In this document: positions 1 through 64,000 of the stretch, one piece after another
How positions within the stretch are numbered: position 1 is the first letter of the stretch
How the letters are laid out: the number at the start of each line of letters is the position of its first letter
Assembly (NCBI GenBank): GCA_039720395.1
Contig: JBBPBK010000144.1
Coordinates: 62,001 to 126,000, forward strand
Reading direction: 5' to 3'
Origin: Liquidambar formosana
Lineage: Eukaryota > Streptophyta > Magnoliopsida > Saxifragales > Altingiaceae
Length of the DNA stretch: 64,000 nt
Position numbers and translations under genes: made by a program
Notes under the pieces: model-generated
What the model was told of the DNA's origin: nothing
What the model saw: the letters and a program-made list of their open reading frames with translations, nothing else
Database searches by the model: none

Positions 1-537
1 TCTTCCAATGATTCCTCTAATCACTTGGAATTGTCACTCTACGAGTTTGGACTTTTGATGAGACCGTGATTCCTATACTTGAGCTATAGACCCATTGTTG
101 TCACAAAACAAGGTGTGGGCAACTCAATGGAAGGAACAACTCTAAGTTCTAAATGAACTTATAGATCCAAACAGTCTCCTAGACAATGCGACAATTAATT
201 CACCCTTAATAATGGAATCCACTGTATCTTTCATACAGTTCTTCCATTAAGTATTTCACCAACTAAAGTGAATATAAAATATACCCCATATGGATTATAT
301 CCAAATCCATATACCCATCTACTATGAGTTTACAATTTCCATATACAATCCAATATTCCAAATTTGAATTGACTGACAACTATTTGTAACAATTACAACA
401 TAATAGATATCAGGTTCAATACATAGTGTAGAATAAGGCTTCTTAACACTTTAAGAACCTTACTTGCGTTATCCTAGGGCACATGCCCTTGAATAACGAA
501 TTCTTATCTGAAGTAAATCAAACCTCTTTTAGAATTC

Positions 538-655
538 TCCATGTTGAACTCCTTCAACATTTCAACTATGTTTAATGACTTGGAGATACTTAGCAATCTA
601 TATGATCTATCTCTATAGATCTTGTTGGATGCTTCTACCAAATCTTTCATGAAGA
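538..655 (-). pseudogene. Remnant of copia reverse transcriptase
   Basis: Translated on the minus strand from 655 downwards, this segment stays open for 39 codons and gives MKDLVEAS, then KIYRDRS, then a hydrophobic stretch ending FNMENS. Copia polymerases carry a block of the type MKDLGEA-(YILGI)-KIYRDRS followed by LLxLSQS and a KR/EFNME motif, just after the YVDD catalytic core. Compared with that block, about five residues between EAS and KIYRDRS are deleted. No flanking RT or RNase H motifs survive in an open frame. Identification rests on this one block, but the order of matching residues is specific. Confidence 0.7.
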
Positions 656-2917
656 AGTTTTTCTCAAAAGCTAAAACTTCACATTAGATAACATTTATAT
701 ATCATTCATAATGATTAGGATGTCATCTTATTGATAGGATAAAGAAAAACGATCCCACTCCCACTAACCTTTTATACACTCATGGTCCATCTATACAATC
801 AGAGAAATCAAACAATTTGATTACTTCAACTTTATAGATGTTCTAATTATGAGAACCTTGTAGTCTATTAATAGACTTCTATAACTTACACACTTTTATG
901 GTTTTTCACCATTTGATATAACATCTTTATATCCTTTTTGACATATCTTATATTCAAAATGTGTATTTATAGATAACAAGATCCAAATGGATTTCAGCAT
1001 AACTATTATTAAACAAGTTTCTTTATAGACAACTTTTTGCCTATGTTGAAAACATTCTTAAATAGCCAAGCCTTTTAGGTCTCTACCTATCCATATTGGA
1101 TTTAATGACTCTTAATCATTTCTCGAGTTGATGTGAAACATCGTCTAGTCATAATCAATAGGATTATCTTGGTGATCTTTATCACCAAAGAACAATTCTT
1201 TCACATTCTAATAGAGATACAATATCTCTCTTATGTTAAGAAATATCCAATTTGATCTATGAAAAGATTGTAGTGTAGTTAAGGGTTTTGTCTCAACAGA
1301 GACAAGGGTTGGATCTTTGTTCGTTTGTGGCTTTACAGACAATTCTATAAATTCTATCTACTTTTGCATCTTTCTTGAATGAACTCTTTCTCAAGAAAAT
1401 CCAGCAAACATCCTAATGGACAACTTTTGTTCATTAGGGTAATAGAAATACTATCCCAACCACTTTTGGGATATACCACAATTCAACACTTACTTGACCT
1501 TATTTCCAGATTGTCTACATTATGTTTCTAGACAAACATAGCACAAGCCCAAGCCTTAACTTCTTTAAGTTGGGTTTCTTCCCATATCATATCTGATATA
1601 ATTGGGACAAAACTGGAGTGAACCCTAAATTATCAATATGTAGCAATTTTAAGGTATATCCTAGATGGATACATTAGTAAAACTCATCATGGATCAAACC
1701 ATATCTTAGTAGGGTTCAATTCGTTCTCTTAGATTCACCATTGAGCTATGGTATTCTAAGATGAGTCTACTGTAATTGAATGCATGCTCTACATGACTAT
1801 ATACATCACAATGTATTAGTCAAATTATAAATGTAACTCTTTCACTTCACCAAGTAAAAGATGGGTTTGGTCATCTCATAACCAAGTCATAATCGTTACA
1901 TTTAAATGAGAGTCTCTACATCTCTTGTATTCTCAGAATACGTTGCATTCGCTCTAATTAGTCATTTAAATTCAGAAATCAAATTTCTAGAATGTCTTAA
2001 ATGACCTAGTTAAGAAATAAGTTCCCAAAATTAATCTAGCAACTCTTGCTCTATTAAAATTTTTAAAGGTAACTTATTATCTACTTAACTTTCTGCTTCG
2101 ATTTAGATTATACTAGAATCCAAAAACCAAGAAGCAGAACTAACCAACAATTTAGTTTAGAGCATGAACCAAAACTTCAAAAGTTTGGTTCAACTAGGAA
2201 GACTGATAGTTATCAAGTTCCCTTTTCAATACCTTATATTTACTACAAAATAATTATATTTCTTTGTCTTTGACTTTTCAAGACTTGCTTCTCTCTATGC
2301 TTCCATTTTTAAATCACATCTAGCTTCTCAAGCTATTCTATGTGATTAATCATTTTTCAAAAGAATGATTATTAATAAACAACCTTTGTTACATCCTAGT
2401 CCAGAAGAAGTCCTTTACAAGTACTATACTTTATAGTATTATTTTACTCACAATACAACCTTTGTATATGATGTAGGACATCAAAGGCACTTGCATTGAC
2501 TAATTTTGCTTCTGAAGCTCATTAGTCATCAATACTATCATATAGCATGGCAACAAGATGCCAATTGCGCATTGTGTCTTTTTCTTCTTAGGATGTTTTA
2601 TGGAGGGCCTTTAATAAAAGGCCTAATAGCATATAAACAATCTTTTGAAATTGAGAGCAATTCTCAATTTCCTAAGTCAATCAAAGAAATCGGGTTTAGT
2701 CAAACTATCAATATCCTATATATTAGGAAATAGGGGTTTTGAGGTGAGTAATTAGGTAATCTACATAAACAGAGAATTAGATTTCATTTTTATCCATAAT
2801 GATTGGGTCTTTAATCATATGGTACCTCCCACTATTTTATCAAATTCCATACACCCTCTAATGGAATTCGGGAATCTCATTCCTAATGGGGATTGGGGTC
2901 CCACTGTGACCTAGAAG

Positions 2918-3123
2918 CCTCACATGTTAGTTTCTTGGCTTCTAACCCACAATAAGAAGACAACTCTTTGTCTATTGCTTCATAAGCAAGTTCCAATCAT
3001 TTTGCCTCTAGGGAACATACACCTCACATGTTAGTTTCTTGGAATACTTCCCTAGTTAAGTTAAACCCATCATTCACACAGGTATGTTTCGCCAAATATA
3101 TACCTCACATGTTAGTTTCTTGG
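2918..3123. repeat. Three copies of a 21-bp motif, each bracketed by its own inverted repeat
   Basis: The core TCACATGTTAGTTTCTT with flanking CC and GG occurs exactly at 2918-2938, 3022-3042 and 3103-3123 inside the copia internal region. The sequences around each copy differ but are complementary to each other: AGAAGCC with GGCTTCT, CTAGGGAA with TTCCCTAG (a few bases further out), and TATATACC with GGTATATA. A weaker fourth copy lies near 3150-3172. Function is unknown. Confidence 0.75.
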
Positions 3124-6100
3124 TATATACCAGTTTAGGCACCCCATGATATCTCATATGTGATAGTTTCAAGTAATGTCTTTAACATGGGTAGCTCCTA
3201 CATGTCTGCAGCCAGGTACCCACATTAAGGGACGTTAGATGATCCTATAATGATGGAAGGCAATGAAGAATTCATTCCCCAATGACTTCTCCATTTTCAA
3301 CTTAATATTAAATAAGAGGGGTTTTAAAGGGTCTCATCAAATTAACATACATCCTATGTATCAAAATTTAAACATATAAATTATGCTATTTATAATCATA
3401 CATCTCATGCTATTATAAATTATACATCGCATGCTATTATATATCAACATATATAAAGTACCATATTTTGATATTAGTCCCTAAGTGAATAGGTAACATA
3501 TATCAAACTATGGTATTGGAGCTAATACAATTATCTCATAAATTAAAGCTCCCACTATGATGATTATGGACTTTGAGAGGATTCAATCCAAGCCAATAGA
3601 TTGAATCCAAGGTCTAAGGTGGGTGTAGGTGATCGTAAAATAACACATTCGAAACATGCATGCTGTCTTGAAACACTTCTCTAAGCTTTTAAGTCCTTCA
3701 ATCTGCTCCCTTGGCTTGATGGTCTCCACCATTGGCTTGTTGGGCTCTATCATGCTCCTTTGGGTCCACCATGCTCCTTAGTGCGCTCTCGATTACATAA
3801 CATTTACATAATTTAAAGAAAGGGATACATAAGGGGAATGTGGGGTACATAAGAGAATGATAGAGAGAGAGGGAGAGGGAAGGTGGCATGCAAGCCCCAA
3901 ATAAATTACATCACCTTAATAAAATTACAACTCTTGTAAATAATAACATCCCATTCATAAGACGGCCAATCACAATTGGTTTAAAGGGTATAGTCCATAA
4001 TCATCATCCAAGCACATACATACAATCTCATTGCATAATGTAAAGAAAAACTGTAAGCATTAAAACATATGGGCATTATGGTAATTCTCTTGAATGATTT
4101 ACATTAATCTCATTAATGCATCCTAATCTTATTAGGTTTTAACAAAAATATCCAGAATTAAATAAAGTCTTAACATTTAAGACATTACAGTTTCAATTAA
4201 TCAAATTAATTTAAAACATGTAAAGTTTCCTAAAATAACTCTAATATCCAATATTAGGGTTTCCTTAATTAAACAAAACAATTTCATTTAATTAAGAATT
4301 TCCAGATTTTAATTTAATCCCTAATTGTGTTTTAAACCATTTAAAACATTATAACATTAATCAATATTAATTAAATAATTAATATAGGAATTAAATAAAA
4401 TCATTAAAATGATGAATTAGTGTATTAGGGTTTCCTAAAACCCTAAACCCTAAATGCATAACCCTAAACCCTAAATGCAAGCCCTAATCATTAAATGCCT
4501 TATGATTGGTCATTTAATGTCCAATCATTAAAACCCTAGGTTCATATGGTATTTAATAAAAGGGATTAGGGTTTAATTAATGCCAAATAGGGTATTAATT
4601 ACCCTTAATTAATTACACTAATTAGGGTTTCCAAAACCCTAACCCTAGACATCATTAATGGTATTAATTATGCCCTAACAATCAATAACCATGATTGGTC
4701 ATTTAATGACCAATCATTAACTCTTAATTAAGGTTATTAATATTCCAATTAGGGTTTTAATTAATGCCATAATGAAATTAGGGTTTCATCATTAACTCAA
4801 AATTAGGGTTTCATCCTTAACTCTATGCAGCCGTCACTACCAGGGGGCTGCCTGAGCTTGGCTAGGCTGCCATGGCCACCAACGATTGTGGGAGGCCATG
4901 GCCAGTCATGGGAGAACATCCTAGGGGTGTGGGACAAGCCTCTGGACACGTGAGAAGTGGTGGAAGTGGCTGCCATCATCAAGAACAATTAGGGTTTCCA
5001 AAACCCATTGCTGGAGCCATTGTTGCAGACCTTGAAGGTCACAATAGCTTCTAAATCCTTATCAATTCGACTCCTCCATTGAAACCAGCTTTTGTATCAT
5101 GTCCCTACATGAAATACTAAGCTAATAGAAGAGGTTTGGATGATCAAATCATCACCAATTGTTCTAAACAATTAAAACAACAGTAGGCTGCCCAGAATTT
5201 GACAGCACACTGTCCATGGTCAGAAATTGATTTAAAAACCCAGCAAGATGAATGAATTAGGCTACCAAACGAATTTTCCCAGTATCCTACATGTCTTAGG
5301 AAACTAATGCAATTGGTTTCATGCAATTTGGAGTTCCCTAACTCAAGTTCTAATCAAAACTCCATTGATGACTTTTCTGCAGAGAAAATCTGCTATGCTG
5401 TTCATGAAAAATTTTCAAACTTTTTGAATCTTTTTCCATCAAAACCTTTTTGAAACTTAAAGAAAATCATATACGCATGATATATAATGATCCTACATTG
5501 ATCTTCCATCCTAAATACAGCAGCTTTAATTAGAATTAATTGCAAGAACCTTAGGGTTCTAAAACCCAGATTCAGCCTCCATGGTGTTCTTCTCCTTCTT
5601 CCTTCTGTTCTAGCATCTTAATCCAATTATGATGCATCTAAATGCTTGGGAACCTTTCCCTACCATGTCTAGAACATAACCCAAGTGGTGGCAACCATTG
5701 CCATGCCTTTGATCTCCATCAATAACTCAAAGTTGTGGCTATTGCATCATTCCCGAGCAAAACTGTCTTTCCAGACAGCCTGTAGTAAAAAATTCATAAC
5801 TTTCACTACAGAACCCGGATTGACGCACCGTTTGTTGGGTTGGAAAGCTTATTCAAAGAGCTTTCTAACCATATATGGCTCGAAAATTTTGGAGAAGAAC
5901 TCTGAATTCGGCAGGCAAAACAAGATGACGGTTTTTCATGGCAACCATGAAAACTGTTCATAACAGTTTTATAAAACCCTAGTTTCCTTATTCTTCTTCT
6001 CCAAACTCAAACCCTATGCAACCTATTGCATCCATGGATACACTTAACCATCAATTAGAAGAGGAGTAGAAGAGAATTGACCTAGGGTTCCAAACCCTAG

Positions 6101-6212
6101 GTTCAGCCATGGAGGAAAACCAATTATGCAGAAAAAATTTTCCAGATTTTTGAATCATTCAACTACACCATAATTACCAGCCCATATGTATTTTGTATTA
6201 TGCATAATCATG

Positions 6213-6224
6213 GCTCTGATACCA
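6213..6224 (-). other. Primer binding site, initiator tRNA-Met
   Basis: On the minus strand this reads TGGTATCAGAGC, the standard plant copia primer site complementary to the 3' end of initiator methionine tRNA. It sits one base downstream of the LTR end (CA at 6226-6227 in minus sense), the expected spacing. Confidence 0.92.
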
Positions 6225-6225
6225 C

Positions 6226-7884
6226 TGTTGGGAATCGAACAAGAGGGAAAAATACAAAGTGCGGAATATAAAAAATTTTTCCTACGATTCCACAGCCCAT
6301 GAATCTAACTATGCATAACACAAAATCGAACCCTAACTACGAAGAGGGTTAGAACACTTACAAGATTTTTGTCTTCTCCGTTTTGCTCCAAGCTTCTACT
6401 CCGGACAGCGGTGAATGAGCAGCCCAAGTGTGCTGCCTCCAACGGTATCCACACCTAGCTAGAGCTTCAAGCCTTTTCTTTCTTCTTCCTTGTTGTTGCT
6501 AGAGGTGGAGAAGAGAGAGAGAGAGAAGAGAGCCTCCAAGGGGCTGGACGGCTAGGGTTTATTGTGCAAGCCTCTTATGCCATGTCACACATAAGTGTGA
6601 CTTATATAGGCAGCCCACTAAAGGGGCTGGCCAAGGGGAAGAAACCCTAATAGGGTTATGTGTAATTACTCTTAATTGCACATTAACCCCTATTATTTGT
6701 ATCAAATACAAATAGGCCCATAAAGAACTATTCTTTATTCACTAAAACCCTTTCTCCCATAGACTTTAAAGCCCTTCTTGCATGATCAGTGTGTGACCCA
6801 TTGGGTTCACATCATTAAGTAGTAGGAATAGCACAAGGTGTGCACAATGGAACTCTTTCCATTTAGGGTCTAATTGGAACTCCTTCCAATTCCCTAATTG
6901 ATTATAACTCACTTATATCAATTAGGGCTTCTACTAACCATGAGTAACACCTAGCATATGGCTCATGGTGTGGTCCTTAATGAGGTGAATAGTCATTTAC
7001 AAAGAACCCTTCTGTTATAGTTTATAGGTTACAATTGCATCCTTCCTTCAACACAATGTCTCCAATTAAACTAATAGGACATGGAAGTCTGTCAAGTCCC
7101 TAGTTCAATTACTTTATACTCATTCATAGATATCAACTCATTGATGAACTCATGAAACTCTTTTCATATTCATCCTACCATGGCCATGGATTTAATGAGT
7201 TATATTATGAATGCTATATGAGACATTCTCTCTCTTTTTCCTGAGAGTGATGGATCCCTTGTTGATCACTCACATGCCTTCATACACATAGCAGTAGGGC
7301 CAATGAACACCTTTGCAGACCCCTGAATAGGATCTGCACTTAGTGTTATCAAACTTCTAAAGCTACATGCATAAGGCAACTATGGTGTCTCAGGTCTAAG
7401 GATTACTTGCACCACTATAACAATGAGAAACTGATTGACAAGCAGGATAAAACTCCATTCAGTTTATCTCATATCTTTGGTCACATTCAGTGTACCTATT
7501 CTTGTAATAGGCACCCACTTGTTGGTTGTAGTGTCTCCACACAAATAGCTTGAGACTAGCTATCCTCCTATAGAGTCAACCTAACAAGTGCTAGTCCTAT
7601 GGTTCATTACTGTCCATCATAGTGAACCTTCAACTAGGAATGCTTTAGGAGTTTAGTACAGAGATATATCTATAGTCTCAAAATTACAACTCTTTGTAAT
7701 TCCATATTCTCAACTCTAACTCCATGGACATATTATGTAAATATAAATGATGCATATAAACATAATAGAATAAGCCCTTTTATTAAATCAATAATAAATG
7801 TGACATACATAAATGAAATCAAATGATTATTCCTAATCTCTAAACAATCATCTCTATGATTGGCTCTAGGGCATAATCCTAACA
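6226..7884 (-). repeat. 5' LTR of the copia element
   Basis: The 1,659-bp LTR begins on the minus strand with TGTTAGGATTATGCCC and ends CCCAACA, giving near-perfect terminal inverted repeats TGTTAGGA/TCCCAACA. A TATA box CCTATATAAG lies at 6601-6610 in minus sense, leaving roughly 350 bp of R-U5 before the primer site. A GA-rich run at about 6510-6530 lies downstream of the TATA box. The base right of 7884 starts foreign gypsy gag sequence, which sets the outer boundary. Confidence 0.9.
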
Positions 7885-8452
7885 TCATCTTTTGGTCATC
7901 ACTAACAGGAGGGTTTTCAGTGGTGGGGACAAAAGTAGATGATTGGGTGTAAATGGGGGTATTTTGTAGTGGAGGTTGAGTATATAGTGGTGGTGGATTT
8001 TGAAGCGACGATTGAGTATGTGGAGGTGGTGGATTTTGGGCTTGGCTTCCAGCTTGGGCAGATGGATTGGATTGATTTTGGGCAATGGGGACTTGAGTGT
8101 CGGGTATGGCCTAATCTGTAGGAATATTGTGGATGAGGACAGGGGTTCGGTTGTTGATCTCTTGTGCCATTCTTATCGCGGTTTCAGATTTCACTGACAC
8201 CTCTTCTAACTTCCCAAGTATATCATTCAATAGCCTCTCAATTCTCCGTGGATCCGCAGGAGTCCCAGAAACAGATGTCCCCTCAGGTGTAGTCGGGTTG
8301 TTCAACGCAAAAGTCTCATCCATGGCGAGGTCTTGTTCGGTACTTCTTCTGATCAAACGGCCTGAAGAGTCACGAGTCCAAGTCAGCACTCTATTACAAC
8401 CAAATGACCCATACTTAGTTACAAAGTGACACAAAGCGCCTTTAGTCTCCAC
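7885..8452 (-). pseudogene. gag N-terminal fragment of element D
   Basis: Minus-strand reading gives a start region with LTWTRDSSGRL, which lines up with LAWIRDQQGRL at the start of the gag of element A, then KSETAIRMAQE, matching the ALKMAQ block of A and B. An in-frame TAG at 8111-8113 interrupts it. The same frame then stays open to the copia insertion through a proline/glutamine-rich part with repeats of the form QNPPPxYTQ. No capsid or zinc-knuckle part remains because the copia LTR starts there. It is the N-terminal, poorly conserved part of gag and not functional. Confidence 0.7.
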
Positions 8453-9095
8453 AATTGATTTAAACGGGCGGGTAATGGTCCAATAACATTCCTTTAGTTG
8501 GGCTTCTCATCCTTATAAGCCCAATGGTCTTTAGGTAAGAAGGTCATACTAAAGGGATGTAGGTCGATTGATTTTAAAGTCATGTGTTACCCCTTAAAAT
8601 TAACCACCCACATAGCATTCATTCATATCTCCAACCGCATTCAAGAGCAAGAAACCGGATCACTATATCGAGAGTTTCGTATCATCTTCTCAAAGAACCA
8701 TGACATGAATTGCATTGCCATTCATTCCATTCACATTCATTCCCACAACACACATTCATGCCATGTATACATTCATTCCATACACACATACATTCAAACA
8801 TACATCCACTCTGTACCTGCATTCACTCCACAAGCATGGTGACTTTAAACTAGGTGAGTCCATGTGTCTTAGACAGTCCACTATATGCACTAAAAAGGGT
8901 AGGATAGTGTCCCTTACTTGCTTGAATCAACTATATACCTATTTCGTGTGGCATGAGGGATGCCGCGTGAGTCAAGTGGTACGTGTTGATCCATTTAATA
9001 TACCCAAGGGTAAAACCCAAGGATACGTGGCAAGAGGAGTTGATAGCTTCGCAAACATGACACCTGAGAACGAAGGGAATTGGGGTCAAGGCTAG

Positions 9096-9271
9096 CAAAT
9101 ATGTGATGGATAAATGAATAAGCAAACAAATCCATCCTGTCCACTAACAAATATGTGATGGATAAATGAATAAGCAAACAAATCCATCCTATCCACTAAC
9201 AAATATGTGATGGATAAATGATGAAGCATGAGTCCATCCTACTCCACTAACAAATATGTGATGGACAAATG
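9096..9271. repeat. 52-bp minisatellite, about 3.4 copies
   Basis: Units start with CAAATATGTGATGGA at 9096, 9148, 9200 and 9251. Unit length is 52, 52 and 51 bp with few differences; the last copy is partial. The motif with GGAT, AATAAGCAAACAAA and CATCC resembles a short stretch of the family B LTR near 29228-29266, so the array probably expanded from LTR sequence. Confidence 0.9.
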
Positions 9272-9280
9272 GGTAGAAAG

Positions 9281-9921
9281 AAAGAAAAAAAGAAAGAAAA
9301 CCTAGGATACTTAGTATCCTAGGGCGGACTTGAACATTAAATGAGCGCCTACGTACCTTACATACAAAGACATAAGGATCAAAGTCCACGTAGTTCGATT
9401 GAGAAGGGGTTACTCCCTTTACAATGAACTATAAACCCTAAGTTTCCAACTTAAGAAAGGCTTTAAAAACTTAGGAGTTTCCAAAAATAGCTTGAGAAAA
9501 AGTAGGTATTTGAGAAAGAATAGAATTCTAACTCAAATAGACTTCTAAAGAGATTTGAATTCAAAAGATAATAGAACTCCAAGTAAAACAGAATTTTATG
9601 TAAGTTGGAAACTTAGGACTTCTAATTCAAAGTAAAGACAATAACCCGAGGGGGGAGAAGAGAACAATTCATACACAACTTACCATGATCCACTTACCAT
9701 ATGCAAATTATCCCGAAACATCGAGAAAACACCAATTAATCACCCTATGTATTCTATAGGGCAACTATTAAGCTCAAACCATTCTTATTCATGCTCAAAT
9801 AATCATTAGGAGACCTAAACCAAATCTGGACAGAATACTCAACATGCATATAATGACCTAATACTCATGCAAATAACAAAAATCAAAAGAACAGCACAAA
9901 CCTAATATGCTCCTATATGTT
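9281..9921 (-). repeat. Partial 5' LTR of element D
   Basis: This fragment is colinear with the A LTR from 30236 onward: the CCTAGGATACTTAGTATCC block, the TACGTAGGCGC / CTACGTGGACTTTGATCC block (minus sense), then AT-rich sequence and the conserved TCTGGACAGAAT word at about 9826. The insertion point of element C ends it at 9921; ATGTT at 9917-9921 would be the left target-site copy. Confidence 0.7.
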
Positions 9922-10627
9922 TGTCACACCCCATTTTTGTCACCTTAACTAGGGTACATCATTTCATGTAGGATTTTGAGTTCTTTTTTAGTCTAGTCTT
10001 TTGCATTGAGTTTCTATGGCATTGAATATCATGTGTATGAATTTTGAAGTAATTTGGAGTTCATTTCGATAGTCAATAAGAACTTTTACGACTTTAAGGG
10101 CATAATCGTCTTTTAAGCCGTATATTTTCCATTTGACTTTGGAATGAATCCCGAGTCATTCCCTTGAGTTCATATGGTTATATAGATTCTATATATAGGT
10201 TCGATTTGATGAACTAATGGTTTAAGATCAATTCGGCTCATAATGGTTCGAGTTGGCTAAAAGACCCTTTCTTGGTTTGCTCAAATTAACTCACAAGACC
10301 CAACAATTTTCTCTCATTTAACTTCAATTGGGCTTTATTTACATCCTAGATGTGTTTAGAAAGATCGAATTTCGATTGGGAAAGCATTCGGTTCGACCTT
10401 GTGTACAAACCCAGCTTAGCGACGGTGAGGCACCATAGTTAACCACCTTTGTAAAACCTAACCATGCACCCATGGTTAAGGATTTTTGTCCCAAAATGTT
10501 TAGAAATGTGTTCCCCTTCGAAGCACGGTCGTTTTGGCTTTTATTTCGTCAAAATCGGACTTAATTTGAACATTCTAGGACTTCTGAAGCAAGAAGGAGT
10601 CAAAACCGAAGCGGACTGAAGAGAGCC

Positions 10628-10709
10628 CTCGGGTAACCGTCCGGGGCTGGACGGTCAGCCGTCCAAGCCCAGACGGCTAACCGTCCAGGCCTAGTTGGTC
10701 ACCCAAGAG
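10628..10709. promoter_or_regulatory. GC-rich palindrome upstream of the C LTR promoter
   Basis: About 82 bp with outer arms CTCGGGTAACC and GGTCACCCAAG and inner repeats of GGACGGT / ACCGTCC type. The 3' LTR copy is at 21628-21709. It lies about 190 bp upstream of the LTR TATA box. The same module, with different stem bases, occurs in the A LTRs and in front of the antisense genes. Confidence 0.75.
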
Positions 10710-10894
10710 AGTCCATCCTCAACTCAAATTCTGACTCTTCTCTCCCTCTTTTGACGATTTCCTCCGCCATTACAACTGGTTTTCTCTTAGGAGTGTGTAA
10801 GTTTGAGTTGTTTAAGCACCAAGAGAGTCTCTAATAGCCCTAGGATCATTGTTTAATGAATTAATCTTAGCCATTGGTTTAGGGGGTCAGTTCT

Positions 10895-10904
10895 CTATAT
10901 AAAG
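10895..10904 (+). promoter_or_regulatory. TATA box of the C 5' LTR
   Basis: CTATATAAAG in the expected part of the LTR, with the leader downstream; the 3' LTR copy is at 21895-21904. Confidence 0.75.
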
Positions 10905-12499
10905 GACATGATATTCAGCACATAGGGGGGCCACAAGTGCACTTTACACTTAGAGAGAGAGGGAGCTACGAGTTTGGAGAGCTAGAAGGACATCAAGAGG
11001 AGGCTCTTCAACCTTAGGCAAGCAAGAAAACAAGGATTTTGAAGGCAAGGGAAGCTCTACATAAGGTAAACATACCATCAATTGCTGAATTTAGTCTTTT
11101 TTCCTTCTTCTTCTCCTTCTTTCTTCATGATAGTTCTAATGCATGTAGTAGCTTTGCATATTGATTAAATCCAATGCTTTTGTGATGTTATATGCATGAT
11201 TTTAAGGTTATTCATGGGTTAATATGTTTGATAGTCCTTAGTTACCTAGGGTTTTGAAAGCATTATCCTTTTTATCCTTTCAAGTCATGCATGTTTCATA
11301 TAGCCTATTTGTTGTGATTATTTGGGTTTTTCTTCATCATGGTTGGTTTATATATGTGATTTGGAGTTGAGCCATGTTGGGTTTTGCATTCATATAGTTT
11401 ATTTTCTAGGGTTTTGGAGAAGTTATCATTTTCTAAGGATAATTATCCTCTTTAGGGGGTAGGGTTCTGCATAAGGGTATTCGGGAATGTGTTTAAGCAT
11501 GAAATCTCTTCTACTATGTTCTTAAGTATATATTTTATGTAAGATATGTTGATAGAACCTTCATACGAGGTGATTTCCACGTAAAATTATCTTAGGATAA
11601 TTTTGCTTAAGAAAGCTCGCCGTAAGAAGGCATATTTTCATGTTTTACATAAAATATCATACTTTTGACTTGAGTTAGCTTTGTTTGCATGCTTAATGAT
11701 ATTATTTGACATTCTCATGATTATTATAGAGTCTTTTGCATATTTCTTAGTCTTGCATGCATGTTAGAAAGCATATTCCATGTAGGAGCATACTAGGGTT
11801 TCTTGTTTCCTTTTAATTATTGCTTTTGCATAATTATTAGGATAATTTGGGGACTTTTAGTATTCTGTCCAGATTAGTGTTTTGTTCCTTTTGCATGGTT
11901 TTGGGCACGTGTAAGGGTGCAAACAGGGGCAATAATTGCCTTATTGCAAATAAGGTTGTTATCGCTTAATTTTGCTATTGCATGGAGATAATTGCACAAG
12001 GTAAGTAGGGTGTGAAAGTGCCCTAATTCACTTTTCTTAACTTTTCTTTCTTTTCTCCCTCCTAGGGTTATTTCTTAATATGGATGTATGGTGATTTCCA
12101 AAGGCTTCCTTATCAAATAAAGTACATTTTCCTCAATTGTTTCAAACTTGGTTTATTTATCAATATATTTCGAATAAGGAAACCTAGGGTTTTTACCATG
12201 AGTCTGTATTACGATTTAACCCTATTCTATTTGAACTACGTGGACTTTGATCCGTGTATTTCGCTGCATGGTACGTAGGCGCTCGTTTTGAGGCTCAAGT
12301 CCATTCTAGGATCCAAGTATCCTAGGTTTTTCTTTTCTTTTCTTTTTTCTGTTTTATTTTATTTTCTTTGTTTGATTATGCATGGATGAAATGGATGGAT
12401 GGGATATATGTTATGCATGCTGTATTTTATTGATTGATACTGTTTTGCATGTGATTAAGTTATTAAATTAGCCCAATCAAATTAAGAGGCCAACTCGGG

Positions 12500-12543
12500 C
12501 GATGTGGGTGCCTATGGGCTTTGCCCAGAACCTTCCCACATCG
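12500..12543 (+). other. U5 stem-loop of element C
   Basis: Outer arms CGATGTGGG / CCCACATCG and inner hairpin TGGGC-TTT-GCCCA. Homologous stem-loops with compensated bases lie in B (20811-20852; 29084-29125) and A (30035-30078; 47828-47871), always about 200-240 bp before the primer site end of the LTR. The second C copy is near 23499-23542. Confidence 0.7.
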
Positions 12544-12744
12544 TAACTTAGCCCCCGAATCCAATTTTCTGGTTTTAAAGACTTTGCCTTTCCTTTTAAA
12601 ATGGAGTCATGAGGTTTTGGAAATAAAACATTTTTACGGTTTTCCTCTTTTCCTTAAAAAATGAGGTGGCGACTCCCTTTTTGTTTGTTGTCTTTCACCT
12701 ATTTTTGCCAAACCCTTGTGGGCCACTTCCTAGGGTTCACAGTT

Positions 12745-12762
12745 TGGCGACTCCGCTGGGGA
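12745..12762 (+). other. Primer binding site of element C
   Basis: TGGCGACTCCGCTGGGGA directly after the LTR end. From memory this class of site is that of Tat/Ogre elements primed by tRNA-Arg. The same 18 bases occur at 47556-47573 (minus) in A and at 23744-23761 in the second C copy. Confidence 0.85.
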
Positions 12763-13902
12763 TATAGAGGGCTAGACTCATTTAATTTGATTGGGCTAAA
12801 TTAATTTCTTTATTGTTTAATAAAATCAATCACTTGCATCCGCTTGATTGTGTGCTTTCATTTATTGCATTGTGTGCGCAATTGTTGCATGATCACTCGA
12901 TTGTCCCTCGATGTATCCTTGCCAACTGATAGCCTAATTCGACCTTGGTTTTCCTGATTCCATGTGTTGGGCAAAGCTATCAAACCTCTCTTGCCAAGTA
13001 CCCTTGGGTATATCAAATGGATCAATCACGTACTGCTGGACCCACGCGGCATTCCTGATGTCACATGTGGTTAGGTATAAAGATTGATACAAGCAAAGTT
13101 GAGGACCCTAGCCTACCGTCTTAAAAGAAAGAAATACATGTAATAGGCCCTCTAGGACATTATTGAATCACCCTTATGCACACACTTTGCTGTAATGTTA
13201 TGCTGCCAAATTTTGGTGAGATGTGATGAGTGCTTGTGTTTGCTTTAACTATGGGTAATGATCAAGAATTAATATTATGTGGCCTCACCTGCATACTTTA
13301 ACAAGTACCTCCACCCTTCACCCAAGGGGCCCCCTAAAGGAAGGAGGGGAGTGACTAATTAAAGGTGTATGAGTTGAGACTATTTAAATCATGGGCTTTA
13401 AAGTAAAATAATAGGGGCTTGTCTGGAATGAAAAGTTTGATCAAAGGTTAGGAAGTAGGGGCTCATTTATCTTTATGTCCTTAGTATGTCACCTCACCCT
13501 TCGTCTTAAGGGACACTTTTAAGGATGAGGTGTCCAACTAAGGAGATATCATGTTTGGACCTAGCCCATTAGTTTGCCTACACATGTTGCATTGTCACAA
13601 TTGGGGAAAAGAAACTTTTGATTGCTTTGTAATGGTTAATGGGTAGAACCTAAAGCTAAGTGACTCACTTTCATGTCTTTAGTATGTCACCTTACACTTC
13701 AAGGTACCCTTGGGGGTGAGATGTCTAACTAAGGGCATACTTTATCAGACCACACTTATCAAATTTAGTGCAGTCATGGAAATCTTGTTAAAATATTTTT
13801 GGTCATTGCCTAAAAAGCGGATTTTGTTCTTAGAAGAGGGCTGGATTAAACCCGTGGAATCTTCTAGAGGTTAAAGATTAGAGCGGAACCCATTATCACT
13901 TC
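12763..13902 (+). other. Leader of element C
   Basis: No open frame of note. It holds the block shared with A and D (ACCCTTGGGTATATCAAATG, then CACGTACTGCTGGACCCACG, near 13000-13060). Two similar segments of about 80 bp, near 13478-13555 and 13672-13742, both carry TTAGTATGTCACCT and a TGTC-AACTAAGG end, which looks like an internal duplication. Confidence 0.6.
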
Positions 13903-14562
13903 ATGGCTGGAGCTGGCAATGCAATATTGGAAGAAATCAAGGGAATGCTTTGTGAGATCATACAAAAGTCGAATGATATCTTGGCGATTGTTTAAGTTAT
14001 TCCTCAAGCCCAATTCGAGCCTGTGAATCATCATGAGCCTAATTCAGGGGCTACCAAGTCCCAGAGAATCAACATAGTAGATTTGAAAGTCCAAACTATC
14101 AAGAAGAAGCCTCGCCAATTCACTGAGTTATACATGCCACTTGAGAAAGTGCTTGAAAAGCTAAAGAACCGAGGCCTATTGAAACCTCTTGACCCAAGGC
14201 CACCACCTAGCCCTTTGCCCAAGAACTACAATGAAAATGAATTCTGCAAGTTCCACCAAACCAAGGGCCACCAAACCAACTGCTGCTTCCGCCTTAGGCA
14301 TGAGATCCAAGACCTCATTGACCGTGGAGTAATCAATTTTCCCAAACCAACCAATAATCCAAATACTCTTCAAAGTTCTTCCATGAACCCATTTTTGGCC
14401 ACTGTAAACCCAATCTTTCCAGCCCAACCAAATGCCAATCCACCGAGATCTCTTGTTGTAATTAAGCAAGAATTTCCAATTCATGGCCTGTATCATTCAG
14501 AGGACACTCAAACTCTTGCTAGCATGGGGGTTCTTGATTGTGAGGGACTTTACGAGGCTTAA
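13903..14562 (+). pseudogene. Broken gag-like ORF of element C
   Basis: From ATG 13903 the frame gives 30 codons, then an in-frame TAA at 13993-13995, then stays open to the TAA at 14560-14562. The second part carries TELYMPLEKVLEKLKNRGL and DPRPPP, and a knuckle-like CKFHQTKGHQTNCCFRL (C-x2-H-x4-H-x4-C), the same order as in gag of A and B. The capsid core (retrotransposon gag domain) that precedes this in A and B is absent, and nothing of protease or pol follows. The piece seems a remnant of gag spacer and nucleic-acid-binding part. Confidence 0.75.
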
Positions 14563-17040
14563 GGAACCTTTAACGCTCATGGGGATTTGGATAATGTCGG
14601 CCGCACAAGTCAAGATGAAGAAAAGAAGAATTTGATGCCTTGAGGTTTTTGGGAAAGATAATGAGTTTTTTTTCTTGGTGCTTATTGCTACACTAATTCT
14701 ATCATGACTATCCATGATAAAGTGTTTAGGTTTTTTTTTTCTAGTTATTTGATTGTTTTCATCCTCCAAGTCAAATGTCCTTTGAGTCTTTTGAGTCCTA
14801 GTTATTATCGAGTCAAGATTTTCAATGTGTTTTTCTTCATTCCTTTAATAAGATATTTGATTTCAAGAATTCCATTGTCTCTCTATTTCTCTTCTTATTA
14901 ATCAATTGACAATCAAAGTGGCATGAAAAGATTTCCTAAGAGGCTCAAAAGCTCATTCCACTAAAGGAGCAAATGATTAATGAACTACGACTAATTGACT
15001 AGGAAATATGGGAAAGCTTAAAAATAGTAAACATAAAGGACCACCCACCCACCATACTGCATGAAGACATTGGTCAAATAATTAAAGAAGGTCTCGAAGC
15101 CCTTGCAAGAAGCAATTCAAAGATCAAGTGAAGAAATCAACTAGCGTAGCTTGAGCTTTTCGAGATGTCTACTTCCCTCTCCCTTAAAAGAAAAAAAATC
15201 AAAAGAAAGAAAAAATTATGAAAAGAAAAGAAAAATGAAAGAGAAAAAAAAAAGTACAAAAGGAAAGGAGAGGGAAGGGGTCAACATATATCTAAGAGCA
15301 CTAAGAAAGAAGATCAACAACAATCAAAAGAAGACTTTGTGATTAAGAAGACTAGATCATCCGTTCGAGGAATGCAAAGAAGAGTTCAAGCTAAGGTAGG
15401 GTGGTCCCTATGTGGTTATGTGTAGAGCCTAAGCTCGCTAGGTTGAAAACCTGAAAAGGCAACCTAGGCAAAATTTAGGGCTTTTAAAAAAAAAACAGAA
15501 GAAGAAAAAGAAGAAAAATTGATGAAAAAAGAAAAGTGAATCTCTTGAACTACGAGGACCTGATTCTCCACAAAAAGAAATGTTAGTTTGTTTGATTAAT
15601 GTCTTGGGAAGATCAAAGTGGAGATACGTAGGCAACCCATAGAGTTACTTTGGGTGCGGTCCAATTCATTGAAAAAAAAAAAGAAAAAAGAGAGAGAAAG
15701 AAAGGGGCTTTGCATATAACCAACCATTAAAGGCAATTCTTTGTGACTAAGTTAAGAAGAAGCAGTTTCATTGATTGAATTAGTGAGCTTAAATTACTAC
15801 ATGCCACTGAGAAAGTTAATTTGATTATTCTTCTTTTTCAATTTGTTCTTGTTTGTCTTTCTCAATTACTTCGTGTGTTCTTCCATTTTCATCCTTTGAG
15901 TCTTGTGTGTCTCCAATGGTCATCGACCTTGTCCTTTAAAAGCACTCATTCACTACAATCCATTTGTAAAGTCCATTAGATTTTGTCCTATCATATCTTA
16001 ATTTAGACTTAGACTCTTGTCATGGATTTAATGATGGAAAAGGGGTAGTAGTAACTACTAAGGAATAATTTGCCTTAGTTGTAGGCATGAGACTTTATGA
16101 GCTTGGGAGAATGGGTGTTGCTTTCTGTGAACCTAGGGCTAATTTGTCTTGCTTAGCCAAAGAGTTTGAACAAACATGATACTCTACGAACTTGGGGGCT
16201 GATTCTACTCATAGAAGAAGAAATGAAATGTGTGCTGGGGCTGGTTTGTTTAATCAGAGAACCTGAATAAATTAATGAAGAGAAGGGGCTGAGGCTTCAT
16301 GAGTTGAATTCCTTTGCACTAAGGAGAAAAGAAAAAGAAAAAGAAAAGAAAAGAGGAGAAGAAGAGCCCGCTAGGTTGAAAACCCGAAAGGGCGGCCTAG
16401 GCAAAAATTAGGGCAACCCGCTAGATTGAAAACCCATAAGGGCAATCCAGGCAAAAATTAGGGTTTTGAAAAGAAATTTCCACTCTATTCTATACCTTGA
16501 AAAAGAATCCATGGGTTTAATCAAATCCTCTTGAAATGCATTGTTTCCTAAAAAAGCTTGACCACAATTTCTGAAAGAAAAATTGCATAACTGTGCTAAG
16601 TCCGGATAAGTGACTTGAAAAGCTTTATGAGAAAAATTTGATGAAAATGATGATTGTTTCAATGTGTTTTCTTATGTGAGTCGCATGTCTTTTGGCTAAG
16701 CCACAACACATTTACAAAATAATCAATAGGAACTTTTCCCCAATCATTACAAAGACTAAGTGAAAAGATAATTTTTCAAAGTGTGAAGTTACCAAAGTAA
16801 TGTGAGAAATTTAAATTGTTTTCCTTGAAAAGGAACGAGATTTAAAGAGAAGTTTTCACCTAGAAGGGGTATGATTGTTGATTTTGTTGCATGCTAGAAA
16901 AGCTTTGATAAAATGAAAATGTGAAAGGGTTAAGCTTTGTGATTTGTGCATAGGTTGATAACATTCGACCTTCGGATTTTTTATGATATTGGTATTGAGT
17001 TGTTTGATAGTGTTTGATTTATGACATTTGTGATTTGTTT
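14563..17040 (+). other. Non-coding 3' part of element C internal region
   Basis: I see no gene. At 15430-15480 and again at 16368-16470 (two copies) stands the module GCTAGGTTGAAAACC-loop-GGC-CTAGGC known from just after pol in A (39902-39937) and B (56838-56872). It is followed by A/GA-rich runs (15487-15540, 15671-15705) and GGAGATACGTAGGCAACCC at 15618-15638, as after pol in A and B. So C keeps the post-integrase region although pol is gone. Confidence 0.6.
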
Positions 17041-17051
17041 GAATAGTTTTC

Positions 17052-17790
17052 CCCACATATTATCCACTGGTGTAACTGGTGTAGTATGTGAAGACCTTCA
17101 CCGAACGCAGTTCGGTGTAAGCTATAGATACCTCATATTATTCACCGGTTCAACTAGTGTAATATGGGAAGACCTTCATCGAACGCAGTTCGGTGTAAGT
17201 TATAGATACCTCATATTATTCACCGGTTCAACTGGTATAATATGGGAAGACCTTCATCGAACGCAGTTCGGTGTAAGTTATGGATACCTCATATTATTCA
17301 CTGGTGCAACTGGTGTAATATGGGAAGACCTTCATCGAACGCAGTTCGGTGTAAGTTATGGATACCTCATATTATTCACCGGTGCAACTGGTGTAATATA
17401 GGAAGACCTTTCATTGAACGCAGCTCGGTGTAAGTTATGGATACCTCATATTATTCACCGGTGCAACTGGTGTAATATGGGAAGACCTTCATCGAATGCA
17501 GTTCGGTGTAAGCTATAGATACCTCATATTATTCACGGGTGCAACTGGTGTAATATGGGAAGACCTTTCATCGAACGCAGTTCGGTGTAAGTTATGGATA
17601 CCTTATATTATTCACTGGTGCAACTGATGTAATATGGGAAGACCTTCATCGAACGCAGTTCGGTGTAAGTTATGGATACCTCATATTATTCACCGGTGCA
17701 ACTGGTGTAATATGGGAAGACCTTCATCGAACGCAGTTCAGTGTAAGTTATGGATACCTCATATTATTCATTGGTGCAACTAGTGAACAA
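17052..17790. repeat. Tandem array of about nine 78-79-bp units in the C 3' region
   Basis: GAAGACCTT recurs near 17090, 17168, 17247, 17325, 17403, 17479, 17558, 17639 and 17717. Every unit contains two dyads: CACCGGT-GCA-ACTGGTG, extended by CATATTA / TAATATG, and ATCGAAC-GCA-GTTCGGT. Units are homologous to those in element A at 33280-33860. The array sits just before the 3' LTR, the place where Tat/Ogre elements are known to carry variable tandem repeats. Confidence 0.92.
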
Positions 17791-18105
17791 TATGAGAAAT
17801 ATGTGTGAAGAGTTCTGTGGAACTCATGAGGAGTACCTTTGTGTGTGAGGAGTTCTGAGGAGTACCTTTGTCTGTGAGGAGTTCTGTGGAACTCATGAGG
17901 AGTATGATTGTGTGTGGAAGCTAGTTTGTGTGTGACAAGTTCTAGGGGTAGGTGGCTTCCGACCTATAGAATTCAGTGACATAGTCACCTTCTTTTTCAT
18001 ATGTTTCCCCGGTGGGTATTAATGAAATTAATTTCACCAAGCAAAAATGGGTTGTTCTTCTATCATTGGTTCACAAGTGAAACTTGTTCACCAATGAGGG
18101 GCTTC

Positions 18106-21100
18106 TGTCACACCCCATTTTTGTCACCTTAACTAGGGTACATCATTTCATGTAGGATTTTGAGTTCTTTTTTAGTCTAGTCTTTTGCATTGAGTTTCTA
18201 TGGCATTGAATATCATGTGTATGAATTTTGAAGTAATTTGGAGTTCATTTCGATAGTTGTCACACCCCATTTTTGCACCACCTTACTAGGGCTCATCATT
18301 TCATGCATGTTTTTGTTTTGTTTTTGAGTCTAGTCACTTGCATTAGTTTTCTAGAGTCACAAGGACAATGGATATGAATTTTGGTTCAAATTGGAGTTGA
18401 TCTTGAGGGATAATAAGAGCTTTTGTGACTTGAGGGGCATAATCGTCTTTTAAGTCCCAAACTTTTCATTTGACCTTGAAATGATCTCCAAATTGTCAAT
18501 TGGAGTTCATATGGATGCATAAGAGGTATTTCTAGGTTCAATTTGGTAAGTCAATGGCTCGGGATTAAAATGGCTCGATGTAGTTCAAGTTGGTTAATTG
18601 ACCCTTCCTTGGGTTAGCTCTAATTGACTCGCAATTACCAACCAAATCTTTTCAAATTGACTTTCATTAGTCATCATTTTACCCTCAAAAGTGTTTCATG
18701 AAGTTCAATTTTGATATGGCCTGATGATGAGTTTAGTGTGGTTATTTACGGATTATCCTTGAAGAATTAGTGCGAATCACAACATGAGATTTTTGGTTAA
18801 AATGAAAAGAAAATTATTTTATTAAATTAGCCATTTTTATCATGACACTAACACGTGTACGTATGTGATGAGTGTGTGTACGCACATACGATACATGTGC
18901 ATGCGTGTTAGCGGTCAATCTCCCAATTTTTATAAAAGACAATTTCCTTTTCCTATTCAGATTAGAAGTCTTTTATCATTATAAAATACCTTTTGATTAT
19001 TCTCCAAAGAAACCTAGTCCAGGAAGGAAAGGGAAACTCCAGATTTCAGCTATAAATACTCTCTTAATGTCTTTAAACAAGGGAGAGGAGAAGAGGGTTT
19101 GGGGGGAGTGAAATTCGTCATAATTCAGCAGCAGATTTTCTGAAAACCAGCAGTCATATTTTAATCATAACTTTTTCATCCGAAGTCAAAATTTGATGAA
19201 ATTGGTCTTGTTAGAAAGATAATTCAATTCTCTACAACTTTGTATTTCACAAGCTTTGTCCAAATCCAACGTTTTCATACCCAAAAACGCGATTGAAGTT
19301 GCTGCTGCTGCAAAGTGACGAAAATCACTTTTCTTTTCTCTTGTTCTCTTTTTGTTTTCTATTTTTTTTCAAAGTTGAGTTGAGTTTTGATCTCTTTGCT
19401 GTGATACCACTTTGACAAAGAGGAGGATTCGTGTTGGTTTGATTCACTCTAAAGACCTGAGGAGCCACGAACAATTACAAACACAAGGGGAGCCACTTTA
19501 TGCATTAATACTTGAGTGTTTGAGAGAGAATAAGGTATTCTCCTTCTCTATTCAAGCTTAAACTAGGTTTTCATATGGGTTAGGCTTATTGCATGTTAAA
19601 GGTAGCCTTTTTATCATGTATTAACACTCTAGCTAGTTAATATACATGGAATATCTATTGTTTATCTACTGTTTAGCATGCTTTAGGGCTGTCCTTTAGG
19701 TTTTTAATGCATAGTTATGATTCTTGTGCTCCTGTTTGTCCTTGTGCTAGGATTAGTGTCATTGCATGTTAGAGTTAGGATTTTCATCATGTTGTATTGC
19801 TTTAGTTAGTTAATATGCATGATTTAATTTCTGTTTAGTTTGGTTTTACCATGATTAAAGTATGTTTTGTATGTTTTTAAGCATATTTGTGAGTTTAGGG
19901 TTTTAGAGTCATTGTTTCGTGTTTGTTTTCATATAGCATGATAAAGTAGACTTTTTTATTGGTTTTTCTTCGTGTTTGCTGTATATGTTTTTCATATGGA
20001 GTAAACATGATAGTTTTGCATGCATGTTAGTATGTTTTAGGGTTTTTATGCATGATATGGTTCTAGGAATATGTTAGGACTTATTATTGTTCGCTGTTTT
20101 TGCTATTGGCATGCTTAGTGGATGATTTTAGGCCATAATACTATTCTGTCCAGATTTGCATGTTAGTGTTTTCGCATGGTTTTGAGCACTTGTAAGGGTG
20201 CAAATAGGTGTGGTATTTGTCCTATGGCAAATAGGGCTGCTTATGTCTGAAATAGCTAATGTTTGGAGTAATTGCGCTCAGGTAAGTGGGTGTGAAGGTG
20301 CCCCAATTCACCTTTCTTCTTAACTCATTCTCTTCTCCCTATCTAGGGTTAATTTTTAATACAAGTCTATGGTTTAATCAAAGGTTTCCTTTGTAAATAA
20401 AATTCTGGTTTTTATTAAAGTTTCCATTTTGTGGATTTCTTTCCTAAAATCAAACTTTCTATCATATTCAACTCTTTTGATCAAATAAGGAAACCTAGGG
20501 TTTTAACCATAGGTTTATATTAGGTCTTAACCCTAATTCTAATCGAACTACGTGGACTTTGATCCATGTATTTCGTTGCATGGTACGTAGGCGCTCTTCG
20601 TGAGGCTCAAGTCCGTTCTAGGATCCAAGCATCCTAGGTTTATTTTTGTTTTCTTTTCTTCTTTTTCTTTTTCTGTTTTTATGTGCTTATTATGCATGGA
20701 TGGATGAATGAAATATATGATATGCATGCAATTCTTGTGATGATATACTTGCTGATTTTTGTATGGAAAGATCTTGATTTAGCCCAAATGAACTGAGAGA
20801 CCGAAAGGGTGACATGGGTGCCTATAGGCTTTGCCTAGAACCTTCCCATGTCATAACTTAGCCTCCGAATCCCCGATTTCTTTGGTTTTCAAAAGATTGG
20901 TTTTTGCCTTTCCTTTTTTATGGAGTCATTCAAATTGTTTTCCTAAAACAAACTATTTTTAGGGTTTTCCTTGTTTCCTTTAAAAAATAAGGTGGCGACT
21001 CCTTTCCTTTTTCTTTTTCAAATCCATTTTCTTTCAATCCCTTGTGGGCCCAATTTCCAGGGTTCACAATAGTCAATAAGAACTTTTACGACTTTAAGGG

Positions 21101-23740
21101 CATAATCGTCTTTTAAGCCGTATATTTTCCATTTGACTTTGGAATGAATCCCGAGTCATTCCCTTGAGTTCATATGGTTATATAGAGTCTATATATAGGT
21201 TCGATTTGATGAACTAATGGTTTAAGATCAATTCGGCTCATAACGGTTCGAGTTGGCTAAAAGACCCTTTCTTGGTTTGCTCAAATTAACTCACAAGACC
21301 CAACAATTTTCTCTCATTTAACTTCAATTGGGCTTTATTTACATCCTAGATGTGTTTAGAAAGATCGAATTTCGATTGGGAAAGCATTCGGTTCGACCTT
21401 GTGTACAAACCCAGCTTAGCGACGGTGAGGCACCATGGTTAACCACCTTTGTAAAACCTAACCATGCACCCATGGTTAAGGATTTTTATCCCAAAATGTT
21501 TAGAAATGTGTTCCCTTTCGAAGCACGGTCGTTTTGGCTTTTATTTCGTCAAAATCGGACTTCATTTGAACATTCTAGGACTTCTGAAGCAAGAAGGAGT
21601 CAAAACCGAAGCGGACTGAAGAGAGCCCTCGGGTAACCGTCCGGGGCTGGACGGTCAGCCGTCCAAGCCCAGACGGCTAACCGTCCAGGCCTAGTTGGTC
21701 ACCCGAGAGAGTCTGTCCTCAACTCAAATTCTGACTCTTCTCTCCCTCTTTTGACGATTTCCTCCGCCATTACAACTGGTTTTCTCTTAGGAGTGTGTAA
21801 GTTTGAGTTGTTTGAGCACCAAGAGAGTCTCTAATAGCCCTAGGATCATTGTTTAATGAATTAATCTTAGCCATTGGTTTAGGGGGTCAGTTCTCTATAT
21901 AAAAGACATGATATTCAGCACATAGGGGGGCCACAAGTGCACTTTACACTTAGAGATAGAGGGAGCTACGAGTTTGGAGAGCTAGAAGGACATCAAGAGG
22001 AGGCTCTTCAACCTTAGGCAAGCAAGAAAACAAGGATTTTGAAGGCAAGGGAAGCTCTACATAAGGTAAACATACCGTCAATTGCTGAATTTAGTCTTTT
22101 TTCCTTCTTCTTCTCCTTCTTTCTTCATGATAGTTCTAATGCATGTAGTAGCTTTGCATATTGATTAAATCCAATGCTTTTGTGATGTTATATGCATGAT
22201 TTTAAGGTTATTCATGGGTTAATATGTTTGATAGTCCTTAGTTACCTAGGGTTTTGAAAGCATTATCCTTTTTATCCTTTCAAGTCATGCATGTTTCATA
22301 TAGCCTATTTGTTGTGATTATTTGGGTTTTTCTTCATCATGGTTGGTTTATATATGTGATTTGGAGTTGAGCCATGTTGGGTTTTGCATTCATATAGTTT
22401 ATTTTCTAGGGTTTTGGAGAAGTTATCATTTTCTAAGGATAATTATCCTTTTTAGGGGGTAGGGTTCTGCATAAGGGTATTCGGGAATGTGTTTAAGCAT
22501 GAAATCTCTTCTACTATGTTCTTAAGTATATATTTTATGTAAGATATGTTGATAGAACCTTCATACGAGGTGATTTCCACGTAAAATTATCTTAGGATAA
22601 TTTTGCTTAAGAAAGCTCGCCGTAAGAAGGCATATTTTCATGTTTTACATAAAATATCATACTTTTGACTTGAGTTAGCTTTGTTTGCATGCTTAATGAT
22701 ATTATTTGACATTCTCATGATTATTATAGAGTCTTTTGCATATTTCTTAGTCTTGCATGCATGTTAGAAAGCATATTCCATGTAGGAGCATACTAGGGTT
22801 TCTTGTTTCCTTTTAATTATTGCTTTTGCATAATTATTAGGATAATTTGGGGACTTTTAGTATTCTGTCCAGATTAGTGTTTTGTTCCTTTTGCATGGTT
22901 TTGGGCACGTGTAAGGGTGCAAACAGGGGCAATAATTGCCTTATTGCAAATAAGGTTGTTATCGCTTAATTTTGCTATTGCATGGAGATAATTGCACAAG
23001 GTAAGTAGGGTGTGAAAGTGCCCTAATTCACTTTTCTTAACTTTTCTTTCTTTTCTCCCTCCTAGGGTTATTTCTTAATATGGATGTATGGTGATTTCCA
23101 AAGGCTTCCTTATCAAATAAAGTACATTTTCCTCAATTGTTTCAAACTTGGTTTATTTATCAATATATTTCGAATAAGGAAACCTAGGGTTTTTACCATG
23201 AGTCTGTATTACGATTTAACCCTATTCTATTCGAACTACGTGGACTTTGATCCGTGTATTTCGCTGCATGGTACGTAGGCGCTCGTTTTGAGGCTCAAGT
23301 CCATTCTAGGATCCAAGTATCCTAGGTTTTTCTTTTCTTTTCTTTTTTCTGTTTTATTTTATTTCTTTGTTTGATTATGCATGGATGAAATGGATGGATG
23401 GGATATATGTTATGCATGCTGTATTTTATTGATTGATACTGTTTTGCATGTGATTAAGTTATTAAATTAGCCCAATCAAATTAAGAGACCAACTCGGGCG
23501 ATGTGGGTGCCTATGGGCTTTGCCCAGAACCTTCCCACATCATAACTTAGCCCCCGAATCCAATTTTCTGGTTTTAAAGACTTTGCCTTTCCTTTTAAAA
23601 TGGAGTCATGAGGTTTTGGAAATAAAACATTTTTACGGTTTTCCTCTTTTCCTTAAAAAATGAGGTGGCGACTCCCTTTTTGTTTGTTGTCTTTCACCTA
23701 TTTTTGCCAAACCCTTGTGGGCCACTTCCTGGGGTTCACA
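18106..23740 (+). repeat. 3' LTR of element C, interrupted by a solo LTR
   Basis: The two parts are 18106-18257 and 21074-23740, together 2,819 bp, matching the 5' LTR almost base for base. The interruption (18258-21073) is a family B solo LTR plus one copy of its target duplication. The purine-rich ATGAGGGG just before 18106 is a candidate polypurine tract and is also present in A and B. Confidence 0.93.
18258..21068 (+). mobile_element. Solo LTR of gypsy family B
   Basis: 2,811 bp from TGTCACACCCC to GGGTTCACA, flanked by ATAGT at 18253-18257 and 21069-21073. It matches the split B LTR at 28868-29784 plus 50880-52775 (2,813 bp) in reverse orientation. It holds a palindrome at 18848-18911 (CTAACACG / CGTGTTAG outer, CGTATGTG / CACATACG inner), a TATA box CTATAAATA at 19046-19054, a possible mini-intron 20282-20346, and the U5 stem-loop. 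No internal sequence remains, as expected after recombination between the two LTRs of a full element. Confidence 0.95.
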
Positions 23741-24556
23741 GTTTGGCGACTCCGCTGGGGATATAGAGGGCTAGACTCATTTAATTTGATTGGGCTAAAT
23801 TAATTTCTTTATTGTTTAATAAAATCAATCACTTGCATCCGCTTGATTGTGTGCTTTCATTTATTGCATTGTGTGCGCAATTGTTGCATGATCACTCGAT
23901 TGTCCCTCGATGTATCCTTGCCAACTGATAGCCTAATTCGACCTTGGTTTTCCTGATTCCATGTGTTGGGCGAAGCTATCAAACCTCTCTTGCCAAGTAC
24001 CCTTGGGTATATCAAATGGATCAATCACGTACTGCTGGACCCACGCGGCATTCCTGATGTCACATGTGGTTAGGTATAAAGATTGATACAAGCAAAGTTG
24101 AGGACCCTAGCCTACCGTCTTAAAAGAAAGAAATACATGTAATAGGCCCTCTAGGACATTATTGAATCACCCTTATGCACACACTTTGCTGTAATGTTAT
24201 CTTGCCAAATTTTGGTGAGATGTGATGAGTGCTTGTGTTTGCTTTAACTATGGGTAATGATCAAGAATTAATATTATGTGGCCTCACCTGCATACTTTAA
24301 CAAGTACCTCCACCCTTCACCCAAGGGGCCCCCTAAAGGAAGGAGGGGAGTGACTAATTAAAGGTGTATGAGTTGAGACTATTTAAATCATGGGCTTTAA
24401 AGTAAAATAATAGGGGCTTGTCTGGAATGAAAAGTTTAATCAAAGGTTAGGAAGTAGGGGCTCATTTATCTTTATGTCCTTAGTATGTCACCTCACCCTT
24501 CGTCTTAAGGGACACTTTTAAGGATGAGGTGTCCAACTAAGGAGATATCATGTTTG
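23741..24556 (+). mobile_element. Truncated second internal copy of element C
   Basis: Starting with the primer site at 23744, this repeats 12742-13560 of element C with only a few differences, then breaks at 24556 after CATGTTTG, where the first copy goes on to GACCTAGC. The LTR at 18106-23740 therefore serves as 3' LTR of one copy and 5' LTR of the next. Confidence 0.88.
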
Positions 24557-25486
24557 ATGAGATGTTGTCTCTTTTGGATACTATTCAGAATGTGTTGATT
24601 TCCCCTTCTAGTTGTGATAGAAGGTTGTAGAAGTGTCATTCTTCTCTTTCTTTCTCTAAATCTTTTTTTGACTCTTTGAGAAAGGATGACTCGATACCGA
24701 TTTTCAATCCTACTAGAATGATCTGGAAAGCTATTGTTCCTTTGAAAGTCAAGATTTTGGCTTGGTCAACAGCCTATAAGAGGACCAATACCAATGATTG
24801 GGTTCAAAGGAAGAGGCCTTCTGTGTGTCTTTCCCCTCAATGGTGTGTTCTTTGTAAGAAGGAGGGAGAATCTGTGGATCATTTATTTCTTCACTGTGAC
24901 ATTTCGATTGCTCTTTGGCAACGCCTTTTTAATCTTGCCAATTTGAGCTGGGTTAGACCTCAGCATAGTTACAGTTTGTTGGAGGTGGAGTTTAGAGGTT
25001 TTAGTCGATCCAAGAGGGCAAAGGTCCTGTGGAACAGTGTCGTGTTGGCTATATTTTGGGCTATTTGGATTGAACGTAACTCTAGAATTTTCAGGGACTT
25101 AGTTGAGGAGATGGATGGTGTTTGGGATAGGGTGTGCTTCCTTGCGTCCTTATGGGCTTTGGTGGATAAATCTTTTGAGGGTATTCCTTTGTTTTTTATT
25201 ATAAGGAATTGGAGGGAGATTTGTGCTTCGAAGCCTATGAAGAGAAGAGATGTTGGCAGCCACTTTTACCCTCCTTGAGGGGTTCTGTTCTCTTCTGTGG
25301 TTTTTGTTAAGTCTTGGTTTTTTGGGCGGAGTCTTCTCTATTTGCTTGCTTTTGGCTTGCTGTTTTGTTTGAGTGACTTTGTGCTATTTTCTTGTGCTGT
25401 TTTTTTGGCTTCTTTATTGGACTTCTTGTCCAATTTGTATTCTTCCTTGTGATTAATACAATTTGTTTCTTATAAAAAAAAAAAAA
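24557..25486 (+). mobile_element. 5'-truncated L1-type LINE 3' end
   Basis: An open frame at 24676-25278, also open a little upstream, is followed by an untranslated tail ending in 13 A at 25474-25486. The protein is the C-terminal end of a LINE polymerase. I see no target duplication: the left junction is with truncated C sequence and the right flank TACTAATTG is not repeated, so later rearrangement is likely. Confidence 0.82.
24676..25278 (+). pseudogene. LINE reverse-transcriptase C-terminus (zinc-binding RVT domain)
   Basis: The 200-residue frame shows the order typical of the zf-RVT domain at the end of plant L1 polymerases: IWKAIVPLKVKILAW, then NTNDWVQRKRP, then WCVLCKKEGESVDHLFLHC (the Cys/His cluster C-x2-C ... 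H-x4-HC), ALWQRLF, and further on FWAIWIERNSRIF. The catalytic RT and endonuclease parts are absent, so it is a truncated copy. The first Met at 24676 is not a true start; the frame continues upstream in LINE style (SFSLSKSFFDSL). Confidence 0.85.
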
Positions 25487-26990
25487 TACTAATTGTGGAT
25501 CCATCCACATTCAACCTGATTTGTAGTAGTATGTGTGATTTTACATTTCTCTAGTCACTTGTTATGGTAGGGATCTTTGGCTTGGGCCATTAATTCCAGG
25601 ACCCAACTCTCAACATACTATATACTTGCACTATGAATTTACTCCCATGAGTAGTTTAGATGGGACTAGATAGTGTTTATTAGTGTGGGAGTGCTTCATG
25701 ACTATAAAGATGCTGAATTAATTGTATTAATTTCCCTTACTTTTTTTTTCCCTCATTTTTTTGTCCTTTCTTTTGTATCGATTCAGGATCTTTACTACGT
25801 TATTTATTTCAAACAAGTAATCTATTGCAGATGAGGTTATCAGACAGATAGGTAGAGGACGAGTAAAGGAGTTATTTAATACTCATGTCTTGTACAATAT
25901 GTAGCAGTAGCCCTAGTTTGTATTATCTCATAATAGTTATTCAAATTAAATCCTTCATTCCTATTTTTTGGCATTTTAAGCCCCCTATTGCATTATCACC
26001 AAGGGAAATATGAAAGGAAAGTCTTTTGCTCTGTTCTCTGAATGTTTGAATTATTCATTTATTGCAAAATTGATTTCTTTATTTTAGATTTTGTGTCAAT
26101 CTTGGTACCATCTCATAATTCATTCGTTTGAATTATCCTTGGTTACTAAGGTGGACTTGATTCATTTCTTGGAATGATTTTATTTAGTTGGAATTCAGAC
26201 TTATGCATTTGTTGGAATTTAAACTTATCTTATGTTGTGGAGTCTTTGCCTTAGTCTGGTTTGTGGAGTTTTTGGTTGATGATGGTTGATTATAAATTGA
26301 AAGAGACACAGCTATTTGAATTGATGACTTGTGTGGATGAATTGGGAATATTATAAATACGTTTTCCACAAGTTTCTGATTAGTCGATAACTTGGTAGGT
26401 CTTATTTACAGATGGGATCATATCGGATTTTCTAAAAATTGTTTTTAGAATATAATTATAATTATATACCATAACATATTTTCTAATGTAACCAATAATT
26501 AATTGTGTAGTCACAATAACAGTAAGGCAAGTGGTACACATGGTGTAGGGAGCACAATTGCTTGGCCTATCAAATTCATTAGGCTATTGAAGTGGAGGTA
26601 GTACTTCTAAGTTTTTTGTTAGTATAGCATAATAAATGTTGGCTCACATTTGAAGTCACACCTTTGTTTGCAATGTTTTACAGGAGTTGATGGTTGACGA
26701 CTTATCAGTTTTTTGCGCATTGGATGCATGCTCCTACCTTGTCTTCTTCTTTTTTTGGGTTTTCATAAGAAAAGTTGCATGTAATGATAAGTAGGATGAT
26801 GTTAATGACATATAATGACATTTTAGATCCTTTATTTAATAAATTTGATTGGTTAGGTGTTTGAAGTTTGGGATCAGATCAATTGTGGTTTTACATTGTT
26901 GATAGTGGTGTGTTTGGTTATCATTTTATATGAACAGGGAATAGGTACAAGCAACCATAAATGAAAGCACAAACTAAAAAAAACAAAAAA
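25487..26990. other. AT-rich stretch without a supported gene
   Basis: No long open frame, no LTR and no clear repeat. The only coding-like hint is a short frame at 25831-25905, preceded by a TTGCAG acceptor and encoding DEVIRQIGRGRVKELF before a TAG. It could be a captured last exon, but this is weak. Confidence 0.4.
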
Positions 26991-27439
26991 CAAAAAAAAA
27001 GAAGGGAAAAGACAACGTTTACAAATTGTTGTTATAAAATTGTTGGAAATCAAAGACAACATTTTGGAAATGTTGTTGATATGTCTAGGTAAGAGAACAT
27101 TTTTGAAATGTTGTTAATGTGTCCATCTAAGACAACATTTTGGAAATGTTGTTGATCTGTCTAATCTAACTATCTAAGACAACATTTTTGAAATGTTAAT
27201 GTATTGGATCTACGACAACGTTTCTTGAAATGTTGTCAATACGTCTAACCCAACATTTGTTGAACATAGTAAGATGACAGTAACAACGTTTTATTTTTCT
27301 TTTCAACAACAATTGATGAATGTTGTAAAATGTCCCACATCAACCACAACAGGGGCTAACACAACATATTTGCAAATGTTGTGGAAAGTCTTTAACAACG
27401 TTTTTTTCAATGTTGTAAAAGGCCATTTTTGGTGTAGTA
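26990..27439 (-). mobile_element. Probable CACTA-type DNA transposon end with subterminal repeats
   Basis: About ten near-palindromic words of the type ACAACATTT-TGG-AAATGTTGT occur at 27030-27420. The block ends at 27424-27439 with, on the minus strand, TACTACACCAAAAATGG. CACTA elements begin CACTACA or CACTACACC-like ends and carry dense subterminal repeats, so this looks like one terminus with the first C mutated to T. The opposite end and a transposase were not found, and the 3-bp target duplication cannot be tested. Confidence 0.5.
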
Positions 27440-28405
27440 AACCTTATGGGAGACAACCTTCTAAATGATAAATCTTATTTAGGATTTTTGATAATCTTAT
27501 TTGAGATTACACACGCAATCAAACTCTCTCTAAATTTATTTTTTAAGCACTAATTATGCATTAACTACGTGATTTTTTGGATAGTATATTGTATATTGGT
27601 TGTAGGGGCTATGGTTTTTTTAAGGCTACTTGAAAGTCTTTCTTTGTTTCGTTCGGAGTTTCTTATTAGACGTACTATTTCACATTGTAATTTTTTCTAT
27701 TGAATGCAATTCAATTTGTTATAATAATTTTTTTTTAAAAGTGAAATATATATGTAAAGGCAAGACATACACATGCAGTTTTTGAAATATTATGATTAAA
27801 ATTTTGAAATTATTACTTTCTAGAATTTTGGAGTTAAATGTAATATAAATTTGCTTTTGTACATTATATAAAGTCCAAGTTTAGTTTATCAATAGTTCTT
27901 ACATGCAACCGCTGAGAAAAAAATCCTAGATCCACCTTTGAAAATAGAAATTCATCTATAATCCGTCCATGATTTTTATATATACAATCATGTAGTGAGA
28001 TTGAACACATTAGACCATCTTTCTTTACTGTAATTGAACAATGAACAAACCTTTCATCTTTCAAAACTAGAATGTTGAAAAGAAATCGTTTTTCTTTTTG
28101 GCCATAGCTCAATGTTATAAAATTTTTTTAACAATAGTCAAGTAAACAAATTCATTAATCTTATAACCCCTTTTGACACAAAACTGACAAAATTATCATC
28201 TCCTCACAAAAAAATCATTTGTCTTATCTCCGTTCCCATTCGGTGTTCCCATCTTTGTCAATTAATAGATCCATCTTTTTGTGTCTTGGCTACAACCACT
28301 CGACTCAACGAGTCGACCCAATTCTCACAACCTCCAACCTTCGTTTCTACTCCCAAACCTTTTATGAGAACCACAGTCCACTATTGCAATCTCTCCGAGC
28401 CACCC

Positions 28406-28436
<31 letters not shown>

Positions 28437-28867
28437 AAAACAAAAACAAAACAACTCATTTTTATGTAGAGAAAAGTAACAAGTTATTACAACCTCTCCG
28501 TACTCAAGAAAAAAAAAATCTCATTTTCGTGTGGAACACAAGAACATGTAGCTAGATAATAGTATATGACAAAACAATAACATATTACTATTTTGAGAGC
28601 GAAATAGTAACGCAATTTTTTTTTTCATAATTACCTAATCACATTGGGTATTGTTTTGAAGATCACAATGAGTAGATTTCAAAAATACAAATTTGATCAA
28701 AAACGGATTTGTATCTTCTGAGTTATAGGCTTTTAAAATTAGAAAATTTAAAAAGAAGTTAGTTACATAAGGTGCCCTTAATAACAAAAAAGGGAGTGCC
28801 CCTACAAACAAATAAGGGTAAATTAGGATTTTTCCAAAAAAAAAAAAAAAAAAAAAAGGATGGGGTT
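27440..28867. other. AT-rich stretch with long A tracts, no supported gene
   Basis: A-runs lie at 28407-28433 and 28838-28858. The segment 27640-27730 (ending TTGAATGCAATTCAATTTG plus a T-run) resembles a LINE or transcript tail but carries no coding. A short frame at 28286-28410 ending in the A-run has no recognisable family. The DNA just left of 28868 is the outside flank of element B. Confidence 0.4.
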
Positions 28868-29784
28868 TGTGAACCCCGGAAATTGGGCCCACAAGGGATT
28901 GAAAGAAAATGGATTTGAAAAAGAAAAAGGAAAGGAGTCGCCACCTTATTTTTTAAAGGAAACAAGGAAAACCCTAAAAATCAGGTTGTTTTAGGAAAAC
29001 AATTTGAATGACTCCATAAAAAGGAAAGGCAAAAACCAATCTTTTGAAAACCAAAGAAATCGGGGATTCGGAGGCTAAGTTATGACATGGGAAGGTTCTA
29101 GGCAAAGCCTATAGGCACCCATGTCACCCTTTCGGTCTCTCAGTTCATTTGGGCTAAATTAAAGTCTTTTCCATACAAAAATCAGCAAGTATATCATCAC
29201 AAGAATTGCATGCATATCATATATTTCATTCATCCATCCATGCATAATAAGCAAACAAAAACAGAAAATAAAGAAGAACAAAACAAAACAAAAAAGAAGC
29301 CTAGGATGCTTGGATCCTAGAACGGACTTGAGCCTCACGAAGAGCGCCTACGTACCATGCAACGAAATACATGGATCAAAGTCCACGTAGTTCGATTAGA
29401 ACTAAGGTTAAGACTTAATACAAACCTATGGTTAAAACCCTAGGTTTCCTTATTTGATCAAAAGAGTTGAATTTGATAGAGAGTTTGATTTTTAGAAAGA
29501 ACTCCACAAAATGGAAACTTTAATAAAAACCAGAATTTTATTTATGAAGGAAACCTTTGATTAAACCATAGACTTGTATTAAAAATTAACCCTAAATAGG
29601 GAGAAGAGAAGGGATAAGGAAGAAAGGTGAATTGGGGCACCTTCACACCCACTTACCTGAGCGCAATTGCTCCAAACATTAGCCATTTCAGACATAAGCA
29701 GCCCTATTTGCCATAGTACAAATACCACACCTATTTGCACCCTTACAAGTGCTCAAAACCATGCATAAACACTAACATGCAAAT

Positions 29785-32700
29785 TGTGAACCCCAAAAAT
29801 TGTTAAGGCCCACAGGAGGGTTTAAAAGTCGCCAATCTGTGGACCCAGGAAAAGAGGGCCCACGAATGGGTTTGGAAAAAGAAAGGAGTCGCCACCTTAT
29901 TTTTTAAAGGAAACAAGGAAAACCCTAAAAACAGTTTTGTTTTAGGAAAACAAAAGATTGACTCCATATTTAAAAATGGAAAGGCAAATGATCTTTTGGA
30001 AACCAGAGAATTCGGGGATTCGGAGGCTAAGTTACGATATGGGAAGGTTCTAGGCAAAGCCTATAGGCACCCATATCGCCCTAAACGGTCTCTTAATTTA
30101 ATTGGGCTAAATCAAAGTCTTAATCACACATAAATCTACAGTTATCATCACAAGACAGCATGCATATCATTCATTCATTCATCCATATAATCATGTAAAT
30201 CAAAGAAAAAAAAACAGAAAAAAGAAGGAGGGGGAGAAAACCTAGGATACTTAGTATCCTAGGGCGGACTTGAACATCACGAAGAGCGCCTACGTACCAT
30301 GTATGGAAATACATGGATCAAAGTCCACGTAGTTCGAAAGGGAATAGGGTTATAACCTAATCAAGGCCTATGGTAAACCCTAAGTTTCCTTTCAAGTAAA
30401 ACATGGTAAGCTTCCAAAAATGAATGATTCTCAAAAGGTTTTTAGTAAAATATGGAATTTTGATAAAAGATGGAAACTTTGATTTAAAAGGTATTTTTTT
30501 ATTGAAAGGAAACTATAGAATCTACCATACCCCTCTATTAGGAAACAACCCTAGGGGGGGAAGAAAGGGAAAGTTTCAAAGGAAGGAAAGAAGGGTGAAT
30601 TGGGGCACCCTCACACCCTACTTACCTTAAGCGAAAGCAACCTGTCAAAGTAACCACCCTATTGCATAGGGTAATTACCTTATTTGCAATAGCCAAAATA
30701 ACCACCCCACATTGGTGGGGTAGTTGCACCTGTTGTACCTGTCAAAGCGCCTGCAATTTCCATGCAAAACATACCAAAAATACCAACCAAACAAGCTAGA
30801 TTCCAAATCAAGCCATTATCATGCCCAAACATGGGCTAACACATGCTCAAAATATCATATCAAGGACAAATAACAGATCTGGACAGAATTGAAATAAGGC
30901 TTAAAATCAACCACAAGTCATGCAACAACATGAATCATAAGCTAACTGAAACCCTAATTCAACCCTACATGCAATGACATGCAAAAAACCCTAAAATCAC
31001 CTATATGAATGCTAGAAATATCATAGTTATCAAATATGCAGCACATATATATCAACTATGAAGAAAACACAAAGAAAAACCCTAAGCTATCATGCTATAT
31101 GCAGCTAAACTCACACAAGGATGATAAAAACCCTAGAATCACAATTGTGCTAAAAAACACATTGAATAACTTTAAATCATGCAAAGCCCATCATAGACAT
31201 CATGCTAATCATGCATATTAATCAATAGAAGCATCCACACATGAGAAAAATACAAGCTTGCACATGAAATATAGCTATTCTAAACATAAACTCCATTTCA
31301 GCACTAAGGAAACCCTAGAATCCCAAACATGCAGCAAATCACATGGAACATCATCCTAGCATACTAAACAGCCCATAAATATTATCCTAATCATGCATAC
31401 ATTCCAATGGAAGCAACAAAACACAATAAAAACATAAGCTCTAATATGCCAAAGAGTTATTTCATGCAGAAAACCATTTTAAGCACCTAAGAAACCCTAA
31501 AGTCCCAAACATGCAGTAAATCACATGGAATAACATCCTAGCATACTAAACAGCCCATGAATATTACCCTAATCATGCATACTAACTAATAGAAGTAGCA
31601 AAACACAATAAACACAAGCTTCAATATGCAAAAGTGTTATTTCATGTACAAAACCAATTTCAGCACTAAGGGAACCCTAGAATCCCAAACATTCAGTAAA
31701 TCACATGGAATAACATCCTAGCATACTAAACAGCCCATGAATATGATCCTAAACATGCACACTAACTAATAGAAGTAGCAAAACACAATAAAAACACAAG
31801 CTTGAACATGGAATAATGCTATCTTATGCAAAAACCCTAGTTTGAATGAAAGAGAGAAAGGGGAAGAGGCTTACCTATGGTGGCTGCTGTAGAGAGTCCT
31901 CCTCCTCTTATGTGCTGCTGGAAACAACCTCCTTCAAGCCTTCAAGCAATGCTCCAGCCCTCCTTCAAGCCTTCTCTCACACTCTCTCACTCAAAGTTTA
32001 AGTTAAACTACCCTAAGGATGGCTGCCATAGCCTCCAAGTCTCACTCACACTTCAGAAATTGCCTCCAAAAAGTCCCCTATTGCTGAAGTATAAGGGGGT
32101 ATTTTTAAGGGTAATGGGGGGAAACCCTCAATGGTTGGGATTAAAACCCTAGGGATTGATCCAAGGGCTCTTAGAGGTTACCTTGGGGCTCAAGTAGGTC
32201 AAAAAGGGCTGAAATTAGGGTTAAATGGCGGCCAAAGGCGAGCAAATCCGAGAAAATAGGGTGGGAGCCGCGTCAAGGCTCAAAAAAGGAAAGTGGCTCG
32301 GGTGACCACCTGGGGCTGGGCGGCTAGCAGCCTGGGCCCAGGCGGCTAGCCGCCCAGGCCTGGGTGGTCACCCGAGGCCATGTCAGCTTCAGCCCATTTT
32401 TGACCCTTTCAGCTTCCAAATGTGTTTCAGGGCTCAAATGAACTCCGATTTTGACGAAACGAAAGCCAAAACGACCGTGTTTCGAAGGGGAATGTAATTT
32501 GAGTCACTTGAGGGCAAGAAACCCTAGCCATGGCTGCATGGTTGAGTCCTACAAAGGTGGTTAACCGCTATGCCTCACCATCGCTTAGCTTAGGTATGCA
32601 CATAGGGTCGCACCGAATGCTTTCCAATTCGAAATTCAACCTCCCTAAACACATTTGGGGATGAAATCAAGACCAATCAAGGTCAAATGAGTAGTCATAG

Positions 32701-33083
32701 AGTGAAAATCATGAGCCAATTCGAGCTAACCCGAAGTAGGTCTTTTAGCCAACCTGAGCCTTAATGAGCCATTCTAATCCCGAACCTTCAATTCATCGAA
32801 TTGAACCCACAAATACCTCAAATACAACCATATGAACTCCAATTGGCAACTTGGAGATCATTTCAAGGTCAAATGGAAAGTTTGTGATCAAAAAGACAAT
32901 TATGCCCCTCAAGTCACAAAAGTTCTAATTAACCCTCGAGATCAACTCCAAATCGAACCAAAATTCATACACACCATCCTTAGGACCCTAGAAACTCAAT
33001 GCAAAAGACTAGACTCAAAAAGGAAACAAAAAGACACATGCAATGACAAACCCTAGCTAAGGTGGCAAAAATGGGGTGTGACA
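29785..33083 (-). repeat. 3' LTR of element A
   Basis: 3,299 bp, minus sense TGTCACACCCC to GGGTTCACA. Palindrome at 32297-32376, U5 stem-loop at 30035-30078. Where the 5' LTR has a TATA box (49891-49903), this copy reads GGTATTTTTAAGGG (32099-32112), so the TATA box is lost. Confidence 0.93.
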
Positions 33084-33240
33084 GAAGCCCCTCATTGGTG
33101 AGCAAGTTTCACTTGCAAGCCAATGACCAAAAGAACAACCCATTTTTGCCCGGGGAATTGATTTAATCAAGAACCACTGGGGAAAAGAGGGTGAACATAT
33201 CATTGAATTCTTCGAATTCATCATACACAAGCACAAAGGT
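33084..33240 (-). other. Polypurine-tract region of element A
   Basis: Next to the 3' LTR the minus strand reads CCAATGAGGGGCTTC then TGTCACAC, the same as in C and B, so this is the likely plus-strand primer site. The remaining bases show no gene. Confidence 0.6.
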
Positions 33241-34380
33241 ACTCTTCATAAGTTCTACAGAACTCCTCTCATGCTGTATACCAGTTTCACTGGGGAACAA
33301 GATGAGGTATCCACAGGTTACATCGAACTTCGTTCGATGAAAGGTCTTCCAATTCTATGCCAGTGACAACTGGCGAATGGTATGAGGTAACATTATGCCA
33401 TCAAGGCCATCCCAAAATATGAGAAAGATACATCCTTCTCACATTCAAACCGTCAAGGTTATTACTCAATTATCAAGGTAATCACATCCCATACTGCACC
33501 AGTGACAACTGATGAACAATACGGGGTAACACTATAGCTTACATCGAACTTCGTTCGATGAAAGGTCTTCCCATACTATGCCAGTGACAACTGGCGAATA
33601 GTACGAGGTATCCATAACTTATATCGAACTTCGTTCGATGAAAGGTCTTCCCATACTGTACCAGTGACAACTGGTGAATAGTACAAGGTATCCATAGCTT
33701 ACATCGAACTTCGTTCGATGAAAGGTCTTCCCATACTGTACCAGTGACAACTGGTGAATAGTACAAGGTATCCATAGCTTACACCGAACTTCGTTCGATG
33801 AAAGGTCTTCCCATACTTTGCCAGTGACAACTGGCGAATAGTACGAGGTAACACCATGCCATCAAGGCTATCTCAAAATATGAGAAAGATACATCCTTCT
33901 CATATTCAAACCATCAAGGTTATCATTGAAATATAACACGAGAAAGATCACATCCTTCTCTTGCTCAAATCAATCAAGGTAAACACATACCACAGGAAGC
34001 CATCAAGGCTATCTCAAAACATGAGAAAGATACATCCTTCTCATATTCAAACCATCAAGGTTATCATTCAATTGTTAAGGTAGTCACATAGTACGAGGAA
34101 GGTCACAACCTTCAATCAGGGTAAACACATACCATTGGGAAAGATCGCATCTTTCAAGTCATCAAGGTAAGCATGTAATCATGAGAAAGATTGCATCCTT
34201 CTCATATCAAACTCTCAAGGTGAACACATAGCATGAGAAAGATCGCGTCCTTCTCATAATCAAACCATCAAGGTCAACATAAATCATGGGAAAGATTGCA
34301 TCTTTCAAGTCATCAAGGTAAGCATGTAATCATGAGAAAGATTTCATCTTTCTCTCACTAAGTCATCAAGACAAAGGTAA
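33240..34380. repeat. Tandem and dispersed hairpin repeats in the A 3' region
   Basis: About five units of 78-83 bp carry ATCGAAC-TTC-GTTCGAT (33322, 33542, 33621, 33702, 33782) and GCCAGT-GACA-ACTGGC or ACCAGT-GACA-ACTGGT. From 33390 to 34380 come shorter repeats with GCC-ATCAA-GGC / AACC-ATCAA-GGTT and GAGAAAGAT / ATCCTTCTC. The units are homologous to the C array in the same position of the element. Confidence 0.88.
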
Positions 34381-34784
34381 GCTTCTACTCACCAACCAAG
34401 TCATCTCACATGGAGGCTATTCATGCCTCAACTCAAACACCAACTCATATAGGAGACACAATTATCTCATGAAAGCAATCACTCACATGCAAATAGGGAA
34501 GGTATCTTTATCCCAAATGACAACAAATCATAGTGACATAGGAGGGAATTCATCCCTAATGATCAAAAATCATATGCATAGAGAGGGTTGTTCAACCCTA
34601 CTAGCATGCCATGCCCACACAAGGGCCACCAATGCAATCTCTTTCAAATCATTTCATGTCAAACAATGTCAAGATATTCATTCATTTTTCAACTCAAAAC
34701 ATGCTTGAGATTTCATCTCAAAGAAGGTTCAAAAGCGCGAATAGGCGAGCAAAGGCCAAACGAGCGCAACGGAGCGAGCAAGGG
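34381..34784. other. A 3' region between the hairpin array and the first antisense promoter
   Basis: About 400 bp without a supported gene; CAA/CAT-rich in plus sense, and short frames here have no family resemblance. Confidence 0.4.
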
Positions 34785-34862
34785 GGGGTGACCACCTGGC
34801 TGCTGGTGGCTTGCCGCCCAAGCCCAGGCGGCTTGCCGCCCCATGCTGGGCGGTTACCCGAG
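34785..34862 (+). promoter_or_regulatory. GC-rich palindrome upstream of the first antisense gene
   Basis: Begins GGGTGACCACC and ends GGCGGTTACCCGAG with GGCGGCTTGCCGCC inside. It lies about 300 bp before the proposed ATG at 35160. No convincing TATA box follows; the closest word is GTTTTTAAAC at 34886-34895. Confidence 0.55.
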
Positions 34863-35159
34863 GCTGGTGCTGCCCAGTTTGAGGGTTTTTAAACCCTTGA
34901 CTCCCCATTTGTGCATTCAAGCCTCCAAGCTCGAAAATAGAGAGCTTCTCTCTCTAGAACTCACTCCATCCTTCTCCAAATTCTCACATACATATTCTCA
35001 TTCAAAGTTTCACTTTCAATTCAAGTTATGTGCATGAAATAGCATCAAGAACAAGTCATTCAACAACAAAAACAAGCATCAATCATCAAGTTGCAAGATC
35101 AAATTCATCATCTTTCTTATCAAACCCATTTTTCTCACATACAAGCTCAACCACCAACA

Positions 35160-37827
35160 ATGGCTTCTAGCAATGATTCCAACATCAAGTATCCATATTA
35201 TGTGATCAAGAATACATACAAGGCACCAATCTATGATGCATCCCAAGACAAGGTGTTGCTTGAACCTAAGAAGCATCTCTCCTACCTCCATTCCCAACAT
35301 GAGGTTAGTTCTTCCCAACTTAACATGTTTATCATGAAATTTTGATTTCTATTGGATAAAATGCATTCCCATGATCTTCTTTTGATTGTTTCTATCATTG
35401 TTAAGCCAAGTTCATTGATTTGGCAAGGATTGAATGTGCAAAAAGCTTGTTTCCCAATGCTTGAGAAAAGATGCCCACCAAGTGTTTGATAAAATGCCAA
35501 AGAGACAAAAACATGTTCAATTCTTGAAAAATCAATTGGTTTGCATTGTAGAACCAAGTCATATGGTCTTGGCAAGGATTTGATATACAAAAATCTTTCA
35601 TTTCAATGCTTGAAAACAAGTTACACACCAAGTGTTCGATAAAATGCCCGAAAGGCAAAACCATGTTCAATCCTTACAAAATCAATGAATTTGAATACAC
35701 AAAGTCATGGGCATTCATTTCTAATTCATTTCATGAATCAAAACCCATATTTTAAAACTTTTGGAAAACCATTTGAAATCAATTACCAATGCATGCCCAA
35801 TATCTCTATGTTTTCAATGCTAATTCAATGCACAATCTTTTGACATAGCCCGACTTCCAAAGTCTCCGTACAAGGACATCAATAAAGGGGCTCATCTCAT
35901 GGTGGAGATATATGGAACATGCCCAACCACGTGCTCGCAAGATAGTAAAGAAGGCGGGTTTTGGGCCCTTCCTAGATGCTCTATGGAACGAGCAATGGGA
36001 TAGGCAAGCATTATTTGCCTTGACAGAGCTATGGTGGGACACCACCAACACTTTCCATTTTAGCTTCGGGGAGATGACCATGACCCCTAAGGATTTCACC
36101 ATGATAACTGGGTTGAGCTTGAAAGGCAAGCGCTTGGACTACTATGAACATGCCAACATGGATCAAAACTACATAGTAGCTCTACTTGGGGTTGAAGCGG
36201 AATTAAGCCCAAAAGGTGTGCGCCGTACTTGGCTCTACAACACCTTTGCCACTGAAGAAGAGAGTGAGGGGACGGATCCCCAATACATTGTGAGAGCTTT
36301 CTTGCTCTACATGATTTCATGCACCTTCTTTGCGGGCACCAATGACATGGCTCGACTTGAGTTGCTAGCTAGCATGGAAGATGTGAACAAAATTGGGAGA
36401 TACAATTGGGGTGGAGCTGCTTTCGCAAACATGTATCGCTCCATGACTGACATGTCCCGAGGAGTTGCAAAGAACTTTGGGGGACTTCCTTTCGTTTGGG
36501 AGGTAACAAAGAACATTCAATTCTCTATTATTTCCCGAAACTTAACACACACATGATTTCATCTATTTTTTCTTTTGATTTTCCACAGATATGGTACTAC
36601 GAGTACCTGAACATGTGTCGCCCAACTCTTGCTAGTGATGCCATGTCATGGCCCATCCTTCAGAATTACGCTCCATCTTGCCTGGCTACAAGAGCCTCCA
36701 ATCGACACGATTATGCCCATGCAAGGGCATATCTTGCTAGCTTGACTGTTGATATGGTAGAATCTTTTTTTTTTCTCCTTATCTTTTTATCTTTCTCTTT
36801 TCATTTCTCATTTCAAACTCAACAGGTGGAATGGGATCCATGGAGGTTGTGGGAGCATAGGCTACCTGAGAAGTACTCCTCTTGTTTGGAGTTGACAAGC
36901 AAAAGGGTCCTTTTTGAAGGCCCCACAGGTAGAAGCTGGTATCTTGGGGAACGAGTCCTGAGACAAGTCCATGGAAACATGAATGCAGCTGTGACACCTT
37001 CCATGCCACCAAAGGACATGAGGCATACTAGCCACCTAGTAGGGGATGAACTAGAAGAGGCTCTGAGGGGTTGGGATGCTGAGGGATTCACCTCCCCTCG
37101 CATAGAATACACTGCCTTTTGTCGACAATATCTGATGAATCCTAGGGTCACTGGTCTCCCACCTCAAGGGGTGAGCTCCCCCATACTCTTAAACTCTTTT
37201 TTAAGATTACATGAAAGACTCCATTTGACAAATATTTGAATTTCAGGGCCGACGGGCAAGGGGACACAGCTCCACAGTTGGATCTGCCACTGGGATGACT
37301 TACAATGACGAGGATGAGGACCTTGAAGGAAATCAACCTCCACCCCTCCCACAACTAAATTGGTATGTGAACTTGTGCAGTGGGACAAAATTTGTGAAGA
37401 CTGACATTACCCATCCACCATTCGATGAATATCCCAAGATCGATCCATATTATGAGAATGTGAGTTCTAAACTCTTACCTTCTTGAAATTGGATTCTTTC
37501 ATTATTGTTAACCATGTTTATACTTTCCTAGGTTCCACGGGAGTATGCCCAGGAATGCATTGAACTCAATGAAGGGTTGAGGAGGGATCTTGTGCGAATG
37601 ATTTTAGAGAACTCAGTTCTGGAAGCACGCTTAAATCCCCAAGTAAGTGATCATCTTATTAACTTTCAACTAGGATTGGCACCATTACCCTCCTAACTCA
37701 TTATCTTTGTTTGCAACAGGCATCATCATCTAATCCACCACAGGATATGCCCCCTCCTAGAGCGCCTCGTGCAGGGCATGATGGAGCGGGGCCAAGTCGA
37801 AAGAGAAGGCCCACGGGAAATCATTGA
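35160..37827 (+). CDS. Seven-exon plant-mobile-domain gene carried antisense in element A
   Basis: Proposed exons: 35160-35303, 35849-36502, 36589-36756, 36826-37170, 37247-37459, 37532-37642, 37720-37827. All introns have GT-AG ends and phase 0, and joined they give 580 codons ending TGA. The start AACAATGGC is a good plant context. The protein has an aminotransferase-like plant mobile domain (PMD) in exons 2-4: KKAGFGPFLDALW, then TFHFSFGEMTMTPKDF, ITGLSL, and WYYEYLNMCRP. It ends in an acidic/proline part and a basic tail GPSRKRRP, a possible nuclear signal. Known PMD proteins (MAIN, MAIL1) act in the nucleus; PMD genes are also found in transposons. Exon 1 and intron 1 (545 bp) are the least certain. 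B has no counterpart. Confidence 0.78.
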
Positions 37828-38080
37828 GTTTCACTCACCTCTTGTTAGGAATGTTGGAATCTTTCTATCTATCTTGTCATGTACTAATTAGGAACTTCAA
37901 TTCCCAACCTTGAACCTTTATTATGGATACTTGATGAATCTATGTTCGAACTTTATTGCAATGATATGATCTTGTATTGAGTGAAAAATGGGCTTAAATC
38001 AAGCACAAAAAAGTCAAAACATCACAAAAGGGCCAAACGAAGGCATAACAAGGCAAAAATGGGCGAAACAAGACGGCGGT
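37828..38080 (+). other. Spacer between the two antisense genes of A
   Basis: About 250 bp without an open frame; probably the 3' untranslated end of the first gene (AT-rich, up to about 37985) and the upstream region of the second. Confidence 0.45.
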
Positions 38081-38160
38081 CTCGGGTGACCACCTGGGGC
38101 TGGGCGGCTAGCCGCCTGGGCCCAGGCGGCTAGCCGCCCAGGCCTGGGTGGTCACCCGAG
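38081..38160 (+). promoter_or_regulatory. 80-bp near-perfect GC-rich palindrome
   Basis: Two 40-bp arms meet at GGGCCC. They differ only near TGGGGC versus the complement of GGCCTG. Outer ends are CTCGGGTGACCACC and GGTGGTCACCCGAG; each arm holds the perfect palindrome GGCGGCTAGCCGCC. The centre CTGGGCCCAG contains the TGGGCC word bound by TCP factors in plants. It stands 88 bp before the TATA box at 38248. Confidence 0.8.
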
Positions 38161-38247
38161 CCCGAAGCGGTGTTTCGCCTGATTTTAGGAAACTTCCTAT
38201 TTTGACGGGATTCCACCTTCCAAAACACGGATTTCCGAATTTTTTCC

Positions 38248-38256
38248 TATAAAAGC
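38248..38256 (+). promoter_or_regulatory. TATA box of the second antisense gene of A
   Basis: CTATAAAAG, 48 bp before the ATG at 38304. B has CTATAAAAA at 55204-55212 at the same spacing, so the promoter is conserved between families. Confidence 0.72.
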
Positions 38257-38303
38257 ACATCCAAGGGGTCTCAAACCCTACTAACATTCATTGAGAGCAA
38301 ATT

Positions 38304-39590
38304 ATGGAAGCCCTAGACAAACTCTTGAGTGATTTTCTGAAGGTTATGAGTGCGGAGGCAAGGAAGGAGTTCAAGCGCTACTGCCTGGATCCGTTGTTTT
38401 CTTTGATGCATGTGAAGCTTGAAACCACTCTTCTTACTGCTGCTACATATTTTTGGGATCCCCAACTTCATGTATTCCGTTTCAACTATGAAGAGCTATG
38501 CCCAACAATGGAAGAGTTCTACGCTCTGTATGGAGTTTCACCTGTAGGACCTTTCATCCTCCCTACTCCTCGCTCAAGTTACCTGATTTCCTTCTCCAAC
38601 TTCCTTGGGATTTCTCAACAAGAGGCCTCCATATTTGTGAAGGATCATAAGGTGAATCTCATGGAAATAGCAACTTCCTTCTTGGCTCATGATAGCAAAG
38701 GTACCTTGGATTTCAACCTTCCTACTCAACATGCTCTTGCTTTCTGCTTGGTTGGTCGCTTCCTTATCTCCACGGGGACTCTCTATGTCCCTATTCAAAT
38801 TTGTGAACTGATCCCTTTTCTTCTTGAACATAACAACCTGATTCCCATGGTGCTAGCTGAAACCCTCAATTGTTTAGACAAAGTTCATGATAACCCACAA
38901 GCCCCATTAGGAGGGAGCCCCATTCTACTGCAGATGTGGCTTCTTGAAAGGCTTAATTTCTTATCTCCTACCACCATTAATCCATACAAACCCCAACATT
39001 ATTGTTGCCGTCGAGTTGAACTTCCTGGTCAGTTTTCTTTGAGGGAATGGTTGGGCTACTTCCAAACTCTCTCATGGCGAAACATCAGGTGGTTTGTCTC
39101 CACATGGGGATGCAAGGAACAAATTCTTCTTCGAACTTCTGGGTGTGCTATGGTCAAGCTCATAGGGTTGAGATCAACTTCATTCTATTGGACTTCAAGA
39201 ATCCTTCGTCAAATGGGTGCCATGCAAACCATACCTACTTCTGTGGTATTTGATTATTCTGTTGAACCTGTGGGCCCCACAATAGTTAAGTGGGCCAAGA
39301 CTAGATGGACTGACCAACTGAAACTGACTCGAGTTGAGAACACTGATGGGCCTTATGTCATGAGCCCTGAATACAAGACATGGTTGAAGAATAGCTTAGG
39401 TGAAAGAGAAACCATACGCAGGGAAAGGATTTATGACCTTATCAAGGACACAAGACTTGGGTTTTGCAGGGAAGACATTCTGGAAGCAGTGGAAGCAACA
39501 CATGCTCATGACTTACGAAAGAAGCGAAGACTTGAAAGAAAGGAGCAGAAAGCAAACCAAGAGACTCTGAAGAAAAACAAAAAGACTTGA
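38304..39590 (+). CDS. Antisense DUF7745-like / PMD-related protein of element A
   Basis: Intact 428-residue single-exon frame on the strand opposite to pol. Recognisable parts: TYFWDPQLHVFRFNYEELCP followed by TMEEFYALYGV near residues 45-80, a hydrophobic centre, GGSPILLQMWLLERL near 205-220, LREWLGYFQTLSW, and a long basic, probably coiled C-terminus (RKKRRLERKEQK). The FWD...F...ELCPTxEEF plus GGSPxLLQxWLLE pattern is that of plant DUF7745 proteins, which resemble the plant mobile domain; function unknown. B has a homolog at the same place. It has its own TATA box, and AATAAA-like words lie at 39640-39690 after the stop. Its 3' end converges with pol. Confidence 0.75.
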   Translation: MEALDKLLSDFLKVMSAEARKEFKRYCLDPLFSLMHVKLETTLLTAATYFWDPQLHVFRFNYEELCPTMEEFYALYGVSPVGPFILPTPRSSYLISFSNFLGISQQEASIFVKDHKVNLMEIATSFLAHDSKGTLDFNLPTQHALAFCLVGRFLISTGTLYVPIQICELIPFLLEHNNLIPMVLAETLNCLDKVHDNPQAPLGGSPILLQMWLLERLNFLSPTTINPYKPQHYCCRRVELPGQFSLREWLGYFQTLSWRNIRWFVSTWGCKEQILLRTSGCAMVKLIGLRSTSFYWTSRILRQMGAMQTIPTSVVFDYSVEPVGPTIVKWAKTRWTDQLKLTRVENTDGPYVMSPEYKTWLKNSLGERETIRRERIYDLIKDTRLGFCREDILEAVEATHAHDLRKKRRLERKEQKANQETLKKNKKT

Positions 39591-39780
39591 AGACTTTTAG
39601 AAATAGGTTATCTATGGCATGTCAATAGTTCTTTATCTAACATCAATAAATTGCTATGTCAATCAATTAGTTCTAAATGAATTGCCAATAATAATTCAAT
39701 TTTGAGATTTGTTGTTGTGGTGTTGTTTGGACCGCACCCAAGGTAACTTTATGGGCTGCCTACGTATCCCCATCCTTTTT

Positions 39781-39811
<31 letters not shown>

Positions 39812-39938
39812 CATTTTTTTTTCTTCATTTTTCTCTTTTTTTCATTTTTTTTTTTAGGAATGGGGAATCAGGCCCTCGTAGTTCAAATGCCTTAACTTTT
39901 GCCTAGGCCGCCCTTATGGGTTTTCAACCTAGCAGGCC
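39591..39938 (-). other. Region between the antisense gene and pol of A
   Basis: Includes a long T-run (A-run in sense) at 39781-39855, the word GGGTGCGGTCC (sense) near 39730, TACGTAGGC near 39760, and the sense stem-loop GAAAACCC-ATAA-GGG between CTAGG and CCTAG at 39902-39935. All are shared with B and C. Confidence 0.6.
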
Positions 39939-42900
39939 TTACACATAATACTTCTTTAATTGATCCAAATTGGTAGGGCGAGCGAACTCAATTCCATCCA
40001 AATCCATGAGGCGAACAGCCCCTGCTGGTAATATCTCCCTGATAACATACGGGCCACCCCAACTTGGCTTGAACTTCCCTCGTGGATCAAAAATTGGAGC
40101 TCTGATTTCTTTCAACACCAAATCCCCTGTCTTCAAACCTCGGTCTTTGACATGCTTGTTGAATGCTCTTGCAACCCTTCGCTGATATCCCTGCACATGA
40201 TACAAGGCCCTCAATCGCCTTTCATCGAGCAATGCCAGCTCATCATAACGGTTCTTAACCCAATCTGCTTCTGCTATCTGACTCTCCATAGCAACCCGTA
40301 ATGACGGTACCTCCAACTCAATAGGCAAAACAGCCTCCATCCCATACACCAAGGAATAAGGGGTAGCCCCTGTTGACGATCTCACAGATGTTCTATAGCC
40401 CCACAAGGCTAATGGCAACTTCTCATGCCAATCAGTGTAGGTGTCAGCTGTTTTCTGTAGTATCTTCTTAACATTCTTGTTGGCGGCCTCCACTGCTCCA
40501 TTAGTCTACGGGCGATAAGGGGAGGATAGATGGTGCACTATATTGTATTTCCGCAAGAGCTCCTTGGTTTCTTTCTGAAAGTGCTGACCATTGTCTGAAA
40601 TGATCTCATGGGGTACCCCATACCTGTAGATGATGTTGAGCTGTATGAACTGTGCTACCTTCTTGGCGTTCAGGGTCTTGAAAGATGCTGCCTCTATCCA
40701 CTTAGTGAAGTAATCGATAGCTACCAAGATGTACTCATGCCCATTGGAGGCTTTCGGCTTAATCTGCCCAATTATATCTATTCCCCACACTGCAAACGGC
40801 CAAGGTGACGACATACTTGTCAAAGGCATGGAAGGTAAGTGTTGTCCATTAGCAAAGACCTGACATTTGTGACACTTCTTAACATGTGCATGGCAATCTC
40901 TCTCCATTGTAGACCAATAGTAACCCAACCTCATGATCTTCTTAGCTAGCATATAACCATTCATGTGCGGTGCTCCAACTCCTTCATGGATTTCACTAAC
41001 AAGACGCTCGGCTTCTTCCTCAGTGACACACAACAGATGGACCCCATCGTATGACCTTCGGTATAGCTTTCCTCCACACAAAACATAGTGACTTGCTAGT
41101 CTCCTCAGTGTTCTCCTATCAACGCGGGTTGCTCCTTCAGGATACTCCTTTTCCTCAATGAATTTCATGATGTCATAGTACCAAGGATGGCCATCTTTCA
41201 ACTCTCCTTCTCGAATAGAACAGCAATACACAGGTTTTTCTCTACATTCTATCACCAATGGTTTTACATTCCCACCATCCGGGATTTCCACCATAGAAGC
41301 TAGAGTTGCCAAAGCATCAGCGAACTGATTCTTATTTCTTGACAAATAGTTGAACTCTATTTCCACAAATTCCTTAGTCAAGGCTTCTAAGTAAGCATGA
41401 TACGGCAACAGCTTCTCATCACGAGTCTTCCACTCTCCCTTTATCTGGCAGATAATCAGTGCTGAATCTCCGAAAACTTCTAACTCTTTGATCCCCAGTT
41501 CTAGTGCAGCTTCCAATGCAAGGATGCAGGCTTCATACTCGGCAATGTTGTTGGTGGCTTCAAACCCTAACTTAACCGCCAATGGTGTGAATGCTTCTTC
41601 AGGTGAGACTAGTAGAACTCCTATCCCATACCCTCTCTTATTTGCAGCTCCATCAAAGTATACTTTCCAACTCTTCTTTCCAATCTCCAGGACATCCTCA
41701 TCGGGGAATTGATCATTAAATTGTTCTGATGACGCCACAGGGCAGCTAGCCAAGTAATCTGCAATGACACTTCCTTTTACTGACTTCTGTGTTACATACT
41801 TTATGTCGAATTCATTGAGAAGAATTGACCATCGGGCAGTTCTGTAGGACAAGACCGGCCTTTCTATCAGGTACTTCAGTGGGTCCATTCGGCTTATCAA
41901 GAAAACCTCATACGACATCATGTAGTGACGGAGTTTCTGAGTTGCCCATACCAAAGCCACACAAGCCTTCTCTATGGCATTGTACTTCACCTCATAGTCT
42001 GTCATCTTCTTGCTTAGATAGTAAATGGCATTCTCCTTTTTCGACCCCTCAAGGTACTGAGCTAGCATAGCTCCCGTCGCGGTTTCAGTGACCGTCAAGT
42101 ATAACAATAACGGCTCACCTTGTCGCGGAGGAACTAGAATTGGTGGATTACTCAAATACCTTTTGATGATCTCAAAAGCTTCTTGACATTCTTCGTTCCA
42201 TACCTTCGGCACCCCCTTCTTAAGTAACTTGAAAATCGGCTCGCATACCATAGTCAAATTAGCAATGAACCTGCTTATGTACTGAATTCTCCCCAAGAAC
42301 CCTCGAATCTGCTTCTCTGTGCTAGGCGGCTCCATCTCTACAATGGCCTTGATTTTTCCCGGATCGACCTCAATTCCTCTCTGAGTAATCATGAATCCTA
42401 ATAGCTTGCCCGCAGTGACACCAAAGGCGCATTTCTGTGGATTCAAACGCAAGTTGTACTTCTTTGCTCGCTCCAGGAACCTTTCCAGTGCCATGAAGTG
42501 TCCTTCTCGATCCACGGACTTCACGATCATGTCGTCCACATATACTTCCACCTCCTTGTGGATCATATCATGCAGCAATGTTGTAGCAGCTCTTTGATAG
42601 GTAGCCCCAGCATTTCTCAAACCGAATGGCATCACTTTATAGCAATACGTTCCCCACTGTGTGATGAAGGCCGTTTTCTCCATATCTTGCGGCGCCATCT
42701 TTATCTGATTGTATCCGGAAAACCCATCCATGAAAGAGAGGAGCGCATGTCCTACAGTACTATCTACCAATACATCAATGTGGGGCAAAGGGAAATCATC
42801 CTTAGGGCTTGCTGCATTAAGATCTCGAAAATCCACACACATCCTCACTTTTCCATCCTTTTTAGGCACGGGAACTATATTAGATAACCACTTGGGATAC

Positions 42901-43298
42901 TCTACAACCTGTAGGAACCCCGCATCGAGTTGTTTGGTTACTTCCTCCTTTACTTTCAATGCCCACTCGGGTTTCAATCTTCTCAATTTTTGCTTTACCG
43001 GCTTTTTAAGGGGATCGGTGGGGATGAAGTGCTGCACAATGTCTGGATCTATGCCGGGCATGTCTTCATAAGACCATGCAAAGGCCGTTATGTTGGCCTT
43101 TAAGAGGGCTATCAGCTTTTCTTTTTCAAGTGGTGAAAGGGTTATCCCAATTTTAATTATCTTTGGCAATTCATTTGTCCCTAAATTGATTGATTCCAAT
43201 TCATCCATGTTAGGTTCGGTGACACCCCTTTTCCTTCGCTCGGCGAGCTCCGGGGGGACGTCATTCCTAGGATCTATATCCATGCCATAAATATCCAT
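39939..43298 (-). pseudogene. pol of element A: RT, RNase H, archaeal RNase H, integrase
   Basis: From ATG 43298 (MDIYGMDID) the frame would give 1,119 residues, the same as B, but CAG has become TAG at 40506-40508. RT carries CVDFRDLN, FMDGFSGYNQI, MPFGLRNAGATYQR and YVDDMIV. The usual gypsy RNase H follows, then a second, archaeal-type one with YFDGAANKRGYGIG, NNIAEYEA, FGDSAL and NQFADALATLA. Integrase has an HHCC finger (ending CHKCQVF), Asp in WGIDIIG and Asp in SDNGQHF. The nonsense codon falls in YRP-stop-TNGAVEAANKN, removing the third catalytic residue (Glu) unless read through. The end lacks a chromodomain. Confidence 0.93.
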
Positions 43299-43317
43299 AG
43301 AAGAGAGAAAGGAAACA

Positions 43318-43497
43318 CTGCAAGCAAACAATGTATAAAAGAAACACACTTCATTAAAGGAACAAACAAAAAGACACAAACTTGAAAAGGAAACCAAAAT
43401 TTGGTGCCACAACTATGAAACGACTCCTAACTCCACAAAGTGGGATAGGCGGACAAACTTTATTGAAAGCAGGAAAGACTCTAACTAAGGAACCTAC
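43318..43497 (-). other. Predicted protease-RT intron of element A (180 nt)
   Basis: In minus sense the donor reads TT|GTAGGT and the acceptor TTGCTTGCAG|T. The gag-pro stop codon TAG (43494-43496) lies inside the donor, so splicing removes it and reads AGC-TTT-GTT-TCC into pol. B has the same arrangement. Ogre elements are known for an intron in this position. Confidence 0.68.
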
Positions 43498-46400
43498 AAG
43501 CTACTATCAGGCAGGTCATGATCTTCTTCTTCAAGGATCTCTGCAATGGCTCCATCTTCTAGGTACCAATTGTGAAGTGGCATGGTTGCATGGTGAATTG
43601 ACGAATCTTGGCAATCTTCTGTTGCTGACTCCCCCAAAGTAAGAACCATATCTTGGAACATGGTAACCATGGTTTCAGAATCCATGTGCTCCACCCAGTC
43701 TTCTTCTTTCTTCTCCCAATAACTGTCATTGATGGCTTCATCATCCACGATTTCGGCGGTGATTGGATACCACTTGGTGAAGAAAATCTCAAATCCTGGG
43801 ATTCTGATCTTGGTTGTTGGATTGAACATAGGCTCTGGGAACCCACAGTACAGGAAGTCATCCCCCTCCTTGATGAAATAGCCATTCAGAGTCGGCCTGT
43901 ATGGTGGAATCTTAAAGTCTGGCACCCTTCCTTCTGCTCTAGCTTTTCCCTTCTCCTTATTCCTCCTTGTCATTTCTGCATAGTCATTCTTAGTGGGCTC
44001 ATATCCTAACCCAAAAGTATAGGAAACAACCCGACTTTGAACAGAGTGGGGAATTCCTTGTTGGCGACGCCCTAGGCCCATACCCGGGAAGAAATTCATT
44101 TTCCGCATTATCTCACCAACATGTAAATTACCATGAGGACAATAGTCAAGGGGTATCAATTCTTCCTTTTCCAACTCCTTTTCTATACACTGCACATACT
44201 CAAACCCAGACAAGGGTATCTCAACTGATTCCGGTTTTATTTCACATATGGGTATACCCGCCATTTTCAAATCATAGTCCCCTTGAAGCGTGACAATGGC
44301 TCCCTCATGTGGGAACTTCACCTTTTGATGCAATGATGATGGTACAGCCCCAGCAGGATGAATCCAAGGCCTTCCCAATAACAGATTGAAACATGACGGC
44401 ACATCCAGGACTTGAAATTCTACTCTGAACTCTGTGGGTCCCATGATTAAAGGTAAAGTGATCATCCCAATTACTTCTCTACGGGTATTATCATACGCCC
44501 TCACTGTCTGCCCAGATGGAGTGAAATCAGTGGGCCCCAAGCCCAAAACAGTTGCAGTTCTTAAAGGACATACATTTAGTGCGGAACCATTATCAATCAA
44601 GACCGTAGGAACTCTCTTCCCCATGGTATCAACAGTTATATGCAAAGCTTGGGAGTGGCTTGGCCCACTCTTAGGTAAGTCAGCCTCTGTGAACACTATA
44701 GTGGAATTCTTCGGAGTAGGGTTTACTAGATTCACCAATCCCTCAGGGGACAAATCAACCGGAACCTGTACCTGGTTTAACAACTTCAGCACTGTCTGTC
44801 TGTGTTTGTGGGAGGCCATAAGCAAGCCCCATATGGTGATATTGGCATTGGTCTTCTTCAATTGTCGGAGTACTTCGTCCTCTTCTTCTTGCACATCAAG
44901 GCGCTTATCTAACTCACCCAGTGGATTATCAGATTCCAAGTGCGGAGGCTTGAAATGGCGGCCCCCTCTTGTCATGTGGTCTACTTCTTCATCACTAGCC
45001 CATATGTCATCAATTTCATTTGTGTCACCCATCAGGTCATCCCATTCAATCATGTCAATGTCCTCCATCTGCACCTCTTCGGGTATATCATCCCAGCCCG
45101 TAGGAATTATGGGCTCACTTGGCAATGGATCAGGATAAAGCACATAGTAATCAAACTTCCCCGAAGGTTCTCCCAATAACCCCACTTGAGGGTCTCCTGC
45201 TTCATACCTTTCTTTCAACTGCTGTTGGATGGACTTCTTTGGCAATTGTAGGGTCTTTTGATCAATGAGGTCTTGAACGACCTTTCTCAACATAGCACAG
45301 TCATCAGTGTCATGGCCGGGTATACCATGGTATTGGCAATATTGATGGGGTGTTTGGGGTCTTGGCTTTGGAGGGTGAGGTATGATAAGGCCTTGGTCGC
45401 AGCATTGGTGAAAGGCTTGGGTCAAGGACATGGGTAATGGAGTGTATTGTCTTATGGGTAGGCAAGGTCGAGATGGGTCGGCTTCAATGGCATTTATGGA
45501 GTTGGATGAATTATGAGAGGGAAGTGGATTTTGGGTGACATTTGGGCGATTTGGTGGAGTTGGTGGTGAGATGATTTGCTTGTCAAGTAAGTCTTGGATC
45601 TCATGCCTAAGGCGATAGCAACGGTTGGTTGAGTGGCCTTTGGCTTGGTGGAATTTGCAGTATTCATTCTCATTGTAGCTCTTGGGCAATGGATTTGGTG
45701 GTGGTCTTGGGTCGAGAGGTTTCAACAGGCCTCGGCTTTTTAGCTTTTCAAGTACTTTCTCAAGTGGCATATGCAGCTCGGTGAATTGGCGAGGTGGGTT
45801 GGTGTCATTTAGGGAGATAGGTTGAATGGGTTGGGCTATGGCATTGACCTCGGCATTGTTTTTCCCAGCAAAGTTCGGCCTGCGGTTCTTTTGGACTTCT
45901 TCTGTCTTGATTGACCCATCGGCAATGGCATCCTCAACTTGTGTACCTGCTCCGATAAGAGCCTTGAAATTAGGGAAGTAGTGAGCAAAGAGGTGCTTGT
46001 GATACACCGGCAATAGGTTCTTAACCACCAATTGAATCTGATCTTCCTCATTCGGTCTATCCGCCATTTTCGAGGCCTTTTGCCTCCACCTTGTAATGAA
46101 AGCGGAAAAGGTCTCATTAGCCCCTTGTTTTGTGGTCTCTAGGTCCCTTCTTGTGACATCCACCTCAGTGTTGTACTTGTAGTGCTCTGAAAACTCATTA
46201 CATATGTCTTCCCAAGTTCGGGTTCTATTCTCATCCAAGGCTAGGAACCACTTTAAAGCAGAAGTGGCTAGGGTTTCATGGAACATTTGGGCCAAGAGTT
46301 CATCTGTCGCTCCTCGAGGGTGCATAGCTCGTACATACATCTTCAAATGGGTCTTGGGGCAACCCGTTCCATCAAACTTTTCTAATTCAGGCATCTTGAA

Positions 46401-46859
46401 TTGTAGTGGAATACGAGCTTGAGGAAACAAAGATAGGGTACGTACATCCACCATGTCATCTGTCCTACGGATTCCCTTTATAGTTCTCTCCAAGGCTTCC
46501 ACCTTGCTAGCCAACACAGAGTCTGTATCAGAGGTCTTCCCCTTACTTCCCCCTTCCAGGTTAAAAACTTCAGGTGATTCATTCCCTTTGGGCTGAGTAC
46601 TTCCCCCATCATTGGTCTTAGTGCCCTCTCCAGACTGGGTCCCATTTTCGGTGTTATCCCCCGGGGTACGGCCATTATTCTGTTCGGGTTCGGACATCTT
46701 ATGTTGGATATCTTGGGCCATTTTCAATGCTCTCTCGGATACATCAGTGGTGTAATCAAGCTTGGTCATGATAGCCTTCAAACAAGTCTCAACATCAAAA
46801 CCCCCTTCACTAGTTGCTTCTTCGGCCATGTCTGACTGGTTGGTAGAATCAATCTTCAC
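43494..46859 (-). CDS. gag-protease polyprotein of element A
   Basis: An open frame of 1,121 codons. No ATG is at the 5' end: the frame begins in LAWIRDQQGRLV after a TGA near 46890 and the first in-frame Met is in SDMAEE, so the start is uncertain. Order: N-terminal acidic part with ALKMAQ; capsid-type retrotransposon gag domain near residues 165-300 (KWFLALDENRTRTWEDI, ETFSAFITRWRQKA); two knuckles of C-x2-H-x4-H-x4-C form (CKFHQAKGHSTNRC, CQYHGIPGHDTDDC); aspartic protease with LIDNGSALNVCP and LLGRPWIH; a G-patch-like stretch FFPGMGLGRRQQGI; and a C-terminal linker. Makes particle proteins and the processing enzyme. Unspliced RNA would stop here; spliced RNA would continue to pol. Confidence 0.92.
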   Translation of the reverse strand: MKIDSTNQSDMAEEATSEGGFDVETCLKAIMTKLDYTTDVSERALKMAQDIQHKMSEPEQNNGRTPGDNTENGTQSGEGTKTNDGGSTQPKGNESPEVFNLEGGSKGKTSDTDSVLASKVEALERTIKGIRRTDDMVDVRTLSLFPQARIPLQFKMPELEKFDGTGCPKTHLKMYVRAMHPRGATDELLAQMFHETLATSALKWFLALDENRTRTWEDICNEFSEHYKYNTEVDVTRRDLETTKQGANETFSAFITRWRQKASKMADRPNEEDQIQLVVKNLLPVYHKHLFAHYFPNFKALIGAGTQVEDAIADGSIKTEEVQKNRRPNFAGKNNAEVNAIAQPIQPISLNDTNPPRQFTELHMPLEKVLEKLKSRGLLKPLDPRPPPNPLPKSYNENEYCKFHQAKGHSTNRCYRLRHEIQDLLDKQIISPPTPPNRPNVTQNPLPSHNSSNSINAIEADPSRPCLPIRQYTPLPMSLTQAFHQCCDQGLIIPHPPKPRPQTPHQYCQYHGIPGHDTDDCAMLRKVVQDLIDQKTLQLPKKSIQQQLKERYEAGDPQVGLLGEPSGKFDYYVLYPDPLPSEPIIPTGWDDIPEEVQMEDIDMIEWDDLMGDTNEIDDIWASDEEVDHMTRGGRHFKPPHLESDNPLGELDKRLDVQEEEDEVLRQLKKTNANITIWGLLMASHKHRQTVLKLLNQVQVPVDLSPEGLVNLVNPTPKNSTIVFTEADLPKSGPSHSQALHITVDTMGKRVPTVLIDNGSALNVCPLRTATVLGLGPTDFTPSGQTVRAYDNTRREVIGMITLPLIMGPTEFRVEFQVLDVPSCFNLLLGRPWIHPAGAVPSSLHQKVKFPHEGAIVTLQGDYDLKMAGIPICEIKPESVEIPLSGFEYVQCIEKELEKEELIPLDYCPHGNLHVGEIMRKMNFFPGMGLGRRQQGIPHSVQSRVVSYTFGLGYEPTKNDYAEMTRRNKEKGKARAEGRVPDFKIPPYRPTLNGYFIKEGDDFLYCGFPEPMFNPTTKIRIPGFEIFFTKWYPITAEIVDDEAINDSYWEKKEEDWVEHMDSETMVTMFQDMVLTLGESATEDCQDSSIHHATMPLHNWYLEDGAIAEILEEEDHDLPDSSL

Positions 46860-46899
46860 TAAGCGCCCTTGCTGGTCGCGGATCCAAGCCAGTACGTCC

Positions 46900-47555
46900 T
46901 CTCACTCCTCTACGAAAGGGAACAATCAGTCTCTCATCCTAAGGGTATGTCCTAGGCTTCCATATTTGTCTCAATGACTTCACATCATATATACTCAATT
47001 AGTCCCTTTTAATCCAATCACCTTTACAAGGGTCATGGGCGAAAGGTACGTATTAAGGATATAGGGTGCAAAGGTCCTCTATTAATTTTTCCATTAAGCA
47101 CATCACAAACACGGTCATGATATCATTACAAACAATGTGGGTGCATAAGGGTGAAACCATAGTGTCCTGCAAGTCTGTCTATATGGACTAATGATAAGGG
47201 TAGGCTGGGGTCCTTCACTTGCTTGAGCAATCTTTATACCTAACCACATGTGGCATCAGGAACGCCGCGTGGGTCCAGCAGTACGTGATTAACTCATTTA
47301 ATATACCCAAGGGCAAGCCCAAGGGTACTTGGCAAGAGAGGTTGAGAGCTTTCGCCCCAACTCATGGAATCAGGAAAACCAAGGTTGAGGCTAGGCCCGT
47401 CAGTGGCAAGGGACATCGATCCTAACATGCAAGAGTTTGCGCACACAATGCAATAAATGAAAGCACACAATCAAGCGAATGCAATGTGATTGATTTTAAT
47501 TAAACAAAAGAAATTAACTTAGCCCAATCAAATTGTATAGAGTCTAGCCCACAAA
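46900..47555 (-). other. Leader of element A between primer site and gag
   Basis: About 650 bp, no long frame. It contains the family-wide block with CCCAAGGGTACTTGGC and CAGTACGTG (about 47275-47335), also in C and D, and resembles the B leader at 63830-64000. Such leaders hold packaging signals, but nothing here proves it. Confidence 0.6.
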
Positions 47556-47573
47556 TCCCCAGCGGAGTCGCCA
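47556..47573 (-). other. Primer binding site of element A
   Basis: Minus strand TGGCGACTCCGCTGGGGA, four bases after the LTR end; identical to the site in element C. Confidence 0.85.
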
Positions 47574-47577
47574 AGTC

Positions 47578-50500
47578 TGTGAACCCCAGAAATTGTTAAG
47601 GCCCACAGGAGGGTTTAAAAGTCGCCAATCTGTGGACCCAGGAAAAGAGGGCCCACGAATGGGTTTGGAAAAAGAAAGGAGTCGCCACCTTATTTTTTAA
47701 AGGAAACAAGGAAAACCCTAAAAACAGTTTTGTTTTAGGAAAACAAAAGATTGACTCCATATTTAAAAATGGAAAGGCAAATGATCTTTTGGAAACCAGA
47801 GAATTCGGGGATTCGGAGGCTAAGTTACGATATGGGAAGGTTCTAGGCAAAGCCTATAGGCACCCATATCGCCCTAAACGGTCTCTTAATTTAATTGGGC
47901 TAAATCAAAGTCTTAATCACACATAAATCTACAGTTATCATCACAAGACAGCATGCATATCATTCATTCATTCATCCATATAATCATGTAAATCAAAGAA
48001 AAAAAAACAGAAAAAAGAAGGAGGGGGAGAAAACCTAGGATACTTAGTATCCTAGGGCGGACTTGAACATCACGAAGAGCGCCTACGTACCATGTATGGA
48101 AATACATGGATCAAAGTCCACGTAGTTCGAAAGGGAATAGGGTTATAACCTAATCAAGGCCTATGGTAAACCCTAAGTTTCCTTTCAAGTAAAACATGGT
48201 AAGCTTCCAAAAATGAATGATTCTCAAAAGGTTTTTAGTAAAATATGGAATTTTGATAAAAGATGGAAACTTTGATTTAAAAGGTATTTTTTTATTGAAA
48301 GGAAACTATAGAATCTACCATACCCCTCTATTAGGAAACAACCCTAGGGGGGGAAGAAAGGGAAAGTTTCAAAGGAAGGAAAGAAGGGTGAATTGGGGCA
48401 CCCTCACACCCTACTTACCTTAAGCGAAAGCAACCTGTCAAAGTAACCACCCTATTGCATAGGGTAATTACCTTATTTGCAATAGCCAAAATAACCACCC
48501 CACATTGGTGGGGTAGTTGCACCTGTTGTACCTGTCAAAGCGCCTGCAATTTCCATGCAAAACATACCAAAAATACCAACCAAACAAGCTAGATTCCAAA
48601 TCAAGCCATTATCATGCCCAAACATGGGCTAACACATGCTCAAAATATCATATCAAGGACAAATAACAGATCTGGACAGAATTGAAATAAGGCTTAAAAT
48701 CAACCACAAGTCATGCAACAACATGAATCATAAGCTAACTGAAACCCTAATTCAACCCTACATGCAATGACATGCAAAAAACCCTAAAATCACCTATATG
48801 AATGCTAGAAATATCATAGTTATCAAATATGCAGCACATATATATCAACTATGAAGAAAACACAAAGAAAAACCCTAAGCTATCATGCTATATGCAGCTA
48901 AACTCACACAAGGATGATAAAAACCCTAGAATCACAATTGTGCTAAAAAACACATTGAATAACTTTAAATCATGCAAAGCCCATCATAGACATCATGCTA
49001 ATCATGCATATTAATCAATAGAAGCATCCACACATGAGAAAAATACAAGCTTGCACATGAAATATAGCTATTCTAAACATAAACTCCATTTCAGCACTAA
49101 GGAAACCCTAGAATCCCAAACATGCAGCAAATCACATGGAACATCATCCTAGCATACTAAACAGCCCATAAATATTATCCTAATCATGCATACATTCCAA
49201 TGGAAGCAACAAAACACAATAAAAACATAAGCTCTAATATGCCAAAGAGTTATTTCATGCAGAAAACCATTTTAAGCACCTAAGAAACCCTAAAGTCCCA
49301 AACATGCAGTAAATCACATGGAATAACATCCTAGCATACTAAACAGCCCATGAATATTACCCTAATCATGCATACTAACTAATAGAAGTAGCAAAACACA
49401 ATAAACACAAGCTTCAATATGCAAAAGTGTTATTTCATGTAGAAAACCAATTTCAGCACTAAGGGAACCCTAGAATCCCAAACATTCAGTAAATCACATG
49501 GAATAACATCCTAGCATACTAAACAGCCCATGAATATGATCCTAAACATGCACACTAACTAATAGAAGTAGCAAAACACAATAAAAACACAAGCTTGAAC
49601 ATGGAATAATGCTATCTTATGCAAAAACCCTAGTTTGAATGAAAGAGAGAAAGGGGAAGAGGCTTACCTATGGTGGCTGCTGTAGAGAGTCCTCCTCCTC
49701 TTATGTGCTGCTGGAAACAACCTCCTTCAAGCCTTCAAGCAATGCTCCAGCCCTCCTTCAAGCCTTCTCTCACACTCTCTCACTCAAAGTTTAAGTTAAA
49801 CTACCCTAAGGATGGCTGCCATAGCCTCCAAGTCTCACTCACACTTCAGAAATTGCCTCCAAAAAGTCCCCTATTGCTGAAGTATAAGGGGGTATTTATA
49901 GGGATTGAGGGGAAACCCTCAATGGTTGGGATTAAAACCCTAGGGATTGATCCAAGGGCTCTTAGAGGTTACCTTGGGGCTCAAGTAGGTCAAAAAGGGC
50001 TGAAATTAGGGTTAAATGGCGGCCAAAGGCGAGCAAATCCGAGAAAATAGGGTGGGAGCCGCGTCAAGGCTCAAAAAAGGAAAGTGGCTCGGGTGACCAC
50101 CTGGGGCTGGGCGGCTAGCAGCCTGGGCCCAGGCGGCTAGCCGCCCAGGCCTGGGTGGTCACCCGAGGCCATGTCAGCTTCAGCCCATTTTTGACCCTTT
50201 CAGCTTCCAAATGTGTTTCAGGGCTCAAATGAACTCCGATTTTGACGAAACGAAAGCCAAAACGACCGTGTTTCGAAGGGGAATGTAATTTGAGTCACTT
50301 GAGGGCAAGAAACCCTAGCCATGGCTGCATGGTTGAGTCCTACAAAGGTGGTTAACCGCTATGCCTCACCATCGCTTAGCTTAGGTATGCACATAGGGTC
50401 GCACCGAATGCTTTCCAATTCGAAATTCAACCTCCCTAAACACATTTGGGGATGAAATCAAGACCAATCAAGGTCAAATGAGTAGTCATAGAGTGAAAAT

Positions 50501-50874
50501 CATGAGCCAATTCGAGCCAACCCGAAGTAGGTCTTTTAGCCAACCTGAGCCTTAATGAGCCATTCTAATCCCGAACCTTCAATTCATCGAATTGAACCCA
50601 CAAATACCTCAAATACAACCATATGAACTCCAATTGGCAACTTGGAGATCATTTCAAGGTCAAATGGAAAGTTTGTGATCAAAAAGACAATTATGCCCCT
50701 CAAGTCACAAAAGTTCTAATTAACCCTCGAGATCAACTCCAAATCGAACCAAAATTCATACACACCATCCTTAGGACCCTAGAAACTCAATGCAAAAGAC
50801 TAGACTCAAAAAGGAAACAAAAAGACACATGCAATGACAAACCCTAGCTAAGGTGGCAAAAATGGGGTGTGACA
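47578..50874 (-). repeat. 5' LTR of element A
   Basis: 3,297 bp. In sense order: palindrome 50088-50167, TATA box CCTATAAATACC (49891-49902), a splice-donor word CATAG|GTAAGCC near 49668, a possible 75-nt intron 48344-48418, the TACGTAGGCGC block near 48077-48125, and the U5 stem-loop 47828-47871. Differs from the 3' LTR at only a handful of sites by eye, chiefly a cluster at the TATA box. Confidence 0.94.
49891..49903 (-). promoter_or_regulatory. TATA box of the A 5' LTR
   Basis: Minus sense CCCTATAAATACC, about 185 bp downstream of the palindrome. This is the LTR that would drive the genomic RNA. Confidence 0.75.
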
Positions 50875-52775
50875 CAAATCTGGACAGAATAGTATTATGA
50901 CCTAAAATCATCCACTAAGCATGCCAATAGCAAAAACAGCGAACAATAATAAGTCCTAACATATTCCTAGAACCATATCATGCATAAAAACCCTAAAACA
51001 TACTAACATGCATGCAAAACTATCATGTTTTCTCCATATGAAAAACATATACAGCAAACACGAAGAAAAACCAAATAAAAAAGTCTACTTTATCATGCTA
51101 TATGAAAACAAGCACAAAACAATAACTCTAAAACCCTAAACTCACAAATATGCTTAAAAACTCACAAGACATACTTTAATCATGCTAAAACCAAACTAAA
51201 CAGAAATTATATCATGCATATTAACGAACTAAAGCAATATAACATGATGAAAATCCTAACTCTAACATGCAATGACACTAATCCTAGCACAAGGACAAAC
51301 AGGAGCACAAGAATCATAACTATGCATTAAAAACCTAAAGGACAGCCCTAAAGCATGCTAAACAGTAGATAAAAAATAGATATTCCATGTATATTAACTA
51401 GCTAGAGTATTAATACATGATAAAAAAGTTACCTTTAACATGCAATAAGCCTAACCCATATGAAAACCTAGTTTAAGCTTGAATAGAGAAGGAGAATACC
51501 TTATTCTCTCTCAAACACTCAAGTATTAATGCATAAAGTGGCTCCCCTTGTGTTCGTAATTGTTCGTGGCTCCTCAGGTCTTTAGAGTGAATCAAACCAA
51601 CACGAATCCTCCTCTTTGTCAAAGTGGTATCACAGCAAAGAGATCAAAACTCACTCAACTTTGAAAAGAAATAGAAAACAAAAAGAGAACAAGAGAAAAG
51701 AAAAGTGATTTTCGTCACTTTGCAGCAGCAGCAACGTCAATCGCGTTTTTGGGTATGAAAACGTTGGATTTGGACAAAGCTTGTGAAATACAAAGTTGTA
51801 GAGAATTGAATTATCTTTCTAACAAGATCAATTTCATCAAATTCTGACTTCGGATGAAAAAGTTATGATTAAAATACGACTGCTGGTTTTCAGAAAATCT
51901 GCTGCTGAATTATGACGAATTTCACTCCCTCCAAACCCTCTTCTCCTCCCCCTTGTTTAAAGACATTAAGAGAGTATTTATAGCTGAAATCTGGAGTTTC
52001 CCTTTCCTTCCTGGACTAGGTTTCCTTGGAGAATAATCAAAAGGTATTTTATAATGATAAAAGACTTCTAATCTGAATAGGAAAAGGAAATTGTCTTTTA
52101 TAAAAATTGGGAGACTGACCGCTAACACGCATGCACATGTATCGTATGTGCGTACACACACTCATCACATACGTACACGTGTTAGTGTCATGATAAAAAT
52201 GGCTAATTTAATAAAATAATTTTCTTTTCATTTTAACCAAAAATCTCATGCTGTGATTCGCACTAATTCTTCAAGGATAATCCGTAAATAACCACACTAA
52301 ACTCATCATCAGGCCATATCAAAATTGAACTTCATGAAACACTTTTGAGGGTAAAATGATGACTAATGAAAGTCAATTTGAAAAGATTTGGTTGGTAATT
52401 GTGAGTCAATTAGAGCTAACCCAAGGAAGGGTCAATTAACCAACTTGAACTACATCGAGCCATTTTAATCCCGAGCCATTGACTTACCAAATTGAACCTA
52501 GAAATACCTCTTATGCATCCATATGAACTCCAATTGACAATTTGGAGATCATTCCAAGGTCAAATGAAAAGTTTGGGACTTAAAAGACGATTATGCCCCT
52601 CAAGTCACAAAAGCTCTTATTATCCCTCAAGATCAACTCCAATTTGAACCAAAATTCATATCCATTGTCCTTGTGACTCTAGAAAACTAATGCAAGTGAC
52701 TAGACTCAAAAACAAAACAAAAACATGCATGAAATGATGAGCCCTAGTAAGGTGGTGCAAAAATGGGGTGTGACA

Positions 52776-52860
52776 GAAGCCCCTCATTGGCGAACAAGTT
52801 ACACTTGTGAACCAATGATAAAGAACAACCCATTTTTGGCCAAAAAGCCCGGAGAAATCA
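52776..52860 (-). other. Polypurine-tract region of element B
   Basis: Minus sense ATGAGGGGCTTC next to the LTR start, as in A and C. Confidence 0.6.
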
Positions 52861-54790
52861 CACACTGATACCAACAATGATGGGAGGTTGAAAACCTGAG
52901 ACTGAAGTAAGGAAGTGTACTCAAGTCATGAGTATACTTAAACCACTGGGGGTTGGTGATTGTCAAGAGAAGCATATTCAAGCCACTACGAATGAACATA
53001 CTTTTGAAACGGAGAAATATATTCTAGTCACGAATATATTTAACCAAGTGATGAGAATGAGATCTGAAAAGTACGTTCAAGTGACGAACGTACCTTGGAA
53101 ATGGAGAAGTATATTCAGGTCACGAATATATTTAACCAAGTGAGTGACAAAAAATCTGAGAAGTATACTCAAGTGATGAGTATACCATTGAAATGGAGAA
53201 ATATATTCAGGTCACGAATATATTTAACCAAGTAATCTGAGAATGAAATCTGAGAAGTATACTCAAGTGGTGAGGATACTTAATGATTGAGAAGGACTGA
53301 GAAGTACGTTCAAGTGATGAACATACTTTTGAAAAATGAGAAATATATTCAGGTCACGAATATATTTAACTAAGTAAGATAGAGAATGAACTGAGAAGTA
53401 TACTCAAGTGATGAGTATACCATTGAAATGGAGAAATATATTCAAGTGATGAATATATTTAACCAAGTAATAATCTGAGAAGTATGTTCAAGTGATGAAC
53501 ATACCATTGAAATGGAGAAATATACCCAAGCAATGGATATACTTAACCAAGTAGGATAAGAATAATCTGAGAGGTGTATTCAAGTGATGAGTGTACTTTT
53601 GAAATGGAGAAATATATTCAGGTCACGAACATATTTACCCAAGTGATGAAAAAAGATGCTGAGAAATATACTCAAGTGATGAGTATACTTAATGATTGAA
53701 AAAGACTGAGAAGTACGTTCAAGTGATGAACATACTTTTGAAATGGAGAAATGTATCCAAGTGATGGATATATTTAACCAAGTAAGCTGAGAAGTACACT
53801 CAAGTGATGAACATACCATTGAAATGGAGAAATATATCCAAACGACGGATATATTTAACCAAGTAAGATAAGAATAATCTGAGAAGTGTACTCAAGTGAT
53901 GAGTACACCATTGAAATGGAGAAATATATTCTAGTCACGAATATACTTAACCAAGTAAGTGACAAGTATGTTTAAGTGATAAACATACCATTGAAATAGA
54001 GAAATATATCCAAGTGATGGATATACTTAACCAAGTAAGTGACAAGTATGTTTAAGTGATAAACATACCATTGAAATAGAGAAATATATCCAAGCGATGG
54101 ATATACTTAAGCAAGTAAGATAGAGAATAATCTGAGAAGTGTACTCAAGTGATGAGTACACCATTGAAATGGAGAAATATATTCTAGTCATGAATATATT
54201 TAACTAAGTGACAAATAATCTGAGATTTATGTTCAAGTGATGAACATACCATTGAAATGGAGAAATATACCCAAGCGATGGATATACTTAACCAAGTAAG
54301 TGGCAAAATATCTGAGAAGTATACTCAAGTGATGAGTATACCATTGAAATGGAAAAAATATACCCAAGTGGTGGATATACTTAACCAAAAAAGTGACAAA
54401 TGATCTGAGAAGTATGTTCAAGTGATGAACATACCATTGAAATGGAGAAGTATACCCAAGCGATGGATATACTTAACCAAGTAAGTGACAAATGATCTGA
54501 GAAGTATGTTCAATTGATGAACATACCATTGAAATGGAGAAATATATTCAAGTGATGAATATATTTAACCAAGTAAGTGATAATGAGGATCTGAAACTAG
54601 GAAGCATATTCAATGGGTGAACATGCTTTTGAAATGGAAGAATATATTCAAGTGATGAATATATTCAACCCAGTATGATAGAAAATGAGAATTTGAAACT
54701 GAGAAGCATATTCAAAGGGTGAATACACTTTTGAAATGGAAGAACACATTCAAGTGATGAATATATTCAACCAAGTAGGATGAAAAATCA
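52860..54790. repeat. Tandem hairpin array of element B
   Basis: About 50 half-units of 35-45 bp of two alternating kinds: GAGAAGTA...ACCATTGAAATG and GAGAAATATA...TTTAACCAAGTAAG. Each carries an inverted repeat of 7-10 bp around a 7-nt loop, mostly AAGTGAT, AAGCGAT or AGGTCAC. The stems vary from unit to unit but stay complementary. Located between 3' LTR and antisense gene, the known variable 3' region of Tat/Ogre elements. Confidence 0.92.
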
Positions 54791-55059
54791 AGATTTGAAA
54801 TGAGGATATATGATCAATTTATCAAGATTGAACAGGCATGGTGCAAGAGGAAAGTGACTTAACACATTGTCACTTGAGTTGGCATGACACAGGGGAAATA
54901 TATTCAACCCTTTTGAACATAAAATCAATTCAAGGAATTGATTTCAAGATGGAATTTGATTGATTTTAAGCTCAAAAAGTGTTGAATATCTCATTTGGAA
55001 GGAGGTTTGATCACGCGCCAAGGCGAGACAAAGCGAGAAGCAAAACCAAAACAAAGTGG
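54791..55059. other. Spacer before the antisense promoter of B
   Basis: About 270 bp without a gene; it continues into the palindrome at 55060. Confidence 0.4.
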
Positions 55060-55117
55060 CTTGGGTGACCACCAGGCCTCGGGAGGCTAGCCGCCCAGGC
55101 CTGGGTGGTTACCCGAG
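55060..55117 (+). promoter_or_regulatory. GC-rich palindrome upstream of the antisense gene of B
   Basis: 58 bp, a shortened form of the A module: CTTGGGTGACCACC ... GGCTAGCC ... GGTGGTTACCCGAG. It ends 87 bp before the TATA box at 55204-55212, the same spacing as in A. Confidence 0.72.
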
Positions 55118-55203
55118 CCCGAAGCGGAAATCCCACTTTGAATAGGAAACTTCCTATTCTGATGGGTTTTTTCCTATTTGAACTTGGATTTGTGACCTTT
55201 TCC

Positions 55204-55212
55204 CTATAAAAA
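55204..55212 (+). promoter_or_regulatory. TATA box of the antisense gene of B
   Basis: CTATAAAAA, 49 bp before the ATG at 55261. Confidence 0.7.
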
Positions 55213-55260
55213 CACATCCAAGAGGTTCCTAAACCTACTTGTATTCATTCATTAGAAATT

Positions 55261-56547
55261 ATGGAGGCTCTAGACAAATTTTTAGGAGGGTTTTTGAGAG
55301 TTATAAGTGCTGAAGCAAAATCTGAGTTCAAGTGCTTTGGCTTGGATCCATTGCTCTCCTTGAGGCATGTGAGGCTTGAAACGAACCTCTTGACTGCTGC
55401 TACATATTTTTGGGATCCTCAAGTTCATGTGTTCTGCTTCAACTATGAAGAACTGTGCCCAACCATGGAGGAATTCTGTGCATTGTATGGAGTTTCAACG
55501 GTAGGTCCTTTCATTCTCCCTACTCCTCGCCCAAGCTTTCTTACTTCTTTCTCCAATCTACTTGGGATTCACTCACAATATGCCTCTACGTTTGTAAAGG
55601 ACCATATGGTAGACTTGATGAAATTGGCAACCTCTTTTTTAGCTTGTGATAGTAAAGGTATTCTGAATTTTACCTTTCCTATTAAGCATGCTCTTGCCTT
55701 TTGCCTCATTGGTCGTTTCCTTATTTCAACTGGTACTCCACATGTTCCCATACAAATTTGTGACTTGATTCCTCTCCTTGCCAAGGGCTATAACTTGATT
55801 CCTATGGTGCTAGCTGAAACCCTGAATGGTTTGGATAAAACTCATGAGGACCCAAAGGTTCCTTTAGGAGGTAGCCCCATTCTACTGCAGATGTGGTTGC
55901 TTGAAAGACTGAATTTCTTGTCACCAGTTGCCATTACACCATACAAGCCCCAGCATTACTGCCTTCGCCGCATTGAACTACCTGGGCAATTTTCATTGAG
56001 AGATTGGCTAGGTTACTTCCAAACCCTTTCTTAGAGGAGTGTCAAGTGGTTTGTATTCATATGGGGCTGCAGTGACCAGGTGCTTCTGCGGACTTCTGGA
56101 TGCGCCATGGTGAGACTCATAGGACTGAGGTCTACTTCCTTCTATTGGCCTTCAAGGGTTCTGCGTCAGATGGGCGCCATGCAAACCATACCCACTTCCT
56201 TGAAAGGTGACTATCCTGTGGTGCCCGCGGGTCTTTCTGTAGTGACTTGGGCGAAGGACCGATGGCCTAGAAAGCTGACACTGACTCAAGTGACGAATAC
56301 TGATGGTCCGTATATGATGAGCCCCGAGTATAAGGAATGGTTGAAAAGCAATTTAGGTGAGAGAGAGACTACTCGAAGAGAAAGGATTTTTGGACTTATC
56401 AAGAACAATGAACTTGGATCTTGTAGAGAAGATATTATGGAAGCAGTGACAGCAGCTTATGAACATGACTTGAGGAAGAAAAGAAGACATGAAAGAGAGA
56501 AGAAGAAAGCTGAGGAGCGAGCTGCAAAGAAGCCCAAGAAAAACTGA
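55261..56547 (+). pseudogene. Antisense DUF7745-like gene of element B, one nonsense codon
   Basis: Colinear with the A gene over its full length (428 residues plus the broken codon), with the same FWDPQVHVFCFNYEELCP, GGSPILLQMWLLERL and basic C-terminus (RKKRRHERE). A single TAG at 56032-56034 replaces the Trp codon of the LSW(R) motif in A. The rest of the frame is open, so protein-level constraint lasted until recently. The TAG is a G-to-A change from TGG. Confidence 0.78.
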
Positions 56548-56874
56548 AGACTCAATAGAATAGGATATTTATGGCATATTTATAGTTCTTTTACTTAATA
56601 CCAATGAATTGCTATGTCAATCAATTTTAGTTTTGAATAAATTGCCAATAATAAATCAAATTTGGGATTTTCTTGTTTGATTTAGACCGCACCCAAGGTA
56701 ACTTAATGGGTTGCCTACGTATCTCCATGGTTTTTTTTTTTCTTCTTTTTTTTTTTTGTTTTTTTTTTTTGTTTTTTTGTTTTTTTGTTTTTGAATGGAG
56801 AATCAGGTCTTACGTAGTTCTTATGCCTTAACTTTTGCCTAGGCCGCCCTTACGGGTTTTCAACCTAGCAGGCT
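56548..56874 (-). other. Region between the antisense gene and pol of B
   Basis: Same plan as in A: GGGTGCGGTC (sense), TACGTAGGC, T-runs at 56729-56795 (A-rich in sense), and the sense stem-loop AAAACCC-GTAA-GGG at 56838-56872. Confidence 0.6.
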
Positions 56875-59800
56875 TCAAACATGATATTTCTTCAATTGAT
56901 CCAAATTAGTTGGACGAGCGAACTCAATTCCATCTAAATCCATGAGGCGAACAGCCCCTGCTGGCAATATCTCTTTGATAATGTATGGCCCACCCCAACT
57001 TGGCTTGAATTTTCCCCGCGGATCGAACACTGGAGCTCTAATTTCTTTCAGCACTACATCCCCTTTCTTTAGACCTCGATCTTTGACATGCTTGTTGAAT
57101 GGTCTGGCAACTCTCCGTTGATACCCCTGAACATAATACAGCGCCCTTAAACGCCTTTCATCCAGCAAAGCTAACTCATCATAGCGGCTCTTAACCCAGT
57201 CCACTTCTGTTATCTGGCTCTCCACGGCAACTCTTAGTGAAGGAACTTCCAATTCAACTGGCAACACGGCCTCCATTCCATAAACTAGAAAATAAGGGGT
57301 AGCCCCTGTTGACGACCTTATTGATGTTCTGTAACCCCATAGAGCCAATGGCAACTTCTCATGCCAGTCTGTGTGTGAGTCCGCAGTCTTCTGTAGTATC
57401 TTCTTGATGTTCTTGTTAGCTGCTTCCACCGCTCCATTAGTCTGAGGACGGTATGGTGACGATAGATGGTGGGCTATGCCGTACTTTTGCAAGAGCTCAT
57501 GGGTTTCTTTCTGAAAGTGCTGGCCATTGTCTGAGATAACTTCATGCGGTACCCCATATCGATAGATGATGCTGTGCTGTATGAACTGTGCTACTTTCTT
57601 GGAATTCAAGGTCTTGAAGGATGCTGCTTCCACCCATTTAGTGAAGTAGTCGATGGCAACCAGGATGTATTCATGCCCATTTGACGCCTTTGGCTTGATC
57701 TGTCCGATGATATCTATCCCCCATACTGCGAATGGCCAAGGTGACGACATACTTGTTAAAGGTATAGAAGGCAAATGTTGTCCACTGGCGAACAGTTGGC
57801 ATTTGTGGCACTTCTTGACATGTGCATGGCAGTCTCTTTCCATGGTAGACCAGTAATAGCCTAGCCTCATGATTTTCTTAGCTAACATATAGCCATTCAT
57901 ATGCGGAGCCCCTGTCCCTTCATGGATTTCTTTAATCAGATGCTCGGCTTCCTCCTCGGTGACACACAGCAGGTGGATCCCGTCGTATGATCTCCGATAT
58001 AGCTTTCCTCCACAAAGTACATAGTGACTCGCCAACCACCTTAGGGTTTTTCTATCGATACGAGATGCTCCTTCTAGGTATTCCCTTTCTTCAATGAACT
58101 TCTTTATGTCATGGAACCACGGACGGCCATCATTTACCTCTCCTCCTCGGATTGCACAACAATACACAAGCTTGTCTCGGCATTCTATCACCAACGGCTT
58201 CACATTTCCCCCTTCAGGTATCTCCACTATGGATGCTAGGGTCGCCAAGGCATCAGCGAACTGGTTCTTGTTCCTTGAAAGGTAGTTAAATTCTATCTCT
58301 GAGAACTCCTTGGTTAGAGCTTCCAGGTAGGCATGGTAGGGTAGCAGCTTCTCATCTCGAGTTTTCCACTCCCCTTTTATCTGACAAATGATTAGCGCCG
58401 AGTCCCCGAACACTTCTAATTCTTTGATCCCCAATTCAAGTGCCGCTTCCAGTGCTAGGATACAGGCCTCATACTCAGCAATGTTGTTGGTAGCTTCAAA
58501 CCCCAACTTGACCGCCAACGGTGTAAATGCCTCTTCGGGTGAGACCAGCAGGACTCCTATCCCATAACCTTTCTTATTGGCTGCCCCATCGAAGTATACT
58601 CTCCAAGTTTTTCTACCAATCTCTAGCACGTCCTCATCTGGGAATTGATCATTGAACGGAGCGGATGATGACACCGGACAGCTGGCTAGGTAGTCTGCGA
58701 TGACGCTTCCCTTGATAGACTTCTGATTCACGTACTTGATGTCGAATTCATTGAGGAGAATTGACCATCGAGCAGTTCTGAATGACAATACTGGCCTTTC
58801 TACCAGGTACTTCAACGGGTCCATGCGATTTATCAAGAACACTTCGAAGGACATCATGTAGTGCCGGAGTTTCTGCATCGCCCATACTAGTGCCACACAA
58901 GCCTTTTCAATTGCATTGTACTTCACTTTATAGTCTGTCATTTTCTTGCTTAAGTAATAAATGGCATTTTCCTTTGTAGACCCTTCAAGATATTGAGCTA
59001 ACATAGCTCCCGTCGCGGTTTCGGTGACCGTTAAGTATAACAAAAGTGGCGCACCTTGCCGTGGGGGAACTAAGATTGGAGGATTGCTCAAGTATCTCTT
59101 AATGGTCTCAAAGGCCTCTTGGCATTCTTCGTTCCATACTTTTGGCACACCTTTCTTAAGCAATTTGAAGATTGGTTCGCAAACTATGGTCAAGTTGGCA
59201 ATGAATCGGCTTATGTATTGAACTCTTCCCAGAAAACCCCGGATCTGCTTCTCAGTGCTAGGCGGCTCCATCTCCACAATAGCTTTTATCTTCCCTGGGT
59301 CCACTTCGATACCTCTCTGAGTGATCATAAACCCCAATAACTTGCCTGCAGTGATACCAAAAGCGCACTTCTGTGGGTTGAGACGGAGATTGTACTTTTT
59401 TGCTCGCTCTAGGAATTTCTCTAGTGCCTTGAAATGCCCTTCTCTATCCACGGACTTTACGATCATATCATCGACATAAACCTCGACTTCCTTATGGATC
59501 ATATCATGCAATAAGGTCGTAGCTGCTCTTTGGTAAGTAGCCCCAGCGTTTCTTAAGCCAAAAGGCATTACCTTGTAACAGTACGTTCCCCATTGCGTGA
59601 TAAAGGCTGTTTTCTCCATGTCTTGAGGCGCCATCTTTATCTGGTTATACCTGGAGAATCCGTCCATGAAGGAGAGGAGTGCATGTCCCACTGTACTATC
59701 CACCACCACGTCGATATGGGGTAAAGGAAAGTCATCCTTAGGGCTCGCGGCGTTGAGATCTCGGAAATCGACACACATCCTTACTTTCCCATCTTTTTTA

Positions 59801-60234
59801 GGCACAGGCACTATATTCGACAACCACTCGGGGTACTCCACAACTTGGAGGAAACCCGCGTCTAGTTGTTTAGTTACCTCTTCTTTTACTTTTAGAGCCC
59901 ATTCTGGTTTTAATCTTCTGAGTTTCTGCTTTACCGGCTTCTTTAGGGAATTAGTGGGGATATAGTGTTGCACAATATCGGGGTCGATGCCAGGCATGTC
60001 TTCATAAGACCATGCAAAAGCCATAATGTTGGCTTTCAAGAGGGAGATCATCTTTTCTTTTTCAACGAGGGAGAGGGTTTTCCCAATTTTAACTATTCTT
60101 GGCAATTCATTCGTCCCTAAGTTGATTGATTCCAATTCATCCATATTAGGTTCGGTGACGCCCCTTTTCCTTTGCTCAACGAGCTCCGGGGGGACATCGT
60201 TGCTAGGATCTATATCCATGCCATAAATATCCAT
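56875..60234 (-). CDS. pol of element B: RT, RNase H, archaeal RNase H, integrase
   Basis: Open 1,119-residue frame from MDIYGMDID. RT near residues 100-270 with CVDFRDLN, MPFGLRNAGATYQR and YVDDMIV (YVDD at 253-256); gypsy RNase H; archaeal RNase H with YFDGAANKKGYGIG, NNIAEYEA, FGDSAL and NQFADALATLA; integrase with HHCC finger (CHKCQLF), Asp in WGIDIIG, Asp in SDNGQHF and Glu in NGAVEAANKN; a C-terminal DNA-binding part without chromodomain. One oddity: the RT motif DGFSGYNQI has Arg for the conserved Gly (DGFSRYNQI, residue 195), which may weaken the enzyme. Expressed, presumably, by splicing from gag-pro. Confidence 0.95.
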   Translation of the reverse strand: MDIYGMDIDPSNDVPPELVEQRKRGVTEPNMDELESINLGTNELPRIVKIGKTLSLVEKEKMISLLKANIMAFAWSYEDMPGIDPDIVQHYIPTNSLKKPVKQKLRRLKPEWALKVKEEVTKQLDAGFLQVVEYPEWLSNIVPVPKKDGKVRMCVDFRDLNAASPKDDFPLPHIDVVVDSTVGHALLSFMDGFSRYNQIKMAPQDMEKTAFITQWGTYCYKVMPFGLRNAGATYQRAATTLLHDMIHKEVEVYVDDMIVKSVDREGHFKALEKFLERAKKYNLRLNPQKCAFGITAGKLLGFMITQRGIEVDPGKIKAIVEMEPPSTEKQIRGFLGRVQYISRFIANLTIVCEPIFKLLKKGVPKVWNEECQEAFETIKRYLSNPPILVPPRQGAPLLLYLTVTETATGAMLAQYLEGSTKENAIYYLSKKMTDYKVKYNAIEKACVALVWAMQKLRHYMMSFEVFLINRMDPLKYLVERPVLSFRTARWSILLNEFDIKYVNQKSIKGSVIADYLASCPVSSSAPFNDQFPDEDVLEIGRKTWRVYFDGAANKKGYGIGVLLVSPEEAFTPLAVKLGFEATNNIAEYEACILALEAALELGIKELEVFGDSALIICQIKGEWKTRDEKLLPYHAYLEALTKEFSEIEFNYLSRNKNQFADALATLASIVEIPEGGNVKPLVIECRDKLVYCCAIRGGEVNDGRPWFHDIKKFIEEREYLEGASRIDRKTLRWLASHYVLCGGKLYRRSYDGIHLLCVTEEEAEHLIKEIHEGTGAPHMNGYMLAKKIMRLGYYWSTMERDCHAHVKKCHKCQLFASGQHLPSIPLTSMSSPWPFAVWGIDIIGQIKPKASNGHEYILVAIDYFTKWVEAASFKTLNSKKVAQFIQHSIIYRYGVPHEVISDNGQHFQKETHELLQKYGIAHHLSSPYRPQTNGAVEAANKNIKKILQKTADSHTDWHEKLPLALWGYRTSIRSSTGATPYFLVYGMEAVLPVELEVPSLRVAVESQITEVDWVKSRYDELALLDERRLRALYYVQGYQRRVARPFNKHVKDRGLKKGDVVLKEIRAPVFDPRGKFKPSWGGPYIIKEILPAGAVRLMDLDGIEFARPTNLDQLKKYHV

Positions 60235-60253
60235 AGAGGAGAGAAAAGAGACA

Positions 60254-60424
60254 CTGCATATATAGAGAAAGAAAGCACACTTTATTGACTAGGAATAATG
60301 GGAATGACACACAAAAGAAAGAAGGAAAACAAACAAATCTGTATCAATACTATGACTCCACAAAGTGAGTAAAGTAGATACATCTTATTGAATTAGGGAA
60401 ATATTACTAAACTAAGACACCTAC
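60254..60424 (-). other. Predicted protease-RT intron of element B (171 nt)
   Basis: Donor TT|GTAGGT overlaps the gag-pro stop TAG (60421-60423); acceptor ATATATGCAG|T. Joining gives the same residues at the junction as in A (SSFVSFLSS before MDIYG), while the intron sequences between differ. Confidence 0.68.
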
Positions 60425-63400
60425 AAGCTGCTATCAGGTAGGCCAAGGTCTTCTTCTTCATGGATCTCCGCAATGACACCACATTCAAGGTACCAATTCA
60501 GGAATGGCACGGTAGCATGGCTAATGGATGAACCCTGGAGTTCTTCAATGGTCGAGTCTTCCACGGTGAGGATCATGTCTTGGAACATTTCAGTCATAGC
60601 CCCCGCATCAAGGTTCTCTGCCCAGTCTTCCTCTTTCTTTTCCCAGAACTCATCATTGATGGCTTCATCATCCACCATTTCAACTGTGATTAGATACCAT
60701 TCGGTGAAGAAGATTTCAAAACCCGGAACTCGGATCTTGGTAGCTTGGTCAAAGGTGGGCTCTGAAACCCGCAATATAGAAAATCATCCCCTTCTTTGAC
60801 GAAGTAACCATTCAAAGTAGGTCGATATGGCGAGATCTTTAGGTCTGGCACCCTTCCCTCGGCTTTGGCTCTTACTTTCTCTTTGTTCCTCTTCAGCATT
60901 TTCGCATAATCATTTTTGGAGGGCTCATATCCTAACCCAAAAGTATATGAGGTGACACGACTTTGAATAGACGTAGGGATCCCTTGTTGGCGACGCCCTA
61001 GCCCCATGCCTGGAAAGAAACTCATCCTTCTCATGATTTCACCAACATGCAAGTTGCCATGGGGGCAAAAGTCCAAGGGTATTAATTCACCCTTTTCGAG
61101 CTCATTCTCAATGCATTGGACATAGTCAAACCCAGATAGCGGTATCGCTGCTGATTCGGGTTGTATCTCACATATAGGCACACCTGCGAGTTTCAATTCA
61201 TAGTCCCCTTGAAGCGTTACTATGGCTCCTTCATAAGGAAACTTCACCTTTTGATGGAGTGAAGATGGCACAGCCCCAGCAGGATGGATCCAAGGTCGGC
61301 CCAACAGCAAGTTGAAACATGACAGCACATCCAACACTTGGAATTCCACCCTAAATTCAGTGGGTCCCATGATAAGAGGCAAAGTAACTACCCCTATTAC
61401 TTCTCGACGGGTGTTGTCATAAGCTCTTACGGTCTGCCCGGATGGCGTGAAATCAGTGGGTCCCAAACCCAAAACAGTGGCAGTTCGGAGAGGACATACA
61501 TTCAGTGCGGACCCATTGTCGATAAGAACGGTGGGAACCCTCTTCCCCATAGTGTCAACGGTCACATAGAGAGCTTGAGAATGTCTCAGCCCGCTTTTAG
61601 GTAGGTCTACATCGGTGAACACAATGGTTGAGTTCTTGGGAGTTGGATTCACCAAATGTACCAATCCCTCGGGGGATGTGTCAACAGGCACTTGTATCTG
61701 ATTCAACAGTTTCAACACGGTCTGTCTGTGCTTATGCGAGGCCATGAGCAAGCCCCAAATAGTAATGTTGGCATTGGTCTTCTTCAGCTGCCTAAGCACT
61801 TCATCCTCTTCTTCTTGCAAGCTAGGACGCCTCTGCCCTTCCAAATCTTCCAACGGATTTTCAGATTCTAGGTGGGGGGGCTTGAAATGACGACCCCCTC
61901 TGGTTATATGGTCCAACTCATCATCGCTAGCCCATATGTCATGGACTTCCTCGGAGTCATTCATCAAGTCATCCCATTCTATCATGTCGATGCTCTCCAT
62001 CTCTGTCGGCAAGTCATCCCAACCTGAAGGGACTATCGGCTCATCTGATATCGGACTTGGGCTTGAGTACAGCACATAGTAATCAAATTTCCCCGACGCT
62101 TCACCTAATAGGCCAACCTGAGGATCCCCTGCTTCATATCTTTCTTTCAGCTCTTGTTGGATAGATTTCTTTGGCAACAACAAAACCTTTTGGTCAATGA
62201 GGTCTTGGATGATCTTTTTTAGTATGGAACAAGCCTCGGTGTCATGACCGGGTGCACAATGGTATTGGCAATATTGGTGAGGGGTTGAGGGCCTTGGCTT
62301 TGGTGGAAGTGGCATGATAAGGCTGTTATTGCGGCAAATGGTGAAGAGACGGGTTAAGGTCATGGGGAGCGGAGTGTATTGTCTTATGGGATGGCGAGGG
62401 CGAGAGGATTCAACCCCAATGGCATTTATGGTGTTAGGTGGGGGTGTGTTGTTGTGTGATGGGAGAGGATTACGGGTGACATTTGGACGGGTTGGTGGTG
62501 AAATGACTTGCTTGTCAATGAGGTCTTGGACTTGGTGGCGAAGGCGAATACAGCGATTGGTGGCATGGCCTTTGGATTGGTGGTACTTGCAGTACTCATT
62601 CTCATTGTAGCTCTTGGGTAAGGGATTTGGTGGAGGTCTTGGGTCGAGTGGCTTCAATAGGTCACGACTTATGAGCTTTTCAAGGACTCTTTCGAGTGGC
62701 ATGAATAGGTCAGTGAATTGGCGAGGTGGGTTGACATCATTGAGAGAAAAGGGTTGGATTGGTTGAGTTATGGTGTTGACCTCGGCATTGTTCTTCCCAG
62801 TAAAGTTTGTCTTGTGACTCCTCACTTCCTCAGTCTTGATTGTCCCATCATTGATAGCATCTTCAACCTGCGTGCCAGCCCCAATGAGAGCTTTGAAATT
62901 TGGGAAATAGTGGGCAAATAGGTGCTTGTGATACACGGGCAGCAGGTTCTTAACCACTAACTGAATTTGGTCCTCCTCATTCGGCCTATCCGTCATTCTC
63001 GACGCCTTTTGTCTCCACCTTGTAATGTAAGCGGAGGAAGTTTCATGAGCCCCTTGCTTGGTAGTTTCTAGGTCCCTTTGAGTAACGTCCACCTCTGTGT
63101 TATACTTGTAGTGCTCTGAAAACTCATTGCATATGTCTTCCCAAGTCCGGGTTCTATTCTCATCCAAGGATAAAAACCATTTCAAAGCAGAAGTGGCCAA
63201 GGTTTCATGGAACATTTGAGCTAAAAGCTCGTCAGTAGCCCCTCGAGGTGCATAGCTCGCACGTACATCTTCAAATGAGTCTTAGGGCAACCCGTCCCAT
63301 CGAACTTTTCTAACTCCGGCATCTTGAATTGTAGTGGAATACGAGCCGTTGGAAACAGGGATAGAGTCCGCACATCGACCATGTCATCAGCCCTGCGAAT

Positions 63401-63823
63401 CCCTTTTATGGTTCTCTCCAAAGCTTCTACCTTGCTAGCTAACACGGAATCACTGCTAGTACTTTTCCCCTTGGCTTCCCCTTCTAGGTTGGTGACCTCA
63501 GGTTTCGAGCTACTTTCCCCCCTTGTCTTGGTGTTCTCATTGGATTGAGGTCCCTCTTCGGTGCCAGCCCCATGAGGTATACCCGAGGAATGGGCCTTAG
63601 AGCCATTTTGTTCAAGATCCGCCATCTTCTGTTGGTTCTCTTGAGCCATTTTCAATGCGGTATCGGATGTCTCGGCGGTATGGTCAAGCTTGGCCATGAT
63701 GGCTTTCAGGCAAGCCTCAAGGTCAAAGTGCCCCTCACTAGTTCTTTCATCGACCATGTCTGTCTGATGGGTAGACTCAACACTCACTAGACGCCCTTGT
63801 GGATTGCGGATCCAAGCCAGCAC
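60421..63823 (-). pseudogene. gag-protease of element B with two frameshifts
   Basis: Homologous to A from LAWIRNPQGRL to LPDSSL. A one-base deletion near 63246 (CACCTCGAGG against CACCCTCGAGG in A) shifts the frame inside the capsid region. Another near 60763 (GGGTTTCAGAG against GGGTTCCCAGAG) shifts it after the protease and G-patch. The middle frame (63215-60690) still has the gag domain, knuckles CKYHQSKGHATNRC and CQYHCAPGHDTEAC, protease LIDNGSALNVCP, and GMGLGRRQQGI. The start lacks a clear ATG as in A. Confidence 0.92.
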
Positions 63824-64000
63824 GTCTATGGATAGAAAAGTTTTAACCTTTAGCCTAAGGATCTGTCCTAAACCTCCATATTTTCCTTAATGAATTCGGT
63901 CTCTACACCATGTTCAATTAATTCATTCCTTTTATCCAATTACCTTTACAGGGGTCATGGATTAAGGGTATGTTTTAAAGAATAGGGCATAGAGTCCTTC
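63824..64000 (-). other. Leader of element B, cut by the window edge
   Basis: Matches the A leader at about 46900-47085 (for example CAATTACCTTTACA followed by GGGGTCATGG). No coding sequence seen. Confidence 0.6.

Follow-up and report, generated by a model that had tools for sequence, protein, structure and literature searches.

How does an LTR retrotransposon, which is copied through RNA, come to hold a gene with six introns, and does such a gene belong to the element or to its host? The question is raised by a 64,000-nucleotide stretch of the Liquidambar formosana genome (the window), in which a gene for a plant mobile domain (PMD) protein lies antisense within an LTR retrotransposon, element A. 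A first-pass annotation, made from the sequence alone, had described this gene as host-like, divided into seven exons and accompanied by a second antisense gene of related type, and had concluded from the near-identity of the LTRs of a complete element that the gene had moved recently as cargo. PMD proteins are known from both settings. Of Ogre elements, 57% encode them in an extra ORF (Neumann 2019, PMC6317226, citing Steinbauerova 2011), and PMD-A1 and PMD-A2, encoded by gypsy elements across angiosperms, are distinguished from host PMD-C (Ikeda 2017, PMC5418596). The host proteins MAIN, MAIL1 and PP7L have roles in silencing and in gene expression (PMC7156037, PMC5418596).

The carrier element

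Element A is bounded by LTRs that differ by 7 mismatches and one gap across 3299 positions, is flanked by the target site duplication (TSD) CAAAT at 29780-29784 and 50875-50879, and splits a 2.8-kb LTR, of which an unbroken paralogue lies at 18258-21069 (Table 1). Given this uninterrupted paralogue, element A truly inserted here and is not a mis-assembly; together with the TSD and the near-identical LTRs, it bears out the description of a complete, young element. The gag and pol ORFs are 81 bp apart, the mean gag-pro/pol spacer of Ogre elements being 274 bp (PMC6317226), and Pfam detects no protease in gag-pol. In pol, RT_RNaseH_2/RT_RNaseH (405-535) is followed by RVT_3 (586-704) and Integrase_H2C2 (797-852), that is, by an additional RNase H (aRH) between RNase H and integrase, the arrangement of the Ogre/Tat lineage. 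Since an aRH in this position marks Ogre and Retand (PMC6317226), the predicted domain order puts element A in Ogre/Retand. The size of the element and its LTR length fit Ogre, and its PBS-like sequence may do so; this sequence begins with TGG, its complement ends in CCA, and the Ogre PBS corresponds to tRNA-Arg (PMC9289625).

Elsewhere in the window, an LTR-like pair (10069-13557 and 21069-24556), 99.3% alike and separated by 11 kb in which no ORF is as large as gag or pol, is probably a young non-autonomous element. Tandem arrays of ~78-80 bp units at 17053-17785 and 33487-33850 are ~80% alike and lie in opposite orientation.

Table 1. Features of element A, its antisense genes and related sequences in the window
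Feature	Position	Strand	Remarks
Element A, Ogre-like Ty3/gypsy LTR retrotransposon, ~21 kb, both LTRs	29785..50874	-	LTR pair, TSD, empty-site paralogue
Element A 3' LTR	29785..33083	-	
Element A 5' LTR	47578..50874	-	PBS-like TGGCGACTCCGCTGGGGA starts 4 nt downstream on the - strand
gag ORF (Retrotrans_gag, G-patch)	43494..46901	-	Pfam
pol ORF (RT, RNase H, RVT_3 second RNase H between RH and INT, integrase)	40506..43412	-	Pfam
Tandem repeats, 80-bp and 53-bp units, PMD gene to 3' LTR	33487..34354		
Seven-exon antisense PMD gene	35160..37827	+	580 aa; model exact, Pfam match, kept in copies
PMD gene exon 1	35160..35303	+	
PMD gene exon 2, core PMD	35849..36502	+	
PMD gene exon 3, 168 bp	36589..36756	+	Counterpart exon in host MAIN-LIKE 2 likewise 168 bp
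PMD gene exon 4	36826..37170	+	
PMD gene exon 5	37247..37459	+	
PMD gene exon 6	37532..37642	+	
PMD gene exon 7	37720..37827	+	C-terminus basic, PSRKRRPTGNH
Second antisense gene, intronless, 428 aa, PMD/DUF7745	38304..39587	+	Pfam
TATA box CTATAAAAG of second antisense gene	38248..38253	+	29/29 aligned rows; in element B at 55205
Palindromic module copy upstream of PMD gene	34786..34864	.	Varies among copies
Palindromic GC-rich hairpin module between both antisense genes	38082..38164	.	
3'-LTR module copy	32297..32379	.	97.6% to 38082-38164
GCC-type motifs of the 5'-LTR module copy	50110-50145		
Element B DUF7745 gene	55261..56544	+	73% to A; stop at 56032-56034 breaks frame

The seven-exon gene and its protein

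The seven-exon model proved exact: every exon length is divisible by 3, all six introns have GT-AG ends and phase 0, and the 1743 nt of coding sequence comprise 580 codons and a stop. Pfam domains on the minus strand place the gene, as proposed, antisense between integrase and the 3' LTR. The spliced protein matches PF10536 (PMD) over residues 99-406 with an E-value of 1.2e-35; at 123.7 bits it exceeds the curated cut-off of 34.9, as does the product of the second antisense gene at 53.2 bits, so that the two genes are indeed of related type. Up to an E-value of 10, Pfam yields PMD and a sub-threshold DUF1985 for the first protein and PMD and DUF7745 for the second; Transposase_28, the domain of Retand TRP28, is absent from both. 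As exons and splice sites are conserved among copies (see below), the gene is predicted to be spliced in the host.

Both PMD proteins end in basic C-termini, which may act as nuclear localization signals. A search upstream of the seven-exon gene revealed no TATA box. Its structure model (P0006) reached a pLDDT of 41.5, too low for use; neither exon 2 nor P0006 has sequence relatives in the PDB at E <= 1, and scans of IMG/VR with both antisense-gene proteins returned no relative. In the public L. formosana annotation, relatives (P0001, P0002) appear as hypothetical or aminotransferase-like plant mobile domain proteins.

Measured between stops, the longest continuous frames within the gene span 262 and 235 codons; counted from their first ATG they have 228 and 214, and the largest exon has 218 codons. 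Surveys of extra ORFs require continuous ORFs of 250 codons (PMC6317226) or 600 bp (PMC11963269), and because of these frame lengths they could catch fragments of the gene and not the whole.

Conservation and selection among copies

With up to 3 mismatches allowed, a 28-base pattern spanning the border of exon 2 and intron 2 matched the genome 740 times (377 + 363), and its reversed control gave 0 matches. Exon 2, used as a protein query, gave 4259 candidates, of which the best 150 were scored; these are 98-100% identical and stop-free. From such best matches, a choice biased towards young, intact copies, 30 loci were fetched, the window's own copy included. The comparison with other copies covers the antisense genes, with L067 alone among them extending into pol.

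The frame is kept in other copies: all seven exons form an intact frame in 26 of the 30 loci (the exceptions being L018, L027, L035 and L037), all twelve splice dinucleotides are intact in 28 (L034 has one altered donor, L037 is rearranged), and both hold in 25. Relative to the window, exons are free of gaps in 27 of the 30 loci, and introns show 6-14 gapped bases in 28. The alignment used for selection analysis has 26 rows, the window and its copies (with L009, L010, L037 and the frame-shifted L027 and L035 outside), and contains 29 gapped columns in introns and 0 in exons. Pooled over the whole coding sequence its dN/dS is 0.08, and when the bait, exon 2, is left out it is 0.10; by exon, from 1 to 7, the values are 0.07, 0.05, 0.06, 0.12, 0.04, 0.02 and 0.27. 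When loci were chosen by the neighbouring gene instead, exons 4-7 gave a dN/dS of 0.11 (29 rows, without L067), with 51 of 87 changes synonymous against 26.2 expected, a count reached in 0/5000 simulations.

The PMD gene is therefore held by purifying selection across copies, and the dN/dS rules out a pseudogene passenger. Introns drift among the genomic copies, but the frame, the splice sites and the lengths of the exons are preserved, so the pattern is more than chance. Intron divergence (0.033) is lower than dS (0.074; 26 rows), a difference that neutrality of the introns by itself does not explain; constraint on the sense strand, or composition, may be the cause. Introns and protein have persisted over many cycles of copying, which points to a gene that the element needs.

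Age of the gene in the element lineage

A second subfamily was found with P0001 (322 matches exon by exon; best 86 of 7640 candidates scored), and 8 loci were fetched. Six of them have exons 2-7 of exactly 654, 168, 345, 213, 111 and 108 bp, with splice sites in line except for a donor of L070 that the alignment displaces by one base. Loci L069 and L073 are broken, and stops occur in L074 and L075. The dN/dS comparison was made on the 4 of 8 loci without internal stops (L070, L071, L072 and L076), which show dN of 0.23-0.24, saturated dS (> 2), no exon gaps and introns 56-72% alike. In L076, the sole subfamily locus for which every frame was translated, the order is unchanged and the second antisense gene comes next.

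Since a subfamily saturated in dS has the same exon lengths and introns, the PMD gene is an old part of the element lineage. Both these equal exons and the same neighbour gene in L076 contradict the idea that a newly taken-up host gene moved recently as cargo: the recent event is the insertion of this copy of element A only, and the gene is resident in the family.

The second antisense gene and a losable cassette

The second antisense gene has a dN/dS of 0.12 in bait-selected loci. Among 30 DUF7745 loci taken from 98 listed best matches, 29, the window's own copy included, have the tail of the PMD gene (exons 4-7) just upstream, and introns 4-6 are present in all 29 aligned rows. Between the two genes, the 83-bp palindrome at 38082-38164 is identical in 25 of 29 rows: nucleotide diversity (pi) is 0.0033 in this module, 0.0316 before it, 0.0114 between it and the ATG, and 0.0257 in the second gene. 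As single-stranded DNA, the module folds into a near-perfect hairpin (DNA fold z -12.2). It is ~80% identical to a stretch upstream of the PMD gene, and that copy has a pi of 0.047.

Clusters of AGCCGCC/GGCGGCT lie in module and LTR (32319-32354, 38103-38138 and 50110-50145), and the window contains 14 of these motifs where base composition predicts 2.3. In the module, AGCCGCC may be a GCC-box, an ERF site.

The only exception among the 30 loci, L067 (C2:33498973, minus strand), has the DUF7745 gene and has lost the PMD gene: the upstream module passes directly into the module that precedes DUF7745, and the switch falls inside the module. This locus thus lost the PMD gene whole by recombination between two module copies, and because its junction lies inside the module, the PMD gene is a cassette between repeats that can be lost as a unit. 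Element B, whose presumed 3' LTR is split by element A, has an equal layout without the cassette; no seven-exon PMD gene was found beside its DUF7745 gene. As element B is without the gene and L067 lost it, the gene is not essential to every element.

The structure model of the DUF7745 protein (pLDDT 66) has no match in the PDB at E <= 0.001. One DUF7745 fragment, P0021, is filed under the bacterium Modestobacter lapidis and is probably plant contamination.

Introns in common with a host gene

For comparison with the host, we used the L. formosana gene L007, whose protein P0026 is itself unnamed and has relatives at 84-86% that carry the name MAIN-LIKE 2; its splice joints are confirmed by the joined peptides, which are present in the public protein. 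Pairwise alignment with the element protein gives 104 identities among 374 aligned residues (28% in the core), and the score of 218.5 compares with a mean of -84.3 (sd 17.7, maximum -37) in 300 shuffles. Introns 2/3 and 3/4 of the element gene equal those of MAIN-LIKE 2 in column and phase, and the three exons concerned measure 645/168/390 bp in L007 and 654/168/345 bp in the element. A 24-sequence alignment again brings both introns into coincidence with MAIN-LIKE 2 (columns 675 and 761); the outer borders do not coincide (exon 2 start 396 vs 425, exon 4 end 989 vs 945). In host PMD genes L001-L004, the domain is matched in one unbroken frame. The host-type PMD genes L001-L005 are clustered (C15:5.575-5.611 Mb) and have long single frames.

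In an unrooted tree, the element gene groups with PMD proteins of Ericales and Jatropha, apart from MAIN-LIKE 2, L001-L004, a soybean protein and DUF7745 proteins. The tree represents PMD-C (MAIN/MAIL) by four MAIN-LIKE 2 proteins and by no MAIN, MAIL1 or MAIL3, and the element gene forms a branch separate from these four, by which membership in MAIN-LIKE 2 is ruled out. The description of the gene as host-like thus holds for two intron positions in common with host MAIN-LIKE 2 and fails for its placement in the tree. Because of the shared introns, we infer that the element gene and host MAIN/MAIL genes descend from one spliced gene, and passage between host and element would therefore have gone through DNA, or antisense read-through, and not through mRNA.

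Discussion

In our view the PMD gene probably belongs, as a resident accessory gene, to a high-copy Ogre-like family in L. formosana and is shielded there by its antisense orientation. Host Pol II would transcribe it from the plus strand as a unit of its own, and the transcript would then be spliced. The sense genomic RNA would contain the introns as complement only, so that they would never be removed and would be preserved in reverse transcription. A spliced gene of MAIN/MAIL type would have entered, or left, the element as DNA, for example when read-through occurs in an element that lies opposite a host gene; entry as DNA would explain both introns and orientation.

As to what the proteins do, they may serve the element's own transcription or nuclear entry, much as Grande gene23 or retroviral antisense proteins, which we regard as a real possibility somewhat short of an even chance. 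Their basic C-termini agree with this, and the presence of one palindromic module type in the LTR and before the second gene would permit self-regulation, but those PMD relatives that are known best work in silencing and in gene expression (PMC7156037, PMC5418596). Since MAIN, MAIL1 and PP7L act there, the two basic-tailed proteins could instead be nuclear and work on the MAIN/MAIL1-PP7L module as decoys or substitutes that favour the element, a counter-silencing role that we put forward only tentatively. Equally speculative is the fuller scenario in which the element captured an intron-bearing MAIN/MAIL-type gene in antisense before the subfamilies split and has kept it since, introns included, under strong selection, and in which its pair of PMD proteins mirrors host MAIN/MAIL1 and lets the element escape silencing.

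The direction of transfer could also have been the reverse, the spliced gene having arisen in a gypsy element and MAIN/MAIL having been domesticated with its introns. Shared introns alone give no direction, and Ikeda 2017 (PMC5418596) tends towards domestication; yet several spliceosomal intron gains in a retroelement gene are less simple than the capture of a gene that already had them, and the unrooted tree gives no decision, which leaves transfer from element to host conceivable and, in our judgement, rather unlikely. That the antisense RNA matters rather than the protein, through double-stranded RNA or promoter interference, has been raised for antisense ORFs in a review (PMC7264820) and is in keeping with introns less diverged than synonymous sites, but a dN/dS of 0.08-0.11, the absence of exon gaps in 27 of 30 loci and a frame kept at saturated dS make it improbable. 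Parallel gain or chance as the source of the two common intron positions is more improbable still: exact coincidence is confined to 2 of 4 borders in the multiple alignment, but codon and phase are equal, the intervening exon is 168 bp in both genes, and two exact hits would have a probability of ~1.6e-6 if placement were uniform. PMD proteins do exist as host genes and the seven-exon form resembles one, but a host gene into which LTRs were inserted or mis-assembled, or which is recent cargo, is hardly credible against the TSD and uninterrupted LTR paralogue, the 740 junction matches, the equal neighbour gene in 29 of 30 loci and the old subfamily with equal exons, and mis-assembly or recent host capture is ruled out by junction count, TSD and subfamily.

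The resident antisense PMD gene can be set beside several known systems. Host MAIN-LIKE 2 (P0026) resembles it in the PMD core, two intron positions and the 168-bp exon, and differs as a host gene with 28% core identity on a separate branch. The antisense gene HBZ of HTLV-1 is spliced. It encodes a nuclear protein (PMC11963269) and shares with the PMD gene its antisense place in a retroelement, but the protein is unrelated and the virus is one of animals. Retand TRP28 and Grande gene23 (PMC11963269, PMC7264820) are likewise antisense, between pol and the 3' LTR, near tandem repeats, conserved in most copies and suspected of a nuclear role, whereas their protein family differs from PMD, and the text of PMC11963269 contains neither 'intron' nor 'PMD'. 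The PMD ORFs of Ogre elements (PMC6317226) come with the same RNase H order, a PMD extra ORF, long LTRs and tandem repeats; they were surveyed as continuous ORFs of 250 codons or more, whereas element A has a seven-exon gene and a second PMD gene. The gypsy clades PMD-A1/A2 are possibly the clade of the element A gene.

PMD in Ogre elements, gypsy-only PMD clades and antisense extra ORFs were thus known already. A spliced, selected antisense gene with introns common to MAIN/MAIL may be new: neither a PMD gene that is both spliced and antisense nor any introns in common with MAIN/MAIL came up in the literature searched, which included few subscription journals and is weak evidence on this point.

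Ikeda 2017 (PMC5418596) left the host or gypsy origin of PMD undecided, and its main text does not contain the word 'intron'. Shared introns bear on this ancestry: any plant genome can be scored for them, and as a marker they link gypsy and host PMD to one spliced ancestor, so that the question of origin becomes testable. Retroelements can retain multi-exon genes over long times when these lie antisense, and, if our reading is true, antisense placement would be a general route by which retroelements come to own spliced genes. If the MAIN/MAIL pathway is a target of the PMD proteins, a single gene family would stand on both sides, as silencers of the host and as genes of the element.
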